Assembly: GCA_024639455.1 (NCBI GenBank)
Contig: JAHEIH010000026.1
Span: 118,987-182,986 of the forward strand
DNA: 64,000 bases
Direction: 5' to 3'
From: Cellvibrionales bacterium
GTDB lineage: Bacteria > Pseudomonadota > Gammaproteobacteria > Pseudomonadales > JAHEIH01
A model generated the notes under the pieces. It saw only the letters and a program-made list of their open reading frames with translations, was not told the DNA's origin and did not search any database. Position 1 is the first letter of the stretch; the number at the start of each line of letters is the position of its first letter. This document shows positions 1 to 64,000 of the stretch, piece after piece. A program made the position numbers and the translations under genes.

Positions 1-3000
1 CGGTGACGGTCACGTCAAAACTAACGGTAGTAGTTTCTCCTGCTGCCAAGTCTTGGAAATCAGCGCCCGGGCTGTAGGTGTACTTGCCTGTGTCAGCATC
101 GATAGAGACGCTGCCTTCGCCAGCGGCCATGCTGCTCACAGCGTAGGTGTGTGTGTTGCTGGTATCCACATCGGTGAAGCTTGCAATGCCAGTCACTGAT
201 GCACCATCTTCGGTGGCATCGAGAGTACCAACCGTCAAGATAGGATCATCGTTAGTGCCGGAAATGGTTACTGTCACATCCTGGGTAACGGTAGTGCCTT
301 GGTCGTCCGTCACGGTGACTGTAAAGGTTTCAGTGTGAGTTTCACCTGCCGCCAATAATTGTTCGTTGTCGAAGGTGTAGGTCCAGTCGCCTGATTCCGC
401 ATCGATAGCAAAGCTGCCGTAAGTGCCAGTGGCATCGCCTGAGAAAGTAGCGGTAGCATTGTTATCCACATCGCTTGCCGTCACGGTACCTGTTGCTGAT
501 AACGTGATGTCTTCTTCTACTGCACCTGTTTGAGCGGCAGAGGTAATGACGGGCGCATCGTTGGTGCCGGTCAATGTGATGGTCACATCCTGGGTAGCGG
601 TAGCGCCTTGGTCATCAGTGACGGTGACTGTAAAGGTTTCAGTGTGTGTTTCACCTGCCGCCAACGATTGCTCGTTGTCAAAGGTGTAAGTCCAGTCACC
701 TGATTCCGCGTCGATGGCAAAGCTGCCGTATGTACCTGTCGCATCGCCTGAGAAAGTAGCCGTCGCCGAGGTATCTATATCATGAGAGGTTACAGTACCG
801 GATGCAGTTAATGTGTCATCTTCTTCAACGGTACCATCTTGGGCATCTGTCGTTATGGTTGGGACATCATTTGTACCATTAATAGTAATCGCAATGTTGG
901 TTTCAGTACCATCTACTGATGTCACGGTAAATGTATCATCTAACTGCTCACCATTGTTCAATGCTTGAACACCAGTGTTGGCGTTATCTAGCGTGTAGGT
1001 CCAATTGCCACTCTCATCAATGGTCAGCGAGCCGTAATCTCCTGCTTTGTCTGTTTCGGGCTGGAAGATGGCTTCATCGGCGTCAGTATCGGTAATCGCG
1101 ACCGTGCCTGATGCCGTCAATGTGGCGTCTTCGGTCACTACGCCCGCATCGTCACCAAGGGCGCTGTTGCCCTCGGTAAAGGTAGGTGTATCATTGGTGC
1201 CATTGATGGTGATGGTCACTGTTTCGGTGGCTGAACCGTCAAAACTGGTGACGGTAAAGCTTTCTTGGATCGAGTCGCCATTGCCTAGCGCTTGCACGTC
1301 AGCATTGTCATTATCCAGGGCATAAGACCATGTGCCATCGGCCGCTAAGGTAAAGCTACCATAAGTACCAATGGTCGAAGCTTGAGGTGCAAATTCAGAT
1401 TCACCGGCATCGGTGTCAGCAATGGTGACTGTGCCATTTGTGCTCAATACGGTGTCTTCGGTCACGCTGCCGCTATCACCGGTTAAGGTGGGCACGTCAT
1501 TTGAACCCTCCACAGTCACGGTAATTTCTGTGGTCGTACCATCTACTGAGCTAACAGTTATGGTGTCCGTTAATGTGTCGCCTTCGCTCAGGCTTTGAAC
1601 GTCCGCATTGCTGTTATCAAGCGTGTAGGTCCAGTTGCCATTCTCATCGATAGTCAGCGAGCCGTAATCTCCGGCTTTGTCTGTTTCAGGCTGGAAGAAG
1701 GCTTCATCAGCGTCGGTATCGGTAATCGCGACCGTGCCTGATGCCGTCAATGTGGCGTCTTCGGTCACTACGCCCGCATCGTCACCAAGGGTGCTGTTGC
1801 CCTCGGTAAAGGTAGGTGTATCATTGGTGCCAGTGATGATGATGGTCACTGTTTCGGTGGCTGAACCGTCAAAACTGGTGACGGAAAAGCTTTCTTGGAT
1901 CGAGTCGCCATTGCCTAGCGCTTGCACGTCAGCATTGTCATTATCCAGGGCATAAGACCATGTGCCATCGGCCGCTAAGGTAAAGCTACCATAAGTACCC
2001 ACGGTCGCTGTTTGAGGAACAAAGCTTGATTCGCCGGCATCGGTATCGCTAATGGTCACGGTGCCACTGGTTGTCAGCACAGTATCTTCTGTCACCGCAC
2101 CGCTATCGCCTGTCAGCACGGGCACGTCGTTAGTACCCACAATGGTAATCACGACTTCGGTTTCGGTGCCGTCTACGCTAATCACGGGGAAGGTTTCGGT
2201 AATAATTTCGCCTTCGGGCAAGGCCTGAACCACGGGGTCATTGTTGTCTAATACGTAGGTCCAGTTGCCGTCTTCATCGATCGTGAAATCGCCATGCGCG
2301 CCCTCGGTGTTGTCTTGGGGCTGGAACATATCTTCGTTGGTGTCAGCATCTTCAATCATCACGGTACCGGTCGCCTCGAGGGGCTCTTCTTCTTTCACGG
2401 TACCGGCGTCATCGCCAACAGTGTTGCTGCCGGGTGTAAAGGTAGGCACGTCGTTGGTACCATTAATGGTCACCACCACGTTGGTTTCGGTACCATCTAC
2501 GCTCTGTACGGGGAAGATTTCAGTCAGTTGGTCGCCTTCACCCAGTGACTGCACGGCGTCGAGAGTGTCGTCGAGGGTATAGGTCCAATTGCCGTTTGCA
2601 TCGATATCAAAGCTGCCGAAATCACCTTGGGTGCTGTCTTGTACTTGGAAGACGTTTTCGCCAGCATCGGGATCGTCGATGCTGATGGTGCCGCTGTCGG
2701 TTAATGGGCCACCTTCTGTCACGTCGCCGCTATCGGTACCGAGGTTCGCTGGATTATCTGAAGAAACAATAGTGACCGTTACCGTGGCGGTTTCGGTATC
2801 GCCTGTCTCAGTAGTGACGGTGTAAGTGAAAGTATCCTCACCAATGAAGCCCGGGTTGGGCACGTAGGTCACGGTGTTATCCGCATTAACAGAGGCTGAA
2901 CCGTTGCCAGGGGTACCCACAGCAGTCACGGTGCCTTCTCCTTCAAAATTATCGTTGTCCATGACATTAACAATGACAGGGGTGTCTTGATCGATTTCAA

Positions 3001-4165
3001 CCACGTCATCCACCACGTCGACCACGGGCACAACAGTGAAGGTTGTTGTCCCTGTATCTGTCAGTTCACCATCGCTCACTTCAAAACTCACCACAACATC
3101 GCCGTTGAAATCGGGATCGGGTGTAAAGGTAAAGGTGCCGTCAGCGTTATCTGTGATAGTGCCGTTATCAACGCTGACATTTACTACGCTAAGGTCAGCA
3201 TCGGTGTTGTCGATGTCGTCGGTCACCCCAATTAATTGGTCTTCGGTGATGATCAACGAACCATCTTCAGGAATACCCACGATGGTAGAACCATCAGAAG
3301 CCGTCACTTCGGTATCCACAATAGTAATGGGGCCAACTTCGGGGGCATCGTTGACCGGGGTCACGTTCAATGTCGCAGTATTAGGCACGGTAATAAGATC
3401 ATCGGTAACGTCGAAACCAAACGATACATCGCCGTTCCAGTTCGCATCAGGGGTAAAGGTAAAGGTACCGTCGCCATTGTCAGTCAGGGTGCCGTCACCG
3501 GCGGTTAAGACCACATTGCTAACGGTAAGGGGCTGGCCCTCGGGGTCAAAAGAACCGAATAGCAGATCTTGGCCAGTAAAGGTAATCGAACCGTCTTCGT
3601 CTATTTCACCCAAATCCACATTGGCCACTTGTGGAGGCAGGTTAACGTCTTGTTCTTGGCTGGCATCGCCTTCAACAATGGCGCCATCGGTCGCGCCGGT
3701 GCCGTCGAAAGCCACTTGTTCATTAACGCGATCTAGCATCACGAACGAGTGGCCCTCTGTCTGACCGCCACCGGTCAAACCGGCCGCGGTTTCTTCTAGA
3801 AGGTCGTCGAGCGTGCCGTCGCCCTCTAAGGCAGCCAGAATCTGCTCTTCTTCGCTGCCACCGTCCTGGCCACGAATGCCTGAGATCAATTCATCCAGAG
3901 TCTCTTGGCTGGCGGCGGCCTCTTGGGCGGTAGCCGCAAGCTCTGCTACCACGTCGGGCGTTAGCAAGGTTTCTTGAACACCGCTCACTACCAGCGGAGA
4001 ACCGTCCATCATGCTCAATTCAACCGAGCTGCCATCGGGGGTTACTAAGACCTCACCTTCGAAGATAGTGTCCCCCGCTTTAATTTCGCGCATTTCGCCG
4101 TTTTCATTACGGGCGAAGGCGGTGCCTAATACGGCGGCGACGGTTGCGATTGCTTGACTGGCCAT
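1..4165 (-). CDS. LapA-type giant repetitive adhesin, type I secreted (3' end beyond window)
   Basis: An open frame of 1388 codons runs from an ATG at 4165 off the left edge. An AAAGGA ribosome site lies 8 bases before the ATG. Residues 1 to about 130 form a LapA-like retention module, with a TAAG site at 126-129. A spacer rich in acidic residues follows to about residue 180. Then come about three cadherin/tandem-95 Ig-like repeats, with motifs such as DGTFTFTPD. From about residue 460 there are roughly nine VCBS repeats of 103-105 residues, each opening near GTND and holding GNWTY-type cores. In known systems the N-terminus plugs the outer-membrane pore and holds the adhesin on the surface until LapG cuts it. 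The C-terminal secretion signal is not visible. The exporter genes lie just upstream in the same direction. The family call is firm, but the ligand is unknown. Confidence 0.9.
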   Translation of the reverse strand, partial: MASQAIATVAAVLGTAFARNENGEMREIKAGDTIFEGEVLVTPDGSSVELSMMDGSPLVVSGVQETLLTPDVVAELAATAQEAAASQETLDELISGIRGQDGGSEEEQILAALEGDGTLDDLLEETAAGLTGGGQTEGHSFVMLDRVNEQVAFDGTGATDGAIVEGDASQEQDVNLPPQVANVDLGEIDEDGSITFTGQDLLFGSFDPEGQPLTVSNVVLTAGDGTLTDNGDGTFTFTPDANWNGDVSFGFDVTDDLITVPNTATLNVTPVNDAPEVGPITIVDTEVTASDGSTIVGIPEDGSLIITEDQLIGVTDDIDNTDADLSVVNVSVDNGTITDNADGTFTFTPDPDFNGDVVVSFEVSDGELTDTGTTTFTVVPVVDVVDDVVEIDQDTPVIVNVMDNDNFEGEGTVTAVGTPGNGSASVNADNTVTYVPNPGFIGEDTFTYTVTTETGDTETATVTVTIVSSDNPANLGTDSGDVTEGGPLTDSGTISIDDPDAGENVFQVQDSTQGDFGSFDIDANGNWTYTLDDTLDAVQSLGEGDQLTEIFPVQSVDGTETNVVVTINGTNDVPTFTPGSNTVGDDAGTVKEEEPLEATGTVMIEDADTNEDMFQPQDNTEGAHGDFTIDEDGNWTYVLDNNDPVVQALPEGEIITETFPVISVDGTETEVVITIVGTNDVPVLTGDSGAVTEDTVLTTSGTVTISDTDAGESSFVPQTATVGTYGSFTLAADGTWSYALDNDNADVQALGNGDSIQESFSVTSFDGSATETVTIIITGTNDTPTFTEGNSTLGDDAGVVTEDATLTASGTVAITDTDADEAFFQPETDKAGDYGSLTIDENGNWTYTLDNSNADVQSLSEGDTLTDTITVSSVDGTTTEITVTVEGSNDVPTLTGDSGSVTEDTVLSTNGTVTIADTDAGESEFAPQASTIGTYGSFTLAADGTWSYALDNDNADVQALGNGDSIQESFTVTSFDGSATETVTITINGTNDTPTFTEGNSALGDDAGVVTEDATLTASGTVAITDTDADEAIFQPETDKAGDYGSLTIDESGNWTYTLDNANTGVQALNNGEQLDDTFTVTSVDGTETNIAITINGTNDVPTITTDAQDGTVEEDDTLTASGTVTSHDIDTSATATFSGDATGTYGSFAIDAESGDWTYTFDNEQSLAAGETHTETFTVTVTDDQGATATQDVTITLTGTNDAPVITSAAQTGAVEEDITLSATGTVTASDVDNNATATFSGDATGTYGSFAIDAESGDWTYTFDNEQLLAAGETHTETFTVTVTDDQGTTVTQDVTVTISGTNDDPILTVGTLDATEDGASVTGIASFTDVDTSNTHTYAVSSMAAGEGSVSIDADTGKYTYSPGADFQDLAAGETTTVSFDVTVT
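991..1369. repeat. Near-identical repeat copy 1 in the adhesin
   Basis: This 379-base block matches 1621-1999 with about 13 differences counted by eye, at an exact offset of 630 bases (210 codons, two VCBS units). The other VCBS units in the gene are clearly more diverged, which points to a recent internal duplication of a two-unit block or to gene conversion. A further, more diverged pair with a 309-base (103-codon) period lies at roughly 245-500 and 554-809. Confidence 0.9.
1621..1999. repeat. Near-identical repeat copy 2 in the adhesin
   Basis: This is the second copy of the 379-base block at 991-1369, 630 bases away and in the same frame. The strong identity makes this stretch prone to recombination and to collapse during short-read assembly. 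Confidence 0.9.
3779..3790 (-). other. Candidate LapG cleavage site (TAAG) in the adhesin
   Basis: Residues 126-129 of the adhesin read Thr-Ala-Ala-Gly, directly before a Gly-rich linker. In LapA-type adhesins the periplasmic cysteine protease LapG cuts within a double-alanine motif of this kind at a similar distance from the N-terminus. The site is seen directly. Its use as a protease site is inferred, and lapG and lapD are not in the window. Confidence 0.65.
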
Positions 4166-4329
4166 GACGGTATTCCTTTATCTAAAAGATTTTCTTAGCC
4201 GTAATAGTAGAAAAAGGATGTGTCCACGACATTGGACTATTGGGCGAATTTAAGATCAGTTAGGTATTTAGAAGATGCCGCTTATAACCAAAAAGACAGA
4301 TTTGCTAATCTTGCGCGAGTTCTGGTTAT

Positions 4330-4953
4330 TTAGTGCAGCTTGACGTTGTTCATGGTGAGGGCAAGCTGTACCCGATCGCGCACGGCCATTTTGTCGAACA
4401 CCGAGGAAAGATGGGCTTTCACGGTGCGTTCTGACATGTGAAGTTGCTCGGCAATTTCCTTGTTGGTGGCACCTACCGCCACTTGCTTGGCCACATCGAG
4501 CTCTTTGTGGGTCAGCTCGTTTAAGCCATAGATGTTGCTATCTTTAGGTTTGTCGGCGGAAACGCGGTTAGCCATGCTAACAAGGCGGCGCATCACAGCA
4601 GCACCCACCCAGAGCCCGCCGTGTTCTACCACCTGGGAAATCTCAACCAACTGACTAGGCGCGGCGACGTTGTGGCAGTAGCCATAAGCACCGTTACGCA
4701 GCATCTCGTAGGCTTCGTCGTCGTTGGGTAGAGAAGACATGACGATCACCGGCGAACCGGAAGCAATACATTGATTAACAAGTGCCATGCGCTCTTGGGC
4801 TGACGTGTTAGAAATATCAAACCACAACATACGCTTTTCACCCTCGCGGGCGGGGGTTAATTCGAACAGCGATGATAATCCTTGGGCATCGGGAAAGGCT
4901 TCCTGCCAACGAGGACGCAGACGCCCCCCGTGACCCACAAAAATGTGCTTCAT
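4330..4953 (-). CDS. LuxR-family DNA-binding regulator inside the lap operon
   Basis: The product has 207 residues. The C-terminal part (about 146-200) is a clear LuxR/GerE helix-turn-helix, with LTHKELDVAKQVAVGATNKEIA and SERTVKAHLSSV. The N-terminal half resembles a response-regulator receiver but lacks the acidic pair near the start. An Asp at residue 46 (LWFD) sits about where the phosphorylated Asp would be. It may therefore be a degenerate or non-canonical receiver. Its ATG directly follows the stop of the secretion adaptor (TAAATG), so it is translated with the exporter genes. The adhesin starts 164 bases downstream. It probably regulates the adhesin or its export operon; that role is inferred from position only. 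Confidence 0.85.
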   Translation of the reverse strand: MKHIFVGHGGRLRPRWQEAFPDAQGLSSLFELTPAREGEKRMLWFDISNTSAQERMALVNQCIASGSPVIVMSSLPNDDEAYEMLRNGAYGYCHNVAAPSQLVEISQVVEHGGLWVGAAVMRRLVSMANRVSADKPKDSNIYGLNELTHKELDVAKQVAVGATNKEIAEQLHMSERTVKAHLSSVFDKMAVRDRVQLALTMNNVKLH

Positions 4954-6408
4954 TTATCGTTCCGTTAAGGCGTACTGCTTAGCGCGTAATACGGGTTTCA
5001 TTAGATAAGCCATGATCGTTTTTTTGCCGGTAAGAATATCGACCTCAGCCACCATGCCGGGAATAATCGGCATATTTTCGTTGTTGAACGACTCGGTCGT
5101 TCTCACCCTTACGTTATAGTAGGCATTTCCTTCTTCGTCGATGATCGTATCGGCGCCAATGCGTTCAACAGTGCCTTGAAGGCCGCCATATACCACAAAA
5201 TCGTAGGCGGTAAATTTCACCATGGCCTCTTGGCCGGGGCGCAAAAAGGCAATATCACGCGGCTGAATTTTGGCTTCTAACAATAGGGTATCGTCGAGCG
5301 GTACAATCTCGACAATTTCGCGACCAGGCAAAACCACACCGCCCAACGTATTGAAATAAAGGCGCTTAATGGTGCCTTTAACAGGCGATTTCACCAGGGT
5401 TTGATTCACCCGGTCGGTCAGGCCGGTGCTACTCTCTTCTAAGGCATTTACTCTGGCAATGGTGGCAGAAAGGTCTTCCCGCAATTCGTTAAAGTACGCT
5501 AGCTCGACTTCGCGTTTACTGTTAATAGCCTCGGTAATGGAAGATTTTGACTTTTCGATTTGCGCCTTGGTCTGCTCTAATTCGCCGTTGATATTGGTGG
5601 TGTCGCGCTCCAGCCTTAACAGCTCAACCTCAGACACCGCCCCTGAGCTCACCAAGGGGCGGGTAACGTTCAATTCGCGGGTACTCAAAGACAACGACTT
5701 AGTCAGCTGGTCTTTGCGTGCCTCTAACTCGCTCAATTCTTGTTGGCGCTGAATCAGCTGTTCGTCAGCGATGTTGCGGATCGCGTTCAGACGCTGCAGG
5801 TTGTCACCGTAAAGGCGTTTCTCTTGCGCCAGAATAGTGGGAATCAGCTCTTGCAGCTCAGTACTGGGCTCGAAGGGTTGGTCGTTTACCACTGAACTTA
5901 AGCGTTCAACTTTGGCGCGTAATCCCAACAATTCGGCGCGACTTTCTCGCAACATCGACTCAGATCGCGTCTGATCAAGGCTAATTAGCAACTGTCCTTG
6001 CTCAACAATATCGCCCTCGCGGATGAGAATTTCCTTCACCACACCGCCGTCTTGCGACTGGATGATTTGTACCTGCTGCGAAGGAATCACTCGCGCTTCT
6101 CCGCGGGTCACCTCGTCGATTTCAGCCCAGGATGCCCATAACACTAGGAAGATGACCATCAAGCCGATGGTGTACAACAGGCTGTGCACCCGCAGCGGCT
6201 GTTGCTCCACAAAGGCACGGTTTACGTCGGCATTCCAGTGTTGCTCCTCGGCAGATACATCCTTTAGCCATTTGCCAAACACCGCAAAAATGAAGCGGTC
6301 GAATAGCCGCACAATGACATTGTCGCTGGCGCGCTCCAAGAAATCTTTCTTGGGTTCGGGCGGTTGCTGCAGTTCGGGCGGCAATGTTGATTCTTGCTGC
6401 TCTGCCAT
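4954..6408 (-). CDS. lapC: HlyD/LapC-type periplasmic adaptor of a type I secretion system
   Basis: The product has 484 residues: a cytoplasmic N-terminus of about 75 residues, one membrane segment at about 76-94, then a HlyD-family periplasmic region. That region has a lipoyl-like half (VIPSQQVQIIQSQDGG), a long coiled-coil hairpin at about 140-330 and a beta-barrel second half. In the family it links the inner-membrane ABC exporter to a TolC-like outer-membrane pore. Its ATG overlaps the exporter stop by one base (TAATG), and its own stop abuts the LuxR gene. No LapE/TolC-like gene is in the window. The LapC assignment rests on pairing with the LapA-like adhesin. Confidence 0.9.
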   Translation of the reverse strand: MAEQQESTLPPELQQPPEPKKDFLERASDNVIVRLFDRFIFAVFGKWLKDVSAEEQHWNADVNRAFVEQQPLRVHSLLYTIGLMVIFLVLWASWAEIDEVTRGEARVIPSQQVQIIQSQDGGVVKEILIREGDIVEQGQLLISLDQTRSESMLRESRAELLGLRAKVERLSSVVNDQPFEPSTELQELIPTILAQEKRLYGDNLQRLNAIRNIADEQLIQRQQELSELEARKDQLTKSLSLSTRELNVTRPLVSSGAVSEVELLRLERDTTNINGELEQTKAQIEKSKSSITEAINSKREVELAYFNELREDLSATIARVNALEESSTGLTDRVNQTLVKSPVKGTIKRLYFNTLGGVVLPGREIVEIVPLDDTLLLEAKIQPRDIAFLRPGQEAMVKFTAYDFVVYGGLQGTVERIGADTIIDEEGNAYYNVRVRTTESFNNENMPIIPGMVAEVDILTGKKTIMAYLMKPVLRAKQYALTER

Positions 6409-8537
6409 TAGCTCGCCTTCCCAATTTTGCCCTGACGCAGCGCTTCCACCACGTTGTCGCGGGGACCGTTCGCGACCACCTGCCCGTTATCGATCACCAC
6501 GATGCGATCAGCCAAATCCAATAGCGACGTGCGGTGGGTAATTAAAAACAAGGTTTTGCCCACCGAGTATTTCTTCAGCTGTTTCACCACCGAGGCTTCT
6601 GTGGAATGATCCATCGATCCGGTAGGTTCATCCATAAACATCACCGAGGGACTGTGCACCATGGCGCGTGCTAGGGCCACACCCTTGCGCTGCCCGCCCG
6701 AAAGCGACTCACCGCGCTCGCCCACATCCATGTCCAGACCTTTGGGGTGGCGCTTAATAAATTCATCCAGCCCGGCCATTTCCGCCGCGCGCATAATCTC
6801 AGCGTCACTGACGTGGCGCTGGGCCAGCATGATGTTTTCACGTAATGTACCGCGGAACAGCACGACATCCTGTGGCACGTAGCCTACCCCCAGGCGCAAA
6901 TCGGCTGGGTCGAGCTGACGAATATCTATACCATCAATCGTAATGGCGCCTTCACTTGGGCCATACAAGCCCATCGCTAATTTCAGTAGCGTCGACTTGC
7001 CGCTGCCTACGCGACCCAGGACCACCACGGTTTCGCCCGCTTTTACACTGAAACTAATATTTTTTAGTGCGCCGATATCGCTGCCGGGGTAAGCAAAACT
7101 GACGTTGTTAAATACCAAATTACCGTCGATATGCGGGTGCGATAAAAACTGGCGGCCATCTTCACGCTCAACGGGTTTGGCCATCACTTCATCGAGCGAA
7201 TCGAGTGAGGTGCGCGCGGTGTGGTACTGCAAGATGAGTCCTGCCGCCTGAGAAAAGGGCATCATTACCCGGCTAGCCAACATGTTGGTCGCGATCAAGC
7301 CGCCCATGCTTAGCTCACCTTGGGTAATCAAATATACGCCGGTAATAATCACCGCAATGGAACACATCTGCTGGGTCCACTGGGTCACGGAAATGCTAGC
7401 GTTCGACAGCAAGCGCAGCTGCACGCCAATGCGTGCGAGGAAGCTGGTGGTCTTTTCCCACTTGCGTTGCATGTTGCCTTCGGCGCCCATCGCTTTGAGG
7501 GTTTCTAAACCCACTAAGGATTCGATCAGGGTAGAGTTGCGCATAGCGCCAGCCACGTACATGCTTTCCGAGAGGGTTTTCAAACGCGCCTGGGTAGCCA
7601 AGGCGTAACCCAGCACGATCAATACGGCAACCAAGACAGGTATGACAATCGGCCAAGCAATCCAGGCGATCACGGCGATAAACAAAATTGAGAACGGCAG
7701 ATCGATGAGGGTGGTCACCGAGGCCGAGGTAATGAAGTCGCGCACCGATTCAAACGATCTCAAGTTCGACGCAAACGAACCGACCGAATTCGGCCGTGCT
7801 TCCAGCTTCAAACCGAGTACCCGCTCCATGATCTTAGCGGAAAGACTGATGTCGACGCGGCGGCCGGCCAGGTCTAAAAAGTAAGCGCGCACGGTGCGCA
7901 GCACTACGTCGGCCAACATGATCAGCACCACGCCCGACGCCAACATCCACAGCGTTTCCATGGCGTGGTTGGGCACTACGCGGTCGTAAACGTTCATGGT
8001 GAACAGCGGCAAGGCGAGAGCAAAAATGTTGACAAAGAAGGCGGCCATCAACACGTCGCGATACACCACGCGGTTGGCCTTGATCGCACTCCAGAACCAA
8101 TGCCCCTCTTCTTCGGTGCGGTGCTTGCTCATGGTATGGTCAAACTGGAAAACAGGGCGAGCCATGATCGCCGTGCCGGTGTAACGGCTCGCCAACTGTT
8201 CAAGAGGGATATCTACCGCGGCTGTATTTAGCTCGGGCAAGAGAATCTTGCCGCATTTGCCGTCTTCGCTCCACCCGGTTAATACGCAGGCTGAATCATC
8301 ATCGTTTAAAAGGATAATGGGGAGAAAATGGGCCGCTTGTAGTTGCGCCAAATCCTTCGCAACAAGCTTGCTAGTCATGTTGAGTCTTGCTGAGGCGCGG
8401 CTGAACAATGAAGGTGTCAGCTTGCCATCGACCAAGGGCAGTCCCGACGTTACCGCCTCAGCAGAAGCGGTAACGTCGTGAAAGCGCGCCATGGCGAGTA
8501 GACACTGTACCAGTGGATCTACTTCATTTGGCTTCAT
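6408..8537 (-). CDS. lapB: LapB-type ABC exporter with peptidase-like N-terminal domain
   Basis: The product has 709 residues. Residues 1 to about 130 form a C39-peptidase-like domain without an obvious complete catalytic set, as in exporters of uncleaved RTX adhesins. Six membrane helices follow at about 155-430, then a nucleotide-binding domain. Its Walker A is GRVGSGKST at 508-516, the signature LSGGQ is at 612-616, Walker B MFMDE is at 633-637 and the switch His is near 668. It should drive export of the adhesin encoded downstream. The stop overlaps the adaptor start. The gene begins 24 bases after the DUF885 gene, so co-transcription with it is possible. Confidence 0.92.
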   Translation of the reverse strand: MKPNEVDPLVQCLLAMARFHDVTASAEAVTSGLPLVDGKLTPSLFSRASARLNMTSKLVAKDLAQLQAAHFLPIILLNDDDSACVLTGWSEDGKCGKILLPELNTAAVDIPLEQLASRYTGTAIMARPVFQFDHTMSKHRTEEEGHWFWSAIKANRVVYRDVLMAAFFVNIFALALPLFTMNVYDRVVPNHAMETLWMLASGVVLIMLADVVLRTVRAYFLDLAGRRVDISLSAKIMERVLGLKLEARPNSVGSFASNLRSFESVRDFITSASVTTLIDLPFSILFIAVIAWIAWPIVIPVLVAVLIVLGYALATQARLKTLSESMYVAGAMRNSTLIESLVGLETLKAMGAEGNMQRKWEKTTSFLARIGVQLRLLSNASISVTQWTQQMCSIAVIITGVYLITQGELSMGGLIATNMLASRVMMPFSQAAGLILQYHTARTSLDSLDEVMAKPVEREDGRQFLSHPHIDGNLVFNNVSFAYPGSDIGALKNISFSVKAGETVVVLGRVGSGKSTLLKLAMGLYGPSEGAITIDGIDIRQLDPADLRLGVGYVPQDVVLFRGTLRENIMLAQRHVSDAEIMRAAEMAGLDEFIKRHPKGLDMDVGERGESLSGGQRKGVALARAMVHSPSVMFMDEPTGSMDHSTEASVVKQLKKYSVGKTLFLITHRTSLLDLADRIVVIDNGQVVANGPRDNVVEALRQGKIGKAS

Positions 8538-8561
8538 TTATGTGCGTATTCCTGTGATTGA

Positions 8562-10388
8562 CTAAACCTTTTGGCTGTCGATCCAGTCATTGATCACACG
8601 CTCCAACACTGACAACGGAACGGCACCGCCGCCCAGCACTGCATCGTGGAAGCCTCGAATGTCGAATTTGTCACCCAACACGTCTTTGGCTTTTGCGCGC
8701 AACTCCATGATCTTCAACATGCCCATCTTATAGGCTGTAGCCTGACCTGGCCAAACCAGGTAGCGGCGCACTTCCGAAATCACCTGTCCTTCGGCTATCG
8801 GCGAATTATCGTAAAAATATTGGCGCGCCTGCATTTCGCTCCAGCCCTTGGAGTGTAGCCCAGTATCGACCACCAAGCGAATCGCGCGCCACATTTCGGT
8901 AATTAAACGACCAAAATCTGAATACGGATTGTTATAAGCACCCATTTCTTTGGACAACAACTCTGAATACAAGGCCCAGCCCTCAATGTAGGCGGTAAAG
9001 CCGGCTTGGGTACGGAACTGCGGGACGCTTTCCAGCTCTTGCGCGATAGAAATCTGCATGTGGTGTCCAGGCAGACCCTCGTGATACGCAATCGCCTCCA
9101 TCTCGTTTTTAGGCATGGAGTTCATGTCAGACAGGTGCGCGTAGTAAACACCGGGGCGTGAGCCGTCGGGCGTACCGGGGTAGTAGTGTTGCGCCGCGCC
9201 GTCTTGTTCGCGGAAGGCTTCAACACGTTTCACCACCAAGTCGGCCTTAGGCAAAATGCCAAAGTAGTTGGGCAATTCGCGCTTCATGAAGTCAAAGAAG
9301 GCGGTCGAGTCATCTATGTACCCCTGGCGACCTTCGTCGGTATTGGGGTAGAAGAACTGCTCATCAGTGCGGATGAATTCAAAGAAAGCTTGTAAATCAC
9401 CCTCAAAACCCACACTGTCTTTAATCGCTTCCATCTCACCGCGGAGGCGGGCGACTTCGGCCAGACCAATGTTGTGAATGTCATCGGCGGTGAGACTAAG
9501 TGTGGTGTTGTCACGCAATTGGTAGTTATAGAACGCCTCCCCATTAGGTAGCGCGCTGGCGCCGCGAGCGTCAGCATCGGTATTGGGCAAATCCGCTTCC
9601 ATCCAAGCGATCAAGTTATTGTAAGCCGGTTGAAAATGCTCTAATAACGCCTTTTCTGCCGCTGACTGCAGCTCACCTGCTTGCTCGGTGGTGATGTCGC
9701 CTTTTGCTAACAAGGCATCAATTTTACCCTTGGCATCCGACCACAACGGCGCATCGGTCTCACTGGCACTGAAGGGGGCACCGGCGAGCAGCTTTTTAGA
9801 TTGATCGATCACGCCTTCGTAGGCAAAGCGAGGGGGGCGAATGCCTTCTTCAGCCGCCAATTGCGCACGCGCCAATAACTGGCCTAACGCACGCGACACG
9901 CCGCCCAAGCGGGCAATGTAGGCGTTCATATCGTCAACGCTATCGACGCGGTGGAAGTTGATCAAGAAATTGGGTAAGAAGGCGTGTGCACCTTGCATTT
10001 GGGTAAACACGTAACCGTGGCGGCGGAAGGGCTGTGAAGCCTTGACCAAGCTGTATTGATACATCCAAATGTCGAACGACACCTTAGCATCGTCGTTCAG
10101 CAACTGGTAATCAAAATTAGTCTGAAGATCTTTAACCGTGCCTTCCAACCAAGCAAGCTGCTTGTCGTCAGCGGCTTCGCTCATGTCGTCAACTTGATCG
10201 TACTGATCTTTTCTGCCCAAGCTAGTGAGGGTCATGGGTGACATCTGCAGCTCTTCTTCGTAGCGCGCGTCAAACCATTCATTTAAGCGGGCGGATTCTG
10301 TCGCCGTGACATCATGCTTGAGCGCATTATCTTGGCTACAAGCAACTAAAAATAAAGGGATAAAAATAAAGGATAAAAATGTTTTCAT
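8562..10388 (-). CDS. DUF885-family lipoprotein, putative metallo-hydrolase
   Basis: The product has 608 residues and a lipoprotein signal peptide (lipobox LVAC, Cys17), so it is expected to be membrane-anchored in the periplasm. The body is a DUF885 protein. The motif YHEGLPGHHMQ at about 435-445 resembles a zinc site (His436, Glu437, His442, His443) and is the hallmark of this family. Members are thought to be peptidases, but the substrate here is unknown. It lies 24 bases upstream of the lap exporter gene in the same direction and is divergent from the acyl-CoA ligase. Whether it belongs to the adhesin system or is only a neighbour cannot be decided from the sequence. Confidence 0.85.
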   Translation of the reverse strand: MKTFLSFIFIPLFLVACSQDNALKHDVTATESARLNEWFDARYEEELQMSPMTLTSLGRKDQYDQVDDMSEAADDKQLAWLEGTVKDLQTNFDYQLLNDDAKVSFDIWMYQYSLVKASQPFRRHGYVFTQMQGAHAFLPNFLINFHRVDSVDDMNAYIARLGGVSRALGQLLARAQLAAEEGIRPPRFAYEGVIDQSKKLLAGAPFSASETDAPLWSDAKGKIDALLAKGDITTEQAGELQSAAEKALLEHFQPAYNNLIAWMEADLPNTDADARGASALPNGEAFYNYQLRDNTTLSLTADDIHNIGLAEVARLRGEMEAIKDSVGFEGDLQAFFEFIRTDEQFFYPNTDEGRQGYIDDSTAFFDFMKRELPNYFGILPKADLVVKRVEAFREQDGAAQHYYPGTPDGSRPGVYYAHLSDMNSMPKNEMEAIAYHEGLPGHHMQISIAQELESVPQFRTQAGFTAYIEGWALYSELLSKEMGAYNNPYSDFGRLITEMWRAIRLVVDTGLHSKGWSEMQARQYFYDNSPIAEGQVISEVRRYLVWPGQATAYKMGMLKIMELRAKAKDVLGDKFDIRGFHDAVLGGGAVPLSVLERVINDWIDSQKV

Positions 10389-10544
10389 AGTGGTCTCTCC
10401 TTAAACCGCAGTCATGCAGTGTGCGCTGACAATAAAGTAGAAGCAATATCGTGACATTGCCATGGCGACATCAAACCTAGCTGTTATAGTTGAGCTGGCA
10501 TAATGTTCAAAAATATAAACAAAATAAAATTATAGGAGCCCAGC

Positions 10545-12194
10545 ATGCACCTTTCCGATATTACCCCACTAGAATGTATGTACTACTGGGAAAAAAACAC
10601 CCCAGACGACATATACCTGCGCCAGGCGCACAACCTCGAGTGGCAAGAATATACGTGGGCCCAAGTGGCCGATCGCGTGCGAAGAACAGCCCATTTTATT
10701 AATGGCTTCAACCTCGCCCCAGGCAGTCGCATTGCCTTATGGTCAGCCAATTCGATTGACTGGGTAATCGTCGATCTCGCCATCATGTTAAGTGGCAACG
10801 TCAGCGTGCCTCTGTACCCCGGGCAAGACATCCACTCGGCTAACTATATCCTTGACCACGCCGAGTGCGACCTGATGTTTTTAGGTGTGGTCGATCAATC
10901 ACCCTCGATCGCCGCCGGCGAGATTCAACGCAATATCCCGAAAATTGCCATGCTGGGCTGCTCGATTGATTGCGAGTACTCACTGGCCGATGTGATTCGT
11001 GAATATGCCCCCATCGCCGACTCACCCATTCCGAATGAATCGGATATGATGACCATCCTCTACACGTCGGGCACTACAGGCAACCCCAAAGGTGTCGTTC
11101 ACGTGCACGGCACCCCCGGTAAGGTAGTTCCTCGCATGCTAGAAGAATGGCCTGTCGACCATCTGCCAGGGCAGCGCGAACGCTACTTCTCTTTCTTACC
11201 TATGTCTCACGCCGCAGAGCGTATCGTGGTGGAAATGGGCAGTTTTTATCTCAGCCCTACGGTATCGTTTTCAGAGGGCCTCACCACCTTTGGCGATGAA
11301 TTACGCAGCGTACAGCCTACGCTGTTTTTTGCTGTACCCCGCCTGTGGGCTAAATTCAAGGCCGGTGTTGATGCCAAGGTCCCCGCGGCAGTACAGGCGC
11401 AGATGGGGGATGAGCAAAAGGCCCAAGTGCGCGCCATGTTAGGCCTCTCACAAGCCAAATTTGTGATTACCGGCTCGGCGCCCACCCCCATTGAGATCCA
11501 GGAGTGGTTTATCAATATGGGCATCAACTTGCGCGACGGCTACGGCATGACGGAAAACTTCATCGACGGCTGTATTTTCAATGAAGAAGAGCCCATACCA
11601 GGCTGTGTCGGCAAGCCTTTCAAAGGCAGTGAGGTCAAAATCAGTGACGAAGGCGAAGTCTGCTTTAAGGGCGCCGGACTCATGCACGGCTACTACAAAA
11701 ATCCTGACAAAACCGCTGAAGTGATGATCGATGGTTGGTACCACACCGGCGACTCTGGTCGTATCGACGAAAGAGGCAACCTGTGGGTCACCGGTCGCTT
11801 GGGCGAAGTGTTCAAAACCACCAAAGGCAAGTTTGTCCAACCACCAACATTAGAGAACGAATTCGGCGGTGTGGCGATACTCGGCCAACTTATGATTTTT
11901 GGGCACGGCAAAGATCAACCCATGCTATTGACTAATCTTTCCGAAGTGGGGCTCGCCTCAGATAAAAGCCGCGAAGAAATGACCGACCAACTAACCCAAG
12001 CCCTAGAACAGATCAATGAGCACCTCCCCACCTATGAAAAAGTGGCGCAAATGTTTATCACCAAAGAGGATTGGCGCATCGATAACGGCCTATTGACCCC
12101 CACCATGAAACTTAAACGTCGCCAAATAGAAGAGCATTACAATAGCTTTATCAATAGCCACTTGGGCGGTGCGGCTGTGGTTTGGGAGGACTAA
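10545..12194 (+). CDS. AMP-forming long-chain acyl-CoA ligase
   Basis: The product has 549 residues and belongs to the adenylate-forming superfamily. It would activate a carboxylate, probably a long-chain fatty acid, with ATP and then transfer it to CoA. The P-loop-like motif YTSGTTGNPKG is at 173-183, YGMTE at 333-337, YHTGD at 399-403, and a GRLGEVFKTTKGK hinge and lysine region near 418-429. The C-terminal LTPTMKLKRRQIEE resembles the eukaryote-type long-chain synthetases also found in bacteria. TAGGAG lies 6 bases before the ATG. It is divergent from the DUF885 gene and followed 148 bases later by serA. Chain-length preference cannot be read from the sequence. Confidence 0.9.
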   Translation: MHLSDITPLECMYYWEKNTPDDIYLRQAHNLEWQEYTWAQVADRVRRTAHFINGFNLAPGSRIALWSANSIDWVIVDLAIMLSGNVSVPLYPGQDIHSANYILDHAECDLMFLGVVDQSPSIAAGEIQRNIPKIAMLGCSIDCEYSLADVIREYAPIADSPIPNESDMMTILYTSGTTGNPKGVVHVHGTPGKVVPRMLEEWPVDHLPGQRERYFSFLPMSHAAERIVVEMGSFYLSPTVSFSEGLTTFGDELRSVQPTLFFAVPRLWAKFKAGVDAKVPAAVQAQMGDEQKAQVRAMLGLSQAKFVITGSAPTPIEIQEWFINMGINLRDGYGMTENFIDGCIFNEEEPIPGCVGKPFKGSEVKISDEGEVCFKGAGLMHGYYKNPDKTAEVMIDGWYHTGDSGRIDERGNLWVTGRLGEVFKTTKGKFVQPPTLENEFGGVAILGQLMIFGHGKDQPMLLTNLSEVGLASDKSREEMTDQLTQALEQINEHLPTYEKVAQMFITKEDWRIDNGLLTPTMKLKRRQIEEHYNSFINSHLGGAAVVWED

Positions 12195-12342
12195 TTCACG
12201 ATCATTTTTACGGCAAGGTCACAACGACGAAATGAGCGCGCATAATTTTCTATAGATATGTCGCAAATCAGTAGATATATGACGCATTGGCCATACGCTG
12301 TGGTAGAATATGCGCCTTTATTTTTTGCTGCGAGAGTAAAGC

Positions 12343-13575
12343 ATGCCGCTCACCACCTCACTTCACAAAGACAAAATTAAAATCCTCCTGCTGGAAGGCG
12401 TCCACGCCTCGGCGATTGAAACCTTCAACGCCGCTGGTTATACCAATATTGAATACCACAAAAAAGCGTTGAGTGGAGAAGAGCTGGAAGCCGCCATTGC
12501 TGACGCACATTTTGTAGGTATCCGCTCTCGTACCCAGCTCACCGAAGAAGTGTTCGCCAAGGCGCGCAAATTGATCGGCGTGGGCTGTTTCTGTATTGGC
12601 ACCAACCAAGTTGACCTTCAAGCGGCCACCGAACACGGTGTTGTCGTCTTCAACGCGCCCTACTCTAACACGCGATCAGTTGCCGAACTGGTATTAGCTG
12701 AGGCCATCTTATTATTGCGCGGCATCGCCGAAAAGAGCGCCGCTGCTCACCGTGGCGAATGGAAGAAAAGCGCCACCGGCTCCTACGAGATTCGCGGCAA
12801 AACCCTTGGTATTATTGGTTACGGCAACATCGGTATGCAGCTGAGCATCATGGCCGAATCGCTGGGTATGCGCGTGGTATTTTTCGACGTGGTTAACAAA
12901 TTGCCGCTGGGCAACGCCATGCAAATTCGCAGCCTGCCCCAGCTGTTAAAGCAATCCGACATCATCAGTTTGCACGTCCCTGAGCTAGCCTCAACCAAGG
13001 ACATGATCGGTGCTCGCGAGTTTGAACAGATGAAAGACAACGCGATTTTCATTAACGCCTCACGCGGGACGGTGGTGGACATTGATGCCCTGGCCGATGC
13101 ACTGGAAAGCAAGAAATTAGCAGGGGCTGCAATTGATGTATTCCCGGTTGAACCTAAATCAAACGAGGACGAGTTTATCTCTCCACTGCGCAAGTTCGAC
13201 AACACCTTCCTGACGCCCCACATCGGCGGCTCAACCATGGAAGCGCAAGAGAATATCGGCATGGAAGTGGCCGATAAAATGGCCAAGTACAGCGACACTG
13301 GTATGACCATAACCTCGGTTAACTTCCCCGAAGTAGCACTGCCTGGCCACCAGAACACTCACCGCCTGTTGCACATTCACCGCAACATCCCCGGCGTGAT
13401 GGCGGCCATCAACCGCGTATTTTCAGAAAGCAATATCAACATTAGCGGCCAGTACCTACAAACCACTGACAAAGTGGGCTACGTGGTACTAGATATCGAT
13501 TCTGATTACAGCGATCTGGCCCTGAAAGCCCTCAAAGCAATTGACGGCACTCTGCGTTGCCGCGTACTTTTCTAG
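12343..13575 (+). CDS. serA: D-3-phosphoglycerate dehydrogenase
   Basis: The product has 410 residues, the length of the short enterobacterial-type enzyme. It oxidises 3-phosphoglycerate to phosphohydroxypyruvate with NAD, the first step of serine synthesis. The Rossmann motif GIIGYGNIG is near 151-159. The catalytic region includes SRGTVVD and the PHIGGST histidine. A C-terminal ACT domain (about 335-410) suggests serine feedback. The stretch between the ligase and this gene (12195-12342) is AT-rich and probably holds the promoter; TAGAAT at 12304-12309 is a possible -10 box, but no convincing -35 was found. A terminator follows directly. Confidence 0.96.
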   Translation: MPLTTSLHKDKIKILLLEGVHASAIETFNAAGYTNIEYHKKALSGEELEAAIADAHFVGIRSRTQLTEEVFAKARKLIGVGCFCIGTNQVDLQAATEHGVVVFNAPYSNTRSVAELVLAEAILLLRGIAEKSAAAHRGEWKKSATGSYEIRGKTLGIIGYGNIGMQLSIMAESLGMRVVFFDVVNKLPLGNAMQIRSLPQLLKQSDIISLHVPELASTKDMIGAREFEQMKDNAIFINASRGTVVDIDALADALESKKLAGAAIDVFPVEPKSNEDEFISPLRKFDNTFLTPHIGGSTMEAQENIGMEVADKMAKYSDTGMTITSVNFPEVALPGHQNTHRLLHIHRNIPGVMAAINRVFSESNINISGQYLQTTDKVGYVVLDIDSDYSDLALKALKAIDGTLRCRVLF

Positions 13576-13582
13576 AAAAGTT

Positions 13583-13614
13583 CACCGCCAAACAACCATT
13601 TGGCGGTGTTTTTT
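13583..13614 (+). terminator. Rho-independent terminator after serA
   Basis: A perfect 10-base-pair stem (CACCGCCAAA paired with TTTGGCGGTG) with a 6-base loop is followed by six T. It starts 8 bases after the serA stop codon and separates serA from the TonB receptor gene. Confidence 0.93.
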
Positions 13615-13761
13615 GGGGTTAATTTTAGCCAAAAACTGCAAAAACATCCACTTACATGAGCATTGGCTAATTTTAACCGCTTGCACAACTCTAAATTAAC
13701 ATAGATTCCTGTCGATGCTGGCCAAGCTGTCAGTAATTTATAAAATTCACAGGGGAATACT

Positions 13762-16563
13762 ATGAAAAAAAGCAAACTAGCTACAGCTATCAAGTTTGCG
13801 ATGGGTGCAACTGCTGCTTTGTCAGTGCTGCCCGCCGCACACACAATTGCTGATGATACGGATCTCGAAGAAGTAGTTGTCACTGGTTCACGCATTAAAA
13901 CCGACGGTTTTGAAAGCGCGAGCCCAGTAACTGTTTCGACTGCACTCGAAATTAAAGCGACCGGTATCAACAAGATCGAAGACTTCTTGAACAGCTTGCC
14001 TCAGTTAGAAGCTGGCGATAACTCGTACCTTTCTAACGGTGCCTCTGGTAACGCAACCCTTGACCTGCGTGGTATGGGTGCCAACCGTACATTGGTTCTG
14101 ATCAACGGCCGTCGCATGTCACCCGGTGGTGCTTACAGCTCAGCCGCGGCTGACGTTAACCAAATCCCTACCGCTATGATTGAGCGTGTTGAAGTACTGA
14201 CCGGTGGTGCATCTACTGTGTACGGTGCAGACGCAGTAGCGGGTGTTGTTAACTTCGTACTGCGCGAAGACTTCGAAGGTGTTGAAATCAACATGGGTAC
14301 TTCGGGCTTCATGCACGACAACGACAACACTTACATCCAAGGTCTGATGGATGATCGCGGTTTCGATTACCCTAAAGGCGGCAACGGCGTTGACGGCCAA
14401 GCGGACACTATCGACATTTTGATCGGTAGCAACTTCGCTGACGGCAAAGGTAATGCGACCATGTTTGCCACATGGCGTAAAGGTAGTGAGCTACGTCAAG
14501 AGTCACGTGACTACTCTTCTTGCGCACTGAACTCAGCAGGCACTGCGTGTGGTGGTTCAGGTAACGCTATCGTTCCTAACTTCTATATCTCTCAGATCGT
14601 TGATGGTGCACTTGATTGGGATACCTTTGAGTACTGGACGCTGGATGCCAACTCTAATTTCATTCCTTCTTCAGGCAACATTTACAACTATGCCCCTGTT
14701 AACCACTTCATGCGTCCCGATGAGAAGTGGACCTTTGGCGGTAACGTTAAGTATGCGGTGAACAACAACGCTAGCGTTTATGGCGAGTTCTCTTACATGG
14801 ACTACCGCACTGCAGCACAGATCGCTGAATCTGGTACTTTCTTCGCTGAAGAATACCAATTGCCTTACGATTCTGAGCTACTGAACGACGCACAACGTCA
14901 AGCCTTGACCGACACTTGGGGCCTTGGCCCTGGCGATGACTTCGCTGTTTACATCGGTAAGCGTAACGTTGAGGGCGGTGCTCGTTCGAACATTCTCGAA
15001 AACAACAGCTTCCGCATGGTATTGGGTGTAGAAGGCACCATGGCTGAAGGTTGGGATTACGACGTTAACTACCAAAAATCTCGTGTAAACTCTTCTTCAA
15101 CCTACATCAATGACTTCTTTGCTCCCAAGATTTCAGAAGCTTTGGAAGGCGCATCCTATGATGTATTCACCTACCAAGGTGTGACGTCTGAACAGGCTAA
15201 CGCCTTGACCGGTGTCGCGATGCTTCGCGCAGGTATCAGCCAAGAAATCTTCTCTGGTTTCGTCAGTGGCGACACTGGCTACAGCCTGGGTACTACCGAC
15301 CGTACCATTAGCTTAGCTGCGGGTATGGAACGTCGTGAAATTAGCTTTGACCGTAACGCAGATACCGTTTACGAAGAAGGCCAATTGCTGGGCCAAGGTG
15401 GTCCTACTGCGAGCATCGAAGGTGCTTATACAGTAACCGACCTGTTCTTCGAAACAGCGATTCCAGTATTGGACAACCTGACCACTGAATTGGGCTTCCG
15501 TTCATCGGATTACTCAACTTCTGGTAACCAGAATACCTACAAAGTGGCATTCAGCTATGAGCCTATGGACACTTTCCGTGTTCGCACCGGCTTCAACCGT
15601 GCTATCCGTTCACCTTCTGTCATTGAGATGTTTGCACCTTCTAACCAAGGTCTGTGGAACGGTGATGACGCATGTGCAGGCGCTAACCCTGTTTACACCT
15701 TCGAGCAATGTGCTCGCACTGGTGTGACTGCCGCTCAATACGGTAACATCGTCGCTAGCCCTGCTAACCAATACAACGCCGTCTACGGCGGTAACACTAC
15801 TCTGAAACCAGAGACCGCTGATACCTTCACCTTCGGTGTGGTTGTTGATCCTATTGAGAACCTGACTTTCTCGGTTGACTACTGGAGCATCGAGCTGTCT
15901 AACGCGATTGCAACCGTTGGTCCTCAAGAAGTTATGAAGCAGTGTGCTGAAAACGGCAATGATGCGTTCTGTGGCTTGATCAACCGTGGTAACGCTGGTT
16001 CATTGTGGCTGGGTACTTCAGGCTACATCACAAGCACCAACCAGAACTTGGGTGAATTGAACCTGGAAGGTGTTGACTTCGCAGCAGCTTACGCAATGGA
16101 ACTTGCTGGCGGTACTATGAGCTTCAAATTCTCAGGTACTCACCTGATGAAGAAAGAAACTCTGACTCTGCCTGGTGACGAAACTACTCGCTATGACTGT
16201 GTGGGTGAAGTTAACTCTAACTGCTTCCCATCAATGGATTGGCGTCACACCGCTTCAGCCAACTTCACTAAAGATGACTGGAGTGTAGGTGCTAAGTGGC
16301 GTTACTTCGGCGCTGTTGATTACACTGATGAATCACAAGCCGACACCATTGCAGCAGATAACTTGGGTTCACAATCGTACATTGACTTGAACGCGGCTTA
16401 CACCGTAAGCGAAAACGTTGAAGTATCAGGTACTGTGCGCAACCTGTTGGACAAAGAGCCCCCAATGGTTGGTGGTACTCTGTCATCTAACGCTAACACC
16501 TTCGCTGGTTTCTACGACACTCTGGGTCGTTACGTCAGCGCCAACGTGACTTTCACGTTCTAA
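13762..16563 (+). CDS. TonB-dependent outer-membrane receptor
   Basis: The product has 933 residues: a signal peptide of about 30 residues, then a TonB-box-like region (LEEVVVTGSRI), a plug domain (LDLRGMGANRTLVLINGRRM, then GGASTVYGADAVAGVVNFV) and a 22-strand-type barrel ending in aromatic VTFTF. Paired cysteines appear in predicted outer loops, for example in the segments near residues 253-264, 636-650, 727-736 and 813-821. The substrate is not predictable. It belongs to the VTGSRI type, abundant in marine Gammaproteobacteria. AGGGGA lies 6-7 bases before the ATG. A 186-base leader precedes it, a terminator follows, and a sulfotransferase gene comes next in the same direction. Confidence 0.93.
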   Translation: MKKSKLATAIKFAMGATAALSVLPAAHTIADDTDLEEVVVTGSRIKTDGFESASPVTVSTALEIKATGINKIEDFLNSLPQLEAGDNSYLSNGASGNATLDLRGMGANRTLVLINGRRMSPGGAYSSAAADVNQIPTAMIERVEVLTGGASTVYGADAVAGVVNFVLREDFEGVEINMGTSGFMHDNDNTYIQGLMDDRGFDYPKGGNGVDGQADTIDILIGSNFADGKGNATMFATWRKGSELRQESRDYSSCALNSAGTACGGSGNAIVPNFYISQIVDGALDWDTFEYWTLDANSNFIPSSGNIYNYAPVNHFMRPDEKWTFGGNVKYAVNNNASVYGEFSYMDYRTAAQIAESGTFFAEEYQLPYDSELLNDAQRQALTDTWGLGPGDDFAVYIGKRNVEGGARSNILENNSFRMVLGVEGTMAEGWDYDVNYQKSRVNSSSTYINDFFAPKISEALEGASYDVFTYQGVTSEQANALTGVAMLRAGISQEIFSGFVSGDTGYSLGTTDRTISLAAGMERREISFDRNADTVYEEGQLLGQGGPTASIEGAYTVTDLFFETAIPVLDNLTTELGFRSSDYSTSGNQNTYKVAFSYEPMDTFRVRTGFNRAIRSPSVIEMFAPSNQGLWNGDDACAGANPVYTFEQCARTGVTAAQYGNIVASPANQYNAVYGGNTTLKPETADTFTFGVVVDPIENLTFSVDYWSIELSNAIATVGPQEVMKQCAENGNDAFCGLINRGNAGSLWLGTSGYITSTNQNLGELNLEGVDFAAAYAMELAGGTMSFKFSGTHLMKKETLTLPGDETTRYDCVGEVNSNCFPSMDWRHTASANFTKDDWSVGAKWRYFGAVDYTDESQADTIAADNLGSQSYIDLNAAYTVSENVEVSGTVRNLLDKEPPMVGGTLSSNANTFAGFYDTLGRYVSANVTFTF

Positions 16564-16581
16564 GGTTGATGCGGTAAAAAA

Positions 16582-16608
16582 CAGCGGGCAATGGCCCGCT
16601 GTTTTTTT
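16582..16608 (+). terminator. Rho-independent terminator after the TonB receptor
   Basis: The stem CAGCGGGC/GCCCGCTG with a 4-base loop is followed by seven T. It ends 17 bases before the sulfotransferase start, so that gene would be expressed by read-through or from a promoter inside or near the receptor gene. Confidence 0.92.
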
Positions 16609-16625
16609 ATCAGCCTTAAAAAGTT

Positions 16626-18098
16626 ATGACACAAAAATTAAGCCACCAAGAGCGTTATCAACGCGCCCGTCTCGCCTTTCAACAGGGTGATACACTTTCC
16701 GCCGAACAACGATTGCGTTCACTGGTTGATGATTTTCCAGAAATCCACGAATACCGTATCGCTTTTGCTAATTTTCTTAGTGCGCAAAATCAGGCCAATG
16801 AAGCAGTAACATTATTTCGCAGGAGCACACCTGATGATGCCTACAATCGCGGCCATTACCTAAGCCATTCCGGCCAAGCCCATGCCGCCATCGAACAATT
16901 CAAAATGGCTATTCAACTGGGATTGGCCTCACGCGCTGATGCCCTTAGCCGCATAGCCGGACTATTGCGTGAAGAATTACATGACGATGATACCGCAGAA
17001 AAATATTACCTAGAGGCCATTGGCGTTGACCCATCTTACAATGCAGCAAAAATCAATCTAGCTAACCTTTATCAAGATCGCGGCGACAAAAATAGCGCCG
17101 ACAAACTGCTTGAACAACTAGACGATAACGACCCACTTTACCCATTAGCGTTGACTAGACGCGCCGCCATGCACCGCCGCCAAGATATGCTACAAGCACT
17201 TGAACTATGCATGAAGAATTGCAAGCCAAACCGCGACATACAATGCGATATGCTCTATGAACTTGGCCACCAAAATGAAAGTCAGGGTCATTATGATCGT
17301 GCCTGGCAGGCATTTCAGGCCGCCAACCAGATTAACGCTGCTTTCAATCCTCGATTTCAAGCAGAACAGTGGCAACGCCTTTTTGATGACAGCATCGGTG
17401 GCCTGCGAAAAGCGCCAGCGTTTTCCTCTCAAGCCACCGCACCACGCATGTTATTTATCTGTGGTATGTTCCGCTCTGGCTCAACACTCCTTGAGCAAAT
17501 ACTGGCTGCTCATCCCAAGTGCAGCGCTGGCGGCGAACTCAACCTGTTCCCAAAAATGGCGGCACAGATTGATGAGGTTGCTCTTCAAGAAACTTACCAA
17601 CACTATCTATCTCGCATTCAAGTATTGGGAGATTCGACCCATTGGGTGACTGATAAGCGCCCCGACAACCTGTCGTATGTCGACCTCATTAAGCAGGTCT
17701 TCCCCGACGCGTTGATTGTCATTACCGAGCGTGACCTTGGCGACAATGCTTTATCAATTTATCAACAGCGGCTAGGACCGGCAATGAATTACGCTTGCCA
17801 ACCTGAGCACATCAAACAATATGCGCAATGGTGCCAACAACTTTCACAACACTGGCAAGATCAATGGCCAAACGATGTGTTTACCGTCCGCTATGAAGCG
17901 TTGATCGATCAACCTCAGCAGACCTTAGAAATACTTTTCAAGCGTTTAGACATCGACTGGCGCGAAGAATGCCTAGCCTTTCACACACTAAACAATACCG
18001 TCAAAACTGCGAGTGTTTGGCAAGTGAGGCAGCCACTAAATAATCGCTCTATTGGCCGAAGTAAGCACTACCCGGACTTTTTAAAGCAGCTGGGTTAG
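16626..18098 (+). CDS. TPR-repeat sulfotransferase
   Basis: The product has 490 residues. The N-terminal half (about 1-250) is a run of tetratricopeptide repeats, for example the unit around AEKYYLEAIGVDPSYNAAKI. The C-terminal half is a sulfotransferase-family domain. Its 5'-PAPS-binding loop reads FICGMFRSGSTLLEQIL, and a second segment, VTDKRPDNLSYVDLI, follows. Such proteins transfer sulfate from PAPS. The TPR part could bind a protein or peptide acceptor, but the acceptor is unknown. No signal peptide is seen, so it is likely cytoplasmic. It follows the TonB receptor and converges on a TPR oxygenase gene; the two share four bases (TTAG). Confidence 0.9.
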   Translation: MTQKLSHQERYQRARLAFQQGDTLSAEQRLRSLVDDFPEIHEYRIAFANFLSAQNQANEAVTLFRRSTPDDAYNRGHYLSHSGQAHAAIEQFKMAIQLGLASRADALSRIAGLLREELHDDDTAEKYYLEAIGVDPSYNAAKINLANLYQDRGDKNSADKLLEQLDDNDPLYPLALTRRAAMHRRQDMLQALELCMKNCKPNRDIQCDMLYELGHQNESQGHYDRAWQAFQAANQINAAFNPRFQAEQWQRLFDDSIGGLRKAPAFSSQATAPRMLFICGMFRSGSTLLEQILAAHPKCSAGGELNLFPKMAAQIDEVALQETYQHYLSRIQVLGDSTHWVTDKRPDNLSYVDLIKQVFPDALIVITERDLGDNALSIYQQRLGPAMNYACQPEHIKQYAQWCQQLSQHWQDQWPNDVFTVRYEALIDQPQQTLEILFKRLDIDWREECLAFHTLNNTVKTASVWQVRQPLNNRSIGRSKHYPDFLKQLG

Positions 18099-19891
18099 AT
18101 GGGAAGCACGTCTATAGGTGCAGTCATACGGCGTTGAGGCGAATCGAATGGGCGCGTACCGTGCCACATATAGGAAGGAAACAGCAACGACATACCTATC
18201 TGGGGACACAGTGCTTGCATTACTTGCTCGCGATCACCCAGTTTCAACGATGTTTCACCAAGGATCACCCAGCCTTGTTGCTTGGTGTCATCTGGATGAC
18301 AAATATCAGGGACGTCCACGTAGCAGGGCCCAGACAACCATCCCTCAGGGTGGACGTGGTTGGTGTGAAAACCATCGCCCTGTAAATTGACAGACCAAGC
18401 CCCAGCAAAACGAAAACTCTGCGCTAGTCGCCGGTAAAATGGGTGTTCATTATCCCCTTTAGGCAACCCCGCTAAAAATGAAGCAATACGCTGTTGCATC
18501 GCACAACGGTAATCTTGAATAACAGCATCTTGCTGAACAAAGAGGTTACCCATGGTTTGCGTTCCACCGGCAACGCTTTGATCAAGTGGCTGGCGTGTTG
18601 CACGATGCAGGCGACTCAAACTAGACGCCAATTGGCTAAAAAAATGCTCGCCGTTGTCGTAATTGCTAGGTACAGGCAGCGGCCGATAATCAATCAAGCG
18701 TTCGTCATAAAGCCAATTGAAGCGGTCATCACCAAGCAAACGCCAACACAAGCCTTTGTAGGCCCATATTTCTTGATTATTAGGTAGCCGTACAGCTATA
18801 TCATCAAGCCTTGCTAGCGCGTCATGGTAGTCTCCACGTTTGATAAAAATACTGGCCAAATCCATTTGCCAACGCGGCCTGTCGCGATCAGCATCTGCCG
18901 CGATGCGAAGATGATGCTCTGCCACATCTAATTGGTCCTGCCGGCTAGTAATAGCCCCCAGCGCATGGTGGTACTCGGCAAGCTTGCCATCCTTTGCCAA
19001 TCCTTCTTCGAGTAAGTGCTTAGCCTCATCTAGTTGATTAGTTTGTATTAATGTTGCGACTTCGTTGAGGCGTACGGAGGGAGTGTATCGGTTAGCTTGG
19101 CGCAGGCGCTGATAGCTCTGTAAAAAATCACTATCTCGCGACTGTTCCCAATAAAGTTGATTGAGCGCTTGGTGTGCCTCTAAATTTTCAGATTGGCTAT
19201 CTAATGCCCGTAACAGATATCGCTCACAATCTGACCAGTTTTCGATATCGTAGTTCAAGCAGCCCATCAGAAAATCATAATTGGGGTCCTGATCAAACAA
19301 CGTAGATTTTTCTGCTAGTTGCTGCAGCGCCTCGAATGATTGCCCCAAATCACGCTGCATTCTGGCACGCTTTAAAAGCACTGAAGTTTCATCACCATAC
19401 TGTGCCAATACCCCATCGACGAGCGTCAAAGCATCGGCGGTTTCGCCCTTAGCATGCTGGATATCCGCACTAAGTATTAGCGCCGCAGGGTCGTTTGCTG
19501 CCTCTAGCAGCACTAACGCTTCGTCATAGCGCTGCAATTTTAAGCCAAGCATCATCGCAAAATTACGCACGGCATCGCCGTGCTGCGGCTTGTCTTTCAA
19601 GGCTTGTTTATAGTGTTGCTCAGCTTCGCTAAAGCGCTCTAACTGGTAAAGCATATTGGCAAAATTACCGCGTGCTATAGCATGCTGGGGCTGCTGCTGT
19701 AGGCAAAATTCAAAGGCTTGTTGCGCTTGAGGGAAATGGCCGGCACCCTTAAGTGCCATGGCTAATATATGCAGTAACTCTGGATGCTTTGGGGAAGCTT
19801 GCAGAGCCGCTTGCGAATGCTGCACAGCTAGATGCCAAGCACCTTGCTGCAAAGCTTGCACAGCGGCATTTGCATGCTGCTGAAGATTCAT
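18095..19891 (-). CDS. TPR-repeat protein with C-terminal 2OG-Fe(II) oxygenase-like domain
   Basis: The product has 598 residues. Residues 1 to about 400 are TPR repeats. The last 110 or so match the putative 2OG-Fe(II) oxygenase family. The motif HTNHVHPEGWLSGPCYVDVP supplies candidate metal-binding histidines, FPSYMWHGTRPF holds the distal His, and an Arg follows for 2-oxoglutarate. It would be an Fe(II)/2-oxoglutarate hydroxylase with an unknown, probably protein or peptide, substrate. No signal peptide is present. Its ATG directly follows the stop of a small lipoprotein gene (TAGATG), and its 3' end overlaps the sulfotransferase gene. The pairing of two TPR-tethered modifying enzymes beside a receptor is notable. 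Confidence 0.85.
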   Translation of the reverse strand: MNLQQHANAAVQALQQGAWHLAVQHSQAALQASPKHPELLHILAMALKGAGHFPQAQQAFEFCLQQQPQHAIARGNFANMLYQLERFSEAEQHYKQALKDKPQHGDAVRNFAMMLGLKLQRYDEALVLLEAANDPAALILSADIQHAKGETADALTLVDGVLAQYGDETSVLLKRARMQRDLGQSFEALQQLAEKSTLFDQDPNYDFLMGCLNYDIENWSDCERYLLRALDSQSENLEAHQALNQLYWEQSRDSDFLQSYQRLRQANRYTPSVRLNEVATLIQTNQLDEAKHLLEEGLAKDGKLAEYHHALGAITSRQDQLDVAEHHLRIAADADRDRPRWQMDLASIFIKRGDYHDALARLDDIAVRLPNNQEIWAYKGLCWRLLGDDRFNWLYDERLIDYRPLPVPSNYDNGEHFFSQLASSLSRLHRATRQPLDQSVAGGTQTMGNLFVQQDAVIQDYRCAMQQRIASFLAGLPKGDNEHPFYRRLAQSFRFAGAWSVNLQGDGFHTNHVHPEGWLSGPCYVDVPDICHPDDTKQQGWVILGETSLKLGDREQVMQALCPQIGMSLLFPSYMWHGTRPFDSPQRRMTAPIDVLPI

Positions 19892-20152
19892 CTAGCCTTG
19901 TGGACCTACGGTAGCTCCACGACGATCCATACCGTCTTTTGCATCTTGCGAGGCCTCACGTATGCGCTCGATTTGTTCGGGAGTATAGCAAATGCGTTCG
20001 CGTATCAACTTACCAGCCACCTGTTCCATGCGGCAGATTTTGCCGTCATCGGCGCCAGATAATTCACGTTCTTTGCGCAACTTAGCTTGGTTTACACAGG
20101 CCATCAGGCTCAAGCAGAGCATGCCAGCCAACATGATTTTAAAAAAATTCAT
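19892..20152 (-). CDS. Small lipoprotein of unknown function
   Basis: The product has 86 residues and a lipoprotein signal peptide with lipobox LMAC (Cys20). The mature part is charged and holds ICRMEQVAGKLIRERICYT, with two spaced cysteines that might form a disulfide. I recognise no function. The ATG at 20152 has AAGGAG 5 bases upstream. A GTG two codons earlier would overlap that ribosome site and is less likely. The stop abuts the TPR/oxygenase start, so the two are translationally linked. The gene lies 72 bases after the alpha/beta hydrolase, in the same direction. Confidence 0.75.
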   Translation of the reverse strand: MNFFKIMLAGMLCLSLMACVNQAKLRKERELSGADDGKICRMEQVAGKLIRERICYTPEQIERIREASQDAKDGMDRRGATVGPQG

Positions 20153-20224
20153 AAGCACTCCTTGTTGAAGTATTGATCATAAGCGATTCATTGATGATGG
20201 CAAAGTCGAGCCTTGCCAATTTCG

Positions 20225-21157
20225 TCATAGAATGTCGTCCAGGCCACTGAAAAGCTGGGTTATATAGGGGGGCGCCTCGTTAACTAATTGATGCCCTGCC
20301 CCCTCAATCATGAGCAGTTGTAGCCTGGAGAATTTCTTTGGGATGTGTTTGATGTTGTAGCGCCAATCTACGGTGTTGTCACCGCTACCCTGCACCATAT
20401 GAATATCAATGTCGCTCATGGCAGCCAGATGAAAATCGGACTCAGCGTTAAACATTGCAGCCAACCAATCTAAATAGAGGTAGCGGCTTTGTAATGGATC
20501 GCTATGGGCTAAGAAGTCGACGAATGCCTGATCGTGGGATGATGCAGAAAATCCGCGTGGGATTCGATTGGTCCACCACCGCAACATGCCGTGAGCAAAA
20601 ATCATAAAGTTCCAGCGCTTAGCTCTAAGCAAGGGTGAGATAAGCACCACACGTTCAAAGTGCGGCTCGCTTGCCATTAGGCAGTGCCGCATGAGCACAC
20701 CACCGCCGGTGCTTTGGCCAAGGGCATGTAGACGATTGCCATACAGAGATGTAAACGCAGCAACCGCGGCGTCTAGTACGGCCACATACGTATCGAAAGT
20801 TTTGATAGATGCACGCCGGCCACTGCTTAAGCCATGTCCTGGCAGGTCAAACATGCAAACTCGCCAATTAGCGGCAAGGGCGTAATCAATAATTTTTTGG
20901 TAAATGCCAGTGTGGTCAAACAAACCGTGCACAATACACAAGGTACCTTTTGGCTCAGAGGGAGACCACGACTGAAGCACTATGCGACGTTGTTCTACTT
21001 CTAATTGGCCTATGCGGTGCTGGTACACTTGCCGGTTTGGCAGCTGATAATGCTGGTAGTAGTCCGCTAGCACACCGAGCGAAGCTATCGCCTCGTCATC
21101 GGTAAAAGCGGGCAGCAAAGCCGCGAGTTCGTGCCAATGAGCTCGCGTCTTTTCCAT
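20225..21157 (-). CDS. Alpha/beta hydrolase, monoacylglycerol lipase-like
   Basis: The product has 310 residues and an alpha/beta-hydrolase fold of the lysophospholipase/monoacylglycerol lipase type. The oxyanion-hole strand reads CIVHGLFDHTG. The nucleophile elbow is GQSTGG, with Ser as nucleophile. A late Asp (near GSGDNTVD) and His (EGAGHQLVNE) complete a plausible triad. The substrate is unknown. There is no signal peptide, so it is probably cytoplasmic. The ATG lies one base after the fba stop, which puts it in the same transcript as the glycolytic genes, although no metabolic link is apparent. Confidence 0.85.
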   Translation of the reverse strand: MEKTRAHWHELAALLPAFTDDEAIASLGVLADYYQHYQLPNRQVYQHRIGQLEVEQRRIVLQSWSPSEPKGTLCIVHGLFDHTGIYQKIIDYALAANWRVCMFDLPGHGLSSGRRASIKTFDTYVAVLDAAVAAFTSLYGNRLHALGQSTGGGVLMRHCLMASEPHFERVVLISPLLRAKRWNFMIFAHGMLRWWTNRIPRGFSASSHDQAFVDFLAHSDPLQSRYLYLDWLAAMFNAESDFHLAAMSDIDIHMVQGSGDNTVDWRYNIKHIPKKFSRLQLLMIEGAGHQLVNEAPPYITQLFSGLDDIL

Positions 21158-21158
21158 G

Positions 21159-22208
21159 CTAAAAAGAACCCTTGCAGTAATTACTCGCCATTTTTTCTAA
21201 ACCCACAGGCGTTATTTTACTGGCGTTGCCCGCCGTACCAAAAGCCTCATAGCGAGCGATACAAATATCGCGCATTGCCTCAATGGTTTTACCGAGATAT
21301 TTACGTGGGTCAAATTCACTGGGATTCTGAGCCATAAAACGGCGGATAGTGCCGGTTGATGCCAAGCGCAGATCGGTATCGATGTTGACCTTGCGAACGC
21401 CGTGCTTGATACCTTCACAAATCTGCTCTACTGGCACACCATAGGTCTCTGGAATACATCCGCCAAACTCGTTAATGATGGCTAACCAATCCTGCGGTAC
21501 CGAACTCGAACCGTGCATCACCAAATGGGTATTGGGAATTTTTGCGTGAATTTCACGAATGCGGTCAATGGCAAGAATATCGCCGGTGGGCGGTCGGGTA
21601 AATTTATAGGCCCCGTGTGAGGTACCACAAGCAATAGCCAGGGCATCCACTCCCGTTTTGGCGACAAAATCCGCCGCTTCGTCAGGGTCTGTAAGCATTT
21701 GATCGTGGCTAAGTTTTCCTGCCGCACCAACGCCGTCTTCTTCGCCGGCTTCGCCAGTCTCAAGCGAACCCAAGCAACCCAATTCACCCTCAACCGATAC
21801 GCCACAGGCGTGCGACATTTCAACGGTGCGGCGCGTCACCTCGACGTTGTACTCGTAGCTTGACGGTGTTTTACCATCCTCCATCAGCGAGCCATCCATC
21901 ATCACCGATGAAAAACCCAGCTGAATCGAACGCTGGCAAACCGCCGGACTAGTACCGTGGTCTTGGTGCATACAGACAGGAATTTCGGGGAATTCTTCAA
22001 TGGCCGCCAAGATCATGTGGCGCAAAAAGGGCGCCCCGGCGTATTTGCGTGCGCCCGCAGACGCTTGCATGATAACGGGGCTATTGGTGGCGCGAGCGGC
22101 CTCCATAATAGCGCGGGTTTGCTCTAGGTTATTGACGTTGAACGCCGGAATCCCATAGCCGTATTCAGCAGCGTGGTCCAATAGCTGCCTAAGGGTAATA
22201 AGTGCCAT
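21159..22208 (-). CDS. fba: Fructose-1,6-bisphosphate aldolase, class II
   Basis: The product has 349 residues. It is a zinc-dependent class II aldolase of the Calvin-cycle subtype, splitting or forming fructose 1,6-bisphosphate in glycolysis and gluconeogenesis. Visible marks are [10 protein letters not shown] near the start, the metal-site segment [10 protein letters not shown], and VMHGSSSVP further on. The start is taken at ATG 22208 (MALITLRQ) because AGAGG lies just upstream; an in-frame start nine codons earlier lacks this. It is the fourth enzyme of the tkt-epd-pgk-fba block. A 160-base spacer separates it from pgk, in contrast to the tight junctions elsewhere in the block. Confidence 0.95.
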
Positions 22209-22229
22209 AACATCCTCTTTATTACAGCG

Positions 22230-22276
22230 CGACAATGTGCAGTTGTCGTTGAATTCAAAGGCACTGTGCAGGTGCC
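22230..22276 (-). promoter_or_regulatory. Two small hairpins in the fba leader
   Basis: In the pgk-fba spacer, CGACAA/TTGTCG (22230-22248) and GGCAC/GTGCC (22260-22276) can each form a short stem with a 7-base loop. They sit between the nine-codon frame and the fba ribosome site. There is no T-run, so they are not terminators. A role in mRNA processing or control is only a guess. Confidence 0.35.
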
Positions 22277-22300
22277 CACTCTTGAACTAAAGGGGTTGAG

Positions 22301-22330
22301 CTAGTCTTTTTGTTTGAGGATCTCCTTCAT
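22301..22330 (-). CDS. Possible nine-codon leader reading frame before fba
   Basis: The pgk-fba spacer holds an ATG at 22330 with GGAG at 22341-22338, 7 bases away, which is better ribosome-site spacing than many real genes here show. The frame reads MKEILKQKD and stops with TAG. It is too short to judge by composition. Two small hairpins lie between it and fba. It could be a regulatory leader peptide or a chance frame. Confidence 0.3.
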   Translation of the reverse strand: MKEILKQKD

Positions 22331-22368
22331 TTTTGGTCTCCGTGAAAATTAGCGCGGCTATTGTTGTT

Positions 22369-23529
22369 TTATTTAGCTCGCGCTTCCAGCATAGCTACAG
22401 CTGGCAGTGTTTTGCCCTCAACGTACTCGAGGAAGGCGCCGCCACCTGTAGAAATATAGGATACCTGGCCGGCAATGTTAAATTTTTCGATCGCCGCTAA
22501 GGTATCGCCACCACCGGCCAATGAAAAGCCGTTACTGTCGGCAATCGCTTCACTAATGGCACGTGTGCCCGTGCTGAACTGTTCGAACTCAAACACACCG
22601 ACAGGGCCATTCCACAAAATGGTCTTGGCATTTTTTAGAATGTCTGCCATTTCATTAGCTGTGCCGGGGCCGATGTCAAAAATCATCTCATCATCTTTAA
22701 CTTCATCGGCGTACTTGAAAATGGCGGGTTCGTCTTCTGCGAAATTTTTACCCACCACAACATCAACCGGAATGGGAATATTGGTCTTTTCCATCAGCGC
22801 CTTGGCTTGGGGAATCAAATCGGGTTCATACAACGATTTACCCACGGCTAGGCCGCTCGCCGCCATAAAGGTATTGGCGATACCACCACCCACAATTAAT
22901 TGATCGCAGACGTCCGACAGTTTCTCTAGCACGTCCAGTTTGGTCGATACTTTAGAGCCACCAACGATGGCCACGACGGGGCGTTCAGGTTCTGCCAGCG
23001 CTTTCGCTAGGGCATCAAGCTCGCCTGATAACAGCGGACCAGCGCAGGCAACAGGAGCAAACTTAGCCACACCATGGGTCGACGCCTGCGCGCGGTGCGC
23101 TGTACCAAAGGCATCCATAACAAAGATATCGCACAGCGCTGCGTAGGCCTTGGCCAAGTCCTCAGCGTCTTGCTTTTCGCCGACATTGAAACGCACGTTC
23201 TCCAGCATAACGATCTCGCCATCAGCAACATCGACGCCGGCTTGCCAATCTTTCACCACTCGCACTGGCATCCTTATTAAGGTATTTAAGTGAGCAGCCA
23301 CTGGTGCTAAGGAATATTGCGCTTCAAATTCCCCCTCGGTGGGGCGACCCAGGTGCGACATCAAGATCACCTTGGCACCCGCATCTACCGCGGCTTGAAT
23401 TGTGGGTAGTGCGGCACGAATGCGAGCATCGCTGGTAACAACTGCGTTTTTAAGGGGTACATTGAGGTCTTCGCGGATCAATACGCGCTTACCATTTAAA
23501 TCCAAATCAGACATTCTGATCACGGACAT
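22369..23529 (-). CDS. pgk: Phosphoglycerate kinase
   Basis: The product has 386 residues, the normal bacterial length. It interconverts 1,3-bisphosphoglycerate plus ADP with 3-phosphoglycerate plus ATP. The N-terminal substrate domain opens with [12 protein letters not shown], and SHLGRPTEG is near residue 58. The C-terminal nucleotide domain has [18 protein letters not shown] and the Gly-rich [18 protein letters not shown] lies upstream of the ATG. It follows epd by 13 bases and precedes fba by 160. It serves both glycolysis and gluconeogenesis. Confidence 0.97.
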
Positions 23530-23542
23530 GGAGATCTCCTTT

Positions 23543-24553
23543 TTAGTGGCTCGCCAACCAATGGCTAGCGGTTTGTATCATTCTATTGGCAAAACCCCAC
23601 TCGTTGTCGAACCACACGATCAGCTTAATCAGGCGCCCGTCGGCGACGCGGGTTTGACCGGCATCGACGATGGCGGAATGGCTGTCGTGGATAAAATCGC
23701 ACGAGGCTAAAGGCTCATCAGTATAGCCGAGCACACCACCGTATTGGGCTGTGGCGGCCTTGAGTAATTGGTTCACTTCGCTGGCACAGGTATCACGAGT
23801 GACATCCAGCGCCAAATCCAGCAGCGATACGTTGGTGGTGGGTACGCGTATCGCCTGCGCTTCAAACTTGCCATCAAAGGCAGGTAAAATGCGCGCAATA
23901 CCACGCGCCAACTCGGTGTCGACCGGAATGATCGACTGGCTAGCGGCGCGGGTCTTACGCAAGTCAGTATGGTGGTAGGCGTCGATCACGGGCTGGTCGT
24001 TCATGGCTGAGTGGACGGTAGTAATACAGCCTCGCAAAATACCGAGTTCTCCATCGAGGGCGTGAATGACAGGTAATAAGGCATTAGTGGTACACGAGGC
24101 GTTAGACACAATTTTTAGTTGGCTGTTGAGCACGTCGTGGTTAATACCATAGACCACGGTAGCATCGACATCGGGGTCTGCCGGCTGTGAAAACAGTACC
24201 TTTTTCGCCCCTTGGTTTAAGTGCTTCTGTGCCGTGGCGCGATCACTAAATTGACCGGTACACTCCATCACCAAGTCGATGTCGAGATCTCCCCAGGGTA
24301 AGTCAGCAATGTCCGCATGGTGGAATAGTTTGATGCGTTTATCGCCCACCAGAAGCTCGTCGCCATGGTGCGATACTGACAAAGGCAAACGCCCATGGGT
24401 CGAATCGTACTTCGTGAGGTGGACGATGGTATTGGCATCGCCCAGCTCATTGATTGCCACAATCTCAATGTCGCGAGCACTACTTTCAAGCAGCGCCCGC
24501 AACACGCAGCGACCGATACGGCCGTAGCCATTTATCGCAACGCGATAGGCCAC
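23543..24553 (-). CDS. epd: Erythrose-4-phosphate dehydrogenase (GAPDH family)
   Basis: The product has 336 residues in the GAPDH fold. The NAD motif is INGYGRIGR, and the catalytic Cys lies in SNASCTTN. Features typical of Epd rather than glycolytic GAPDH are [18 protein letters not shown], the arginine-rich [19 protein letters not shown] and the late [12 protein letters not shown]. Epd oxidises erythrose 4-phosphate toward pyridoxal phosphate synthesis. Some homologues also act on glyceraldehyde 3-phosphate, so substrate preference is not certain. The start is GTG, overlapping the tkt stop by one base (TAGTG), which implies translational coupling. The order tkt-epd-pgk-fba is the usual gammaproteobacterial one. 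Confidence 0.9.
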
Positions 24554-26550
24554 TAATCGAGCAGCTCACTCGCTACCGCGACCACATTGTCAACGGTGAA
24601 ACCAAACTCTTCAAACAACTGGCCGGCAGGCGCTGATTCACCGAACGTGGTCATACCGATGACACGGCCGTCGAGGCCAACATACTTGTACCAGAAGTTT
24701 TCGTGACCCGCTTCGATGGCGATGCGGCTAGCCACTTCTACTGGCAATACCGCTTGGCGGTACTCAGCGTCTTGTGCATCGAAGACATCCGCCGAAGGCA
24801 TGGACACGACGCGAACCTTGTGGCCCTTTTCGCGCAGCACAGCCGCGGCGTCCATCGCCAAACCAACTTCTGAGCCGGTGGCAATCAAAATCAATTCAGG
24901 TTCGCCATCGCAATCGCTAAGGATGTATGCACCGCGTGAGATATCCGCCACTTGCTGTACCGAGCGCTGCTGGTGGGGCAAGTTTTGGCGTGTGAAGATC
25001 AATGCCGAGGGTCCGTCTTGGCGCTCAATGGCGTACTTCCAAGCTACCGCCGATTCGACCGTGTCACATGGGCGCCAGGTCGACAGGTTAGGCATGCAAC
25101 GCAATGACGCGGTTTGCTCTACAGGTTGGTGGGTAGGGCCGTCTTCGCCCAGACCAATCGAGTCGTGGGTGTAAACGAAGATGTTACGGATTTTCATCAA
25201 CGCCGACATACGCACCGCGTTGCGCGCGTATTCCATAAACATCAAGAACGTTGCGCCGAAGGGCAGCAAACCACCGTGCAGGGCGATGCCATTCATGATG
25301 GCCGACATACCGAATTCACGCACCCCGTAGAAGACGTAGTTGCCATTGGCGTCATCCGCGGTAACCGGCTTGCAGTCTCCCCACATGGTCAGGTTTGAAC
25401 CCGCTAAGTCCGCCGAACCACCAAGGAATTCAGGCAGCAACTTGGCGTAGGCGGTAATGGTATTTTGCGACGCCTTACGGGTAGCGATAACATCCCCTTT
25501 TTCTTGGCAAGCCACCACGTATTCCATCGCCTTGGTTGAGAAATCTTCCGGCAAATCACCCGCCATGCGGCGTTCAAACTCTGCCGCTAACTCTGGGTAG
25601 GCGGCGCGGTAGGCGGCAAAACGTTCGTTCCAGGCTTGCTCTGCCGCTGCACCTTTGGCCTTCGCATCCCAGCCAGCGTAAATGTCAGCCGGTACCTCGA
25701 AGGGCGCGTGGGGCCAACCGATAGTCTCGCGCACTAAGGCGATTTCGTCGTCACCTAAGGGCGCACCGTGACAATCCTCTTTACCCTGCTTATTGGGTGA
25801 ACCCTTACCAATGATGGTCTGACAGCAAATCAAAGTAGGCTTGCCGCTTTCAGCGCGGGCAGCTTCCACCGCGTCGATAATCGCCTCGGCATTGTGGCCG
25901 TCAACTTTAGGAATGACGTGCCAGCCGTAGGCCTCGAAACGGGCTGGGGTATTGTCGGTAAACCAACCCTCAACTTCTCCATCGATAGAAATACCGTTGT
26001 CATCATAGAAAGCGATCAATTTGCCAAGGCCTAGTGTGCCAGCCAGTGAACACGCCTCATGAGAAACGCCTTCCATCAAGCAGCCATCACCAAGGAATAC
26101 ATAGGTGTTGTGGTCAACGATATCGTGGCCGGGACGGTTGAATTGCGCCGCCATAATTTTTTCAGCCAACGCCATCCCCACGCCGTTAGTAATGCCTTGA
26201 CCGAGTGGGCCAGTGGTGGTTTCGACACCGGGCGCATAACCGTATTCGGGATGGCCAGGCGTTTTAGAGTGCAGCTGGCGGAAATTTTTCAGCTCGTTGA
26301 TATCAAGATCGTAACCGGCCAAGTGCAACAGTGAATAAATCAGCATGGATCCGTGCCCGTTAGACAAGACAAAGCGATCGCGATCCGCCCAATTGGGGTT
26401 GCTTGGGTTGTGTACCATGTAGTCGTTCCAAAGCACTTCGGCAATGTCGGCCATTCCCATGGGCGCGCCGGGGTGGCCACTTTTTGCTTTTTGGACGGCG
26501 TCCATGCTCAATGCGCGGATGGCATTGGCTAAATCACTGCGTGCAGGCAT
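24553..26550 (-). CDS. tkt: Transketolase
   Basis: The product has 665 residues, full length. It is a thiamine-diphosphate enzyme of the pentose phosphate pathway. Visible marks are the N-terminal [16 protein letters not shown], the [13 protein letters not shown] thiamine-diphosphate site, the pyrimidine-domain [19 protein letters not shown] and a C-terminal domain with [21 protein letters not shown] lies upstream of the ATG. It is the first gene of the block and divergent from sahR across a 165-base region. Its product erythrose 4-phosphate is the substrate of the next gene, epd. Confidence 0.97.
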
Positions 26551-26664
26551 TGATATCTCCTAGGCGAGAGGGGCTAAAATAAGAGATGTATTGTCGCTTA
26601 GTCAGCCATCCTTATCAAATCAAAAGGGATTATAAAGGACATCTTTTAGACGAATATTGCATAC

Positions 26665-26686
26665 TATATTGAAATATTTTGATATA
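26665..26686. promoter_or_regulatory. Candidate SahR operator (22-base near-palindrome)
   Basis: TATATTGAAAT followed by ATTTTGATATA forms an inverted repeat with 9 of 11 positions matching between arms. It overlaps the -35 box of the sahR promoter, so a bound repressor would block RNA polymerase. A SahR site is the natural reading, because the next gene encodes an ArsR/methyltransferase-like fusion and leads the SAM-cycle operon. The same element could also affect the divergent tkt gene. Confidence 0.7.
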
Positions 26687-26707
26687 GGGCGACTTTTGTT
26701 CTATACT
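26679..26707 (+). promoter_or_regulatory. Sigma-70 promoter of the sahR-metK-ahcY-metF operon
   Basis: TTGATA (26679-26684) and TATACT (26702-26707) are separated by exactly 17 bases. The expected start of transcription, about 26713-26716, falls on or just before the sahR ATG at 26716. There is no ribosome site between them. The sahR message is therefore predicted to be leaderless. Confidence 0.75.
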
Positions 26708-26715
26708 CCCGCCCC

Positions 26716-27702
26716 ATGAATGCTGAAACCAGTCCACAACTTGCTGTTGAAACTCTGAGCGTCCTCTGCCATGCCAGTGGTGAATCGCTGCGCCTGCAAA
26801 TTTTACGCGCCCTCAGCAGCGATTCGTTTGGGGTACTTGAGCTGTGCCAGATTTTCGATGCCAAACAACCTAGCTTGAGCCACCACTTGAAGGTATTGGC
26901 CAAGGCAGGCTTGGTCACGACGCGTCGCGAAGGGAACAGTATCTTTTATCGGCGCGCCACCCAGGCCAACCACCCCCTGCTGGTTAATCTACACCGTGCT
27001 CTTTGGCAGGTAGTTGATGCACTGGAGCTTCCCGCGGAATGTGCCGCCCGCCTTGACGATGTCAACCGTGTCCGCGCCGAGCGTTCCGAGCAGTTTTTCA
27101 GAGATTACGCCGGTAAATTCCAAAGCCACCAAGAACAAATCGCCAGCGTTGAGCTCTACACTAACGAAGTGTTGCACGCGATCGATAGCCAATGCCCACG
27201 CCTGCGCTGCGCAGTAGAAATTGGCCCTGGCGAAGGGGCTTTCATCCCATCATTGGCGACACGTTTTACCCGCGTTGTGGCACTCGACAGCTCCGAGACC
27301 ATGCTAACGCTAGCGAAATCCGCACCTGCCAATGCGGCGCTAGACAATGTCGAATGGCTCAAGGGCGACACCCGCACCCTGCGCAACAACGTCGTCGGCG
27401 TAGATTGTCAGGTAATCAACATGGTGTTACACCACGTCGCGTCTCCACAGCAAATTTTTGATGACACCTTCACAACCGCAAGCGAGGGCGGCTTACTGAT
27501 CATTACCGATCTTTGTGAGCACGACCAAACGTGGGCACAGAAGGAGTGCGGCGACCTTTGGCTGGGCCTAAATAGCGACGATATCTTGCAATGGGCCGAC
27601 AATGCTGGCTGGGAGCGTCGCGACAGTTCATATTTTGCACAACGCAATGGCTTCACTATTCAACTACATTGTTTTTATAAGCCAACAACGTCTTTGAAAT
27701 AA
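26716..27702 (+). CDS. sahR: SahR-like repressor of the SAM cycle (ArsR domain plus SAH-binding methyltransferase-like domain)
   Basis: The product has 328 residues. Residues 1 to about 90 are an ArsR-type winged helix ([20 protein letters not shown], then [20 protein letters not shown]). It has one Cys in the helix where metal sensors carry a Cys pair, which argues against metal sensing. Residues of about 150-320 are methyltransferase-like, with motif [11 protein letters not shown]. This architecture and the downstream metK-ahcY-metF match SahR, known in Proteobacteria to repress SAM-cycle genes and to release DNA when S-adenosylhomocysteine binds. No ribosome site precedes the ATG. A C-terminal catalytic activity is possible but not expected. 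Confidence 0.85.
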
Positions 27703-27714
27703 ACACGACACAAC

Positions 27715-27735
27715 ACCTGTCACGTACAGGTTTTT
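27715..27735 (+). promoter_or_regulatory. Small hairpin with T-run between sahR and metK
   Basis: ACCTGT-CACGT-ACAGGT is followed by T residues, the last T of the stem running into the tract. A six-base-pair stem is weak for a terminator. It could act as a partial attenuator that lowers metK expression relative to sahR, or have no role. Confidence 0.35.
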
Positions 27736-27748
27736 GAGGATCTTATAC

Positions 27749-28909
27749 ATGTCAGAATACAGTGTTTTTACCTCGGAATCGGTCTCGGAAGGCCACCCCG
27801 ATAAAATGGCGGATCAGATATCTGATGCCGTGCTAGATGCCATCCTGAAGGATGATAAAAACGCTCGCGTCGCCGTGGAGACTATGGTCAAAACCGGCAT
27901 GGTGATCGTGGCTGGTGAAGTACGTACTAACACCTACGTCGACCTAGAAGACTTGATTCGCGACGTCGTGTTAAACATTGGCTACAACAGTTCCGACGTC
28001 GGCTTTGATGGCGCGAGTTGTGCTGTATTGAACGCTATTGGTAAGCAATCGGCCGACATCGCCATGGGCGTTGACGAGAGCGACAACAAAGATCTTGGCG
28101 CTGGCGACCAAGGTCTGATGTTTGGCTACGCTTCCAACGAAACCAGCGTTTTGATGCCCGCGCCAATTCAGTATTCACATCGCCTGGTGGAGCGCCAAGC
28201 AGAAGTTCGCAAGGCCGGCACCTTGCCCTGGTTGCGCCCCGATGCCAAATCGCAGGTGACCATGCACTACGCCGACGGCAAACCTGTTGCTGTTGATGCC
28301 ATCGTGCTGTCGACGCAACACGACCCCAGTGTCAGCTTGCGTGACCTACGCGAAGCGGTGATGGAAGAAATCATTAAGCCAGTCATTCCCGCCGAGTGGT
28401 TACACAGCGGCACCAAGTACCACATCAACCCCACCGGTAACTTCGTGATTGGTGGCCCAGTGGGCGACTGCGGTCTGACCGGACGCAAAATTATTGTCGA
28501 CACCTATGGCGGCATGGCCCGTCACGGTGGCGGTGCATTCTCGGGTAAAGACCCCTCGAAAGTAGACCGTTCAGCGGCCTATGCTGGCCGTTACGTAGCG
28601 AAGAACATCGTCGCCGCCGGCTTGGCTGACCGCTGTGAAATCCAAGTGTCTTATGCCATCGGTGTCGCTGAACCCACATCTATTTCAATCAATACCTTTG
28701 GCACAGGCGTCGTTGATGACGCCCGTATCGTAGACATCGTTCGTCGCGTATTCGATCTTCGTCCGCGCGGCATTATTGAAATGCTGGACTTGAAACGCCC
28801 CATTTATCAAGCAACAGCAGCGTATGGCCATTTCGGCCGCGAACTGCCCAATTTCACTTGGGAAAAAACCGACAAAGTTGACCAAATCAAAGCGGAGGCT
28901 GGACAATGA
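27749..28909 (+). CDS. metK: S-adenosylmethionine synthetase
   Basis: The product has 386 residues. It makes S-adenosylmethionine from methionine and ATP. Marks are [21 protein letters not shown] at the start, [12 protein letters not shown] near 117-128, and [20 protein letters not shown] in the central domain. The start is set at ATG 27749, with GAGGA 8 bases upstream; an upstream in-frame start lacks a ribosome site. The stop overlaps the ahcY start by four bases (ATGA). It lies under the SahR-like regulator. Confidence 0.97.
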
Positions 28910-30315
28910 GCAACACAGCAGAAGTTATTAACTTAGACAATTTCACCGACTACAAAGTCGCCGACATCAAACTGGCTGACTGGGGTCGCAAAGAAATCGA
29001 CATCGCCGAAGGCGAAATGCCTGCCTTGATGGCACTGCGTCGCAAGTACAAAGACGCACAGCCACTCGCGGGTGCAAAAATCATGGGCTGTATCCACATG
29101 ACCATTCAAACGGCCGTGTTAATTGAAACACTGGTTGAATTGGGTGCCGACGTGCGTTGGTCTTCGTGCAACATTTTCTCTACCCAAGACCACGCAGCCG
29201 CGGCTATCGCAGCAGCCGGTATTCCCGTGTTCGCATGGAAGGGCGAAACCGAGGAAGAATTCCTTTGGTGTATCGAACAAACAATTCGCGCCAGCAAAGA
29301 CAGCGACGCTATCTGGGGTGCCAACATGATCCTAGACGACGGTGGCGATTTGACCGAGATGGTACACAGCAAATTCCCACAAATGCTGGACAAGATTCAC
29401 GGTATCTCTGAAGAAACGACTACGGGTGTTCACCGCCTGCTGGAAATGGTTGAAGCCGACACCCTTAAAGTGCCCGCTATTAATGTCAACGACGCGGTCA
29501 CTAAAGCTAAGAACGACAACAAGTACGGCTGTCGCCACAGCCTGAATGATGCGATCAAACGCGGTACCGACAACCTGTTGGCCGGTCGCAAAGCACTGGT
29601 CATCGGCTACGGTGACGTAGGCAAAGGCTCTGCCGCCTCGCTACGTCAGGAAGGTATGATCGTAAAAGTAACCGAAGTGGATCCCATCTGCGCGATGCAA
29701 GCTTGCATGGACGGTTTCGAAATTGTTTCGCCTTACATCAACGGCGAAAACAACGGTACCCTCGACTGCGTTGATAAAGACCTGCTCGGCAAAACCGATT
29801 TGGTGGTAACCACTACCGGCAACGTCAACGTGTGCGACAAAAACATGCTGCAAGCCCTGAAATCAGGCGCGGTAGTGTGCAACATTGGCCACTTCGACAA
29901 CGAGATTGACACCGCTTACATGCGTGCTAATTGGGAGTGGGATGAAGTTAAACCTCAGGTGCACAAGGTCATTCGTGATAAAGCCAGCAACGACCACTTG
30001 ATCCTATTGTCAGAAGGTCGTTTGGTAAACTTGGGTAACGCCACCGGCCACCCCTCACGCATCATGGACGGCTCTTTCGCCAACCAAGTACTGGCTCAGA
30101 TGTACCTGTACGACGCGAAATTCGCCGATCTGCCAGCGGCTGACAAGCCTGCCAACATCTACGTGAAGGTTCTGCCCAAGAAACTGGACGAAGAAGTGGC
30201 GAAAGACATGGTCGAGGGTTTTGGTGGCGTATTGACGCGCCTCACCCCCGATCAGGCCAAATACATCCACGTAAACGTGGACGGCCCCTACAAGCCAGAA
30301 GCCTATAAATACTAG
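28906..30315 (+). CDS. ahcY: S-adenosylhomocysteine hydrolase
   Basis: The product has 469 residues. It hydrolyses S-adenosylhomocysteine to adenosine and homocysteine, removing the product inhibitor of methyltransferases. Visible marks are the N-terminal [31 protein letters not shown], the NAD-binding [16 protein letters not shown] and the C-terminal [10 protein letters not shown]. It is translationally coupled to metK. Its substrate is the predicted signal for the upstream SahR-like repressor, so enzyme and sensor are in the same operon. Confidence 0.97.
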
Positions 30316-30327
30316 GCGGCTTTCTGT

Positions 30328-30348
30328 GCGGCAGCCCTTGGCTGCCGC
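30328..30348 (+). promoter_or_regulatory. Strong intercistronic hairpin between ahcY and metF
   Basis: A perfect nine-base-pair GC-rich stem (GCGGCAGCC/GGCTGCCGC) with a 3-base loop lies 12 bases after the ahcY stop and ends 16 bases before the metF start. There is no T-run. It may protect the upstream message from 3' decay or reduce read-through into metF. Confidence 0.6.
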
Positions 30349-30364
30349 CCATTGAGATATAGTG

Positions 30365-31237
30365 ATGGACTACTCTGATAAGCAATTTAGTATCGAAATC
30401 TTCCCTCCCAGATCCCCCGAGGGTAAAACCAAACTGACCGACACGGTCAACCAACTCAACACACTTGGCCCAGCATTTTTTTCATGCACCTACGGCGCTG
30501 GCGGCACTACCCGCGAAACCACCAAGGACATGGTGTCTAGTATGCTAGCTGCCGGCATCGATACCGCGCCTCACCTTTCGTTTGGCGGTGATGGTGAGAA
30601 CACAATATTAACCCTCATCAATGAATACAAAGACGCCGGAGCAAAACGCATAGTGGCACTGCGCGGCGACTTGCCAAGCGGCATGAACGGCGAGCGCGAA
30701 TTGATTCACGCCGATGCCTTGGTGCGTTTTATCCGTGAACACACAGGCGATCACTTCCAAATTGAGGTCGCCGCCTACCCAGAAATTCACCCGGAAGCGG
30801 AAAGCTACGACGCTGACATCCAGTTTTTGAAGGGCAAGTTCGAGGCCGGTGCTGATAGCGCCATCACCCAGTACTTTTTTGACCCCGATGCCTATTTTTA
30901 CTTTTTAGACGCCTGTCAGGCGAAGGGTATCACTCAACCCATTTATCCGGGTATTATGCCTATTTTGAACTACGCCAACATCGCGCGTTTTTCTGCTAAT
31001 TGCGGTGCTGATATTCCCCGCTGGTTGGATAAAAAGCTGTCTGCCTATGGCGATGACAATGCCTCATTGCAAGCCTTCGGCGTAGACTTCATAACACAGA
31101 TGTGTGAGCACTTACTCGCCGGCGGAGCCCCAGGATTACACTGTTATTCGATGAACTCCGTCGATCCCGTGAGTACTCTTTGGCACAACTTGGGTATTAA
31201 TACAGCATGCGCATCAGCCGACTCTACAGCAGCCTAA
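30365..31237 (+). CDS. metF: 5,10-methylenetetrahydrofolate reductase
   Basis: The product has 290 residues. It is an FAD enzyme that reduces methylene-THF to methyl-THF, the methyl donor for methionine synthesis. Marks are SIEIFPPRSPEG at the start, SCTYGAGGTTRE near 40, VALRGDLP, and the C-terminal PGLHCYSMN. ATG 30365 is chosen; the GTG one codon earlier is the alternative, and no strong ribosome site is seen for either. The 3' end overlaps rsmE by 31 bases. Confidence 0.95.
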   Translation: MDYSDKQFSIEIFPPRSPEGKTKLTDTVNQLNTLGPAFFSCTYGAGGTTRETTKDMVSSMLAAGIDTAPHLSFGGDGENTILTLINEYKDAGAKRIVALRGDLPSGMNGERELIHADALVRFIREHTGDHFQIEVAAYPEIHPEAESYDADIQFLKGKFEAGADSAITQYFFDPDAYFYFLDACQAKGITQPIYPGIMPILNYANIARFSANCGADIPRWLDKKLSAYGDDNASLQAFGVDFITQMCEHLLAGGAPGLHCYSMNSVDPVSTLWHNLGINTACASADSTAA

Positions 31238-31932
31238 CACTACCTCGATCAGGCACCTTTACGTTGGATGAAGGCACCAGCCACTATCTGTTAAAGGTAC
31301 TTCGCTCACCCTTGGGCTATCGCTTTCTGATGTTTGACGGCAGCGGTTTGGAATTTGATGTCGAGCTCAGCGAGGCGACCAAAAAGTCTGCCACGGTGAC
31401 AGTTCACAGTGTTCGCGAAGGTCTTGCCGAATCGCCGCTGCAAAGTCATCTAGTCATCGGCATCTCTAAAGGTGATCGCATGGACTTCGTGTTGCAAAAG
31501 GCCACCGAGCTTGGTGTTAGCCGAATTACGCCATTGTTCACCGAGCATGGCGACGTGAAACTAAGCGGCGATCGACTGGAAAAAAAGCGACATCATTGGC
31601 ATGGCGTGATTCGCAGTGCCTGCGAGCAATGCGGCCGCGGCGTACTGCCCGAACTTTGTGTCCCACAGCGGCTAGATCAGCTACTCGCCAGCGAAAGCAG
31701 CCAACTAAAATTTGTTCTTTATCCGACCAGTGATCAGTCACTTCAGCGAAGCGACACACCCACTAGCGCCTGCTTACTCATCGGACCGGAAGGAGGGTTG
31801 AGTCAAACTGAAATTGATAGTGCACTGAGTGCGGGATTTGTGTCGCTGCAACTCGGCCCACGAGTGCTGCGCACTGAAACGGCGCCGTTAGCCGCCCTAT
31901 CACTACTGCAATACTTGTGGGGCGACTTTTAG
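31207..31932 (+). CDS. rsmE: 16S rRNA m3U1498 methyltransferase
   Basis: The product has 241 residues. It is a SPOUT-class RNA methyltransferase that modifies U1498 of 16S rRNA with SAM. Marks are the N-terminal PUA-like part (EGTSHYLLKVLR), KGDRMDFVLQKATELGV, then the knotted SAM site LLIGPEGGLSQTEI and LGPRVLRTETAPLAAL. It begins inside the 3' end of metF, so it is expressed with the SAM-cycle operon. Its 3' end overlaps the convergent LuxR-type gene by 30 bases. Confidence 0.95.
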   Translation: MRISRLYSSLTLPRSGTFTLDEGTSHYLLKVLRSPLGYRFLMFDGSGLEFDVELSEATKKSATVTVHSVREGLAESPLQSHLVIGISKGDRMDFVLQKATELGVSRITPLFTEHGDVKLSGDRLEKKRHHWHGVIRSACEQCGRGVLPELCVPQRLDQLLASESSQLKFVLYPTSDQSLQRSDTPTSACLLIGPEGGLSQTEIDSALSAGFVSLQLGPRVLRTETAPLAALSLLQYLWGDF

Positions 31933-32697
31933 CTTGAGCAATAGGTCGGCCTGATTATTGACCTGCAGTTTTTTGTAGCTATTGCGCAACTGAGTTCTAA
32001 TGGTGTGAATACTCTTAGACTGTTTCTCCGCTACTTGCTGCACCGACAGCCCGTTTTGCAAGGCGCGGCAAACGCGCTGCTCGGCCGCCGTTAAACTTCC
32101 CAACGGCTCTTGTTCGCGAGGTTTTCCCGAATACCAAAGCATCAAACGCCAGGCCCCAAGGCGCTGTCCTCGCTGCCGCAATAACAGCAAGCCTTGTTCG
32201 TCATCGAGCGCGAATTCATTGTTGTTGGCTGGCGTCGCTAGACAAAGCTGCCGCATAGCTTGCTCTAATGTCGTTGTTTGCACTTTATCAAGACAAGAGC
32301 GTCTATGCTGCCATTCGGCGTTGGTTATTGAACGGCCGGTTCGGCAATTCAATAACGCAACAGGTGAGCTGAACATTGCCAATAGGCTCTCAATATCGTG
32401 CGTTGGATGCACAAGCTGTAATTGCTGTCGAATAAATGCCAAATTGCACGCTATCTTGTCTGTAGTGAGTGCTATTAAAAGCCACTGGTGGCCATTGACC
32501 CGCTCAATGGCAACCTTCGCCCCCCCCTGAAAAAAGTGCTGCACATATCGCCGCACTTCACAAAGGCTCCGCGGGTGCTGCTCGAGCCTATGCGATATGG
32601 CATCGACGAATTCACTATCGAATTGCTCTTGATCGGTATTGGCCACTAAATACCATTTCGCGTGGCGCCGTTGATAGATACAACTTACTCGAGCCAT
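31903..32697 (-). CDS. LuxR-type helix-turn-helix regulator, N-terminal domain unknown
   Basis: The product has 264 residues. The last 65 are a good LuxR/GerE domain (LTAAEQRVCRALQNGLSVQQVAEKQ, then IHTIRTQLRNSYKKLQV). I do not recognise the N-terminal 190 residues; there is no receiver or autoinducer-domain signature. The start is set at ATG 32697, with GAGGGG about 9 bases upstream. This overlaps the preceding regulator gene by 13 bases, so the two are coupled. A longer frame extends 19 codons upstream but is less likely. The location after the Pil-Chp genes suggests, but does not show, a role in surface behaviour. Confidence 0.8.
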   Translation of the reverse strand: MARVSCIYQRRHAKWYLVANTDQEQFDSEFVDAISHRLEQHPRSLCEVRRYVQHFFQGGAKVAIERVNGHQWLLIALTTDKIACNLAFIRQQLQLVHPTHDIESLLAMFSSPVALLNCRTGRSITNAEWQHRRSCLDKVQTTTLEQAMRQLCLATPANNNEFALDDEQGLLLLRQRGQRLGAWRLMLWYSGKPREQEPLGSLTAAEQRVCRALQNGLSVQQVAEKQSKSIHTIRTQLRNSYKKLQVNNQADLLLKLKVAPQVLQ

Positions 32698-33278
32698 GCT
32701 AATGGCCCCTCTGTCAGATGCACAATCAATTGCTGCTGGGTCGACACGCGGCATTGCCTAGCAAGCCGCTGCAAGTAGGTGCGCCGCGTTGTAGACGATA
32801 CGCCAAGCTGTTGTTGCACATCCTTTACCGAGAGCCCACTAGCGAGCAGACAGGCCATCATGGCTAGGGGGTTATTTACGTTTAAATAACGTCGACAAAA
32901 AATGAGTTTGTTTACACTGGGCGTGTGAGATGATGGCTGTCTCAATTGTTGGTAGTAATGCGTCAGCACTCCGGTATCAACGGCCTCAAAGATTGCCTGT
33001 AAGCGCTCCAGCAATAGATTAGCTAACGCCTCAGCTGCCGCCACAAACGTGGCGGTCAGGCTAGCACCGGCTAGATAAATACGCACATCGCCTGCAATAA
33101 AACAAAAATTGTGCTGATCGCCAGTAAAGGGGATGAAAGCGTCAATATGACCAATCGGAATGCCGAATTGACGTAACACGAAGCGTCGAAACTCATCGAC
33201 GACCTCATTTTCTGAACGGCAGGCTAACAGTGAGACTTCCAATGTTATCCACGGCTGCCCGGCTTGCTGGTTTGACAT
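32685..33278 (-). CDS. LuxR-like regulator with a diverged helix-turn-helix
   Basis: The product has 197 residues. The C-terminal 60 or so align in pattern with a LuxR domain (AMMACLLASGLSVKDVQQQLGVSSTTRRTYLQRLARQCRV), but the usual LT-x-RE opening is missing. The N-terminal part is unrecognised. It is similar in layout to the next gene, to which it is coupled by overlap, and the two could form a heterodimer or have arisen by old duplication. AAGGA lies 9 bases before the ATG, within a palindrome. It starts 90 bases after chpC, in the same direction. Confidence 0.65.
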   Translation of the reverse strand: MSNQQAGQPWITLEVSLLACRSENEVVDEFRRFVLRQFGIPIGHIDAFIPFTGDQHNFCFIAGDVRIYLAGASLTATFVAAAEALANLLLERLQAIFEAVDTGVLTHYYQQLRQPSSHTPSVNKLIFCRRYLNVNNPLAMMACLLASGLSVKDVQQQLGVSSTTRRTYLQRLARQCRVSTQQQLIVHLTEGPLAWLE

Positions 33279-33283
33279 GGTCG

Positions 33284-33317
33284 TTTATCCTTAAACGGCA
33301 TACCATTTAAGGGTAAA
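33284..33317. promoter_or_regulatory. Pair of matched TTTA-N4-TAAA palindromes before the LuxR pair
   Basis: TTTATCCTTAAA (33284-33295) and, on the other strand, TTTACCCTTAAA (33306-33317) agree at 11 of 12 bases. Their centres are 22 bases apart, about two helical turns. The promoter-proximal copy contains the ribosome site of the 33278 gene. The layout suits binding of two dimers of a regulator, possibly the LuxR pair itself, or an RNA hairpin masking the ribosome site. Confidence 0.45.
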
Positions 33318-33368
33318 TAACGGCTGCAAATAACAGCCTAAACGCGAAAATTGACCAGCATTTTCTCA

Positions 33369-33791
33369 CTAAACGATTAATTTTTCTAACTTTTCGAAAT
33401 CCGGAAGGATCATACGGCGACCATCGACGGTTACCCAACTGCGCTGCCAAGGGTACACCAATGGCGCATCGATGGTACGCATATCTTCGACGCTGAGTCG
33501 CAGCATCCGTGGCAATGTTTTCACGGCGACCGCAAAGAATTCCTGAGCGGGTCTATGTACGGCGTGTAACACCAATACACATACTCGCTTGTCTCCGCCA
33601 CTAATATCGAACACGGGGAGCTCCCGCTCTCGCCACACCACGTGACTTGTCAGCTGATTCCGCCAACCGACCACTTCTGCGATAGCGACATCGGGCATGA
33701 GCACCATGCCCTGCTCACTTTGCACCATGGCACAGGCCAAGTATTGATCCGCCTCGCCGGCCAGTAGGGCTACGATGGAGCGCCTAGCCAT
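33369..33791 (-). CDS. chpC: CheW-like protein ChpC of the Pil-Chp system
   Basis: The product has about 141 residues and resembles the CheW-domain linker ChpC. Patterns such as VLMPDVAIAEVVGW and ELPVFDISGGDKRVCVLVLHA fit a single CheW fold. It would couple receptor and kinase in the pilus chemosensory complex. ATG 33791 lies inside the last codons of chpA, with an 8-base overlap and a GGTGGGGA ribosome site within the chpA sequence. It is the last gene of the cluster. No chpB (methylesterase) lies between chpA and chpC. Confidence 0.8.
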   Translation of the reverse strand: MARRSIVALLAGEADQYLACAMVQSEQGMVLMPDVAIAEVVGWRNQLTSHVVWRERELPVFDISGGDKRVCVLVLHAVHRPAQEFFAVAVKTLPRMLRLSVEDMRTIDAPLVYPWQRSWVTVDGRRMILPDFEKLEKLIV

Positions 33792-36700
33792 GATCGACGT
33801 CCCCACCACGGCCGTGCTGTAAAAGATCATTGATCATGTCGAGTAGGACCTCTTCGCGATAGGGCTTACTCAACAAGTGGTCGACCCCAACTTCCTCCGC
33901 ACGGCGGCGATGCTTTTCGCCGCTGCGTGAGCTCACCATAACGATGGGAATGTGTTGCCACTGATCGCTATGGCGGACTTGGCTGGCGAATTCAAAACCA
34001 TCCATGCGAGGCATTTCCACATCCAACAAAATAATGTTCGGTACTTGGCCTTCCAGCTTCTCTAAACCGTCGATACCGTCTTTGGCGGTCATCACTTGGA
34101 ACTGGTGGCGTTCCAACAAGCGCGAGGTAATTTTGCGCACCGTGATGGAGTCGTCAACGATCATCACTGTCGCCTGCTGCTCATGGCGCGAAACGTTGTC
34201 ATCTGCCGCGTGAATAAAACGTAAACCTTGCTGCCAGGCGCGTAACAAGGGGGGTAAATCGACAATACTGATCACGCTGCCATCGCCCATAATAGTGGCA
34301 CCGGCGATACCCATCAGTTTGCCGAACTGCGGGCCTAGAGATTTCACGACTAATTCGCGACTACCTCGCAGGGCGTCGACCCTCACCGCAAAATTGCCAT
34401 CACCAGCGCGCAATAAAATCAGCGGCGAATAGCCCTCTTGCAAGGCGCTGGACTCTTCTTCTAGGCCTAGCAACTGGGCCATTTCGCAGAAGTGATAGTG
34501 TTGCTTACCGTAGCTCAATCGACGGTCTTTATTTTCTCTTAGGCCGGCTAACTCGCGACGAGAAATACGCATAATGCCCTCGATACCGGCAAAGGGCACA
34601 GCGAAACGCTGGCTGCCGACATCTACCATCAAGGCGCGATTAACCGATTGTGAGAACGGCACGACAAGGGTAAATTCAGTGCCATGATCGAGAATGGACT
34701 GCACTTCAACTCGCCCACCTAACGACAGCATTTCGTTATCGACCACGTCCATCCCGACGCCACGACCAGAAATCTCGGTCACCTGCTCGGCTGTACTGAA
34801 ACCGGGACGCATGATCAAACGCAGTACATCATTGGGCGACAATTGTTCATCATCGGCCACAATGCCTCTCGATACCGCCTTAGCTAATACTTCTTCGCGA
34901 TTAATCCCGCCGCCGTCATCGCTCATGACGAAGACCAGTTCGTTATCGCGCCGTTGTACATTTAGCTTAATGGTGCCGACCTCTGGTTTGCCCAGCGCGA
35001 CACGCTCTTTGGGCATCTCGATTCCGTGGTCGAGTGCGTTGCGAACAATATGTTCGAGTGAGGTGGCAATTCGCTCAAGCACCGATCGCTGCAACTCGCC
35101 TTCGATTTGCTCGGCAACAAACTCCACCGGTTTGCCGAGCTCTAAACTAATTTGATCTACCAGTCGGCGCAGCCTGGGCAACAATCGCGCCACAGGAATC
35201 ATCCGTGACTGGTGCAGCTTCTGCACCAACGAGGCGCTCATACGTCCCTGCTGCACCAAGGTGGTTTCCATATTGCGCAACAAGTCGGTGGCGGTTGATT
35301 TTAAATCGCCAATGTCGCTCAGTGACTCCATCAAACCGTTGGTGAGCTGTTGCAGTAGGGTGTAGCGGTCCATTTCTAGCGGGTCGAAGGACTCATCGGC
35401 GGTAGTTTCTAACTGCTCGCGGCGATAGGCGATCTGCGCTTGGGTCTGGGTGTCGAGCCGGCGCAGCTGATCCATGGTGCGCTGCTGTGCCGCTTCTAGT
35501 TCGGTGATCACTTTGAGCATGGCACGTCGCTGTTCATCGAGTTGACTGCGGCTAATAGTAATTTCACCGCCAATATTGGCCATCTCTTCGAGTGTATCGA
35601 CGGGTACCTTAAGTAGATCGATAGCCTTGGGCACTTTTTCGCTTTTGCTGGCCACCGCAGCCACCGGTGCCTCGTCTTCATCTCCGTGATCAAGGCCGCG
35701 CAACATCTCTTCTAACGACTGCCAATAGCCTCGCCACGTGCGGAAGTGTTCTCCCGAGGGTGAAGCACTCAAGGCGATAAGTTCGCTCTCAAATTCGTGA
35801 GCCGTGGCCGCCATATCACGCCAGTTCACCATTCGCGCGCCGCCTTTTAAGGTGTGTAGTTGGCGCTTGAGGTCTGCGTTGGGAGATTCGCTGCCGGGTG
35901 ATTGCTGCCACTCGCTCAAAGAGACATCGATGGCTTCGATTAATTCCTGCGCTTCTTCACTGAAAATCTCGATCAGTTCGGGGTCGACCGCGTCTTCTAC
36001 CTCGGCCGCTTCAAGCTTTCCCGGCGCTGCGACCTTATCCGTTGGGATGGCGGGCTCTTCGCGAGGTTCTAACAGGGGCGCGGGGACATCTTCAGTCAAG
36101 GACTTAGCCAGTGGCGAATCGATCTGTTGGCGATTGTCCTCCAGTTCTTGATCGGCGCTCTCTAAGTGCTCTGCCAAGCTGTCTAAGGTCGCTTTGTCAA
36201 TCACCGGCGCCTGATCTGCAGCGATTAAATTTAAGGCGTCAAACGCCTGTCCAAGGGCGGGTTCGAGGTGATCCAGTACCTGCTTATCGACAATATGACG
36301 CAGAATAAATTCGGCTATGGCATTAAGTAATGCCGCCATTGAAAGCTGACTGGTCGCCAAGGGAGCAACGTCTTGCTGAAGTTGCTCGGCGTGACCGTGC
36401 CAATCGAAATTGAGGTCGTGAGAAAGCATCGCTGGATACATATTGTCTAGCGTTTCCCCCACGGCGAGCAATGATGCCATGGCGGTTTCTACGGCTTCTG
36501 TTTGCGCCGTATCCCAGGCCGAAATGCGCGCTTGCAGGGCAGACAACTCGCCTTCATCGTGCTGTTCGGTAAGGCACAAACGGGCCATGGCGATGGCTTC
36601 TTCCAGCAACGCAATCGCTTCAACATCTACCTTGTGAGCCAGCTTCAATTTACCTTCAAGCGGTACGATCAATTGGCTCAAACTCTCCAGCTGTGCCGTC

Positions 36701-38472
36701 TTAGCGCCCCCTTTCAGGGTGTGCATGGCACGCAGCACATCATTGGGCACATCGACATTGCCACCGAGTGATTTAGCGCGTTCGACAAAGGCCTGCACGG
36801 TATCAAAATATTGCACGGCCTCAGGGGTAAAAATATCTGCAAGGGCATCGCTATCACTAGCCATCGCCTCCGCCCAAGCCGCGGCGGATGGTTGCTGCTG
36901 ACTCGTCTGCTGTTGCAACAAGGCATTCAAACGTTCAGCTCGCGGCGTCAAACTATCGCCCCGCCCGAGTGCTAACGCCTCCACCATGACATTCAGCTCT
37001 TCCACGGCGGCACCGATTAAGCTTGCGTGATCGATGCTCAACGACTGGCTGCCCTGCAACAGCTGGTTGTAAGTATTTTCTAAACTCCAGCCAAACTCAC
37101 CGATAGCTTCAGCACCGACCATCCTGCCGCTGCCCTTAATAGTGTGGAAACCGCGTCGAATATCAGCCAGGCTATCGTGCCCGAGGTCCCCGCTGCCTAG
37201 CGCTTGCTGCATTTCCTGCAACACCTCGCGAGCCTCTTCGACAAAGATATCGCGCAATTCAGGATCGATATCTGAAACCACTGTTTCTGTTTGGGTGGCG
37301 ACGGGTTGTGCGGGTGGCGCGGCCGGTAGCGCTTCGTTCATTGCCTCCGCCAACCTCTGCTGGCTAAGCTCTGCGCCTTGCAGGGCATCCTGCCAAGGTA
37401 AGTGCCACGCCGCTAGACGCAGCGCCCATTCGATGGCGATAACAACACGGGTCAACTGGTCGATGCGCTCCGCACTGGGGAGTAACTTGCGAGATAGCAC
37501 TTGTTGCTCGACATAACCCGACAAGGTGTGTGCGAAGTCGGCACAGTTGGCAAGATCCGCCTTATGCAGAACGTCCGACAAATGCGCGGCATGGGCAGGC
37601 ACTGCCTTGAGCACCTCAAATTCGGAGCCATCCTCAAAGAAATCCAGCAGCGCGCCTTGCAGCTCGCGCAGTGCCTGTTGAGCGTGGTCGTATTTGGCAT
37701 CGGGCGCCATCAACAACCAGTCAACCGCCTCAGCGTTGCTGGCGGCGTAAACGGATAACTGTCTCGCCAATACCAACGTTTGTCCACGCTCAGCTTCCGG
37801 CTCAACGGCCTTGGCGATAACATTCAAATTTTGCAGAACGTAACGCAGTAAAATGTGCGGCAGCGCGCGCCGCGCTGTCGTTTGATCGAGTGTGGCCACG
37901 AAGTTTTGTGCCGCTTGCCACAAGGGTTGACTCGCGCACCCCTTAGTCACGCCCGCCAAGCGAGGTAACAATTTTTGCAGCGCTGACAGGCCATCGTGCT
38001 CACCCTTCATCAATTGCATCATGGCTAACTTGAACAGTTGGCCAGCTTTTACAAGCCAAGCGCGCAGCTTATCTCGCTCACCCTCCGCCAGCGGTACCAG
38101 CTCGGCTTGCTCGAGATCCGCCGCCCAATGGTTAGCAGAGAATAAGTTTTGCTGTGTGTTAACCCGAAGTGCATTAATCGCTACCAGCGCAGAAGGCGGA
38201 TAGACGTCACCCTGAAAAGCACCGCCGATGGCAAGCTTTACATGGTGGGCAATATCGCTCAATTCAGGCCCTGGCTTAAACAACTTGCCGGCGGTGTCAC
38301 GGCGCAAACTGTTGTACAACTCGCTACCGAGAAACTGCAAGCCAGGTACTGCACTGAACTGCAGTGCCACGGCTAGATCACGCCAACACTCGGTCGATGT
38401 TAAATCAGTTTCCTGCAACTCTTGCCACAGCCCGCTGAGCGAAAGATGAAGATCGACTAACTGCGTCGTCAC
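33784..38472 (-). CDS. chpA: ChpA-like hybrid CheA sensor kinase of the type IV pilus chemosensory system
   Basis: The product has 1562 residues. Three canonical Hpt domains are visible, with phosphorylated His in FHTIKGSGR (about 442), MHTLKGGAK (about 585) and LHTLKGGAR (about 872). The N-terminal 400 residues are helical and may hold degenerate copies. The kinase ATPase region has RNALDHGIEMP (about 1145) and GRGVGMDVVD. A CheW-like domain follows, and then a receiver (MIVDDSITVRK from about 1436, Asp in LLDVEMP). It is much shorter than the Pseudomonas ChpA known for its many Hpt-type domains. The start is GTG, overlapping the pilK stop (GTGA). It controls pilus motors through PilG and PilH. 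Confidence 0.93.
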   Translation of the reverse strand: MTTQLVDLHLSLSGLWQELQETDLTSTECWRDLAVALQFSAVPGLQFLGSELYNSLRRDTAGKLFKPGPELSDIAHHVKLAIGGAFQGDVYPPSALVAINALRVNTQQNLFSANHWAADLEQAELVPLAEGERDKLRAWLVKAGQLFKLAMMQLMKGEHDGLSALQKLLPRLAGVTKGCASQPLWQAAQNFVATLDQTTARRALPHILLRYVLQNLNVIAKAVEPEAERGQTLVLARQLSVYAASNAEAVDWLLMAPDAKYDHAQQALRELQGALLDFFEDGSEFEVLKAVPAHAAHLSDVLHKADLANCADFAHTLSGYVEQQVLSRKLLPSAERIDQLTRVVIAIEWALRLAAWHLPWQDALQGAELSQQRLAEAMNEALPAAPPAQPVATQTETVVSDIDPELRDIFVEEAREVLQEMQQALGSGDLGHDSLADIRRGFHTIKGSGRMVGAEAIGEFGWSLENTYNQLLQGSQSLSIDHASLIGAAVEELNVMVEALALGRGDSLTPRAERLNALLQQQTSQQQPSAAAWAEAMASDSDALADIFTPEAVQYFDTVQAFVERAKSLGGNVDVPNDVLRAMHTLKGGAKTAQLESLSQLIVPLEGKLKLAHKVDVEAIALLEEAIAMARLCLTEQHDEGELSALQARISAWDTAQTEAVETAMASLLAVGETLDNMYPAMLSHDLNFDWHGHAEQLQQDVAPLATSQLSMAALLNAIAEFILRHIVDKQVLDHLEPALGQAFDALNLIAADQAPVIDKATLDSLAEHLESADQELEDNRQQIDSPLAKSLTEDVPAPLLEPREEPAIPTDKVAAPGKLEAAEVEDAVDPELIEIFSEEAQELIEAIDVSLSEWQQSPGSESPNADLKRQLHTLKGGARMVNWRDMAATAHEFESELIALSASPSGEHFRTWRGYWQSLEEMLRGLDHGDEDEAPVAAVASKSEKVPKAIDLLKVPVDTLEEMANIGGEITISRSQLDEQRRAMLKVITELEAAQQRTMDQLRRLDTQTQAQIAYRREQLETTADESFDPLEMDRYTLLQQLTNGLMESLSDIGDLKSTATDLLRNMETTLVQQGRMSASLVQKLHQSRMIPVARLLPRLRRLVDQISLELGKPVEFVAEQIEGELQRSVLERIATSLEHIVRNALDHGIEMPKERVALGKPEVGTIKLNVQRRDNELVFVMSDDGGGINREEVLAKAVSRGIVADDEQLSPNDVLRLIMRPGFSTAEQVTEISGRGVGMDVVDNEMLSLGGRVEVQSILDHGTEFTLVVPFSQSVNRALMVDVGSQRFAVPFAGIEGIMRISRRELAGLRENKDRRLSYGKQHYHFCEMAQLLGLEEESSALQEGYSPLILLRAGDGNFAVRVDALRGSRELVVKSLGPQFGKLMGIAGATIMGDGSVISIVDLPPLLRAWQQGLRFIHAADDNVSRHEQQATVMIVDDSITVRKITSRLLERHQFQVMTAKDGIDGLEKLEGQVPNIILLDVEMPRMDGFEFASQVRHSDQWQHIPIVMVSSRSGEKHRRRAEEVGVDHLLSKPYREEVLLDMINDLLQHGRGGDVDHG

Positions 38473-39263
38473 GCGGCATCCTCCATGGGTTTGTGTAGTG
38501 CCCTAACACGCGGACTGGCATAGCGCTGCAAGCGTTTCCCTCGCCACTGCGGTTGGTCGGTGGGGCTCAATAACAGCAGCCCGCCAGGATTTAAGTGCTC
38601 TTCAAACCATTGCAGGTGGGCCATCTGTTGTTCGCGTGTCAGGTACATGAGCGTATTCTGACAGCAAATAAGGTCAGCGCACAGCGGCTCTTCATCCCCC
38701 AAGTCTGCAGGATCAACGAAACGCACTTTGTCGCGGATTTGCGGCACTAAAGTAAAACGATTATTTGCTGCAGGGGCGGTATATTTGGCCTGCATATCCA
38801 CTGGAATTTCATCGATATCACGCGTGCTATATTGCGCCTGATGCGCTTGCTTTAGCGCGCGCGGAGAAATATCCACACCAATGATCTCAAAGCGACACGC
38901 CGCCTCACTGAATAACATCGCCAAACTGTAGGCCTCGCGCCCATCTGCCGAGCCGTAACTGATAGCGTTTAACATCGGTTCGACGCCACGCGGCGCTAGC
39001 CATTGCTCAAGAGTGGCATACATCTCTGGATCACGAAAAAAGCGACTACTTGAGACAACCACCTCATCGCGCACATGCTGCCACATGGGGTTGTCATTAG
39101 TACATTTCTGCAACACATCAAGCGCTTCGCTAGCGGTCATATCAAACCGCCGGCATAGGCGTTGAATGGCGGTGTTGAGAAGCGGCGAATGTTCGCTATA
39201 ACCCAGCCCTAAGCGATCGCTCAGCATCTGCCGCCATGCCTTTTCCACCCCCGACTTGCTCAC
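38469..39263 (-). CDS. pilK: CheR-type methyltransferase PilK
   Basis: The product has 264 residues. It is a SAM-dependent methyltransferase of the CheR family that would methylate glutamates on the PilJ receptor. Marks are SSRFFRDPEMY, AISYGSADGREAYSLAML, FEIIGVDIS and a C-terminal DLICCQNTLMYL. It sits between pilJ (2-base gap) and chpA (4-base overlap). The opposing methylesterase ChpB is not encoded in the cluster. Confidence 0.9.
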   Translation of the reverse strand: MSKSGVEKAWRQMLSDRLGLGYSEHSPLLNTAIQRLCRRFDMTASEALDVLQKCTNDNPMWQHVRDEVVVSSSRFFRDPEMYATLEQWLAPRGVEPMLNAISYGSADGREAYSLAMLFSEAACRFEIIGVDISPRALKQAHQAQYSTRDIDEIPVDMQAKYTAPAANNRFTLVPQIRDKVRFVDPADLGDEEPLCADLICCQNTLMYLTREQQMAHLQWFEEHLNPGGLLLLSPTDQPQWRGKRLQRYASPRVRALHKPMEDAA

Positions 39264-39265
39264 CG

Positions 39266-41305
39266 TTATTCCTCGGTGGGTTGTTCAGCCACGTTGTTTG
39301 GCTTTGGGGCGGATTTATGCGGCAGGGTGAAACCCGCCACAGAGTTTCGCAATTCATTCGCCAAATCAGACAGGTTACCAATCGAGCGCGCGGTTGCCAT
39401 GGTGCCCTGTGCCGTCTGCGAGGTAATGTCCTGAATGACGTTCATCGTATTGGACACGTGGTTCGCTGAGGAGGCCTGTTGCCGCGCGGCATTGGAAATG
39501 TTTTGAATCAACTCCGCCAAGTCGCCAGAAACCTCTTCGATCTCAGCTAGCGCCACACCCGCATCGTTAGCTAATCCAGCGCCACGCACCACATCGGCGG
39601 TGGTTTTTTCCATCGAAATAACCGCTTCGCTGGTATCGCTTTGAATCGTTTTTACTAACGCTTCAATTTGGCGGGTAGCCGCCGAAGAACGCTCCGCCAA
39701 GCGCTGTACTTCGTCCGCAACCACCGCGAAACCACGGCCCGCATCACCTGCCATCGACGCTTGAATCGCCGCGTTCAACGCCAGAATATTAGTTTGGTCG
39801 GCAATGTCGTTAATCAAGGAGATAATATCGCCGATCTCCTGCGAGCTTTCGCCAAGTCGCTTGATACGTTTGGCGGTATCCTGAATTTGCTCTCGGATCG
39901 TATCCATACCATCGATGGTGTTGCGCACGACGTTGGCACCAGTATCGGCCAGCTCTACCGAGCGATCTGCCACGCGGGCCGACTCTTCAGCGTTGAGCGA
40001 CACTTGGTCAATGGTAACCGCCATTTCGTTAATCGCGGCGGAAGCACCGGCGATTTCCTGCGCTTGATGCTCCGACGCCTTGGCCAACTGCAATGCGGTG
40101 GCTTGTGAATCCTGGGCCGCACCAGATACCTTCAGCGCCGTGTCGTTAATGTTTGATACCAACACACGCAACTGGTCGACGGTGAAGTTAATCGAGTCGG
40201 CAATGGCGCCAGTGAAGTCCTCGGTGACGGTGGCACTAACCGTCAAGTCGCCGTCGGCCAAGTCGGCCAATTCATCGAGTAAACGCAAGATCGCCTTTTG
40301 ATTACGCTCGGTGACCGCGGCGGACTCGGCTAACTGTGCCTGGGTAAGTCGACGCTGGCGCAGTAACACCAAGAACAACAATAGCGTTGAAATGAGGGCG
40401 AATACCACCATCGAGCGCAAGCCGATATAACGGCTATCTGCTAGGTTTTCTAAGGCACCGCTAATTCGCTCTGCCGCTTGATCAAGCTCTAATTGTTCCG
40501 CCAAGATGGCATCTGCAGCGGCTTTCGCTTGGGCGAAGCTATCGGATAATTCACCCACCTGGCGAATCGAACGCGCAAACATCGCTAGCTGCTCGTCGAT
40601 GGCGCTCAGCAAGCCTCGCGCGGTATCGTCGCGCAAACGAGGCATGTTGGTGGAACCACGCATCAGGTCGGCAGTAGTATTGCTAATCTTTGCGGCGTCG
40701 AGGGCAAATTGCTGAAGCAGTGCTCGGCCATCGCCTTGACCAAAGCGCACGTAATCCAATTGGCGAATCATGCGATCGGTCAGCCATAGTTGTTCGTTGA
40801 CCGCCATCACTTGGTCGTCGGGTAGATTTCGACTCAACATCAACGCCAAAATATCCGCCCACTGCTGACGCAGCATTGGTAACGCTTGCGCCGTCATTTC
40901 GATATCCGTATTGAGTAGCATTAAACTATCTTGCAGGGCAAGCAGCTCTTTGATGTGGCTGCTAAAATTACTATTTAAACGCCCCAGTCCGCCGTCAGAG
41001 AATCCACTATCGCCTTGCGACAATGCCACGACACGCTGGCTATTTTGTGCGTGGATTTGCTGCTCTCGCTGCAGTTGCTCAAAAGCGTTGAGATCACCCT
41101 TCAAAGCGAGTTCCCCAGCATCCGCTATGCTGCGAATTTGCACACGCATTTGCGCAAGGCGATCCAAACGTTCCTGATCACGGCTGCTGTCTTGGTAAAA
41201 CACCACCATGTTGGCCAACAGTGCAAACAAGCACACTACCAGCGCGACAACTAACCAACGGATCTCGCGACCCTGTGACTTATCGATGGCTGTCGACGTT
41301 TCCAT
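39266..41305 (-). CDS. pilJ: Methyl-accepting chemotaxis protein PilJ
   Basis: The product has 679 residues. A membrane segment at about 16-36 is followed by a large periplasmic PilJ-type sensor region to about 300, a second segment ([16 protein letters not shown]), a HAMP-like part and a long cytoplasmic coiled coil. The conserved hairpin tip reads [22 protein letters not shown] Met replaces the usual Glu/Arg context after AAIQAS, as is common in PilJ. It senses surface or pilus-related signals and feeds ChpA through PilI and ChpC. ATG 41305 follows pilI by 4 bases. Confidence 0.93.
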
Positions 41306-41309
41306 ATTG

Positions 41310-41885
41310 TTATCCCTGTTTTTGGAGTGAGGCAGGCGCTTCGGGTTGGCGCCCTACCTCGGTAAAGAGTTCGTCGTTAACTAGCTGATCTATGTCTAAC
41401 AACCAGTGGCGGCGACGGCGCACGATAGCGCTCTGCTCGGCAAAGGCTTGCAATGCCTGCGTTGGGCAGGCAGGGTCACGATCTAGCTGCTCATCTTTTA
41501 AGCGTTGCATGCCGAATACGGCGTCCACCACTAAGCCAAGCCATTGCTCGTTGTGGTAACACACCAACACCCGGCGGCTATGACTTGGGGTAACGGACAA
41601 CCCTAAAAACGCCGCAACATCCACCAGCGGCAGCAACTCACCACGCAAATTAGCCACACCAAGCACCCAATGATTAGCCGAAGGAAGCGCCGCGTAATTA
41701 GGCATCGACATCACTTCATTGATGAAAGACTGTCGGCAAATTAAAGGGCAATCGCCTATTTGTAGCATCAAAGCTGGCCACCACGTCTCTACTGCACGCT
41801 GCGCCGGCAAGGGCTTTGCTGCTTGCCGATAGGTTGCCGAGGCATCGAGTAGATATTGGAAGTCTTGTTTCGCATCCTGAGCCAC
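41310..41885 (-). CDS. pilI: CheW-type adaptor PilI
   Basis: The product has 191 residues. It is a single CheW-like domain preceded by a short N-terminal extension, with marks [23 protein letters not shown] and [21 protein letters not shown]. It links the PilJ receptor to the ChpA kinase. The start appears to be GTG at 41885, 10 bases after the pilH stop. The order pilG-pilH-pilI-pilJ-pilK-chpA is the standard one. Confidence 0.9.
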
Positions 41886-41895
41886 GGTAAACCTG

Positions 41896-42255
41896 CTATA
41901 GCAACTTTTCTAGCGCGGCGAACAGCAATTCTTTTTTCACCGGTTTCACCAAATACGCCTTTGCACCCTGCCGTTGCGCCCAAATTTGGTCAGTTTGTTG
42001 GTCCTTGGTACTGACGATAATAATGGGGATCTTCGACGTCGCCGGATCTTTGCTCAAAAGACGAGTCGCTTGAAAACCATTCATGCCGGGCATGACCACG
42101 TCCATCAATATCAAATCGGGCAATTCACCGCGCGCCATGACAACACCTTCCTCAGCGTCCTGGGCAATGATGAGTTCGTGCCCCTTCAACAATAGCAATT
42201 TGCTCATGTATTGGCGTTCGGTTTCTGAGTCGTCGACGATGAGAATCCTTGCCAT
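41896..42255 (-). CDS. pilH: Single-domain response regulator PilH
   Basis: The product has 119 residues, a stand-alone CheY-like receiver. The acidic pair is in ILIVDDSE, the phospho-acceptor Asp in LILMDVVMPGMNG, and the switch Lys in YLVKPVKK. In the known system PilH opposes or complements PilG in control of pilus retraction and of cAMP. It follows pilG by 11 bases. Confidence 0.93.
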   Translation of the reverse strand: MARILIVDDSETERQYMSKLLLLKGHELIIAQDAEEGVVMARGELPDLILMDVVMPGMNGFQATRLLSKDPATSKIPIIIVSTKDQQTDQIWAQRQGAKAYLVKPVKKELLFAALEKLL

Positions 42256-42266
42256 AACTGCCTGCC

Positions 42267-42662
42267 CTATGCGCTCTGAGAAATAGATGTATTGTCGCGA
42301 ATGGCTTCGAGTAACTCATTGCGACCAAAGGGTTTGGTGAGGTATTGATCAGCGCCGACTATACGTCCACGAGCTTTGTCGAACAAGCCGTCTTTGCTGG
42401 AGAGCATTACCACGGGGGTTTGCTTGAATTGGGCGTTGTTTTTAACCAGTGAACACACTTGGTAGCCATCCAAACGCGGCATCATGATGTCGACAAAAAT
42501 AATATCGGGCTTGTGTTCAACGATCATCGCCAGTGCGGCAAAACCGTCTTCCGCAGTAACGACAGTGCACCCCTCTTTGCCGAGTAAGGTTTCAGCGGTG
42601 CGACGTATCGTTTTACTGTCATCGACAACCAGTACGGTTAACTGCTCGATGGACTTTTCCAT
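42267..42662 (-). CDS. pilG: Single-domain response regulator PilG
   Basis: The product has 131 residues, a CheY-like receiver: VLVVDDSKTIRRT, Asp in IIFVDIMMPRLDG, and Lys in QYLTKPFGR. PilG is the output regulator that promotes pilus extension in Pseudomonas. It is the first gene of the Pil-Chp operon. AGGGA lies about 9 bases upstream of the ATG. It is divergent from gshB across 147 bases, as in Pseudomonas. Confidence 0.93.
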   Translation of the reverse strand: MEKSIEQLTVLVVDDSKTIRRTAETLLGKEGCTVVTAEDGFAALAMIVEHKPDIIFVDIMMPRLDGYQVCSLVKNNAQFKQTPVVMLSSKDGLFDKARGRIVGADQYLTKPFGRNELLEAIRDNTSISQSA

Positions 42663-42809
42663 GTATTTGATCCCTATGCACGGCGCACCATTGTGCGCTT
42701 CTCACATTGCACGACTTACAGCGGCTGCCGCAAGTGCTATTATTCGCCTATCAATGCTAAATCATTATAGGTGAGTTTTAACTATCTCGCCCAGCGTTAA
42801 GGAAATGCT

Positions 42810-43763
42810 ATGACAATTCGTTTCGGCATGGTCATGGACCCGATTGCCAATATCAAACCCTACAAGGATAGTAGCCTCGCTATGTTGCTGGCTGCGCAGA
42901 AGCGCGGTTGGTCTCTACACTACATGGAGCCGGCCGATCTTTATATTGAACAAGGCGTGGCCAAAGCACGCACAACTGATCTGATAGTTCACGATAGCCG
43001 CGAGCACTGGTTCGATTTTGGTGCCAAGCATGATGTGGTGTTGAGTGAAGCCGTCGACGTGATTGTGATGCGCCGCGACCCACCGTTTGACAGTGAGTAT
43101 GTGTACAACACCTACATCCTCGAGGCCGCCGAGCGCGACGGTGTTTTGATTTGCAACAAACCGCAGAGCCTGCGCGACTGCAACGAAAAAGTCTTTGCCA
43201 CCCAATTCCCCGACTGTGGTCCACCGCTGTTAGTGAGTGGTGACATGGCACGACTGAAGGACTTCCACAAAACCCACGGCGATGTGATTTTTAAACCCCT
43301 GGACGGTATGGGTGGTAGCTCGATTTTTCGTTGTAAAGCCGATGACAGCAACGTCAGCGTGATACTTGAAACACTGACCAACTTTGGGTCGCGTACCATT
43401 ATGGCGCAACGCTACATTCCCGAAATTGTCCACGGCGATAAACGCATCTTGATGGTCAATGGCAAACCGGTGTCGCACGCGCTGGCGCGTATCCCCTCGC
43501 AGGGCGAAACACGTGGCAACTTAGCCGCCGGCGGCTCGGGTGTGCCAATGCCATTAACTGATCGCGAGCGCTGGATAGCCGAGCGCGTTGGCCCCTCCTT
43601 GGTCGAACGCGGTCTATATTTTGTTGGCTTGGACGTGATCGGCGACTACCTGACCGAAATCAACGTGACCAGCCCGACCTGTATCCGTGAATTAGACGCG
43701 GCGCACAACCTTGATATCGGCGGCCAATTTATGACAGTGATCGAACAACTACTGGCAAAATAA
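42810..43763 (+). CDS. gshB: Glutathione synthetase
   Basis: The product has 317 residues. It is an ATP-grasp enzyme joining gamma-glutamylcysteine and glycine. Marks are RFGMVMDPIANI at the start, VIVMRRDPPFDSEYVY, VIFKPLDGMGGSSIFR, and the C-terminal ATP-grasp part GLDVIGDYLTEINVTSPT. It heads the plus-strand run gshB-tonB-algH-ruvX, with the next gene starting right after its stop. Confidence 0.97.
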   Translation: MTIRFGMVMDPIANIKPYKDSSLAMLLAAQKRGWSLHYMEPADLYIEQGVAKARTTDLIVHDSREHWFDFGAKHDVVLSEAVDVIVMRRDPPFDSEYVYNTYILEAAERDGVLICNKPQSLRDCNEKVFATQFPDCGPPLLVSGDMARLKDFHKTHGDVIFKPLDGMGGSSIFRCKADDSNVSVILETLTNFGSRTIMAQRYIPEIVHGDKRILMVNGKPVSHALARIPSQGETRGNLAAGGSGVPMPLTDRERWIAERVGPSLVERGLYFVGLDVIGDYLTEINVTSPTCIRELDAAHNLDIGGQFMTVIEQLLAK

Positions 43764-44618
43764 ATGCGCAAAATAACTCTGCTAGCGTACGAACAACCCT
43801 TCGCCGTGGCCACCTTGGCGGCATTAGCGATACACATTGTGTTAATCGCTGGGGTTAGTTTTGAATGGCAGAGTCAGCGCGCCAAGGCGCCACTGTTGGA
43901 GATTACCCTGGCCACTCGGCAGGATATAGCGCCACCGGAAGAAGCCGATTTTATCGCCCAATCCGATCAACTCGGCAGCGGCGATAGCACCCGAAGCGAA
44001 ACGCTTTACACCCCCTACCAAGCACCGTTTCAAACCCATCAAATGTTGCCGCAACAACGCCAAGTGGAGCAGCGACAAAGCGTGCAAGATCAGGCCGTTA
44101 TAAGCGCCGATGACGCCCCTTGGTGGATGGATGCAGAGCGTGAAAAGGCACCGGATGAACAGGGTGTAGAGACACAGAGCGATCAATTGGAAGCCGGGGA
44201 TATCGCTAGTCTAGAAGCCCATCTGGACAAACTGCAGCAGAGCTACGCCAAGATGCCGCGAGTAAAACGCCTCACCTCGGTATCAACCAAGAGCGTGCAA
44301 GATGCCGCCTACGTTTTGCAGTGGCAGCGCCAAATTGAAAATACCGGCAACCGTTTTTACCCGCAGCGTGCCAAACAACTCGGTATTGAGGGCGATGTAC
44401 GACTGATGGTAGCGCTGATGCCCGACGGCTCAGTAAAAGAAGTGCGTTTGCTGCAATCTTCTGGGCATGTGCTACTCGACCAAGCGGCGCGCGGCATAGT
44501 GGAATTAGCGGCACCTTTTGCGCCATTGCCTATTGAAATTGCCAAAGATACCGACATATTAGAGATCATCCGCACCTGGCAATTCAGGCGCGACCGTTTG
44601 TCATCAAGGGTTAACTAA
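43764..44618 (+). CDS. TonB-like energy transducer (TonB3 position)
   Basis: The product has 284 residues. A membrane segment lies at about 17-34, then a Gln/Glu-rich linker with a coiled segment, then a C-terminal TonB domain (YPQRAKQLGIEGDVRLMVALMPDGSVKEVRLLQSSGH). It lacks the usual Pro-rich spacer. Position between gshB and algH matches Pseudomonas tonB3, which is known to be needed for twitching motility. It may therefore serve pili or outer-membrane work rather than iron uptake. The ATG directly follows the gshB stop. Confidence 0.88.
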   Translation: MRKITLLAYEQPFAVATLAALAIHIVLIAGVSFEWQSQRAKAPLLEITLATRQDIAPPEEADFIAQSDQLGSGDSTRSETLYTPYQAPFQTHQMLPQQRQVEQRQSVQDQAVISADDAPWWMDAEREKAPDEQGVETQSDQLEAGDIASLEAHLDKLQQSYAKMPRVKRLTSVSTKSVQDAAYVLQWQRQIENTGNRFYPQRAKQLGIEGDVRLMVALMPDGSVKEVRLLQSSGHVLLDQAARGIVELAAPFAPLPIEIAKDTDILEIIRTWQFRRDRLSSRVN

Positions 44619-44632
44619 GCGAGGAACTGAGT

Positions 44633-45205
44633 ATGGAAAATACCACAGCACAATTTGACTCGCTGCGCGACAACCTTTTGGTTGCCATGCCCGGCTTAGA
44701 GGACGGCCTGTTCACCGGTTCGGTCACCTATATGTGCGAACACGACAACGAGGGCGCGCTCGGCATCGTGATCAATCGCCCCACCGATATCAAATTTGCC
44801 GACCTCTTCGACAATGAAGATGTCGATATTCTTCCGGAGTACCAGAACATCACGGTGCTTGCCGGCGGGCCTGTAAACATGAACCGTGGCTTTATTTTGC
44901 ACGACGGCGAGCGCGAGTGGGAGTCCAGCATGCTGATGCCCAATGGACTGCGATTGACCACCTCGCGTGACATTATTCACGCCATCGCCAAGGGCGAGGG
45001 GCCAGAGAACTTTATTATCACCCTTGGCTACGCCGGTTGGGGGCCTGGTCAGTTAGAGGAAGAAATTGCCGATAACGCATGGCTTAATGCCCCAGCCAAT
45101 GAAGTCATTATCTTCGACACTCCCTTTAGCCTGCGCGCCGAAAAAGCCCTCGCTCAACTGGGTATCGACTACCACCTCATTTCCAACCAAGCAGGGCACG
45201 CCTGA
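44633..45205 (+). CDS. algH: YqgE/AlgH family protein
   Basis: The product has 190 residues of the YqgE/AlgH family (DUF179). Marks are LLVAMPGLEDGLFTGSVTY at the start, GALGIVINRPTD, and GYAGWGPGQLEEEI near 125. AlgH was named as an alginate regulator in Pseudomonas, but its biochemical role is not settled. GAGGAAC lies upstream of the ATG. Its stop overlaps the ruvX start by one base (TGATG), the usual pairing. Confidence 0.93.
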   Translation: MENTTAQFDSLRDNLLVAMPGLEDGLFTGSVTYMCEHDNEGALGIVINRPTDIKFADLFDNEDVDILPEYQNITVLAGGPVNMNRGFILHDGEREWESSMLMPNGLRLTTSRDIIHAIAKGEGPENFIITLGYAGWGPGQLEEEIADNAWLNAPANEVIIFDTPFSLRAEKALAQLGIDYHLISNQAGHA

Positions 45206-45627
45206 TGAGCACACCAAAACTGGTGCTGGGATTCGACTATGGAACGACCAATATCGGCGTGGCTGTCTGCCAGACTGCGCTGGGTGAAGCACGCCCGTTA
45301 AAAGCTTTGAAAGCCCGTGACGGCGTGCCTAATTGGGATGAAATCGGGCGCTTGATTCAGGAGTGGCAGCCAGATCTTGCAGTGGTTGGCTTGCCGTTGA
45401 ACATGGATGGCAGTGAAAGCGAGATGTGTACTCGCGCGAAAAAATTTGCCCGTCGCCTAAATGGCCGTTTCAATCTTGCCACCGAGATGATGGACGAGCG
45501 TTTGTCGAGCTACGAAGCCAAGGGTGAGGTGATGAGTCGGGGCGGCAGTCGCGACTACCGCAATAATCCGATAGACAGCATTGCCGCTAAGTACATCGTC
45601 GAGTCCTGGCTCGAGTCCAAGTATTAG
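45205..45627 (+). CDS. ruvX: RuvX/YqgF, 16S rRNA processing or Holliday-junction nuclease-like protein
   Basis: The product has 140 residues with an RNase H-like fold. Marks are GFDYGTTNIGVAV at the start, LAVVGLPLNMDGSES, and DERLSSYEAKGEV near 93. YqgF is linked to 5' maturation of 16S rRNA, and RuvX is the older resolvase-based name. The 3' end overlaps pilU by four bases (TTAG), tail to tail. In Pseudomonas, pyrR-pyrB-pyrC normally follow; they are absent here. Confidence 0.94.
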   Translation: MSTPKLVLGFDYGTTNIGVAVCQTALGEARPLKALKARDGVPNWDEIGRLIQEWQPDLAVVGLPLNMDGSESEMCTRAKKFARRLNGRFNLATEMMDERLSSYEAKGEVMSRGGSRDYRNNPIDSIAAKYIVESWLESKY

Positions 45628-46739
45628 CCGTCATCTAAACTCAGTTTGGATGCCGCACTGCTCATTTCGTCGCCGTCGGCGTCCTGCAATTTAATCATCA
45701 GGCGCAAATCGTTCGCTGAGTCAGCGTGTGACAGCGCATCCTCGTAAGTAATCACGCCTGTTTTATAGAGATTAAACAGCGATTGATCAAAGGTTTGCAT
45801 ACCCATTTCGGTCGATTTCGACATCAGCTCTTTCAGTGAGTGTACTTCACCTTTGCGAATCAAATCCGACGCCAGCGGGGAGTTTAACAATACCTCTACC
45901 GACGCCACACGGCCATTGCCATCGGCGCGAGGCACCAATTGCTGGGCGACCATGCCGCGCAAGTTGAGCGACAAATCCATCCACAGCTGCGAATGACGTT
46001 CATGGGGAAAGAAGTGCATGATGCGATCGAGCGCTTGGTTGGCGTTGTTCGCGTGCAGAGTACACAAACAAAGGTGGCCGGTCTCGGCAAAGGTAATGGC
46101 GTGCTCCATGGTCTCGCGGGTTCGCACCTCACCAATCAAGATCACATCGGGGGCTTGGCGCAGCATATTCTTCAGCGCCACCTCGAAAGACTCGGTATCG
46201 ATACCAACCTCGCGCTGGGTGATCAAGCAACCCTCGTGTTGGTGGACAAATTCGATGGGGTCTTCAACGGTGATGATGTGTCCTTTGGAGTGGCGGTTGC
46301 GGTAACCAATCATCGACGCCAACGAGGTCGACTTACCGGTACCGGTCGCGCCGACAAAGATAATGAGACCGCGCTTGGTCATCGCCAGGTCATTAATAAT
46401 AGGGGGCAGACCCAATTCTTCGGATATTGGAATGCGGGTTTCGATGCGACGCGCCACCAAGCCAACCATGTTGCGCTGATAAAACGCACTGACGCGGAAA
46501 CGACCCGTGCCGCGTGCGGTAATCGCAAAGTTACACTCGCGGGTGCGCTTAAATTCTTCACGCTGATTATCGTTCATCACGCTCAGCACGACTTCCATCG
46601 CCTGATCAGGACTGAGCGCTTGGCTAGTCACAGGAGTCATTTTGCCGTCGAGTTTCACACAGGGCGGTTTGCCGGCGGTAATAAATAAATCCGAGGCCTC
46701 TTTTTCGACCATCATCGCCAACAGTTTTTGAATATCCAT
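45624..46739 (-). CDS. pilU: Type IV pilus retraction ATPase PilU
   Basis: The product has 371 residues and is a PilT-family hexameric ATPase. Walker A is GATGTGKSTS, the Asp box is near VEDPIEFVHQHEGC, Walker B is in APDVILIGEVRTRETM, and a His box follows at GHLCLCTLHANNA. PilU is the accessory motor that assists PilT under load. It is encoded 15 bases after pilT in the same direction. The C-terminal tail is acidic. Confidence 0.95.
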   Translation of the reverse strand: MDIQKLLAMMVEKEASDLFITAGKPPCVKLDGKMTPVTSQALSPDQAMEVVLSVMNDNQREEFKRTRECNFAITARGTGRFRVSAFYQRNMVGLVARRIETRIPISEELGLPPIINDLAMTKRGLIIFVGATGTGKSTSLASMIGYRNRHSKGHIITVEDPIEFVHQHEGCLITQREVGIDTESFEVALKNMLRQAPDVILIGEVRTRETMEHAITFAETGHLCLCTLHANNANQALDRIMHFFPHERHSQLWMDLSLNLRGMVAQQLVPRADGNGRVASVEVLLNSPLASDLIRKGEVHSLKELMSKSTEMGMQTFDQSLFNLYKTGVITYEDALSHADSANDLRLMIKLQDADGDEMSSAASKLSLDDG

Positions 46740-46754
46740 ACGCGTTTAGCCTTA

Positions 46755-47789
46755 CTAGAAATTGGTGGGAACTTTGGCTTTTTCGCGCGCCACCTCGCGG
46801 GTGACAATACGCTTATCCACCAGCGTGCTAAGACACTGATCCAGTGTTTGCATGCCCTGTGCCGCACCGGTTTGAATCGCCGAATACATCTGCGCAATTT
46901 TATCCTCGCGGATCAAGTTACGAATCGCCGGCGTTCCACGCATAATCTCGTGCGCTGCTACACGTCCACCACCCTGTTTCTTGAGCAAGGTCTGGGACAC
47001 CACCGCTTGCAGCGATTCAGACAGCATAGAACGCACCATAGATTTTTCTTCCGCGGGGAATACGTCGATCACACGGTCAATGGTTTTCGCCGCCGAGGTG
47101 GTGTGCAAGGTGCCAAACACCAGGTGACCGGTTTCTGCCGCGGTTAATGCCAATCGGATAGTCTCCAAGTCACGCATTTCCCCCACCAAGATGATATCGG
47201 GGTCTTCACGCAGTGCTGAGCGCAACGCCTCGGAAAAACCGAGGGTATCGCGGTGCACTTCACGTTGGTTTACCAAGCACTTTTTCGACTGGTGGACGAA
47301 TTCGATAGGGTCCTCGATGGTCAGAATGTGTTCGTATTTGTTGTCGTTGATGAAATCTATCATCGCCGCCAACGTGGTCGACTTACCGGAACCGGTTGGA
47401 CCTGTCACCAACACTAATCCGCGCGGCGTCATAGAGATGTCTTTAAACACCTGCCCCATACCCAGTTCTTCCATCGTTAATACCTTGGAGGGAATGGTAC
47501 GGAATACCGCGCCAGCGCCGCGGTTCTGGTTGAAAGCGTTAACACGGAAGCGCGCCACTCCAGGCACCTCGAACGAAAAATCGGTCTCGAGAAATTCCTC
47601 GAAGTCCTTGCGTTGCTTATCGTTCATGATCTCGTAGATCAAGGCGTGCACTTCTTTGTGCTCAAACGGTGGCAAATTAATGCGGCGCACGTCACCGTCA
47701 ACACGGATCATCGGTGGTAGGCCAGCGGAAAGGTGGAGGTCGGAAGCGTTTTGTTTAGCACTAAACGCAAGTAATTCCGTGATATCCAT
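46755..47789 (-). CDS. pilT: Type IV pilus retraction ATPase PilT
   Basis: The product has 344 residues, the usual PilT length. Walker A is GPTGSGKSTT, the Asp box is at TIEDPIEFVHQSKKC, Walker B is EDPDIILVGEMRDLETI, and the His box is GHLVFGTLHTTSA. The AIRNLIREDK segment is typical of PilT. The start is taken at ATG 47789 (MDITELL), with GGGA upstream, rather than nine codons earlier. It powers pilus retraction controlled by the Pil-Chp system. It is divergent from yggS. Confidence 0.96.
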   Translation of the reverse strand: MDITELLAFSAKQNASDLHLSAGLPPMIRVDGDVRRINLPPFEHKEVHALIYEIMNDKQRKDFEEFLETDFSFEVPGVARFRVNAFNQNRGAGAVFRTIPSKVLTMEELGMGQVFKDISMTPRGLVLVTGPTGSGKSTTLAAMIDFINDNKYEHILTIEDPIEFVHQSKKCLVNQREVHRDTLGFSEALRSALREDPDIILVGEMRDLETIRLALTAAETGHLVFGTLHTTSAAKTIDRVIDVFPAEEKSMVRSMLSESLQAVVSQTLLKKQGGGRVAAHEIMRGTPAIRNLIREDKIAQMYSAIQTGAAQGMQTLDQCLSTLVDKRIVTREVAREKAKVPTNF

Positions 47790-47884
47790 AAGTACGTCCC
47801 AGTATCGAGGCAGCATTCAACGCTGCAATAAAATCTCACCCAAGTATAATAGACAGCCTTACAGACTCTCGCCAATGGAACACC

Positions 47885-48571
47885 ATGTCGAATCTCGAAC
47901 AACAGTATCAAAGCGTCGTGGCACGTATTCGTGATGCAGAAGCTGACGCCGGTCGCCAGGCCGGTGATGTCAGCCTGCTCGCCGTGTCAAAAACCAAGCC
48001 TTTATGCATGGTGGAAGCAGTATACCAGCTGGGCCAACGCGACTTTGGTGAAAACTACTTACAGGATGCCATGGAGAAAATTTCCGCCTGCGAGAACACC
48101 GATGTCCGCTGGCACTTCATCGGCCAGATTCAATCCAATAAGACCCGCCCCATCGCCGAAAACTTTGACTGGGTACACAGTGTCGATCGCGCCAAAATCG
48201 CCCGCCGCTTAGCAGAACAGCGCCCTGCCGAAAGACCGCCGTTGCAGGTGTGTATTCAGATCAATGTCAACGACGAAGCCAGTAAGGGCGGCGTCGACAG
48301 CGTTGCAGATGTGTTGGCACTAGCCGCCGCGGTGGCGGAACAGCCCAATTTAAACCTGCGCGGGGTGATGGCGATTCCCGAAAGCAGCGACGACATCGCC
48401 ACCCAACGCCGCAATTTTGCCGCCGTCAAAACTATTTTCGACGCCGTGAAACAACAATTTCCAAGCTGTGACACCCTATCCATGGGCATGTCCGGTGATT
48501 TAGAAGCCGCCGTTCACGAAGGCGCCACCATGGTGCGCATTGGCACCGATATCTTTGGAGCAAGACAATGA
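47885..48571 (+). CDS. yggS: PLP homeostasis protein (YggS/PLPBP family)
   Basis: The product has 228 residues of the alanine-racemase-like fold type III. The PLP lysine is expected in LLAVSKTKP. HFIGQIQSNKTRPI and SMGMSGDLEAAV are family marks. It binds pyridoxal phosphate and maintains its balance, without a known enzyme activity. The stop overlaps the proC start (ATGA). Synteny pilT-yggS-proC-yggT is common in Gammaproteobacteria. Confidence 0.95.
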   Translation: MSNLEQQYQSVVARIRDAEADAGRQAGDVSLLAVSKTKPLCMVEAVYQLGQRDFGENYLQDAMEKISACENTDVRWHFIGQIQSNKTRPIAENFDWVHSVDRAKIARRLAEQRPAERPPLQVCIQINVNDEASKGGVDSVADVLALAAAVAEQPNLNLRGVMAIPESSDDIATQRRNFAAVKTIFDAVKQQFPSCDTLSMGMSGDLEAAVHEGATMVRIGTDIFGARQ

Positions 48572-49386
48572 GCCACACCCCAAGCATCGCCTTTATTGGC
48601 ACCGGTAACATGGCCGGCAGTATCATCGGCGGCCTGCTGGCTGAAGGCTATCCTGCCAACAAGATCACCGCCACTGCACGCAGTGAAGGCAACCAAGCGC
48701 GCGCGCGTGCCTTGGGTGATATTCAAGTCAGCGATAATAACGGAGAAGCCATCGCCGCGGCAGATGTGGTCGTGCTGGCGGTCAAGCCACAAATGCTGAA
48801 AGACCTGGTACTCGAGCACGCCGATGCACTTGCCAACAAACTAATCATCTCGGTGGCCGCCGGTGTCACAGCGGGCAGTATCGAAAATTGGGTGGGGCAT
48901 GATTGCGCCATTGTGCGCTGCATGCCCAACACGCCTAGTCAGTTGCGCGCCGGTGCCTCTGGGCTGTTCGCCAATGCCCACTGCGATGAACAACATCGTG
49001 CCATCGCTGATCGCATCATGGCAGCGGTCGGTATTGTGGTGTGGTGCCAACAGGAAGACGAGCTGCACGCGGTGACCGCGGTATCTGGCAGTGGCCCCGC
49101 CTATGTGTTTTTGTTTACCCAGTGCATGATCGACGCGGGCGAGGCCTGTGGCCTGAGCCGCGACACCGCCGAACAGTTAGCACTGCAAACGGTACTGGGT
49201 GCCGCGCGCATGGCGAGTGAGACTGGTGTCGATGTGGTTGAGCTTCGCCGCCGAGTCACTTCCCCCAATGGCGTGACCGAAAGAGCGATTCAATCCTTTG
49301 AGGCAGATGAATTAGCCGCTATAGTTACCAAAGCGATGCGCACCGCCATGGCGCGTTCACAAGAAATGAGTACACTGTTCAGCTAA
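48568..49386 (+). CDS. proC: Pyrroline-5-carboxylate reductase
   Basis: The product has 272 residues. It makes proline from pyrroline-5-carboxylate with NAD(P)H. The Rossmann motif is IAFIGTGNMAGSIIGGL. CMPNTPSQLRAGASGL lies near 114, and the C-terminal dimer motif is AVSGSGPAYVFLF and RRRVTSPNGVTERAI. It is coupled to yggS by a four-base overlap and followed 15 bases later by yggT. Confidence 0.96.
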   Translation: MSHTPSIAFIGTGNMAGSIIGGLLAEGYPANKITATARSEGNQARARALGDIQVSDNNGEAIAAADVVVLAVKPQMLKDLVLEHADALANKLIISVAAGVTAGSIENWVGHDCAIVRCMPNTPSQLRAGASGLFANAHCDEQHRAIADRIMAAVGIVVWCQQEDELHAVTAVSGSGPAYVFLFTQCMIDAGEACGLSRDTAEQLALQTVLGAARMASETGVDVVELRRRVTSPNGVTERAIQSFEADELAAIVTKAMRTAMARSQEMSTLFS

Positions 49387-49401
49387 TCAAGGAGAGGATT
49401 C

Positions 49402-49989
49402 ATGGGTGCATTAACCGACATAGGCACGTACTTAGTTCAAACGCTGTTTGAGCTCTACCTGTTTGTGGTGGTGGCCCGCTTCCTACTACAAGTGGCCCGC
49501 GCGGATTTCTACAATCCGATCTCGCAATTTATCGTCAAGGCAACCAATCCGTTGCTCAAGCCAGTGCGAAAAGTCGTTCCCGGTTTGGGAGGGTTCGATC
49601 TCGCCTCGTTAGTCTTAGGTGTCCTTTTGCAAGTGGTGGCGATGACCATCCTGCTGTTAATGCAAGGCTACGGCTTTTACAACCCCGCCATGCTTGCGCT
49701 TTGGGGTCTGATTGGCCTGGTATCGATGGTGATCAATCTTTACTTTGTGGCGTTGTTGGCATCTATCATATTGAGCTGGATTGCACCCGGTAGCTACAAC
49801 CCCGCGGTGTTATTGATTTCGCAACTTGTCGCCCCCATCATGCGTCCGATTCAGGCCATTATTCCCTCGATGGGCGGTTTGGATATTTCTCCTATTTTTG
49901 CGTTTATTGGTATCAATATCGCCAAAATTTTGCTTTCCCACGCCGCCGCCAGCGTTAACCTGCCCGCGGGGTTGGTACTCGGCATCTAA
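49402..49989 (+). CDS. yggT: YggT-family membrane protein
   Basis: The product has 195 residues with two copies of the YggT repeat. Each copy has membrane segments and a loop of the form NP-x5[14 protein letters not shown] (second copy [12 protein letters not shown]). Four or five membrane helices are expected. The function is unsettled; osmotic or cell-division links have been proposed in other bacteria. AGGAGAGG lies upstream of the ATG. It lies between proC and metX, as in Pseudomonas. Confidence 0.92.
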
Positions 49990-49997
49990 GGAACACC

Positions 49998-51158
49998 ATG
50001 ACTGATCACAATTCGCCGACGTCGGTCGGCATTGTTACCCCTCAGGTCGCGCATTTCGATGAACCGCTGCCGTTGTCCAATGGAGGGCAACTCGACCAAT
50101 ACCAACTGGTGTACGAAACATACGGTCAACTGAACGCCGACAAGAGCAATACGGTGCTGATCTGCCATGCCCTCAGCGGCCATCACCACGCCGCCGGTTT
50201 CCATAGCGCAGATGACAAGCGCCCAGGTTGGTGGGATCACTATATCGGCCCCAAAAAACCCATCGACACCAACAAATTTCACGTCATCGCGCTGAACAAT
50301 CTCGGCGGCTGCCACGGCAGTACCGGCCCCAACACCATTAACCCCGCAACGGGTAAATTGTGGGGTTCCGACTTCCCCGTGCTGCGAGTGCGCGACTGGG
50401 TCAACAGCCAGGCCAAACTCCTCGATAAATTGGGCATCGATAAACTCGCCGCCGTGGTGGGTGGCAGCCTTGGCGGCATGCAGGCCATGCGCTGGACGCT
50501 GGAATACCCAGAGCGGGTAGGCGCGTGTGTCTTGGTTGCCTCGGCCATGAAGCTTAGCTCGCAAAACATCGCCTTTAACAATATCGCCCGCAGCGCGATT
50601 AGCCGCGATCCAGAATGGCACGATGGCCACTTTTACCACGTCGACAGCAAGCCGCGCACCGGTTTATCGCTGGCACGTAAGATTGCCCACGTCACCTACT
50701 TGTCAGACGATGTGATGGGCGAACGCTTCGGCCGCGAATTAAAACGTGGTAATTTCACCCTTGGCACGCATAACGACTACGAATTTCAGGTAGAGAGCTA
50801 CCTCAATCACCAAGGCGAGTCATTTGCCGAAACCTTTGATGCCAACACTTACATGTTGATGACCCGCGCCTTGGACTACTTCGATTTGGCGCGCGAGTAC
50901 GGTGACGATCCGGCCTTGGCCTTCTCTCACGCGACATGCCCCTTTTTGGTGATTTCGTTCTCCACCGACTGGCGCTTCTCTCCGGAGCGCTCGCGTGAAA
51001 TCGTGCAGGCTCTGTTAGCGGCGGGTCGCCCGGTGACCTTTGCCGACATTGAATCTAGCTATGGCCACGATGCCTTCTTGCTACCCAACCAACGCTACGA
51101 AGCCCTGTTCAGGGGGTTTATGGACAATGTAGCCAAATCACTGGGAAGGAATGCCTGA
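49998..51158 (+). CDS. metX: Homoserine O-acyltransferase (MetX type, probably succinyl)
   Basis: The product has 386 residues with an alpha/beta-hydrolase fold. The nucleophile Ser lies in [14 protein letters not shown]. Other marks are [34 protein letters not shown], and the C-terminal [11 protein letters not shown] with the triad His. It acylates homoserine at the first committed step of methionine synthesis. Pairing with metW suggests the succinyl-CoA-using form seen in Pseudomonas; this is inference. The stop lies just before the metW ATG (51160). Confidence 0.94.
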
Positions 51159-51159
51159 T

Positions 51160-51747
51160 ATGCGCGTCGATCACGAAATTATCCGCGGCTGGGTAGCGCC
51201 CAATAGCCGAGTATTAGACTTGGGTTGCGGCGACGGCTCCTTAATGCAGCTGCTCAGCGGCGACGGCCACACCTGCGTTGGTCTTGAGATCAGCCCCGAC
51301 AATATCCAAGCCTGCGTTGAAAAGGGTCTCAGCGTCATCGAGCAAGACTTGGACTTAGGCCTTGCCAACTTTGCCGACAAGAGCATGAACATGGTCGTCA
51401 TGACCCAGACGCTGCAGGCCGTACACTACCCCGACAAAGTTTTGTTGGAACTGCTTCGCGTAGGGCGCGAAGGCGTGGTGGCCTTCCCCAACTTTGCCAA
51501 CTGGCGCTGCCGCTATTACTTAGGTTTCCGCGGCCGTATGCCCGTGTCTAAATTCATGCCCTACTCATGGTACGACACCCCTAACATCCACTTCTGCACG
51601 GTGCTCGATTTCGAACAACTGTGCCGCGATTTGGGTATCACTATCGTCGAGCGCGTGGTGGTTAATCAGGAAGGCGACAGCAATTGGTTAACCGAGAGCC
51701 TACCCAACCTGCTCGGCACCACCGCGATATACAAAATTAAGAAGTAA
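51160..51747 (+). CDS. metW: Methionine biosynthesis protein MetW (methyltransferase fold)
   Basis: The product has 195 residues of the MetW family, with a SAM-binding-type motif VLDLGCGDGSLMQLL. MRPVSK-type (here GRMPVSKFMPYSWYDTPNIH) is diagnostic of the family. It works with MetX in homoserine acylation in other Proteobacteria. ATG 51160 is chosen because GGGAAGGA lies 9 bases upstream; the ATG at 51151 would sit directly on that ribosome site. It is followed 3 bases later by rdgB. Confidence 0.92.
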   Translation: MRVDHEIIRGWVAPNSRVLDLGCGDGSLMQLLSGDGHTCVGLEISPDNIQACVEKGLSVIEQDLDLGLANFADKSMNMVVMTQTLQAVHYPDKVLLELLRVGREGVVAFPNFANWRCRYYLGFRGRMPVSKFMPYSWYDTPNIHFCTVLDFEQLCRDLGITIVERVVVNQEGDSNWLTESLPNLLGTTAIYKIKK

Positions 51748-51750
51748 CCT

Positions 51751-52332
51751 ATGGCTAAACTCGTTCTCGCCTCTGGCAACAAAGGAAAACTGCGTGAATT
51801 CGCGCAAATTCTCGCCCCCTTGGGCTGGGATGTGGAGCCGCAAGGCAGCCACGGCGTACCCGACATTGAAGAAACTGGGCTGTCGTTTGTTGAAAACGCC
51901 ATTCTCAAGGCGCGCAACTGCTGTGAACACACCGGTCTGCCCTCACTCGCCGACGATTCGGGCATCGAAGTAGACGCCCTCAATGGTGCGCCCGGCATCT
52001 ACTCGGCGCGATTTGCTGGGCCCGGCGCCAACGATGCTATCAATAACGCCGAGTTACTGCGTCGCCTTGACAGTGTCGATCTCCGCAGTGCGCGCTACCA
52101 CTGCGTTTTGGTATTGATGCGCCACGCCGAAGATCCCGTGCCGCTGATTTGCCACGCCTCTTGGGAAGGTACTATTTTGGATGCTCCTCGCGGAGATGGT
52201 GGCTTTGGCTATGACCCGCTGTTTTGGTTGAACGATCAACAGTGTACTGCGGCCGAACTCGACTCAGCGATAAAAAATAGTCTCAGCCACCGCGGCCGCG
52301 CCATGCAACAACTGCTACAAGCCCTGTCTTAA
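51751..52332 (+). CDS. rdgB: XTP/dITP diphosphatase
   Basis: The product has 193 residues of the Ham1/RdgB family. It hydrolyses non-canonical purine nucleotides such as dITP and XTP, keeping them out of DNA. Marks are LVLASGNKGKLREF at the start, ETGLSFVENAILKA, SLADDSGIEVDALNG, and GGFGYDPLFWL. The stop overlaps the hemW start by one base (TAATG). Confidence 0.96.
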   Translation: MAKLVLASGNKGKLREFAQILAPLGWDVEPQGSHGVPDIEETGLSFVENAILKARNCCEHTGLPSLADDSGIEVDALNGAPGIYSARFAGPGANDAINNAELLRRLDSVDLRSARYHCVLVLMRHAEDPVPLICHASWEGTILDAPRGDGGFGYDPLFWLNDQQCTAAELDSAIKNSLSHRGRAMQQLLQALS

Positions 52333-53489
52333 TGCTGCAACTACCCCCGCTAGCGCTTTATATCCACATCCCTTGGTGCGTGCGAAAATGCCCCTACTGT
52401 GACTTTAACTCGCACGCCCAACGCGGCGACCTCCCTGAAGAGGATTACGTCGACCGACTGCTGCAAGACCTGCGCAACGATGCCGATTGGGCGCAGGGAC
52501 GAGACATACAAAGTATTTTCTTTGGTGGCGGCACCCCAAGCTTGTTCTCGGCCGAAGCCATTGGGCGCATTCTTCGCGGCGTAGCCGATACCATACCACT
52601 CGCCACAGACTGCGAAATTACCCTGGAAGCGAACCCTGGTACCTTTGAACAAGACAAATTCAGTGGCTTTCGCGCCGCGGGGGTCAACCGCCTATCGATT
52701 GGGGTACAAAGCTTTCGCGACCAACATTTGCAAACACTTGGACGCATCCACAATGCCGGCGAAGCCGAGCGTGCCATTGGTATCGCGCGACAAGCAGGTT
52801 TCGACAATTTCAATGTCGACCTCATGCACGGGCTACCGCAGCAAACCGTAGCGGACGCACTTCACGACATATCCACTGCGCTGCAACTTGGTGCCCCACA
52901 CTTGTCGTGGTATCAGCTCACCATCGAAAAAAATACCGCCTTTTTCTCCTCACCACCGCCTCTGCCAGACGAGGACACCCTGTGTGACATCGGGGATGAG
53001 GGCTTGGCGCTTATTCAGGCCAACGAATTAGAACAATATGAAGTCTCGGCTTATTGCCGCCCACAACACCGTAGCCGCCATAACATCAACTACTGGCAGT
53101 TTGGCGACTACCTAGGCATCGGCGCTGGCGCCCACGGCAAAATTACGCTGCCGTATGAAAAACGTGTTATCCGCAGCCAGAAGACCCGCGCACCTGAGCA
53201 TTATTTGTCTCGAGATACGCTCAACATCCGTAAATATGCTTCGATCGAACGCAAAGATATGGCGTTTGAGTTCATGCTTAATGCGCTGCGTTTAAAAGAA
53301 GGTGTCCCATCGTCGCTTTTTACCCAGCGTACAGGGTTATCGCTACAGACTATTGCACCCTTGTGGGAAGATTTGCAGCAACGCGGGCTCATGGTGAATA
53401 GCGATGCGATACTCTCCACTAGCAATCGCGGCGCACTGTTTCTGAACGATGTGCTGGAAGAATTTTTAGATTACGCGCCCAACGCGTGA
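52332..53489 (+). CDS. hemW: HemW radical SAM protein (heme chaperone)
   Basis: The product has 385 residues. It is a radical SAM protein with the CX3CX2C cluster in CVRKCPYCDFNSH near residue 16. FFGGGTPSLF, EANPGTFE and RLSIGVQSF follow in the barrel, and a HemN-type C-terminal domain closes it. It is often misnamed a coproporphyrinogen oxidase. The lack of the HemN N-terminal extension supports HemW, a heme-delivery protein. The 3' end overlaps convergent ubiH by 19 bases. Confidence 0.94.
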   Translation: MLQLPPLALYIHIPWCVRKCPYCDFNSHAQRGDLPEEDYVDRLLQDLRNDADWAQGRDIQSIFFGGGTPSLFSAEAIGRILRGVADTIPLATDCEITLEANPGTFEQDKFSGFRAAGVNRLSIGVQSFRDQHLQTLGRIHNAGEAERAIGIARQAGFDNFNVDLMHGLPQQTVADALHDISTALQLGAPHLSWYQLTIEKNTAFFSSPPPLPDEDTLCDIGDEGLALIQANELEQYEVSAYCRPQHRSRHNINYWQFGDYLGIGAGAHGKITLPYEKRVIRSQKTRAPEHYLSRDTLNIRKYASIERKDMAFEFMLNALRLKEGVPSSLFTQRTGLSLQTIAPLWEDLQQRGLMVNSDAILSTSNRGALFLNDVLEEFLDYAPNA

Positions 53490-54655
53490 TGGACGATCTT
53501 ATCCTTTAGGCTGCCCAGTCGGTCTAACTGGCTCATACCCTCGTTGCGCAAACAGCGCAGCGCCAATTCACGCCTCGCAAATAACTGCTTGAAGCCTTCC
53601 ATGGTCCACATCATTGCCAAATTATCCGCTTTGCGGCGGCGCTGGAAACGGCGCAGGCCTTGCGGATGGGCTATACCTAGCTGCCGTGTCACGCTGCGCT
53701 GAAGCTCTTGTAGCAACACATCGACGTCGGCCAACCCCAAGTTCATGCCCTGCCCCGCCAAGGGGTGAATGGTATGGGCCGCATCGCCTATCAATACCAC
53801 TCGGCCTTTGACATAGTCGACAGCGTGGCGCTGCCGTAAGGAGAAGCCACAGCGCTGACTACACGCTTCGACCTGTCCCAAGATGCCCTGGCTAGCACGG
53901 TACAATTGCTCGGCAAAGGCTTGATCATCCATGGCGAGCAGTCGTTCAGCTAAAGCGTCTTCGCACGACCAAACAATCGACACCATGAGGGGGTCGTCCA
54001 ACGGCAGTAGCGCTAGCGGACCACTGGTCAAGAAATTCTGCCACGCGGTCTCACGGTGGGGTTGCTGCATACGCAGCGTAGCGACAATGCCCGTGTGGCC
54101 GTAATCCCACTCGCGGGTAAAATATCCTTGGCTTTCGCGTACCTTAGAAAGGGCACCATCGGCACCCAACAACAACTCAGCCTCAATGTTTTCGCCGCTT
54201 AGTATCACCGTCACAGCGTCGTCGCGCTGTTCAATTGATTGAATGTCATGAGGGGCGAATACCTGCACCTGGCTAGCGCGCACGGCATCGGCAAGCACCG
54301 CGGCCACCACGCAGTTTTCAACGATATGGCCAATGTTTTGTTGGTCGATGTCGGCGGCGTTAAAGCGAACGCGCCCGGTACCTTCGTCGTCCCACACCTC
54401 CATATGTTGGTAGGCGCAGCAACGCTGCTGAGAAATCGCCTCCCATACACCGAGGCTTTGCAATATGTGTTGGCTGCGACGCGTCAGCGCACTCACTCTC
54501 AGATCGTAGTCATCCACGCTCGTTCCGGTGGGCTCCATTAGGGCAAGTGGCAGGCGATCAATCAACACCACCGAACGACCGGCGTTGGCTAAGCCAAGCG
54601 CCGCTGCCATGCCGACAATGCCCGCGCCAACAATCACTACTTCCGCTTTTGCCAT
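53471..54655 (-). CDS. ubiH: UbiH-type FAD monooxygenase of ubiquinone synthesis
   Basis: The product has 394 residues. It is a flavoprotein hydroxylase of the UbiH/UbiF/VisC family. Marks are VIVGAGIVGMAAALGLANAG at the N-terminus, the mid-protein ADGALSKVRE, and GRVVLIGDAAHTIHPLAGQGMN. It would hydroxylate the ubiquinone ring. Position next to pepP and ygfB supports UbiH. The usual third gene, ubiI (visC), is not found here. The ATG overlaps the pepP stop by one base. Confidence 0.9.
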   Translation of the reverse strand: MAKAEVVIVGAGIVGMAAALGLANAGRSVVLIDRLPLALMEPTGTSVDDYDLRVSALTRRSQHILQSLGVWEAISQQRCCAYQHMEVWDDEGTGRVRFNAADIDQQNIGHIVENCVVAAVLADAVRASQVQVFAPHDIQSIEQRDDAVTVILSGENIEAELLLGADGALSKVRESQGYFTREWDYGHTGIVATLRMQQPHRETAWQNFLTSGPLALLPLDDPLMVSIVWSCEDALAERLLAMDDQAFAEQLYRASQGILGQVEACSQRCGFSLRQRHAVDYVKGRVVLIGDAAHTIHPLAGQGMNLGLADVDVLLQELQRSVTRQLGIAHPQGLRRFQRRRKADNLAMMWTMEGFKQLFARRELALRCLRNEGMSQLDRLGSLKDKIVHHALGA

Positions 54656-55983
54656 TACTCGCGAGCCTCTGCCATCAACGCCTCAATCTCCCCGATAGTT
54701 TTTGGCACCCCGCTCGTCAATACGCGGCAGCCACTCTCAGTGACTACGACGTCGTCTTCGATACGGATGCCAATACCACGCCACTTTGCCTCGACGTTGA
54801 GATTATCGGGGGCCACATAAAGGCCCGGTTCGACGGTCATCACCATGCCTGGCTCAAGCTCACGCCATTCGCCACCGACGCGATAATCGCCCACATCGTG
54901 CACGTCTAGGCCCAACCAATGCCCGGTGCGGTGCATATAAAACTCACTGTAAGCACCTTGCTCAAGTAGCGCCTCAAGATCACCTCGCAATAGACCGTGG
55001 TCTAACAATCCCTGACACAGTACGCGCACCGCGGCTAGGTGGGAAGCATTCCAATCTTTACCGGGGGCAATCTCGTTGAAGGCCGCCTGCTGAGCATCCA
55101 GCACCACTTGGTAGAGGGCGGCCTGTTCTTTACTAAAGCGGCCATTGACCGGAAAGGTGCGGGTAATATCCGAGGCGTAATTTCCCAATTCACAGCCCGC
55201 GTCGATCAATACCAAATCACCCTCGAGCAGTGGTTCGCTATTTTCGATGTAATGCAAGATACAGCCATTGGCGCCACCTCCAACAATACTTGGGTAGGCC
55301 GGGTGGCGCGCGCCTGCCATAGCGAAAGTGTGCTGAATTTCTGCATCGAGTTGGTATTCCATCATCCCTGGGCGACAGACCTGCATGGCGCGACAATGGG
55401 CCGCGGTTGAAATATCTGCCGCGCGTTGCATTATGGCAAGCTCAGCATCGCTCTTATACAAGCGCATATCGTGTAACAGGTGGTCGAGGTCGACGAACTC
55501 TTCGGGAGGTTCAGCACCGGCGTTCGCTTTACCACGAATACTGTTTAACCAACTCATCAGCCGATTGTCAAAACTTGGATTTCGACCAAGCGAGTAATAC
55601 ACGCGGTCACGCCCCTCCATTAAGCCGGGTAGGATGTCGTCGATGTCATCGATGGGGAAGGCATCTTCGGCGCCGTAATGGCGGGTTAACCCTTCCGGGC
55701 CAACGCGCCGACCATCCCACATTTCTTTACTGGGGTCGCGATCACGACAAAAAAAGATCACTTCGCCTTGCTCTCGACCCGGCAGCATGAGCAACACCGC
55801 ATCAGGTTCAGCAAAACCGCTTAGGTAAAAAAAGTCGCTATCTTGTCGAAACAGGTAATGAGTATCGCGATTGCGAATGGTCTCGTGCGCAGCCGCGACA
55901 ATAGCAATGCTGTTGGGCGCGAGCTGGCGCATTAACTCACGTCGCCGACGGGAATATTCCGTTTGAGATATCATTAAACTCAC
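54655..55983 (-). CDS. pepP: Xaa-Pro aminopeptidase P
   Basis: The product has 442 residues. It is a metallopeptidase that removes N-terminal residues before proline. The pita-bread domain shows the metal ligands: DAGCELGNYASDITRTFP (two Asp), HRTGHWLGLDVHD (His), EPGLYV (Glu) and GIRIEDDVVV (Glu). A GTG start at 55983 is preferred, with GAGG 5 bases upstream and good alignment to the family N-terminus (ISQTEYSRRR). ATG 55974 is the alternative. It lies between ygfB and ubiH. Confidence 0.95.
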   Translation of the reverse strand: MSLMISQTEYSRRRRELMRQLAPNSIAIVAAAHETIRNRDTHYLFRQDSDFFYLSGFAEPDAVLLMLPGREQGEVIFFCRDRDPSKEMWDGRRVGPEGLTRHYGAEDAFPIDDIDDILPGLMEGRDRVYYSLGRNPSFDNRLMSWLNSIRGKANAGAEPPEEFVDLDHLLHDMRLYKSDAELAIMQRAADISTAAHCRAMQVCRPGMMEYQLDAEIQHTFAMAGARHPAYPSIVGGGANGCILHYIENSEPLLEGDLVLIDAGCELGNYASDITRTFPVNGRFSKEQAALYQVVLDAQQAAFNEIAPGKDWNASHLAAVRVLCQGLLDHGLLRGDLEALLEQGAYSEFYMHRTGHWLGLDVHDVGDYRVGGEWRELEPGMVMTVEPGLYVAPDNLNVEAKWRGIGIRIEDDVVVTESGCRVLTSGVPKTIGEIEALMAEARE

Positions 55984-56004
55984 GTCTGCCTCGACATCCT
56001 CGAG

Positions 56005-56571
56005 CTAGTGAATAGATTGCGAGGACGGTGCGGCTGCGGAGCCGCCGTCACTTCCCGCCCCCAAAAATACTGACAACGCGGCGACGCGGACAAACTCGGC
56101 GACTTCAAACAGTGCTTGCTGCGTATCTTCGTCAATGTCCTCTTCATCACCCACTTGAGAAATGGCCGCAAAATCCTCTAAAACATCTTGGGTATCTTCA
56201 TCGCTAGTGCTTCCTCCGGCAATAGCGTAGCCCGCAAGGAAACCCGCACACCACACGCTCAAGCTGCCTAGAGTCTCATTAAAATCAACATCTTCCTCAG
56301 GGAGCAACAAGGCAAAGTTCATCGCCTCGTGTTCTAGTTGCGCCAATGTTTGCTGGTATAACTGGTAAATTTCACGCTGTTGTACTTTATCATCTGGTCG
56401 TTCAACATCTAACAGACGTGCCGCTTCATTGACCCATTGGCTTTCACTAAAGCGCTTACCGGTGGCGAGTTGACCGACCAACAAACCGTGCAATTCTGAG
56501 GGTGAAACACTGGCGCCGAGTTCTACCGTAAGATCGGCGACGTCGTCAAAGGTAAGTGGCTGGTCAGACAT
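56005..56571 (-). CDS. ygfB: YgfB/UPF0149-family protein
   Basis: The product has 188 residues of the UPF0149 (YgfB/YecA) family. It is acidic and mostly helical, with SPSELHGLLVGQLATGKR near 22 and WCAGFLAGYAIAGG near 107. In Pseudomonas, YgfB is reported to influence beta-lactam resistance through regulation, but a general role is not established. It is the first gene of the ygfB-pepP-ubiH run. It is divergent from the zapA transcript. Confidence 0.92.
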   Translation of the reverse strand: MSDQPLTFDDVADLTVELGASVSPSELHGLLVGQLATGKRFSESQWVNEAARLLDVERPDDKVQQREIYQLYQQTLAQLEHEAMNFALLLPEEDVDFNETLGSLSVWCAGFLAGYAIAGGSTSDEDTQDVLEDFAAISQVGDEEDIDEDTQQALFEVAEFVRVAALSVFLGAGSDGGSAAAPSSQSIH

Positions 56572-56644
56572 AGGGAATTCCTGAAGAAAAACCCCATGCT
56601 ACCACTCTGCAGAGCGCTTTATAAGAGCAAATAGCGCGCGCCGA

Positions 56645-56674
56645 TTGACCACCATAGGGGTGCACCACTATAGT
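56645..56674 (+). promoter_or_regulatory. Sigma-70 promoter for the coiled-coil protein-zapA transcript
   Basis: TTGACC (56645-56650) and TATAGT (56669-56674) are 18 bases apart. The predicted transcript starts near 56681, 27 bases before the first ATG at 56708. Confidence 0.6.
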
Positions 56675-56707
56675 AACCCTCAATGCAAACACAGCCCCGC
56701 GTTTTTT

Positions 56708-56917
56708 ATGGATAAGACACAGTTCAAAATTATCGAACAAAAGGTCGACGACTTAATCGCCCTTTGCGAAGAGCTGCAACGCGAAAACCGTGAACTCAAG
56801 GCAAAAGAACACGCGTGGGCGCGCGAACGCAAAGAATTGATCGATAAAACCGAATTAGCCAAGCAGCGTGTGGCGCATATGATCGGTCGCCTTAAAGCAC
56901 TGGAGCAAGAGAGCTAA
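56708..56917 (+). CDS. Short coiled-coil protein next to zapA (TIGR02449-like)
   Basis: The product has 69 residues, almost all one charged coiled coil (LCEELQRENRELKAKEHAW). It matches the short TIGR02449-type family found just upstream of zapA in Pseudomonas-like bacteria. The layout recalls ZapB-like cell-division factors, but that role is only suggestive. The start is ATG 56708; a longer in-frame extension would run through the promoter. No strong ribosome site is seen. The stop overlaps the zapA ATG (TAATG), so the two are coupled. Confidence 0.8.
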   Translation: MDKTQFKIIEQKVDDLIALCEELQRENRELKAKEHAWARERKELIDKTELAKQRVAHMIGRLKALEQES

Positions 56918-57219
56918 TGGAAACCGTTATTGTCCATATCCTCGACAAGGAATACCAAGTTGCCTGCCCTGCTGAGCAAAAAGAAGCGCTGCGCGAATCA
57001 GCCTGGCAACTAGACCAGCAGATGCGCAAGATCAAGCAAGGCGGCAAGATCATTGGCCTTGAGCGTATTGCAGTGATGTCGGCACTCAACACCACCTACG
57101 AGTTGCTACATGGCAACACCCCCGTGGCGGCTAGTCATACCGTCACCCAACGCGACATCGATAGCCTTAACAAAAAACTGGACGAAGCGATGTATCGTCT
57201 TCGTCAAATTGAAATCTAA
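56917..57219 (+). CDS. zapA: Cell division protein ZapA
   Basis: The product has 100 residues: an N-terminal ZapA globular domain (VIVHILDKEYQVACPAEQ) followed by a helix for coiled-coil dimers. It binds FtsZ filaments and promotes Z-ring assembly. The gene order coiled-coil gene, zapA, 6S RNA, fthC is widely conserved in Gammaproteobacteria and supports the call. Confidence 0.93.
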   Translation: METVIVHILDKEYQVACPAEQKEALRESAWQLDQQMRKIKQGGKIIGLERIAVMSALNTTYELLHGNTPVAASHTVTQRDIDSLNKKLDEAMYRLRQIEI

Positions 57220-57248
57220 TAGACACTGCGCGATGCCCTTGGCTTTGG

Positions 57249-57254
57249 TATAAT
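57249..57254 (+). promoter_or_regulatory. -10 box of the 6S RNA gene
   Basis: A perfect TATAAT lies about 7 bases before the predicted 5' end of 6S RNA. No clear -35 box was found at the expected distance. Confidence 0.65.
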
Positions 57255-57260
57255 CCAAAC

Positions 57261-57433
57261 CAACCTGAGATATTCGCTAGCCGATAATGTCCCTGAGCCG
57301 ATAAGCGTAGTACCGGGGGATCTTATGATAGACGGTGAGCATGTCCGCAAGACGGAAAGCCTAAAGTTTACTAGGGTCCACCATCTTGAACCTGTGGGTT
57401 CAAGGCCAACTTGGCAGCGGTATCTCGGGCCCT
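57261..57433 (+). ncRNA. ssrS: 6S RNA
   Basis: This is a regulatory RNA that binds sigma-70 RNA polymerase in stationary phase. It lies between zapA and fthC, its usual place. Recognisable conserved segments are CCTGAGATATTCGC at the 5' end, CCCTGAGCCGATA, GGTGAGCATGTCCG, CTTGAACC-TGTGGGTTCAAGG and GGTATCTCGGGCC at the 3' end. The 5' and 3' ends can pair (CTGAGATA with TATCTCGG) to form the closing stem. The exact ends are estimated to within a few bases. Confidence 0.93.
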
Positions 57434-57446
57434 TTATGAGTTCACT

Positions 57447-57995
57447 ATGATCGATAAGCATCAACTGCGGCAATCCCTCAAGCAACGTCGCCGCGCCCTT
57501 AACGCCGAAGATATTGCCTTAGCTTCCGACCAAGCCTGCCAATCCCTACGATCCATTGAGCGCTTCCAACAAGCCAAACATGTCGCTATTTACAGCCCTT
57601 TTGCCGGTGAAATTGACCCCCTTGCACTGTTACAACAAGACAAGCAGTTCTACCTGCCCGTGGTTGAAGACAACTTTGCAATGCGTTTTATTGCCGTCAA
57701 CGATAGCGAAGACATGGCGCTAAACCGCTACGGTATTTTAGAACCCACTGGCAACCAAACGATTGCTGTATTCGAGCTAGAGGCTATTGTCATCCCGCTA
57801 GTAGGATTCAACCGCCGTGGTGATCGATTGGGCATGGGCGCGGGTTACTACGACCGGGCACTAGCGCAATGCAGTGAAAAAACGTTTCGGGTGGGATTTG
57901 CCTATTCGTGGCAGGAAGTGGAACAGCTGCGCAGCGAGCACTGGGATATGCCGCTACACGCTGTGGTGACAGAACAAGAACAGATCATTTGTTGA
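57447..57995 (+). CDS. fthC: 5-formyltetrahydrofolate cyclo-ligase
   Basis: The product has 182 residues. It uses ATP to convert 5-formyl-THF to methenyl-THF. Marks are LRQSLKQRRRALNAEDI at the start, YSPFAGEIDPLALL, and the C-terminal VPLVGFNRRGDRLGMGAGYYDR (given here as its core GDRLGMGAGYYDRAL). It lies 14 bases after the 6S RNA and is probably produced from the same primary transcript. ATG 57447 avoids overlap with the RNA. The end overlaps a small convergent gene by 11 bases. Confidence 0.94.
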   Translation: MIDKHQLRQSLKQRRRALNAEDIALASDQACQSLRSIERFQQAKHVAIYSPFAGEIDPLALLQQDKQFYLPVVEDNFAMRFIAVNDSEDMALNRYGILEPTGNQTIAVFELEAIVIPLVGFNRRGDRLGMGAGYYDRALAQCSEKTFRVGFAYSWQEVEQLRSEHWDMPLHAVVTEQEQIIC

Positions 57996-58134
57996 GGTAA
58001 ACGCCTTGGTGAAAAGCCGGTACACTCATATTCTGTTCGTCGCTGTCGTTCATCGCCCGAGTCGCCGCGGTAACAAATATACCCAAGGCGAGCACGATAA
58101 CGATAACAAATACTGGGTCTAACTTCTTACGCAT
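57985..58134 (-). CDS. Small single-span membrane protein
   Basis: The product has 49 residues: MRKKLDP, then a hydrophobic helix (VFVIVIVLALGIFVTAA) and a polar tail. ATG 58134 is preferred over a longer frame to 58212, because translation there would begin with a run unlike a membrane protein N-terminus. The ribosome site is weak. I recognise no function. It sits 80 bases after ilvA in the same direction. Confidence 0.5.
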   Translation of the reverse strand: MRKKLDPVFVIVIVLALGIFVTAATRAMNDSDEQNMSVPAFHQGVYLNK

Positions 58135-58214
58135 TGGGTAGCCTATTATTTCTATTGGTACTACGTTATGCGTCCTTTCGCTAACGAGTGATTGCTCACT
58201 CACAAAGTCCATTT

Positions 58215-59753
58215 TTAAGTCGAGGTTATCGACCTTGCCGCCAAAAATTGTTGGTAGGCAATACTGTTAGTCTCATTAATGAACGGATAGTTCAATTCCG
58301 TTAAATAATTTTCTAACTCAACTCGTTCCTGCTCGGGGACTTCCATGCCCACTAATACTCTGCCAAACGCTGCACCGTGGTTACGATAGTGGAACATGGA
58401 AATGTTCCATCGGTTGCCCAGTGTGCTCAAAAAATTTAACAGCGCGCCAGGGCGCTCGGGGAATTCAAAGCGATACACGCATTCGTCGTGGATCGTTGCG
58501 GGGGCTGGGCCACCAACCATGTGGCGAATATGCAACTTTGCCATCTCGTTGTCTGTGAGGTCGGTCACTAAATAACCTTTTTCACGCAACATTTCGACCA
58601 TTTGGTGGCGATCATCACCGCCGGGAGACACTTGCACACCGACAAAAATCTGCGCGTCCTTAGGGTCACCCATGCGATAGTTAAATTCTGTAATGGCGCG
58701 ACGGCCAAGCGCTGCGCAGAATTTTTTAAAGCTGCCGGGCTTTTCGGGGATACAAACACTCAGTACGGCTTCACGTTGCTCGCCGATTTCGGTGCGCTCG
58801 GAAATGTAGCGCAGACGATCGAAATTACTATTGGCACCACTAGCAATGGCTACTAGGGTCTGTCCGCTAACGCCATGCTCTGCGATGTATTTTTTCAAGC
58901 CCGCTAAGGCTAATGAACCTGAGGGCTCGGCTATGGATCGCGTATCGTCAAAAATATCTTTAATGGCGGCACACATCTCGTCAGTATTGCAAGTGATAAC
59001 ACCGTCGATGGTGTCGCGGATGACGCGGAAGGTTTCTTCACCGATCTGGGCCACAGCCACACCCTCGGCAAAAATACCCACGTGGTCCAGTACCACGCGT
59101 TCACCAGCCTCCATGGCCGCTTTCAAGCAGGCGGAATCTTCTGACTCTACCGCAAAAACCTTGACGTCGGGCCGAACATATTTAACATAAGCGGCCACAC
59201 CGGCCGCCAAGCCACCGCCCCCCACGGGCAGAAAAATAGCGTCTAGTGGTCCGCTCACCTGACGCAAAATCTCCACCCCGATAGTACCTTGCCCAGCAAT
59301 AACTTCTGGGTCATCAAAGGGGTGGACATACACCATGCCTTTTTCGACGACCAGTTCTTTGGCAAGCTTCGAAGCCTCATCAAATGTATCGCCGTGCAAC
59401 ACCACCTTGGCACCGCGCGAACGCACCGCGTCGACCTTAATAGCCGGGGTGGTACGCGGCATAACGATGGTGGCCTTCACCTTCATTCGCTGCGCGGCAA
59501 GCGCCAAACCCTGCGCATGGTTGCCCGCCGAGGCCGCCACGACACCGCGATCACGTTCCTCTTGGCTGAGCGAAGCCATCTTGTTGTATGCGCCACGCAG
59601 TTTGAAGGAAAACACCTCTTGCAGATCTTCACGCTTTAACAAAATATTATTGTTCAAGCGCTTAGATAACAGACGCGCATGGTCGACAGGACTTTCAATC
59701 GCCACGTCGTAGACGCGCGCACCGAGGATCTTTTTGATGTAAGTTTCAGGCAT
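58215..59753 (-). CDS. ilvA: Threonine dehydratase, biosynthetic
   Basis: The product has 512 residues. It is a PLP enzyme that makes 2-oxobutyrate from threonine for isoleucine synthesis. The PLP lysine lies in FSFKLRGAYNKM, the phosphate loop in PVGGGGLAAGVA, and two ACT-like regulatory domains occupy the last 190 residues (for example RPGALLNFLSTLG), consistent with isoleucine feedback. The start is set at ATG 59753 (MPETYIKKIL) by fit to the family; no good ribosome site is seen for this or the upstream ATG at 59774. It is divergent from rpiA. Confidence 0.95.
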   Translation of the reverse strand: MPETYIKKILGARVYDVAIESPVDHARLLSKRLNNNILLKREDLQEVFSFKLRGAYNKMASLSQEERDRGVVAASAGNHAQGLALAAQRMKVKATIVMPRTTPAIKVDAVRSRGAKVVLHGDTFDEASKLAKELVVEKGMVYVHPFDDPEVIAGQGTIGVEILRQVSGPLDAIFLPVGGGGLAAGVAAYVKYVRPDVKVFAVESEDSACLKAAMEAGERVVLDHVGIFAEGVAVAQIGEETFRVIRDTIDGVITCNTDEMCAAIKDIFDDTRSIAEPSGSLALAGLKKYIAEHGVSGQTLVAIASGANSNFDRLRYISERTEIGEQREAVLSVCIPEKPGSFKKFCAALGRRAITEFNYRMGDPKDAQIFVGVQVSPGGDDRHQMVEMLREKGYLVTDLTDNEMAKLHIRHMVGGPAPATIHDECVYRFEFPERPGALLNFLSTLGNRWNISMFHYRNHGAAFGRVLVGMEVPEQERVELENYLTELNYPFINETNSIAYQQFLAARSITST

Positions 59754-59800
59754 AGGGAAAACGGGCCAGAGCATTTAAAAACGCCATATTAACAGAGGCT

Positions 59801-59829
59801 TTCGACAAACTCACTCGAGTCTATATAAT
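59801..59829 (+). promoter_or_regulatory. Promoter of rpiA
   Basis: TTCGAC (59801-59806) and a perfect TATAAT (59824-59829) are 17 bases apart. The expected start of transcription is near 59836, about 26 bases before the rpiA ATG. Confidence 0.65.
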
Positions 59830-59861
59830 TGTCGTCACGATAAAACAATAGAGCAGCCATT

Positions 59862-60536
59862 ATGGATCAAAATGCCTTAAAAAAAGCGGTCGCGGAAGCC
59901 GCTCTCGCCTATATAAAACCCAAACTGAGTAGTGATAGCATCGTTGGTGTTGGCACGGGTTCCACCGCTAACTTTTTTATCGACGCGCTGGCAGCACTGC
60001 GCGACGACTTCAAAGCCGCAGTCGCGAGTTCCGAAGCCACCGCCGCGCGCTTGAAAAGCCACGGGATTGAGGTGATCGACCTGAATGAGGCTGGCGAATG
60101 CGAGGTCTATGTTGATGGGGCGGATGAAAGCAATGCCCACCTGCACTTAATCAAAGGCGGTGGCGCCGCTCTGACTCGCGAAAAAATCGTCACTGCCGCG
60201 TCGCGTGAATTCATTTGCATCGCCGATCAAAGCAAATGGGTAGAGACCTTGGGCGCCTTCCCTCTGCCAGTGGAAGTGATTCCTATGGCGCGCAGTTACG
60301 TCGCCAGACAAATCGTTAAGCTAGGCGGTGATCCGGTGTACCGCGAAGGGGTAGTGACCGACAATGGCAATATTATTCTCGATGTTTACAACTTCGACAT
60401 CCCCGATCCAGTAGCCACCGAGCATGCGCTCAATAGCATCGTGGGCGTTGTCACCAACGGTCTGTTTGCGGCGCGCCCGGCTGATGTATTGCTGCTTGGC
60501 ACCGAAAACGGGGTTGAAACCATTTTCGCTAAGTAA
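59862..60536 (+). CDS. rpiA: Ribose-5-phosphate isomerase A
   Basis: The product has 224 residues. It interconverts ribose 5-phosphate and ribulose 5-phosphate. Marks are [16 protein letters not shown] near 28, [26 protein letters not shown], and [15 protein letters not shown] at the end. A clear promoter precedes it. The convergent HIBCH-like gene ends at the very next base after its stop codon. Confidence 0.97.
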
Positions 60537-61640
60537 CTATAGGTCGCGTAGCGGGTTATCGGGCCACGGTGGTTCAAAGAACGCATCCACGTAAGCCTCG
60601 CTGACATCTTCGACACGGGCAAACTGCCATTTTGGTTGTTTGTCTTTGTCGATGATCAACGCGCGAACCCCCTCGCTAAACTCAGGGTGGCGCACCGTAT
60701 TGGTCGACAGCACCATTTCTGCGCGCAAACAGTCTTCGATACTCAAGCCTTCGCAACGGATCAGTTGCAAATATGTCCAAACGATCGACAAGGGCGACCC
60801 CGCCTGCATCAATGCGGCGGCTCGCTGTAACCACGGATCATCGGCATCACTCAGCGAGGCGAGGCCTTCCACCACGTCATGCAACGAGGGTCGATCGATG
60901 ATCTCTTCGATGGTGTCGAGATGAGGTCCTATCTGAGCCTCAGGTAACGCGCTGTCAGCCAGTGCCAAGCCGTTTAGCACCTCGGCAATACTGGCCTCGA
61001 CCTCACCCTTCACCAGCCTATCGCAAAGTGCATCTATTAAGCGTTGTTGCATGCCGTCGGCGATGGCGCAATTCACCAATCCGAGATCCAAAGCATCGCG
61101 TGCATTAATCGATGCCCCCGTCAGAGCAAGGAAATAGCCAGCGCGCTGTGGCCACTGGGGCAAGAAATAGCTAGCCGCTACATCGGGGTAGAGAGCAATG
61201 GCAATTTCCGGCATAGCAATGCGGGTTGATGGCGTTACAAGACGATAATCACAGGGTTCGTACAACCCCATGCCGCCCCCCATCAACACCCCGTGGCCCA
61301 GACAGATCAAGGGCTTAGGATATTTATGCAGACAATAGTTAAGGCGGTACTCGCGTTCAAAGAAGTATTCCGCCTCTACCGCCGGCCAGGAAGGATTTTG
61401 TTGCGCCGATTGGTACATGGCACGTATATCTCCACCGGCGCAAAAACCCTTATCTCCCTCGCCATCAATGAGTACCGCGAGTACATCGTCGCGCGTGGCA
61501 AAATCATCTAAGGCTAAGTGCATTGCGTCAACCATGTCTTGGTTTAAGGCATTGATGGCACGCACGTTGTTAAGACTGATACGGCCTAAAAATGAGCCAT
61601 CAAGACAAGGGTATTGGCGTATGAGAATACTATCGGACAC
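60537..61640 (-). CDS. 3-hydroxyisobutyryl-CoA hydrolase-like crotonase
   Basis: The product has 367 residues of the crotonase superfamily, HIBCH-like subgroup. The oxyanion-hole segments are GEGDKGFCAGGDIRAMY and GHGVLMGGGMGLYEPCDYRL, and the C-terminal half has the HIBCH-type FSEGVRALIIDKDKQPKW. It would release 3-hydroxyisobutyrate from its CoA ester in valine breakdown, although some members act on other 3-hydroxyacyl-CoAs. It follows the marR-like gene by 29 bases. No other valine-degradation gene is in the window. Confidence 0.88.
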   Translation of the reverse strand: MSDSILIRQYPCLDGSFLGRISLNNVRAINALNQDMVDAMHLALDDFATRDDVLAVLIDGEGDKGFCAGGDIRAMYQSAQQNPSWPAVEAEYFFEREYRLNYCLHKYPKPLICLGHGVLMGGGMGLYEPCDYRLVTPSTRIAMPEIAIALYPDVAASYFLPQWPQRAGYFLALTGASINARDALDLGLVNCAIADGMQQRLIDALCDRLVKGEVEASIAEVLNGLALADSALPEAQIGPHLDTIEEIIDRPSLHDVVEGLASLSDADDPWLQRAAALMQAGSPLSIVWTYLQLIRCEGLSIEDCLRAEMVLSTNTVRHPEFSEGVRALIIDKDKQPKWQFARVEDVSEAYVDAFFEPPWPDNPLRDL

Positions 61641-61669
61641 TGGTCACTCCCGGGGAGAAGAACGTCTCG

Positions 61670-62152
61670 TTATTCTATAGGAGATGTTTTTTTGGGTGAG
61701 GTCTTACGGCGCGCCATTTCCTCTACACGACTATCGAGGCGGTTTAGGATACGGTGAAGTTCTTGGCGATCTATCTCGGACAAGGGCTCGAGCAGCTCCT
61801 TTTGCCATTCAAGTGCTCGGGGCACTACCACCCGATACAGTTCGCGCCCTTTCTTGGTGAGGGAAAGTTCTGCCGCGCGACTATCACTCAGAGAGGTCTG
61901 ACGCTGCAAATACCCCTTTTCTTCTAGGCTTTTTATCGCACGCGACACCCTTACCTTATCCATGTGGGTATAGTTGACAATGTCCTTAGCCAGTACGGCG
62001 CGTCGTTCATGGAGTGCCGCTAATACCCGCCATTCAGCGATGTTAATGCCAAATTCTGATTGGTATATACGCGACAACGCGACGCTGATTCGCTCGGCGG
62101 CGTTATTCAGTCGGTAGGGTAAAAACTCTTGTAGGCTAAGGTCTTTAGTCAT
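61670..62152 (-). CDS. MarR-family transcriptional regulator
   Basis: The product has 160 residues. It is a winged helix of the MarR type, with AEWRVLAALHERRAVLAKDI, then KVRVSRAIKSLEEKGYLQRQ and a DSRAAELSLTKKGRELY wing. MarR proteins usually bind phenolic or acyl ligands as dimers. It lies between gpsA (9-base gap) and the HIBCH-like gene, all in one direction, so it may be co-transcribed with both. The target is unknown. Confidence 0.9.
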   Translation of the reverse strand: MTKDLSLQEFLPYRLNNAAERISVALSRIYQSEFGINIAEWRVLAALHERRAVLAKDIVNYTHMDKVRVSRAIKSLEEKGYLQRQTSLSDSRAAELSLTKKGRELYRVVVPRALEWQKELLEPLSEIDRQELHRILNRLDSRVEEMARRKTSPKKTSPIE

Positions 62153-62161
62153 GGTATGAAA

Positions 62162-63163
62162 TCAACCTGGCTCCCACTCGGCGCCCGCTTCGGTACGAAT
62201 GATATTACGGAAGGCCTCTTTCGCCGAACCGCCATCGACCACCACATTGTACACAAACTGGGTGATAGGCATAGCAACATCAACTGCCCGCGCTAACTCT
62301 AGCACCGCGCCCACACTCTTGACGCCCTCGGCTACCATCACCATTTCATCAATAATGGTCTGGATATCTTTACCCTGGCCTAGCGCAAAGCCTACGCTAC
62401 GATTGCGACTCTTGTTACTGGTACACGTAGCGATCATATCGCCCATCCCCGCCAAGCCCGCAAAGGTTTCTGGACGGCCACCGAGTGCAACGCCAAGGCG
62501 GGTGACCTCTGACAAGCCGCGGGTAATCAGCGCCGCCCGAGTGTTGTCGCCAGCACCGAGGCCGTCGCCAATACCTACCGCAATGGCGATAACATTTTTC
62601 AGCACACCGCCCAATTCGCAGCCCGCCACGTCGTTGTTACTGTAAACACGGAACACGCCGTTGCTGAACAACGACTGTAATTCGCGAACGATGGTCTCGT
62701 CGTCCATCGCCAATACTGTCGCCGCGGCTTGTCCCGCCATAATTTCAGCAGCCAAATTAGGACCCGACAACACACCGAAGGGGTGGCCGGGAAGTTCGTC
62801 AGCAATGATTTCTGTCATGCGCTTATTGGTATACTTTTCCAGGCCTTTGGTGAGGCTAATGACTGGCACCCAAGTGCGCAGATAAGGAGCAACTTGTTGT
62901 AGAATATCGCGAAAACCGTGCGAGGGCACCGCCACGATCAATACATCTGCCGAAGAGACCGTCGCTTTTAAATCGCTATTAGCAACCAATTTTGGCGATA
63001 GCTTAGCATCGGGAAGATATTTGCTATTGCTGTGCTCGTTGTTAATTTCGTCTACGGTCACTGGACTGCGCGCCCACAGAGTGGTTGGATTGTTTCTCGC
63101 CACTAGCGACGCCACGGTTGTGCCCCATGATCCGCCGCCAAGAAGTGCCACATTTAGTGTCAT
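62162..63163 (-). CDS. gpsA: Glycerol-3-phosphate dehydrogenase [NAD(P)+]
   Basis: The product has 333 residues. It reduces dihydroxyacetone phosphate to glycerol 3-phosphate for phospholipid synthesis. Marks are the N-terminal ALLGGGSWGTTVASLVARN, VISLTKGLEKYT, GVLSGPNLAAEI, the catalytic-lysine segment CELGGVLKNVIAIAVGIGDG, and GLAGMGDMIATCTS. It is the first gene of the minus-strand gpsA-marR-HIBCH run and divergent from ybaK. Confidence 0.97.
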   Translation of the reverse strand: MTLNVALLGGGSWGTTVASLVARNNPTTLWARSPVTVDEINNEHSNSKYLPDAKLSPKLVANSDLKATVSSADVLIVAVPSHGFRDILQQVAPYLRTWVPVISLTKGLEKYTNKRMTEIIADELPGHPFGVLSGPNLAAEIMAGQAAATVLAMDDETIVRELQSLFSNGVFRVYSNNDVAGCELGGVLKNVIAIAVGIGDGLGAGDNTRAALITRGLSEVTRLGVALGGRPETFAGLAGMGDMIATCTSNKSRNRSVGFALGQGKDIQTIIDEMVMVAEGVKSVGAVLELARAVDVAMPITQFVYNVVVDGGSAKEAFRNIIRTEAGAEWEPG

Positions 63164-63269
63164 ATGTCGTTCCTATTTTTATAGGCGCTATTCTAGCACG
63201 CTCGTGTAAAAACCCTATGCCACAATCCACGTATTCGAGGTATGCTGTGATGCAAAATAAGGAATACCC

Positions 63270-63740
63270 ATGACACCAGCCATCAACGCCTTAAAAAAAG
63301 CCAAGATCGCGCACACTGTACACACCTATAAACACGATAGTAGCGCCACCTCTTATGGCTTGGAAGCGGCAGAAAAAATGCGTTTGGATCCGCAGCGTGT
63401 ATTCAAGACCTTGGTCGCCATGGTGGACAACAACACCATGGTGGTCGGCATCGTGCCCGTATCTCGTTCCCTAGATCTCAAATGCCTCGCCGCTGCCTGC
63501 GGTGGTAAACGAGCAGACATGGCCGACAAACAAAAAGTGCAGCGCGTCACCGGTTACGTGTTAGGTGGGGTAAGCCCCATCGGCCAACGCAAGACGTTAG
63601 CGACGGTAATAGACAGCAGTGCCAATAACTTCGACAGTATCTTTGTGAGCGCCGGTAAACGCGGTTTGGAAGTCGAACTCAATGCCGGCGACCTCGCCAC
63701 TATTACCCGAGCGACATTTGCTGCCATCGCCGCGACATAG
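63270..63740 (+). CDS. ybaK: Cys-tRNA(Pro)/Cys-tRNA(Cys) deacylase YbaK
   Basis: The product has 156 residues of the YbaK/EbsC family. It clears Cys mischarged on tRNA-Pro. Marks are RVFKTLVAMVDNN with the key Lys near 46, VVGIVPVSRSLDLKCLAAACGGK, and GGVSPIGQRKTLATVID. It is a single-domain, full-length protein. It is followed by about 55 bases without features and then the cobalamin riboswitch. Confidence 0.94.
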   Translation: MTPAINALKKAKIAHTVHTYKHDSSATSYGLEAAEKMRLDPQRVFKTLVAMVDNNTMVVGIVPVSRSLDLKCLAAACGGKRADMADKQKVQRVTGYVLGGVSPIGQRKTLATVIDSSANNFDSIFVSAGKRGLEVELNAGDLATITRATFAAIAAT

Positions 63741-63794
63741 TTCACAATCTTTACAAGGATTTCATTGACTTGCCGAGCCTTGCTACCTAAAGTA

Positions 63795-63900
63795 CGATTC
63801 GCTACAACGGTCTAGCCCATGCTAGTTAAATGGGAAACAGGTGAGAGCCCTGTGCTGCCCCCGCAACGGTATACCTCGTGTTAAGCCCGATACCAGCCTT
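63795..63900 (+). promoter_or_regulatory. Cobalamin (B12) riboswitch
   Basis: The conserved core is clear: a GGTC start, AAATGGGAAACAGGTGAGAG, CCCTGTGCTGCCCCCGCAAC and GCCCGATACCAGCC at the 3' side. These match the adenosylcobalamin-type aptamer. It lies before a reading frame that begins at 63985. Such elements commonly turn off btuB-like receptor or cobalamin synthesis genes when B12 is plentiful. Confidence 0.93.
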
Positions 63901-63921
63901 GTAGTGTAAAAACGATGAAGC

Positions 63922-63980
63922 GGAGGGCTCCATCGGTGGTTATTACCACTGCTGACATCCCTCCCCATAACAATGGGGAA
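63922..63980 (+). promoter_or_regulatory. Probable expression platform of the B12 riboswitch
   Basis: CCCCAT-AACA-ATGGGG (63963-63978) forms a hairpin whose 3' arm overlaps the GGGGAA ribosome site of the next gene. An alternative pairing, GGAGGG (63922-63927) with CCCTCC (63959-63964), shares two bases with it, so the two may exclude each other. This fits control at translation initiation. The pairing is visible; the switching is inferred. Confidence 0.5.
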
Positions 63981-63984
63981 CACC

Positions 63985-64000
63985 ATGAAAAAACACTTGC
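63985..64000 (+). CDS. Start of a B12-riboswitch-controlled gene, cut by the window edge
   Basis: An ATG at 63985 with GGGGAA 5 bases upstream begins MKKHL, a basic start that would suit a signal peptide. Position after a cobalamin riboswitch suggests a BtuB-like TonB-dependent B12 receptor. Only five codons are visible, so the product is unproven. Confidence 0.5.

Follow-up and report, generated by a model that had tools for sequence, protein, structure and literature searches.

A recurring neighborhood of TonB-dependent receptor genes and genes for predicted TPR-fused sulfotransferases and 2-oxoglutarate oxygenases in Pseudomonadota

TonB receptors act as gatekeepers of the outer membrane for nutrients, phages, and antibiotics, and genes for such receptors are reportedly linked to those of tryptophan halogenases. 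Modification of proteins ahead of export has a point of comparison in the cytosolic glycosylation of exported adhesins by HMW1C and TibC. Long tetratricopeptide repeat (TPR) superhelices fused to a catalytic domain are a hallmark of OGT and SPINDLY, two protein-modifying transferases that act in the cytosol, while human AspH, which combines TPRs with a 2-oxoglutarate (2OG) oxygenase domain, acts in the ER. The tyrosine sulfotransferases TPST1 and TPST2 are Golgi-resident, according to the available part of one paper (PMC6094398). In the RaxX-RaxST-RaxAB system of Xanthomonas, as presented in the accessible sections of PMC6637879, the product of the sulfotransferase is a tyrosine-sulfated exported peptide. 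Our literature searches returned no description of a linkage between TonB-dependent receptor (TBDR), sulfotransferase and hydroxylase genes. The accessible portion of PMC3908369 holds no TBDR-sulfotransferase pair, and that of PMC10932419 mentions a single TonB-type gene in the vicinity of a single gene for an arylsulfate sulfotransferase, which belongs to another enzyme family.

Architecture of the locus and of its products

The locus lies in a 64,000-nucleotide stretch of a Cellvibrionales bacterium contig (JAHEIH010000026.1), hereafter the window (Table 1). A first-pass annotation made from the sequence alone had described a TBDR, a TPR-sulfotransferase (ST), a convergent TPR protein with a 2OG oxygenase end (TPR-2OG) and an 86-residue lipoprotein, and this four-gene set is borne out by the open reading frames and Pfam profiles. 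In the window sequence, the convergent ST and TPR-2OG genes overlap by 4 bp, and the stop codon of the lipoprotein gene (TAG) directly adjoins the start codon (ATG) of the TPR-2OG gene.

Table 1. Features of the locus, numbered by position in the window
Feature	Position	Strand	Basis
TonB-dependent receptor (TBDR), 933 aa	13762..16563	+	Pfam domains, four cysteine pairs
Intrinsic terminator, TBDR/ST intergenic	16576..16609 (about)	+	predicted folding energy
TPR-sulfotransferase (ST), 490 aa	16626..18098	+	PF13469, TPR models, structure model
TPR-2OG oxygenase, 598 aa	18095..19891	-	PF13759, TPR_19
Small lipoprotein, 86 aa	19892..20152 from ATG; 19892..20158 from GTG	-	lipobox by reading

A feature absent from the first-pass annotation is a strong intrinsic terminator between the TBDR and ST genes (-35.7 kcal/mol over a 66-nt stretch, z -7.6), which would leave transcription of ST to read-through or to a promoter of its own. 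It is also found in the sister genome (L037) and in Thalassotalea (L081, L083), and in 17 of 23 same-direction TBDR-ST pairs, the 37 adjacent pairs possibly holding duplicates (a single Haliea contig is represented by both L041 and L100, and L038 shares its contig with L169). With a second gene model, a terminator followed the TBDR in 15 of 21 ST pairs, in 39 of 60 cases with other next genes and in 5 of 14 controls. A special design of the TBDR-ST terminator was rejected, since terminators are common behind TBDRs in general.

Both the plug and the beta-barrel of the TBDR score above their cut-offs (PF07715, 80.7 bits; PF00593, 108.7 bits). The paired loop cysteines noticed earlier proved to be eight cysteines in four pairs (254/263, 638/650, 728/737 and 813/821). 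The five alignment columns compared (254, 263, 638, 650 and 728) carry cysteine about equally often in relatives without an ST, which suggests that these residues are a family-wide trait of the TBDR.

The ST matches PF13469 (Sulfotransfer_3, 116 bits; cut-off, 27) along with TPR models. Its structure model (pLDDT 93.5) consists of a TPR superhelix at about residues 7-258 and a PAPS sulfotransferase domain at about 274-490, in which the PAPS loop announced by the first reading is indeed present (CGMFRSGSTLLEQIL). Foldseek matched the catalytic domain to human TPST1/2 and tick TPST (TM by target 0.54-0.67 overall; for TPST1/2 about 0.6-0.67, with E 3e-8 to 5e-7) and found the TPR part to resemble OGT and SPINDLY; residues 272-453 also match TPST at the level of sequence. 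R283, E304, K344 and R369 are invariant in 40/40 STs, and the first three align to an Arg, a Glu and a Lys of TPST1 that we take to be its catalytic residues. As modeled, the ST domain has a protein-tyrosine sulfotransferase (TPST-like) fold, with a putative activity to match; a weak match to the CurM sulfotransferase was also obtained. ST thus shares with TPST1 and TPST2 the catalytic fold, the PAPS loop and the aligned Arg, Glu and Lys, but this putative enzyme has a long TPR arm in place of their N-terminal part, and neither a membrane anchor nor, on reading the sequence, a signal peptide was seen. A second ST of the same genome (L057) has a BCCT transporter gene on one side and SpoU/RNase R genes on the other, with no adjoining TBDR; the related ST of the sister genome (L058) is on a short contig, 70 bp away from a partial TBDR.

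TPR-2OG combines a TPR superhelix (about residues 2-385, with TPR_19 in five stretches) and a PF13759 (2OG-FeII_Oxy_5) domain (about residues 490-598; 63.7 bits; cut-off, 27), and it too showed no signal peptide when its sequence was read. H512, H514, H577 and R588, an H-x-H...H...R set, are invariant in 7/7 sequences; the three histidines are predicted metal ligands and the arginine a predicted 2OG binder. A solved PF13759 relative is 2RG4 (E 2.7e-4), and the protein falls below the curated cut-off of TIGR02466 (32.2 vs 62.5 bits). Foldseek matches of its model include human AspH, with which it shares the TPR-plus-oxygenase architecture; the VIA-align comparison covered the TPR part of the model alone. 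Unlike AspH, it carries PF13759 and not PF05118 (Asp_Arg_Hydrox), of which no match was found at E 0.001. ST and TPR-2OG are also akin to OGT and SPINDLY in having a long TPR superhelix fused to a catalytic domain, but the latter is a glycosyltransferase there, and a sulfotransferase or a 2OG oxygenase here.

The small lipoprotein, read by eye, has a lipobox (LSLMAC) after a hydrophobic stretch, and has no Pfam match at 0.001 and no NCBIfam match at 0.01. Its family is loose, held together by the motif C[RK]-x4-[TA]G-x(5,7)-C-x-T, with no conserved Tyr in a six-row alignment.

Recurrence of the neighborhood across genomes

TBDRs of the window's clade, as well as distant TBDR groups, recur beside ST, TPR-2OG and TPR-AspH genes in distant Pseudomonadota. 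In compared loci, genes were called from six-frame ORFs; Pfam confirmed the TPRs of the window proteins and of a few further ones, and the remaining TPR-STs were named by length and similarity. The similarity searches behind these loci weighed a capped number of candidates in each genome, which makes their genome counts minimum values. Forty ST loci were fetched by ST similarity, largely, though not in every case, the top ones among more than 100 places, and some on contigs of 3-12 kb; a TBDR lay within 500 bp in 13 of them against about 1.1 expected (p = 4e-11), and within 5 kb in 21 against about 6.8 expected (p = 2e-7), the expectations deriving from the TBDR density averaged over 16 genomes in which TBDRs were counted and which were chosen after an earlier look at the loci. 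At the highest TBDR density among these genomes, the expected counts for the 40 loci rise to 1.6 (500 bp) and 8.9 (5 kb), and the 22 ST loci belonging to the 16 genomes themselves gave 8 vs 0.64 expected (500 bp) and 14 vs 3.8 (5 kb).

Starting from the receptor, 9 of the ten closest relatives of the window TBDR among the matches scored within its taxonomic order had an ST, PF13759 or AspH gene within 5 kb, as did 1 of the next 13 (a second TBDR of the G080 cluster). Among TBDR loci new to the analysis, 8/30 had an ST, TPR-2OG or AspH gene within 5 kb. Starting from the oxygenase, 9 of 14 TPR-fused PF13759 genes had a TBDR within 5 kb; two of the five misses are on contigs shorter than 6 kb, and three with ample flanks (L161, L165, L166) have no TBDR. 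Twenty control TBDR loci (L250-L269) contained no PF13759, AspH, SapC, halogenase, lipoprotein or full-length ST gene; their sole ST match (in L259) was an ORF of 272 aa, which leaves no room for TPRs, at a distance of 4.3 kb from the TBDR. These controls form a contrast set rather than a random sample: they are 20 of the 29 left from 40 TBDRs of five genomes after exclusion of 8 TBDRs that belong to the clusters analyzed here and 3 that adjoin halogenase or lipoprotein genes.

The order and orientation of TBDR, ST and reversed TPR-2OG genes are kept in the sister genome (L037), in Thalassotalea mangrovi ZS-4 (L081, where a lipoprotein gene intervenes), in Thalassotalea litorea MCCC 1K03283 (L083) and in L270, and all four families are found together in L081, L189 and L282. 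Elsewhere, proteins with an AspH domain (PF05118), some of them with TPRs, recur in these clusters, and TPR-fused aspartyl/asparaginyl hydroxylases are members of the same gene set. TBDRs less than 500 bp from an ST range from about 757 to 1043 aa, many being only distantly similar to that of the window; with such varied TBDR groups adjoining STs, what unites these loci seems to be the receptor rather than any single ligand. A TBDR is missing within 5 kb of many STs (19/40 in one set and 56/80 in another, some on short contigs), hence the ST enzyme class is not dedicated to TBDRs.

Co-occurrence thus exceeds chance at both distances. The first-pass annotation would have judged the cluster coincidental had homologues rarely been neighbors in other genomes or had the ST always belonged to a different pathway; the survey found neither. 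The linkage of TBDRs with these modifying enzymes is almost certainly functional.

Candidate substrates of the enzymes

The proposal that the two enzymes hold and modify a protein or peptide is plausible, given the TPST-like fold of ST and the fact that three catalytic domains of unrelated kind (ST, PF13759 and AspH) carry TPR arms in these clusters, and their substrate is probably a polypeptide. Both enzymes would act in the cytosol, the site of PAPS and 2-oxoglutarate synthesis. By analogy with OGT, the TPR groove may hold an unfolded polypeptide, which ST would sulfate, most likely on Tyr, and TPR-2OG would hydroxylate. Our first choice for this polypeptide is the TBDR precursor before its export by Sec: as a tentative reading, the substrate may be the TBDR itself. 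The exported receptor would then bear modified surface loops altering the recognition of ligands, phages or colicins, with the lipoprotein as an optional periplasmic accessory; we know of no bacterial outer-membrane protein with sulfated or hydroxylated surface loops. It is rather doubtful that this extends to a whole TBDR family receiving sulfate and hydroxyl groups in the cytosol ahead of export, with ST, PF13759, AspH and perhaps halogenase enzymes as a mix-and-match decoration kit.

A candidate modification site in the receptor, Tyr397, was rejected. Tyrosines in acidic context showed no general enrichment in ST-adjacent TBDRs. Tyr397 was the top Tyr column of a column scan (13/14 ST-linked vs 3/12 other TBDRs) and, among 49 TBDRs, was found in 16/22 with an ST within 5 kb vs 4/27. 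When the label was the nearest TBDR to an ST, set after seeing the data and with rows L234 and L238 left out for contigs ending too near, it reached 17/19 vs 2/28, the best of all columns. Tree-independent pairs gave 4.5 concordant and 0 discordant (sign test, p = 0.06), and six-frame gene finding on the first sample gave 16/21 vs 2/25 by motif. The association then failed a prediction written beforehand for new loci, where Tyr397 was present by motif in 1/4 partners vs 4/19 others and by alignment in 1/5 vs 7/22, for six partners in total and with gapped rows or rows without the motif set aside. Shared ancestry most likely explains the earlier counts.

Next in order, and behind by a small margin, comes the possibility that the cargo is modified and not the receptor: a peptide (for example a lasso peptide or a RaxX-like sulfopeptide) or an aromatic metabolite would be sulfated and hydroxylated in the cytosol and leave the cell, and the TBDR would then take it up again or sense it. 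Several neighborhoods look like tailoring sets, namely islands with several 2OG oxygenases and methyltransferases, and an island of the same genome (L168) with TBDR, SapC and tryptophan halogenase genes; such TBDR/SapC/halogenase neighborhoods resemble our locus in that putative tailoring genes adjoin a large TBDR, but differ in their catalytic chemistry. In a Woeseiaceae MAG (L084), HlyD and an ABC exporter with a C39 peptidase stand directly behind the TBDR-ST pair. According to the accessible part of a table on Pontixanthobacter (PMC10040529), two sulfotransferases and an aspartyl beta-hydroxylase are among lasso-peptide proteins, their ortholog numbers interleaving with those of lasso-peptide B2, PqqD and asparagine-synthase proteins, which would make them neighboring genes if consecutive numbers reflect gene order; this table slightly lowered our estimate for the TBDR as substrate and raised that for a peptide cargo. 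RaxST, in the accessible Rax literature, is a bacterial tyrosine sulfotransferase. Against modification of a cargo, neither the surroundings of the window unit nor L084 showed a precursor-peptide gene. Reading between and beside the window genes, with listed ORFs of at least 80 aa, revealed no small ORF besides that of the lipoprotein and none resembling RaxX. Among 148 neighbor ORFs from 32 loci, no lasso family was present in the best 25 of 80 and the best 25 of 72 families, lists that include one MbnB/TglH/ChrH-type RiPP enzyme and from which families matched once may escape. A scan for type I exporter genes picked them up in 4 loci, one of them that of the window, where the ABC exporter (6408-8537) is 5 kb from the unit and, unlike in the Rax system, has no C39-peptidase match. 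The pairing of several distant TBDR groups with STs also argues against a cargo. The locus and the Rax system have a bacterial sulfotransferase in common, and to our knowledge RaxST is not TPR-fused.

That the enzymes act on a surface polysaccharide, a lipid or some other general substrate, with the TBDR link reflecting shared regulation by nutrient state, is unlikely. PF13469 is broad enough for CurM to match weakly, many STs are remote from TBDRs, and the available text of PMC4110880 places sulfotransferases of unstated type in glycosyltransferase clusters of another alphaproteobacterium; however, TPSTs are the closest solved catalytic folds among the matches listed, and the sharing of TPR arms by the three unrelated domains of these clusters argues for a polypeptide.

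Still less likely is the lipoprotein, or another exported protein, as the substrate of both enzymes, a role that the first-pass annotation had considered for the lipoprotein. The junction of its gene with that of TPR-2OG would fit, as would the family members found inside ST/2OG/TBDR clusters (L081, L189, L282, L088, L107) and 45 bp from a TBDR (L272). The idea is weakened by the lack of a conserved Tyr and by the distribution of the family: it is absent from the locus of the sister genome (about 75% complete) and present in 6/28 richer clusters only, and a TBDR lies within 5 kb in 3 of the 7 strong loci whose lipoproteins were not part of the query alignment. Its matches are rare (at least 6/194 and at least 9/369 genomes, lower bounds since searches scored limited candidates per genome). 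Missing from the sister locus and 22/28 richer clusters, the lipoprotein was rejected as an obligatory component and is optional in the set. Chance adjacency in a single genome, which the strong terminator between TBDR and ST and the opposite strand of the 2OG gene might suggest, is hardly credible, being refuted by recurrence counts from three starting points (ST, TBDR and TPR-2OG).

The recurring set of a TBDR and modifying enzymes points to an undescribed chemical decoration of the receptor or of its cargo. If the enzymes act on the receptor, they would add a layer of control hidden from genome annotation; if they act on a peptide cargo, sulfated and hydroxylated peptides would be traded through TBDRs. 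Either way, functions would be gained for genes now annotated as "tetratricopeptide repeat-containing sulfotransferase family protein" or "putative 2OG-Fe(II) oxygenase".

A recurrent receptor-enzyme neighbourhood

The four genes that the first-pass annotation had grouped, coding for a TonB-dependent receptor (TBDR), a TPR-sulfotransferase (ST), a TPR protein with an oxygenase domain (TPR-2OG) and a small lipoprotein, were all confirmed in the window. The interval between TBDR and ST contains a strong terminator. By reading of the N-termini, the lipoprotein begins with a signal peptide, and none is present in ST or TPR-2OG.

Features of the window (bases 118987-182986 of the contig; genome of 2.88 Mb) and of loci fetched from this and other genomes
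Locus	Feature	Position	Strand	Length (aa)	Remarks
Window	TBDR	13762-16563	+	933	Profile and ORF analysis
Window	ST	16626-18098	+	490	Profile and ORF analysis
Window	TPR-2OG	18095-19891	-	598	PF13759 domain; convergent with ST; profile and ORF analysis
Window	Lipoprotein	19892-20152	-	86	
Window	Alpha/beta hydrolase				Next after the unit
Window	Fructose-bisphosphate aldolase, PGK, GAPDH, transketolase				After the hydrolase; names from reading of the sequences
Window	ABC exporter without C39 match, HlyD-type fusion protein	4954-8537	Opposite to TBDR		Type I secretion; 5 kb upstream of TBDR
L039	ORF between neighbouring large TBDRs	13844-14299		about 150	ORFs of similar length also in L170, L242-L245; no Pfam match (one ORF checked)
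L084	TBDR-ST, then HlyD and C39-peptidase ABC transporter	2235-10199			Woeseiaceae MAG
L168	SapC, Trp halogenase (PF04820), TBDR, second halogenase-like gene	1125-8926		525 (halogenase); 989 (TBDR)	G000:C13:1-20000; window's own genome, separate island
L249	TBDR amid five ST genes and a short PF13759-like gene			1011 (TBDR)	G232:C31:87001-107000

In the sister genome, which belongs to the same family, TBDR, ST and TPR-2OG occur in the same order and orientation (L037), with identities to the window of 65% (for a partial TBDR), 45% and 58%, respectively; no lipoprotein was found in a search of this locus and genome. The arrangement of TBDR and ST facing a convergent TPR-2OG is found again in Thalassotalea mangrovi (L081), with a lipoprotein in between, in T. 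litorea (L083), whose TBDR is 51% identical to that of the window, and in L270, from a later phylum-wide draw. No description of this linkage was found in the open-access literature with the queries used.

Linkage counted from each partner

Of the order's 194 genomes, at least 50 contain relatives of ST (E up to 1e-20), and 40 such places were fetched with neighbourhoods of up to 20 kb. With improved gene finding, a TBDR lies within 500 bp of ST in 13/40 loci and within 5 kb in 21/40, against 1.1 and 6.8 expected (p 4e-11 and 2e-7) from the mean TBDR density of 16 genomes picked after the first neighbourhood results had been seen, or 1.6 and 8.9 (p 2e-9 and 3e-5) at the highest density. The 22 of the 40 loci that fall inside these 16 genomes give 8 (500 bp) vs 0.64 and 14 (5 kb) vs 3.8 expected, and ST loci of named genomes give 16/80 and 24/80. 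TBDR-linked STs include those of Microbulbifer, Thalassotalea, Pseudoalteromonas, Xanthomonas hortorum, Sphingomonas, a Hyphomonadaceae and a Woeseiaceae MAG. Among the fetched loci, STs labelled Planctomycetota, Phycisphaerae or Pelagibacteraceae showed no TBDR linkage, so a TBDR role covers only part of the ST class. A second group of TBDRs (about 757-888 aa), only distantly similar to the first, lies 43-213 bp from STs (L049, L052, L054, L060, L062, L064, L066, L068, L151, L154); receptors and STs may have become paired on more than one occasion.

PF13759 is present in at least 52/194 genomes, mostly in short proteins, and its TPR-fused form is rarer. Nine of the 14 long-frame genes examined have a TBDR within 5 kb (L037, L038, the window, L162-L164, L189, L200, L201); the five TBDR-free ones are L161, L165, L166, L202 and L203, the last two on contigs under 6 kb.

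Counted from the receptor, ST, TPR-2OG or the aspartyl/asparaginyl hydroxylase AspH (PF05118) lies within 5 kb of nine of the window TBDR's ten closest relatives in the order among the matches listed, and beside the tenth (G040, L235) there is just a methyltransferase. One of the next 13 relatives, a second TBDR of the G080 cluster, is linked (G163 is on a 6-kb contig). In 20 control TBDR loci, chosen from five of the same genomes, PF13759, AspH, SapC, halogenases and the lipoprotein all went unmatched, and ST had a single short match, 4.3 kb off. Linkage was seen at 8/30 fresh loci from the phylum-wide draw, some of whose genomes had already been sampled in class-level draws.

Lipoprotein matches are rare (at least 6/194 and 9/369 genomes). 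They fall inside clusters or beside their TBDRs at L039, L077, L081, L088, L093, L107, L189, L272 and L282, a co-occurrence biased by the fetching of the first six for their ST. All four families meet in the window, L081, L189 and L282, and also in L088, where the contig cuts the oxygenase short, and L107, where the oxygenase has 222 aa. The functional unit proposed earlier is borne out as a gene neighbourhood by its recurrence across genomes; the lipoprotein is optional.

Enzyme folds and the wider enzyme set

In the predicted model of ST (pLDDT 93.5), the catalytic half matches human TPST1/2 and tick TPST, and the TPR half matches OGT/SPINDLY (Foldseek). R283, E304 and K344, invariant in 40 relatives, are included in the phmmer alignment to TPST1, at positions which we take to be catalytic. 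The TPR-2OG model (pLDDT 89.9, pTM 0.60) resembles the TPR arm of OGT, and its Foldseek matches include human AspH, itself TPR plus oxygenase. The oxygenase domain of TPR-2OG has a relative of solved structure, 2RG4 (E 2.7e-4), and an alignment of seven sequences shows no variation at H512, H514, H577 or R588.

Among the unlabelled neighbours, the cluster seen most often (11 loci) is AspH, TPR-fused in both representatives (L040 and L092); SapC, 2OG-FeII_Oxy_3/4 oxygenases and class-I methyltransferases likewise recur. A methyltransferase of the last class, of about 304-329 aa, stands beside TBDRs of this clade in L039, L163, L164, L170, L200 and L235. L168 is a parallel island of TBDR and tailoring enzymes.

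Candidate substrates

Beyond the observed linkage, predicted folds and conserved active-site residues of the unit, the TPR arms would hold a polypeptide, which ST and TPR-2OG would modify in the cytosol. Tyr397 of TBDR, considered as a sulfation site, apparently marked ST partners in the first sample; this mark failed on new loci, with the prediction fixed beforehand, and composition tests on TBDRs were negative.

That the cargo is modified rather than the receptor is as good as level with the receptor reading. Tailoring-like gene sets exist in these neighbourhoods, and the transporter genes behind TBDR-ST in L084 are reminiscent of raxAB, but no obvious peptide gene was seen in that locus. 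Sulfotransferases and aspartyl beta-hydroxylase also appear among lasso-peptide proteins in PMC10040529: its table 2 gives, for Pontixanthobacter, two sulfotransferases and one aspartyl beta-hydroxylase whose ortholog numbers interleave with lasso-peptide B2, PqqD and asparagine-synthase proteins, which suggests, as far as that table goes, a lasso-peptide cluster with sulfotransferase and hydroxylase tailoring enzymes. In a scan of 148 further neighbour ORFs, no lasso family was found among the families listed (25/80 and 25/72).

The TBDR precursor is narrowly favoured as the substrate, since the partner shared by the clusters is a TBDR, from groups distant from one another, whereas the ligands must differ, and since no precursor peptide was seen beside the window unit. 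The unit is a real gene neighbourhood, with a putative chemistry and a putative target.
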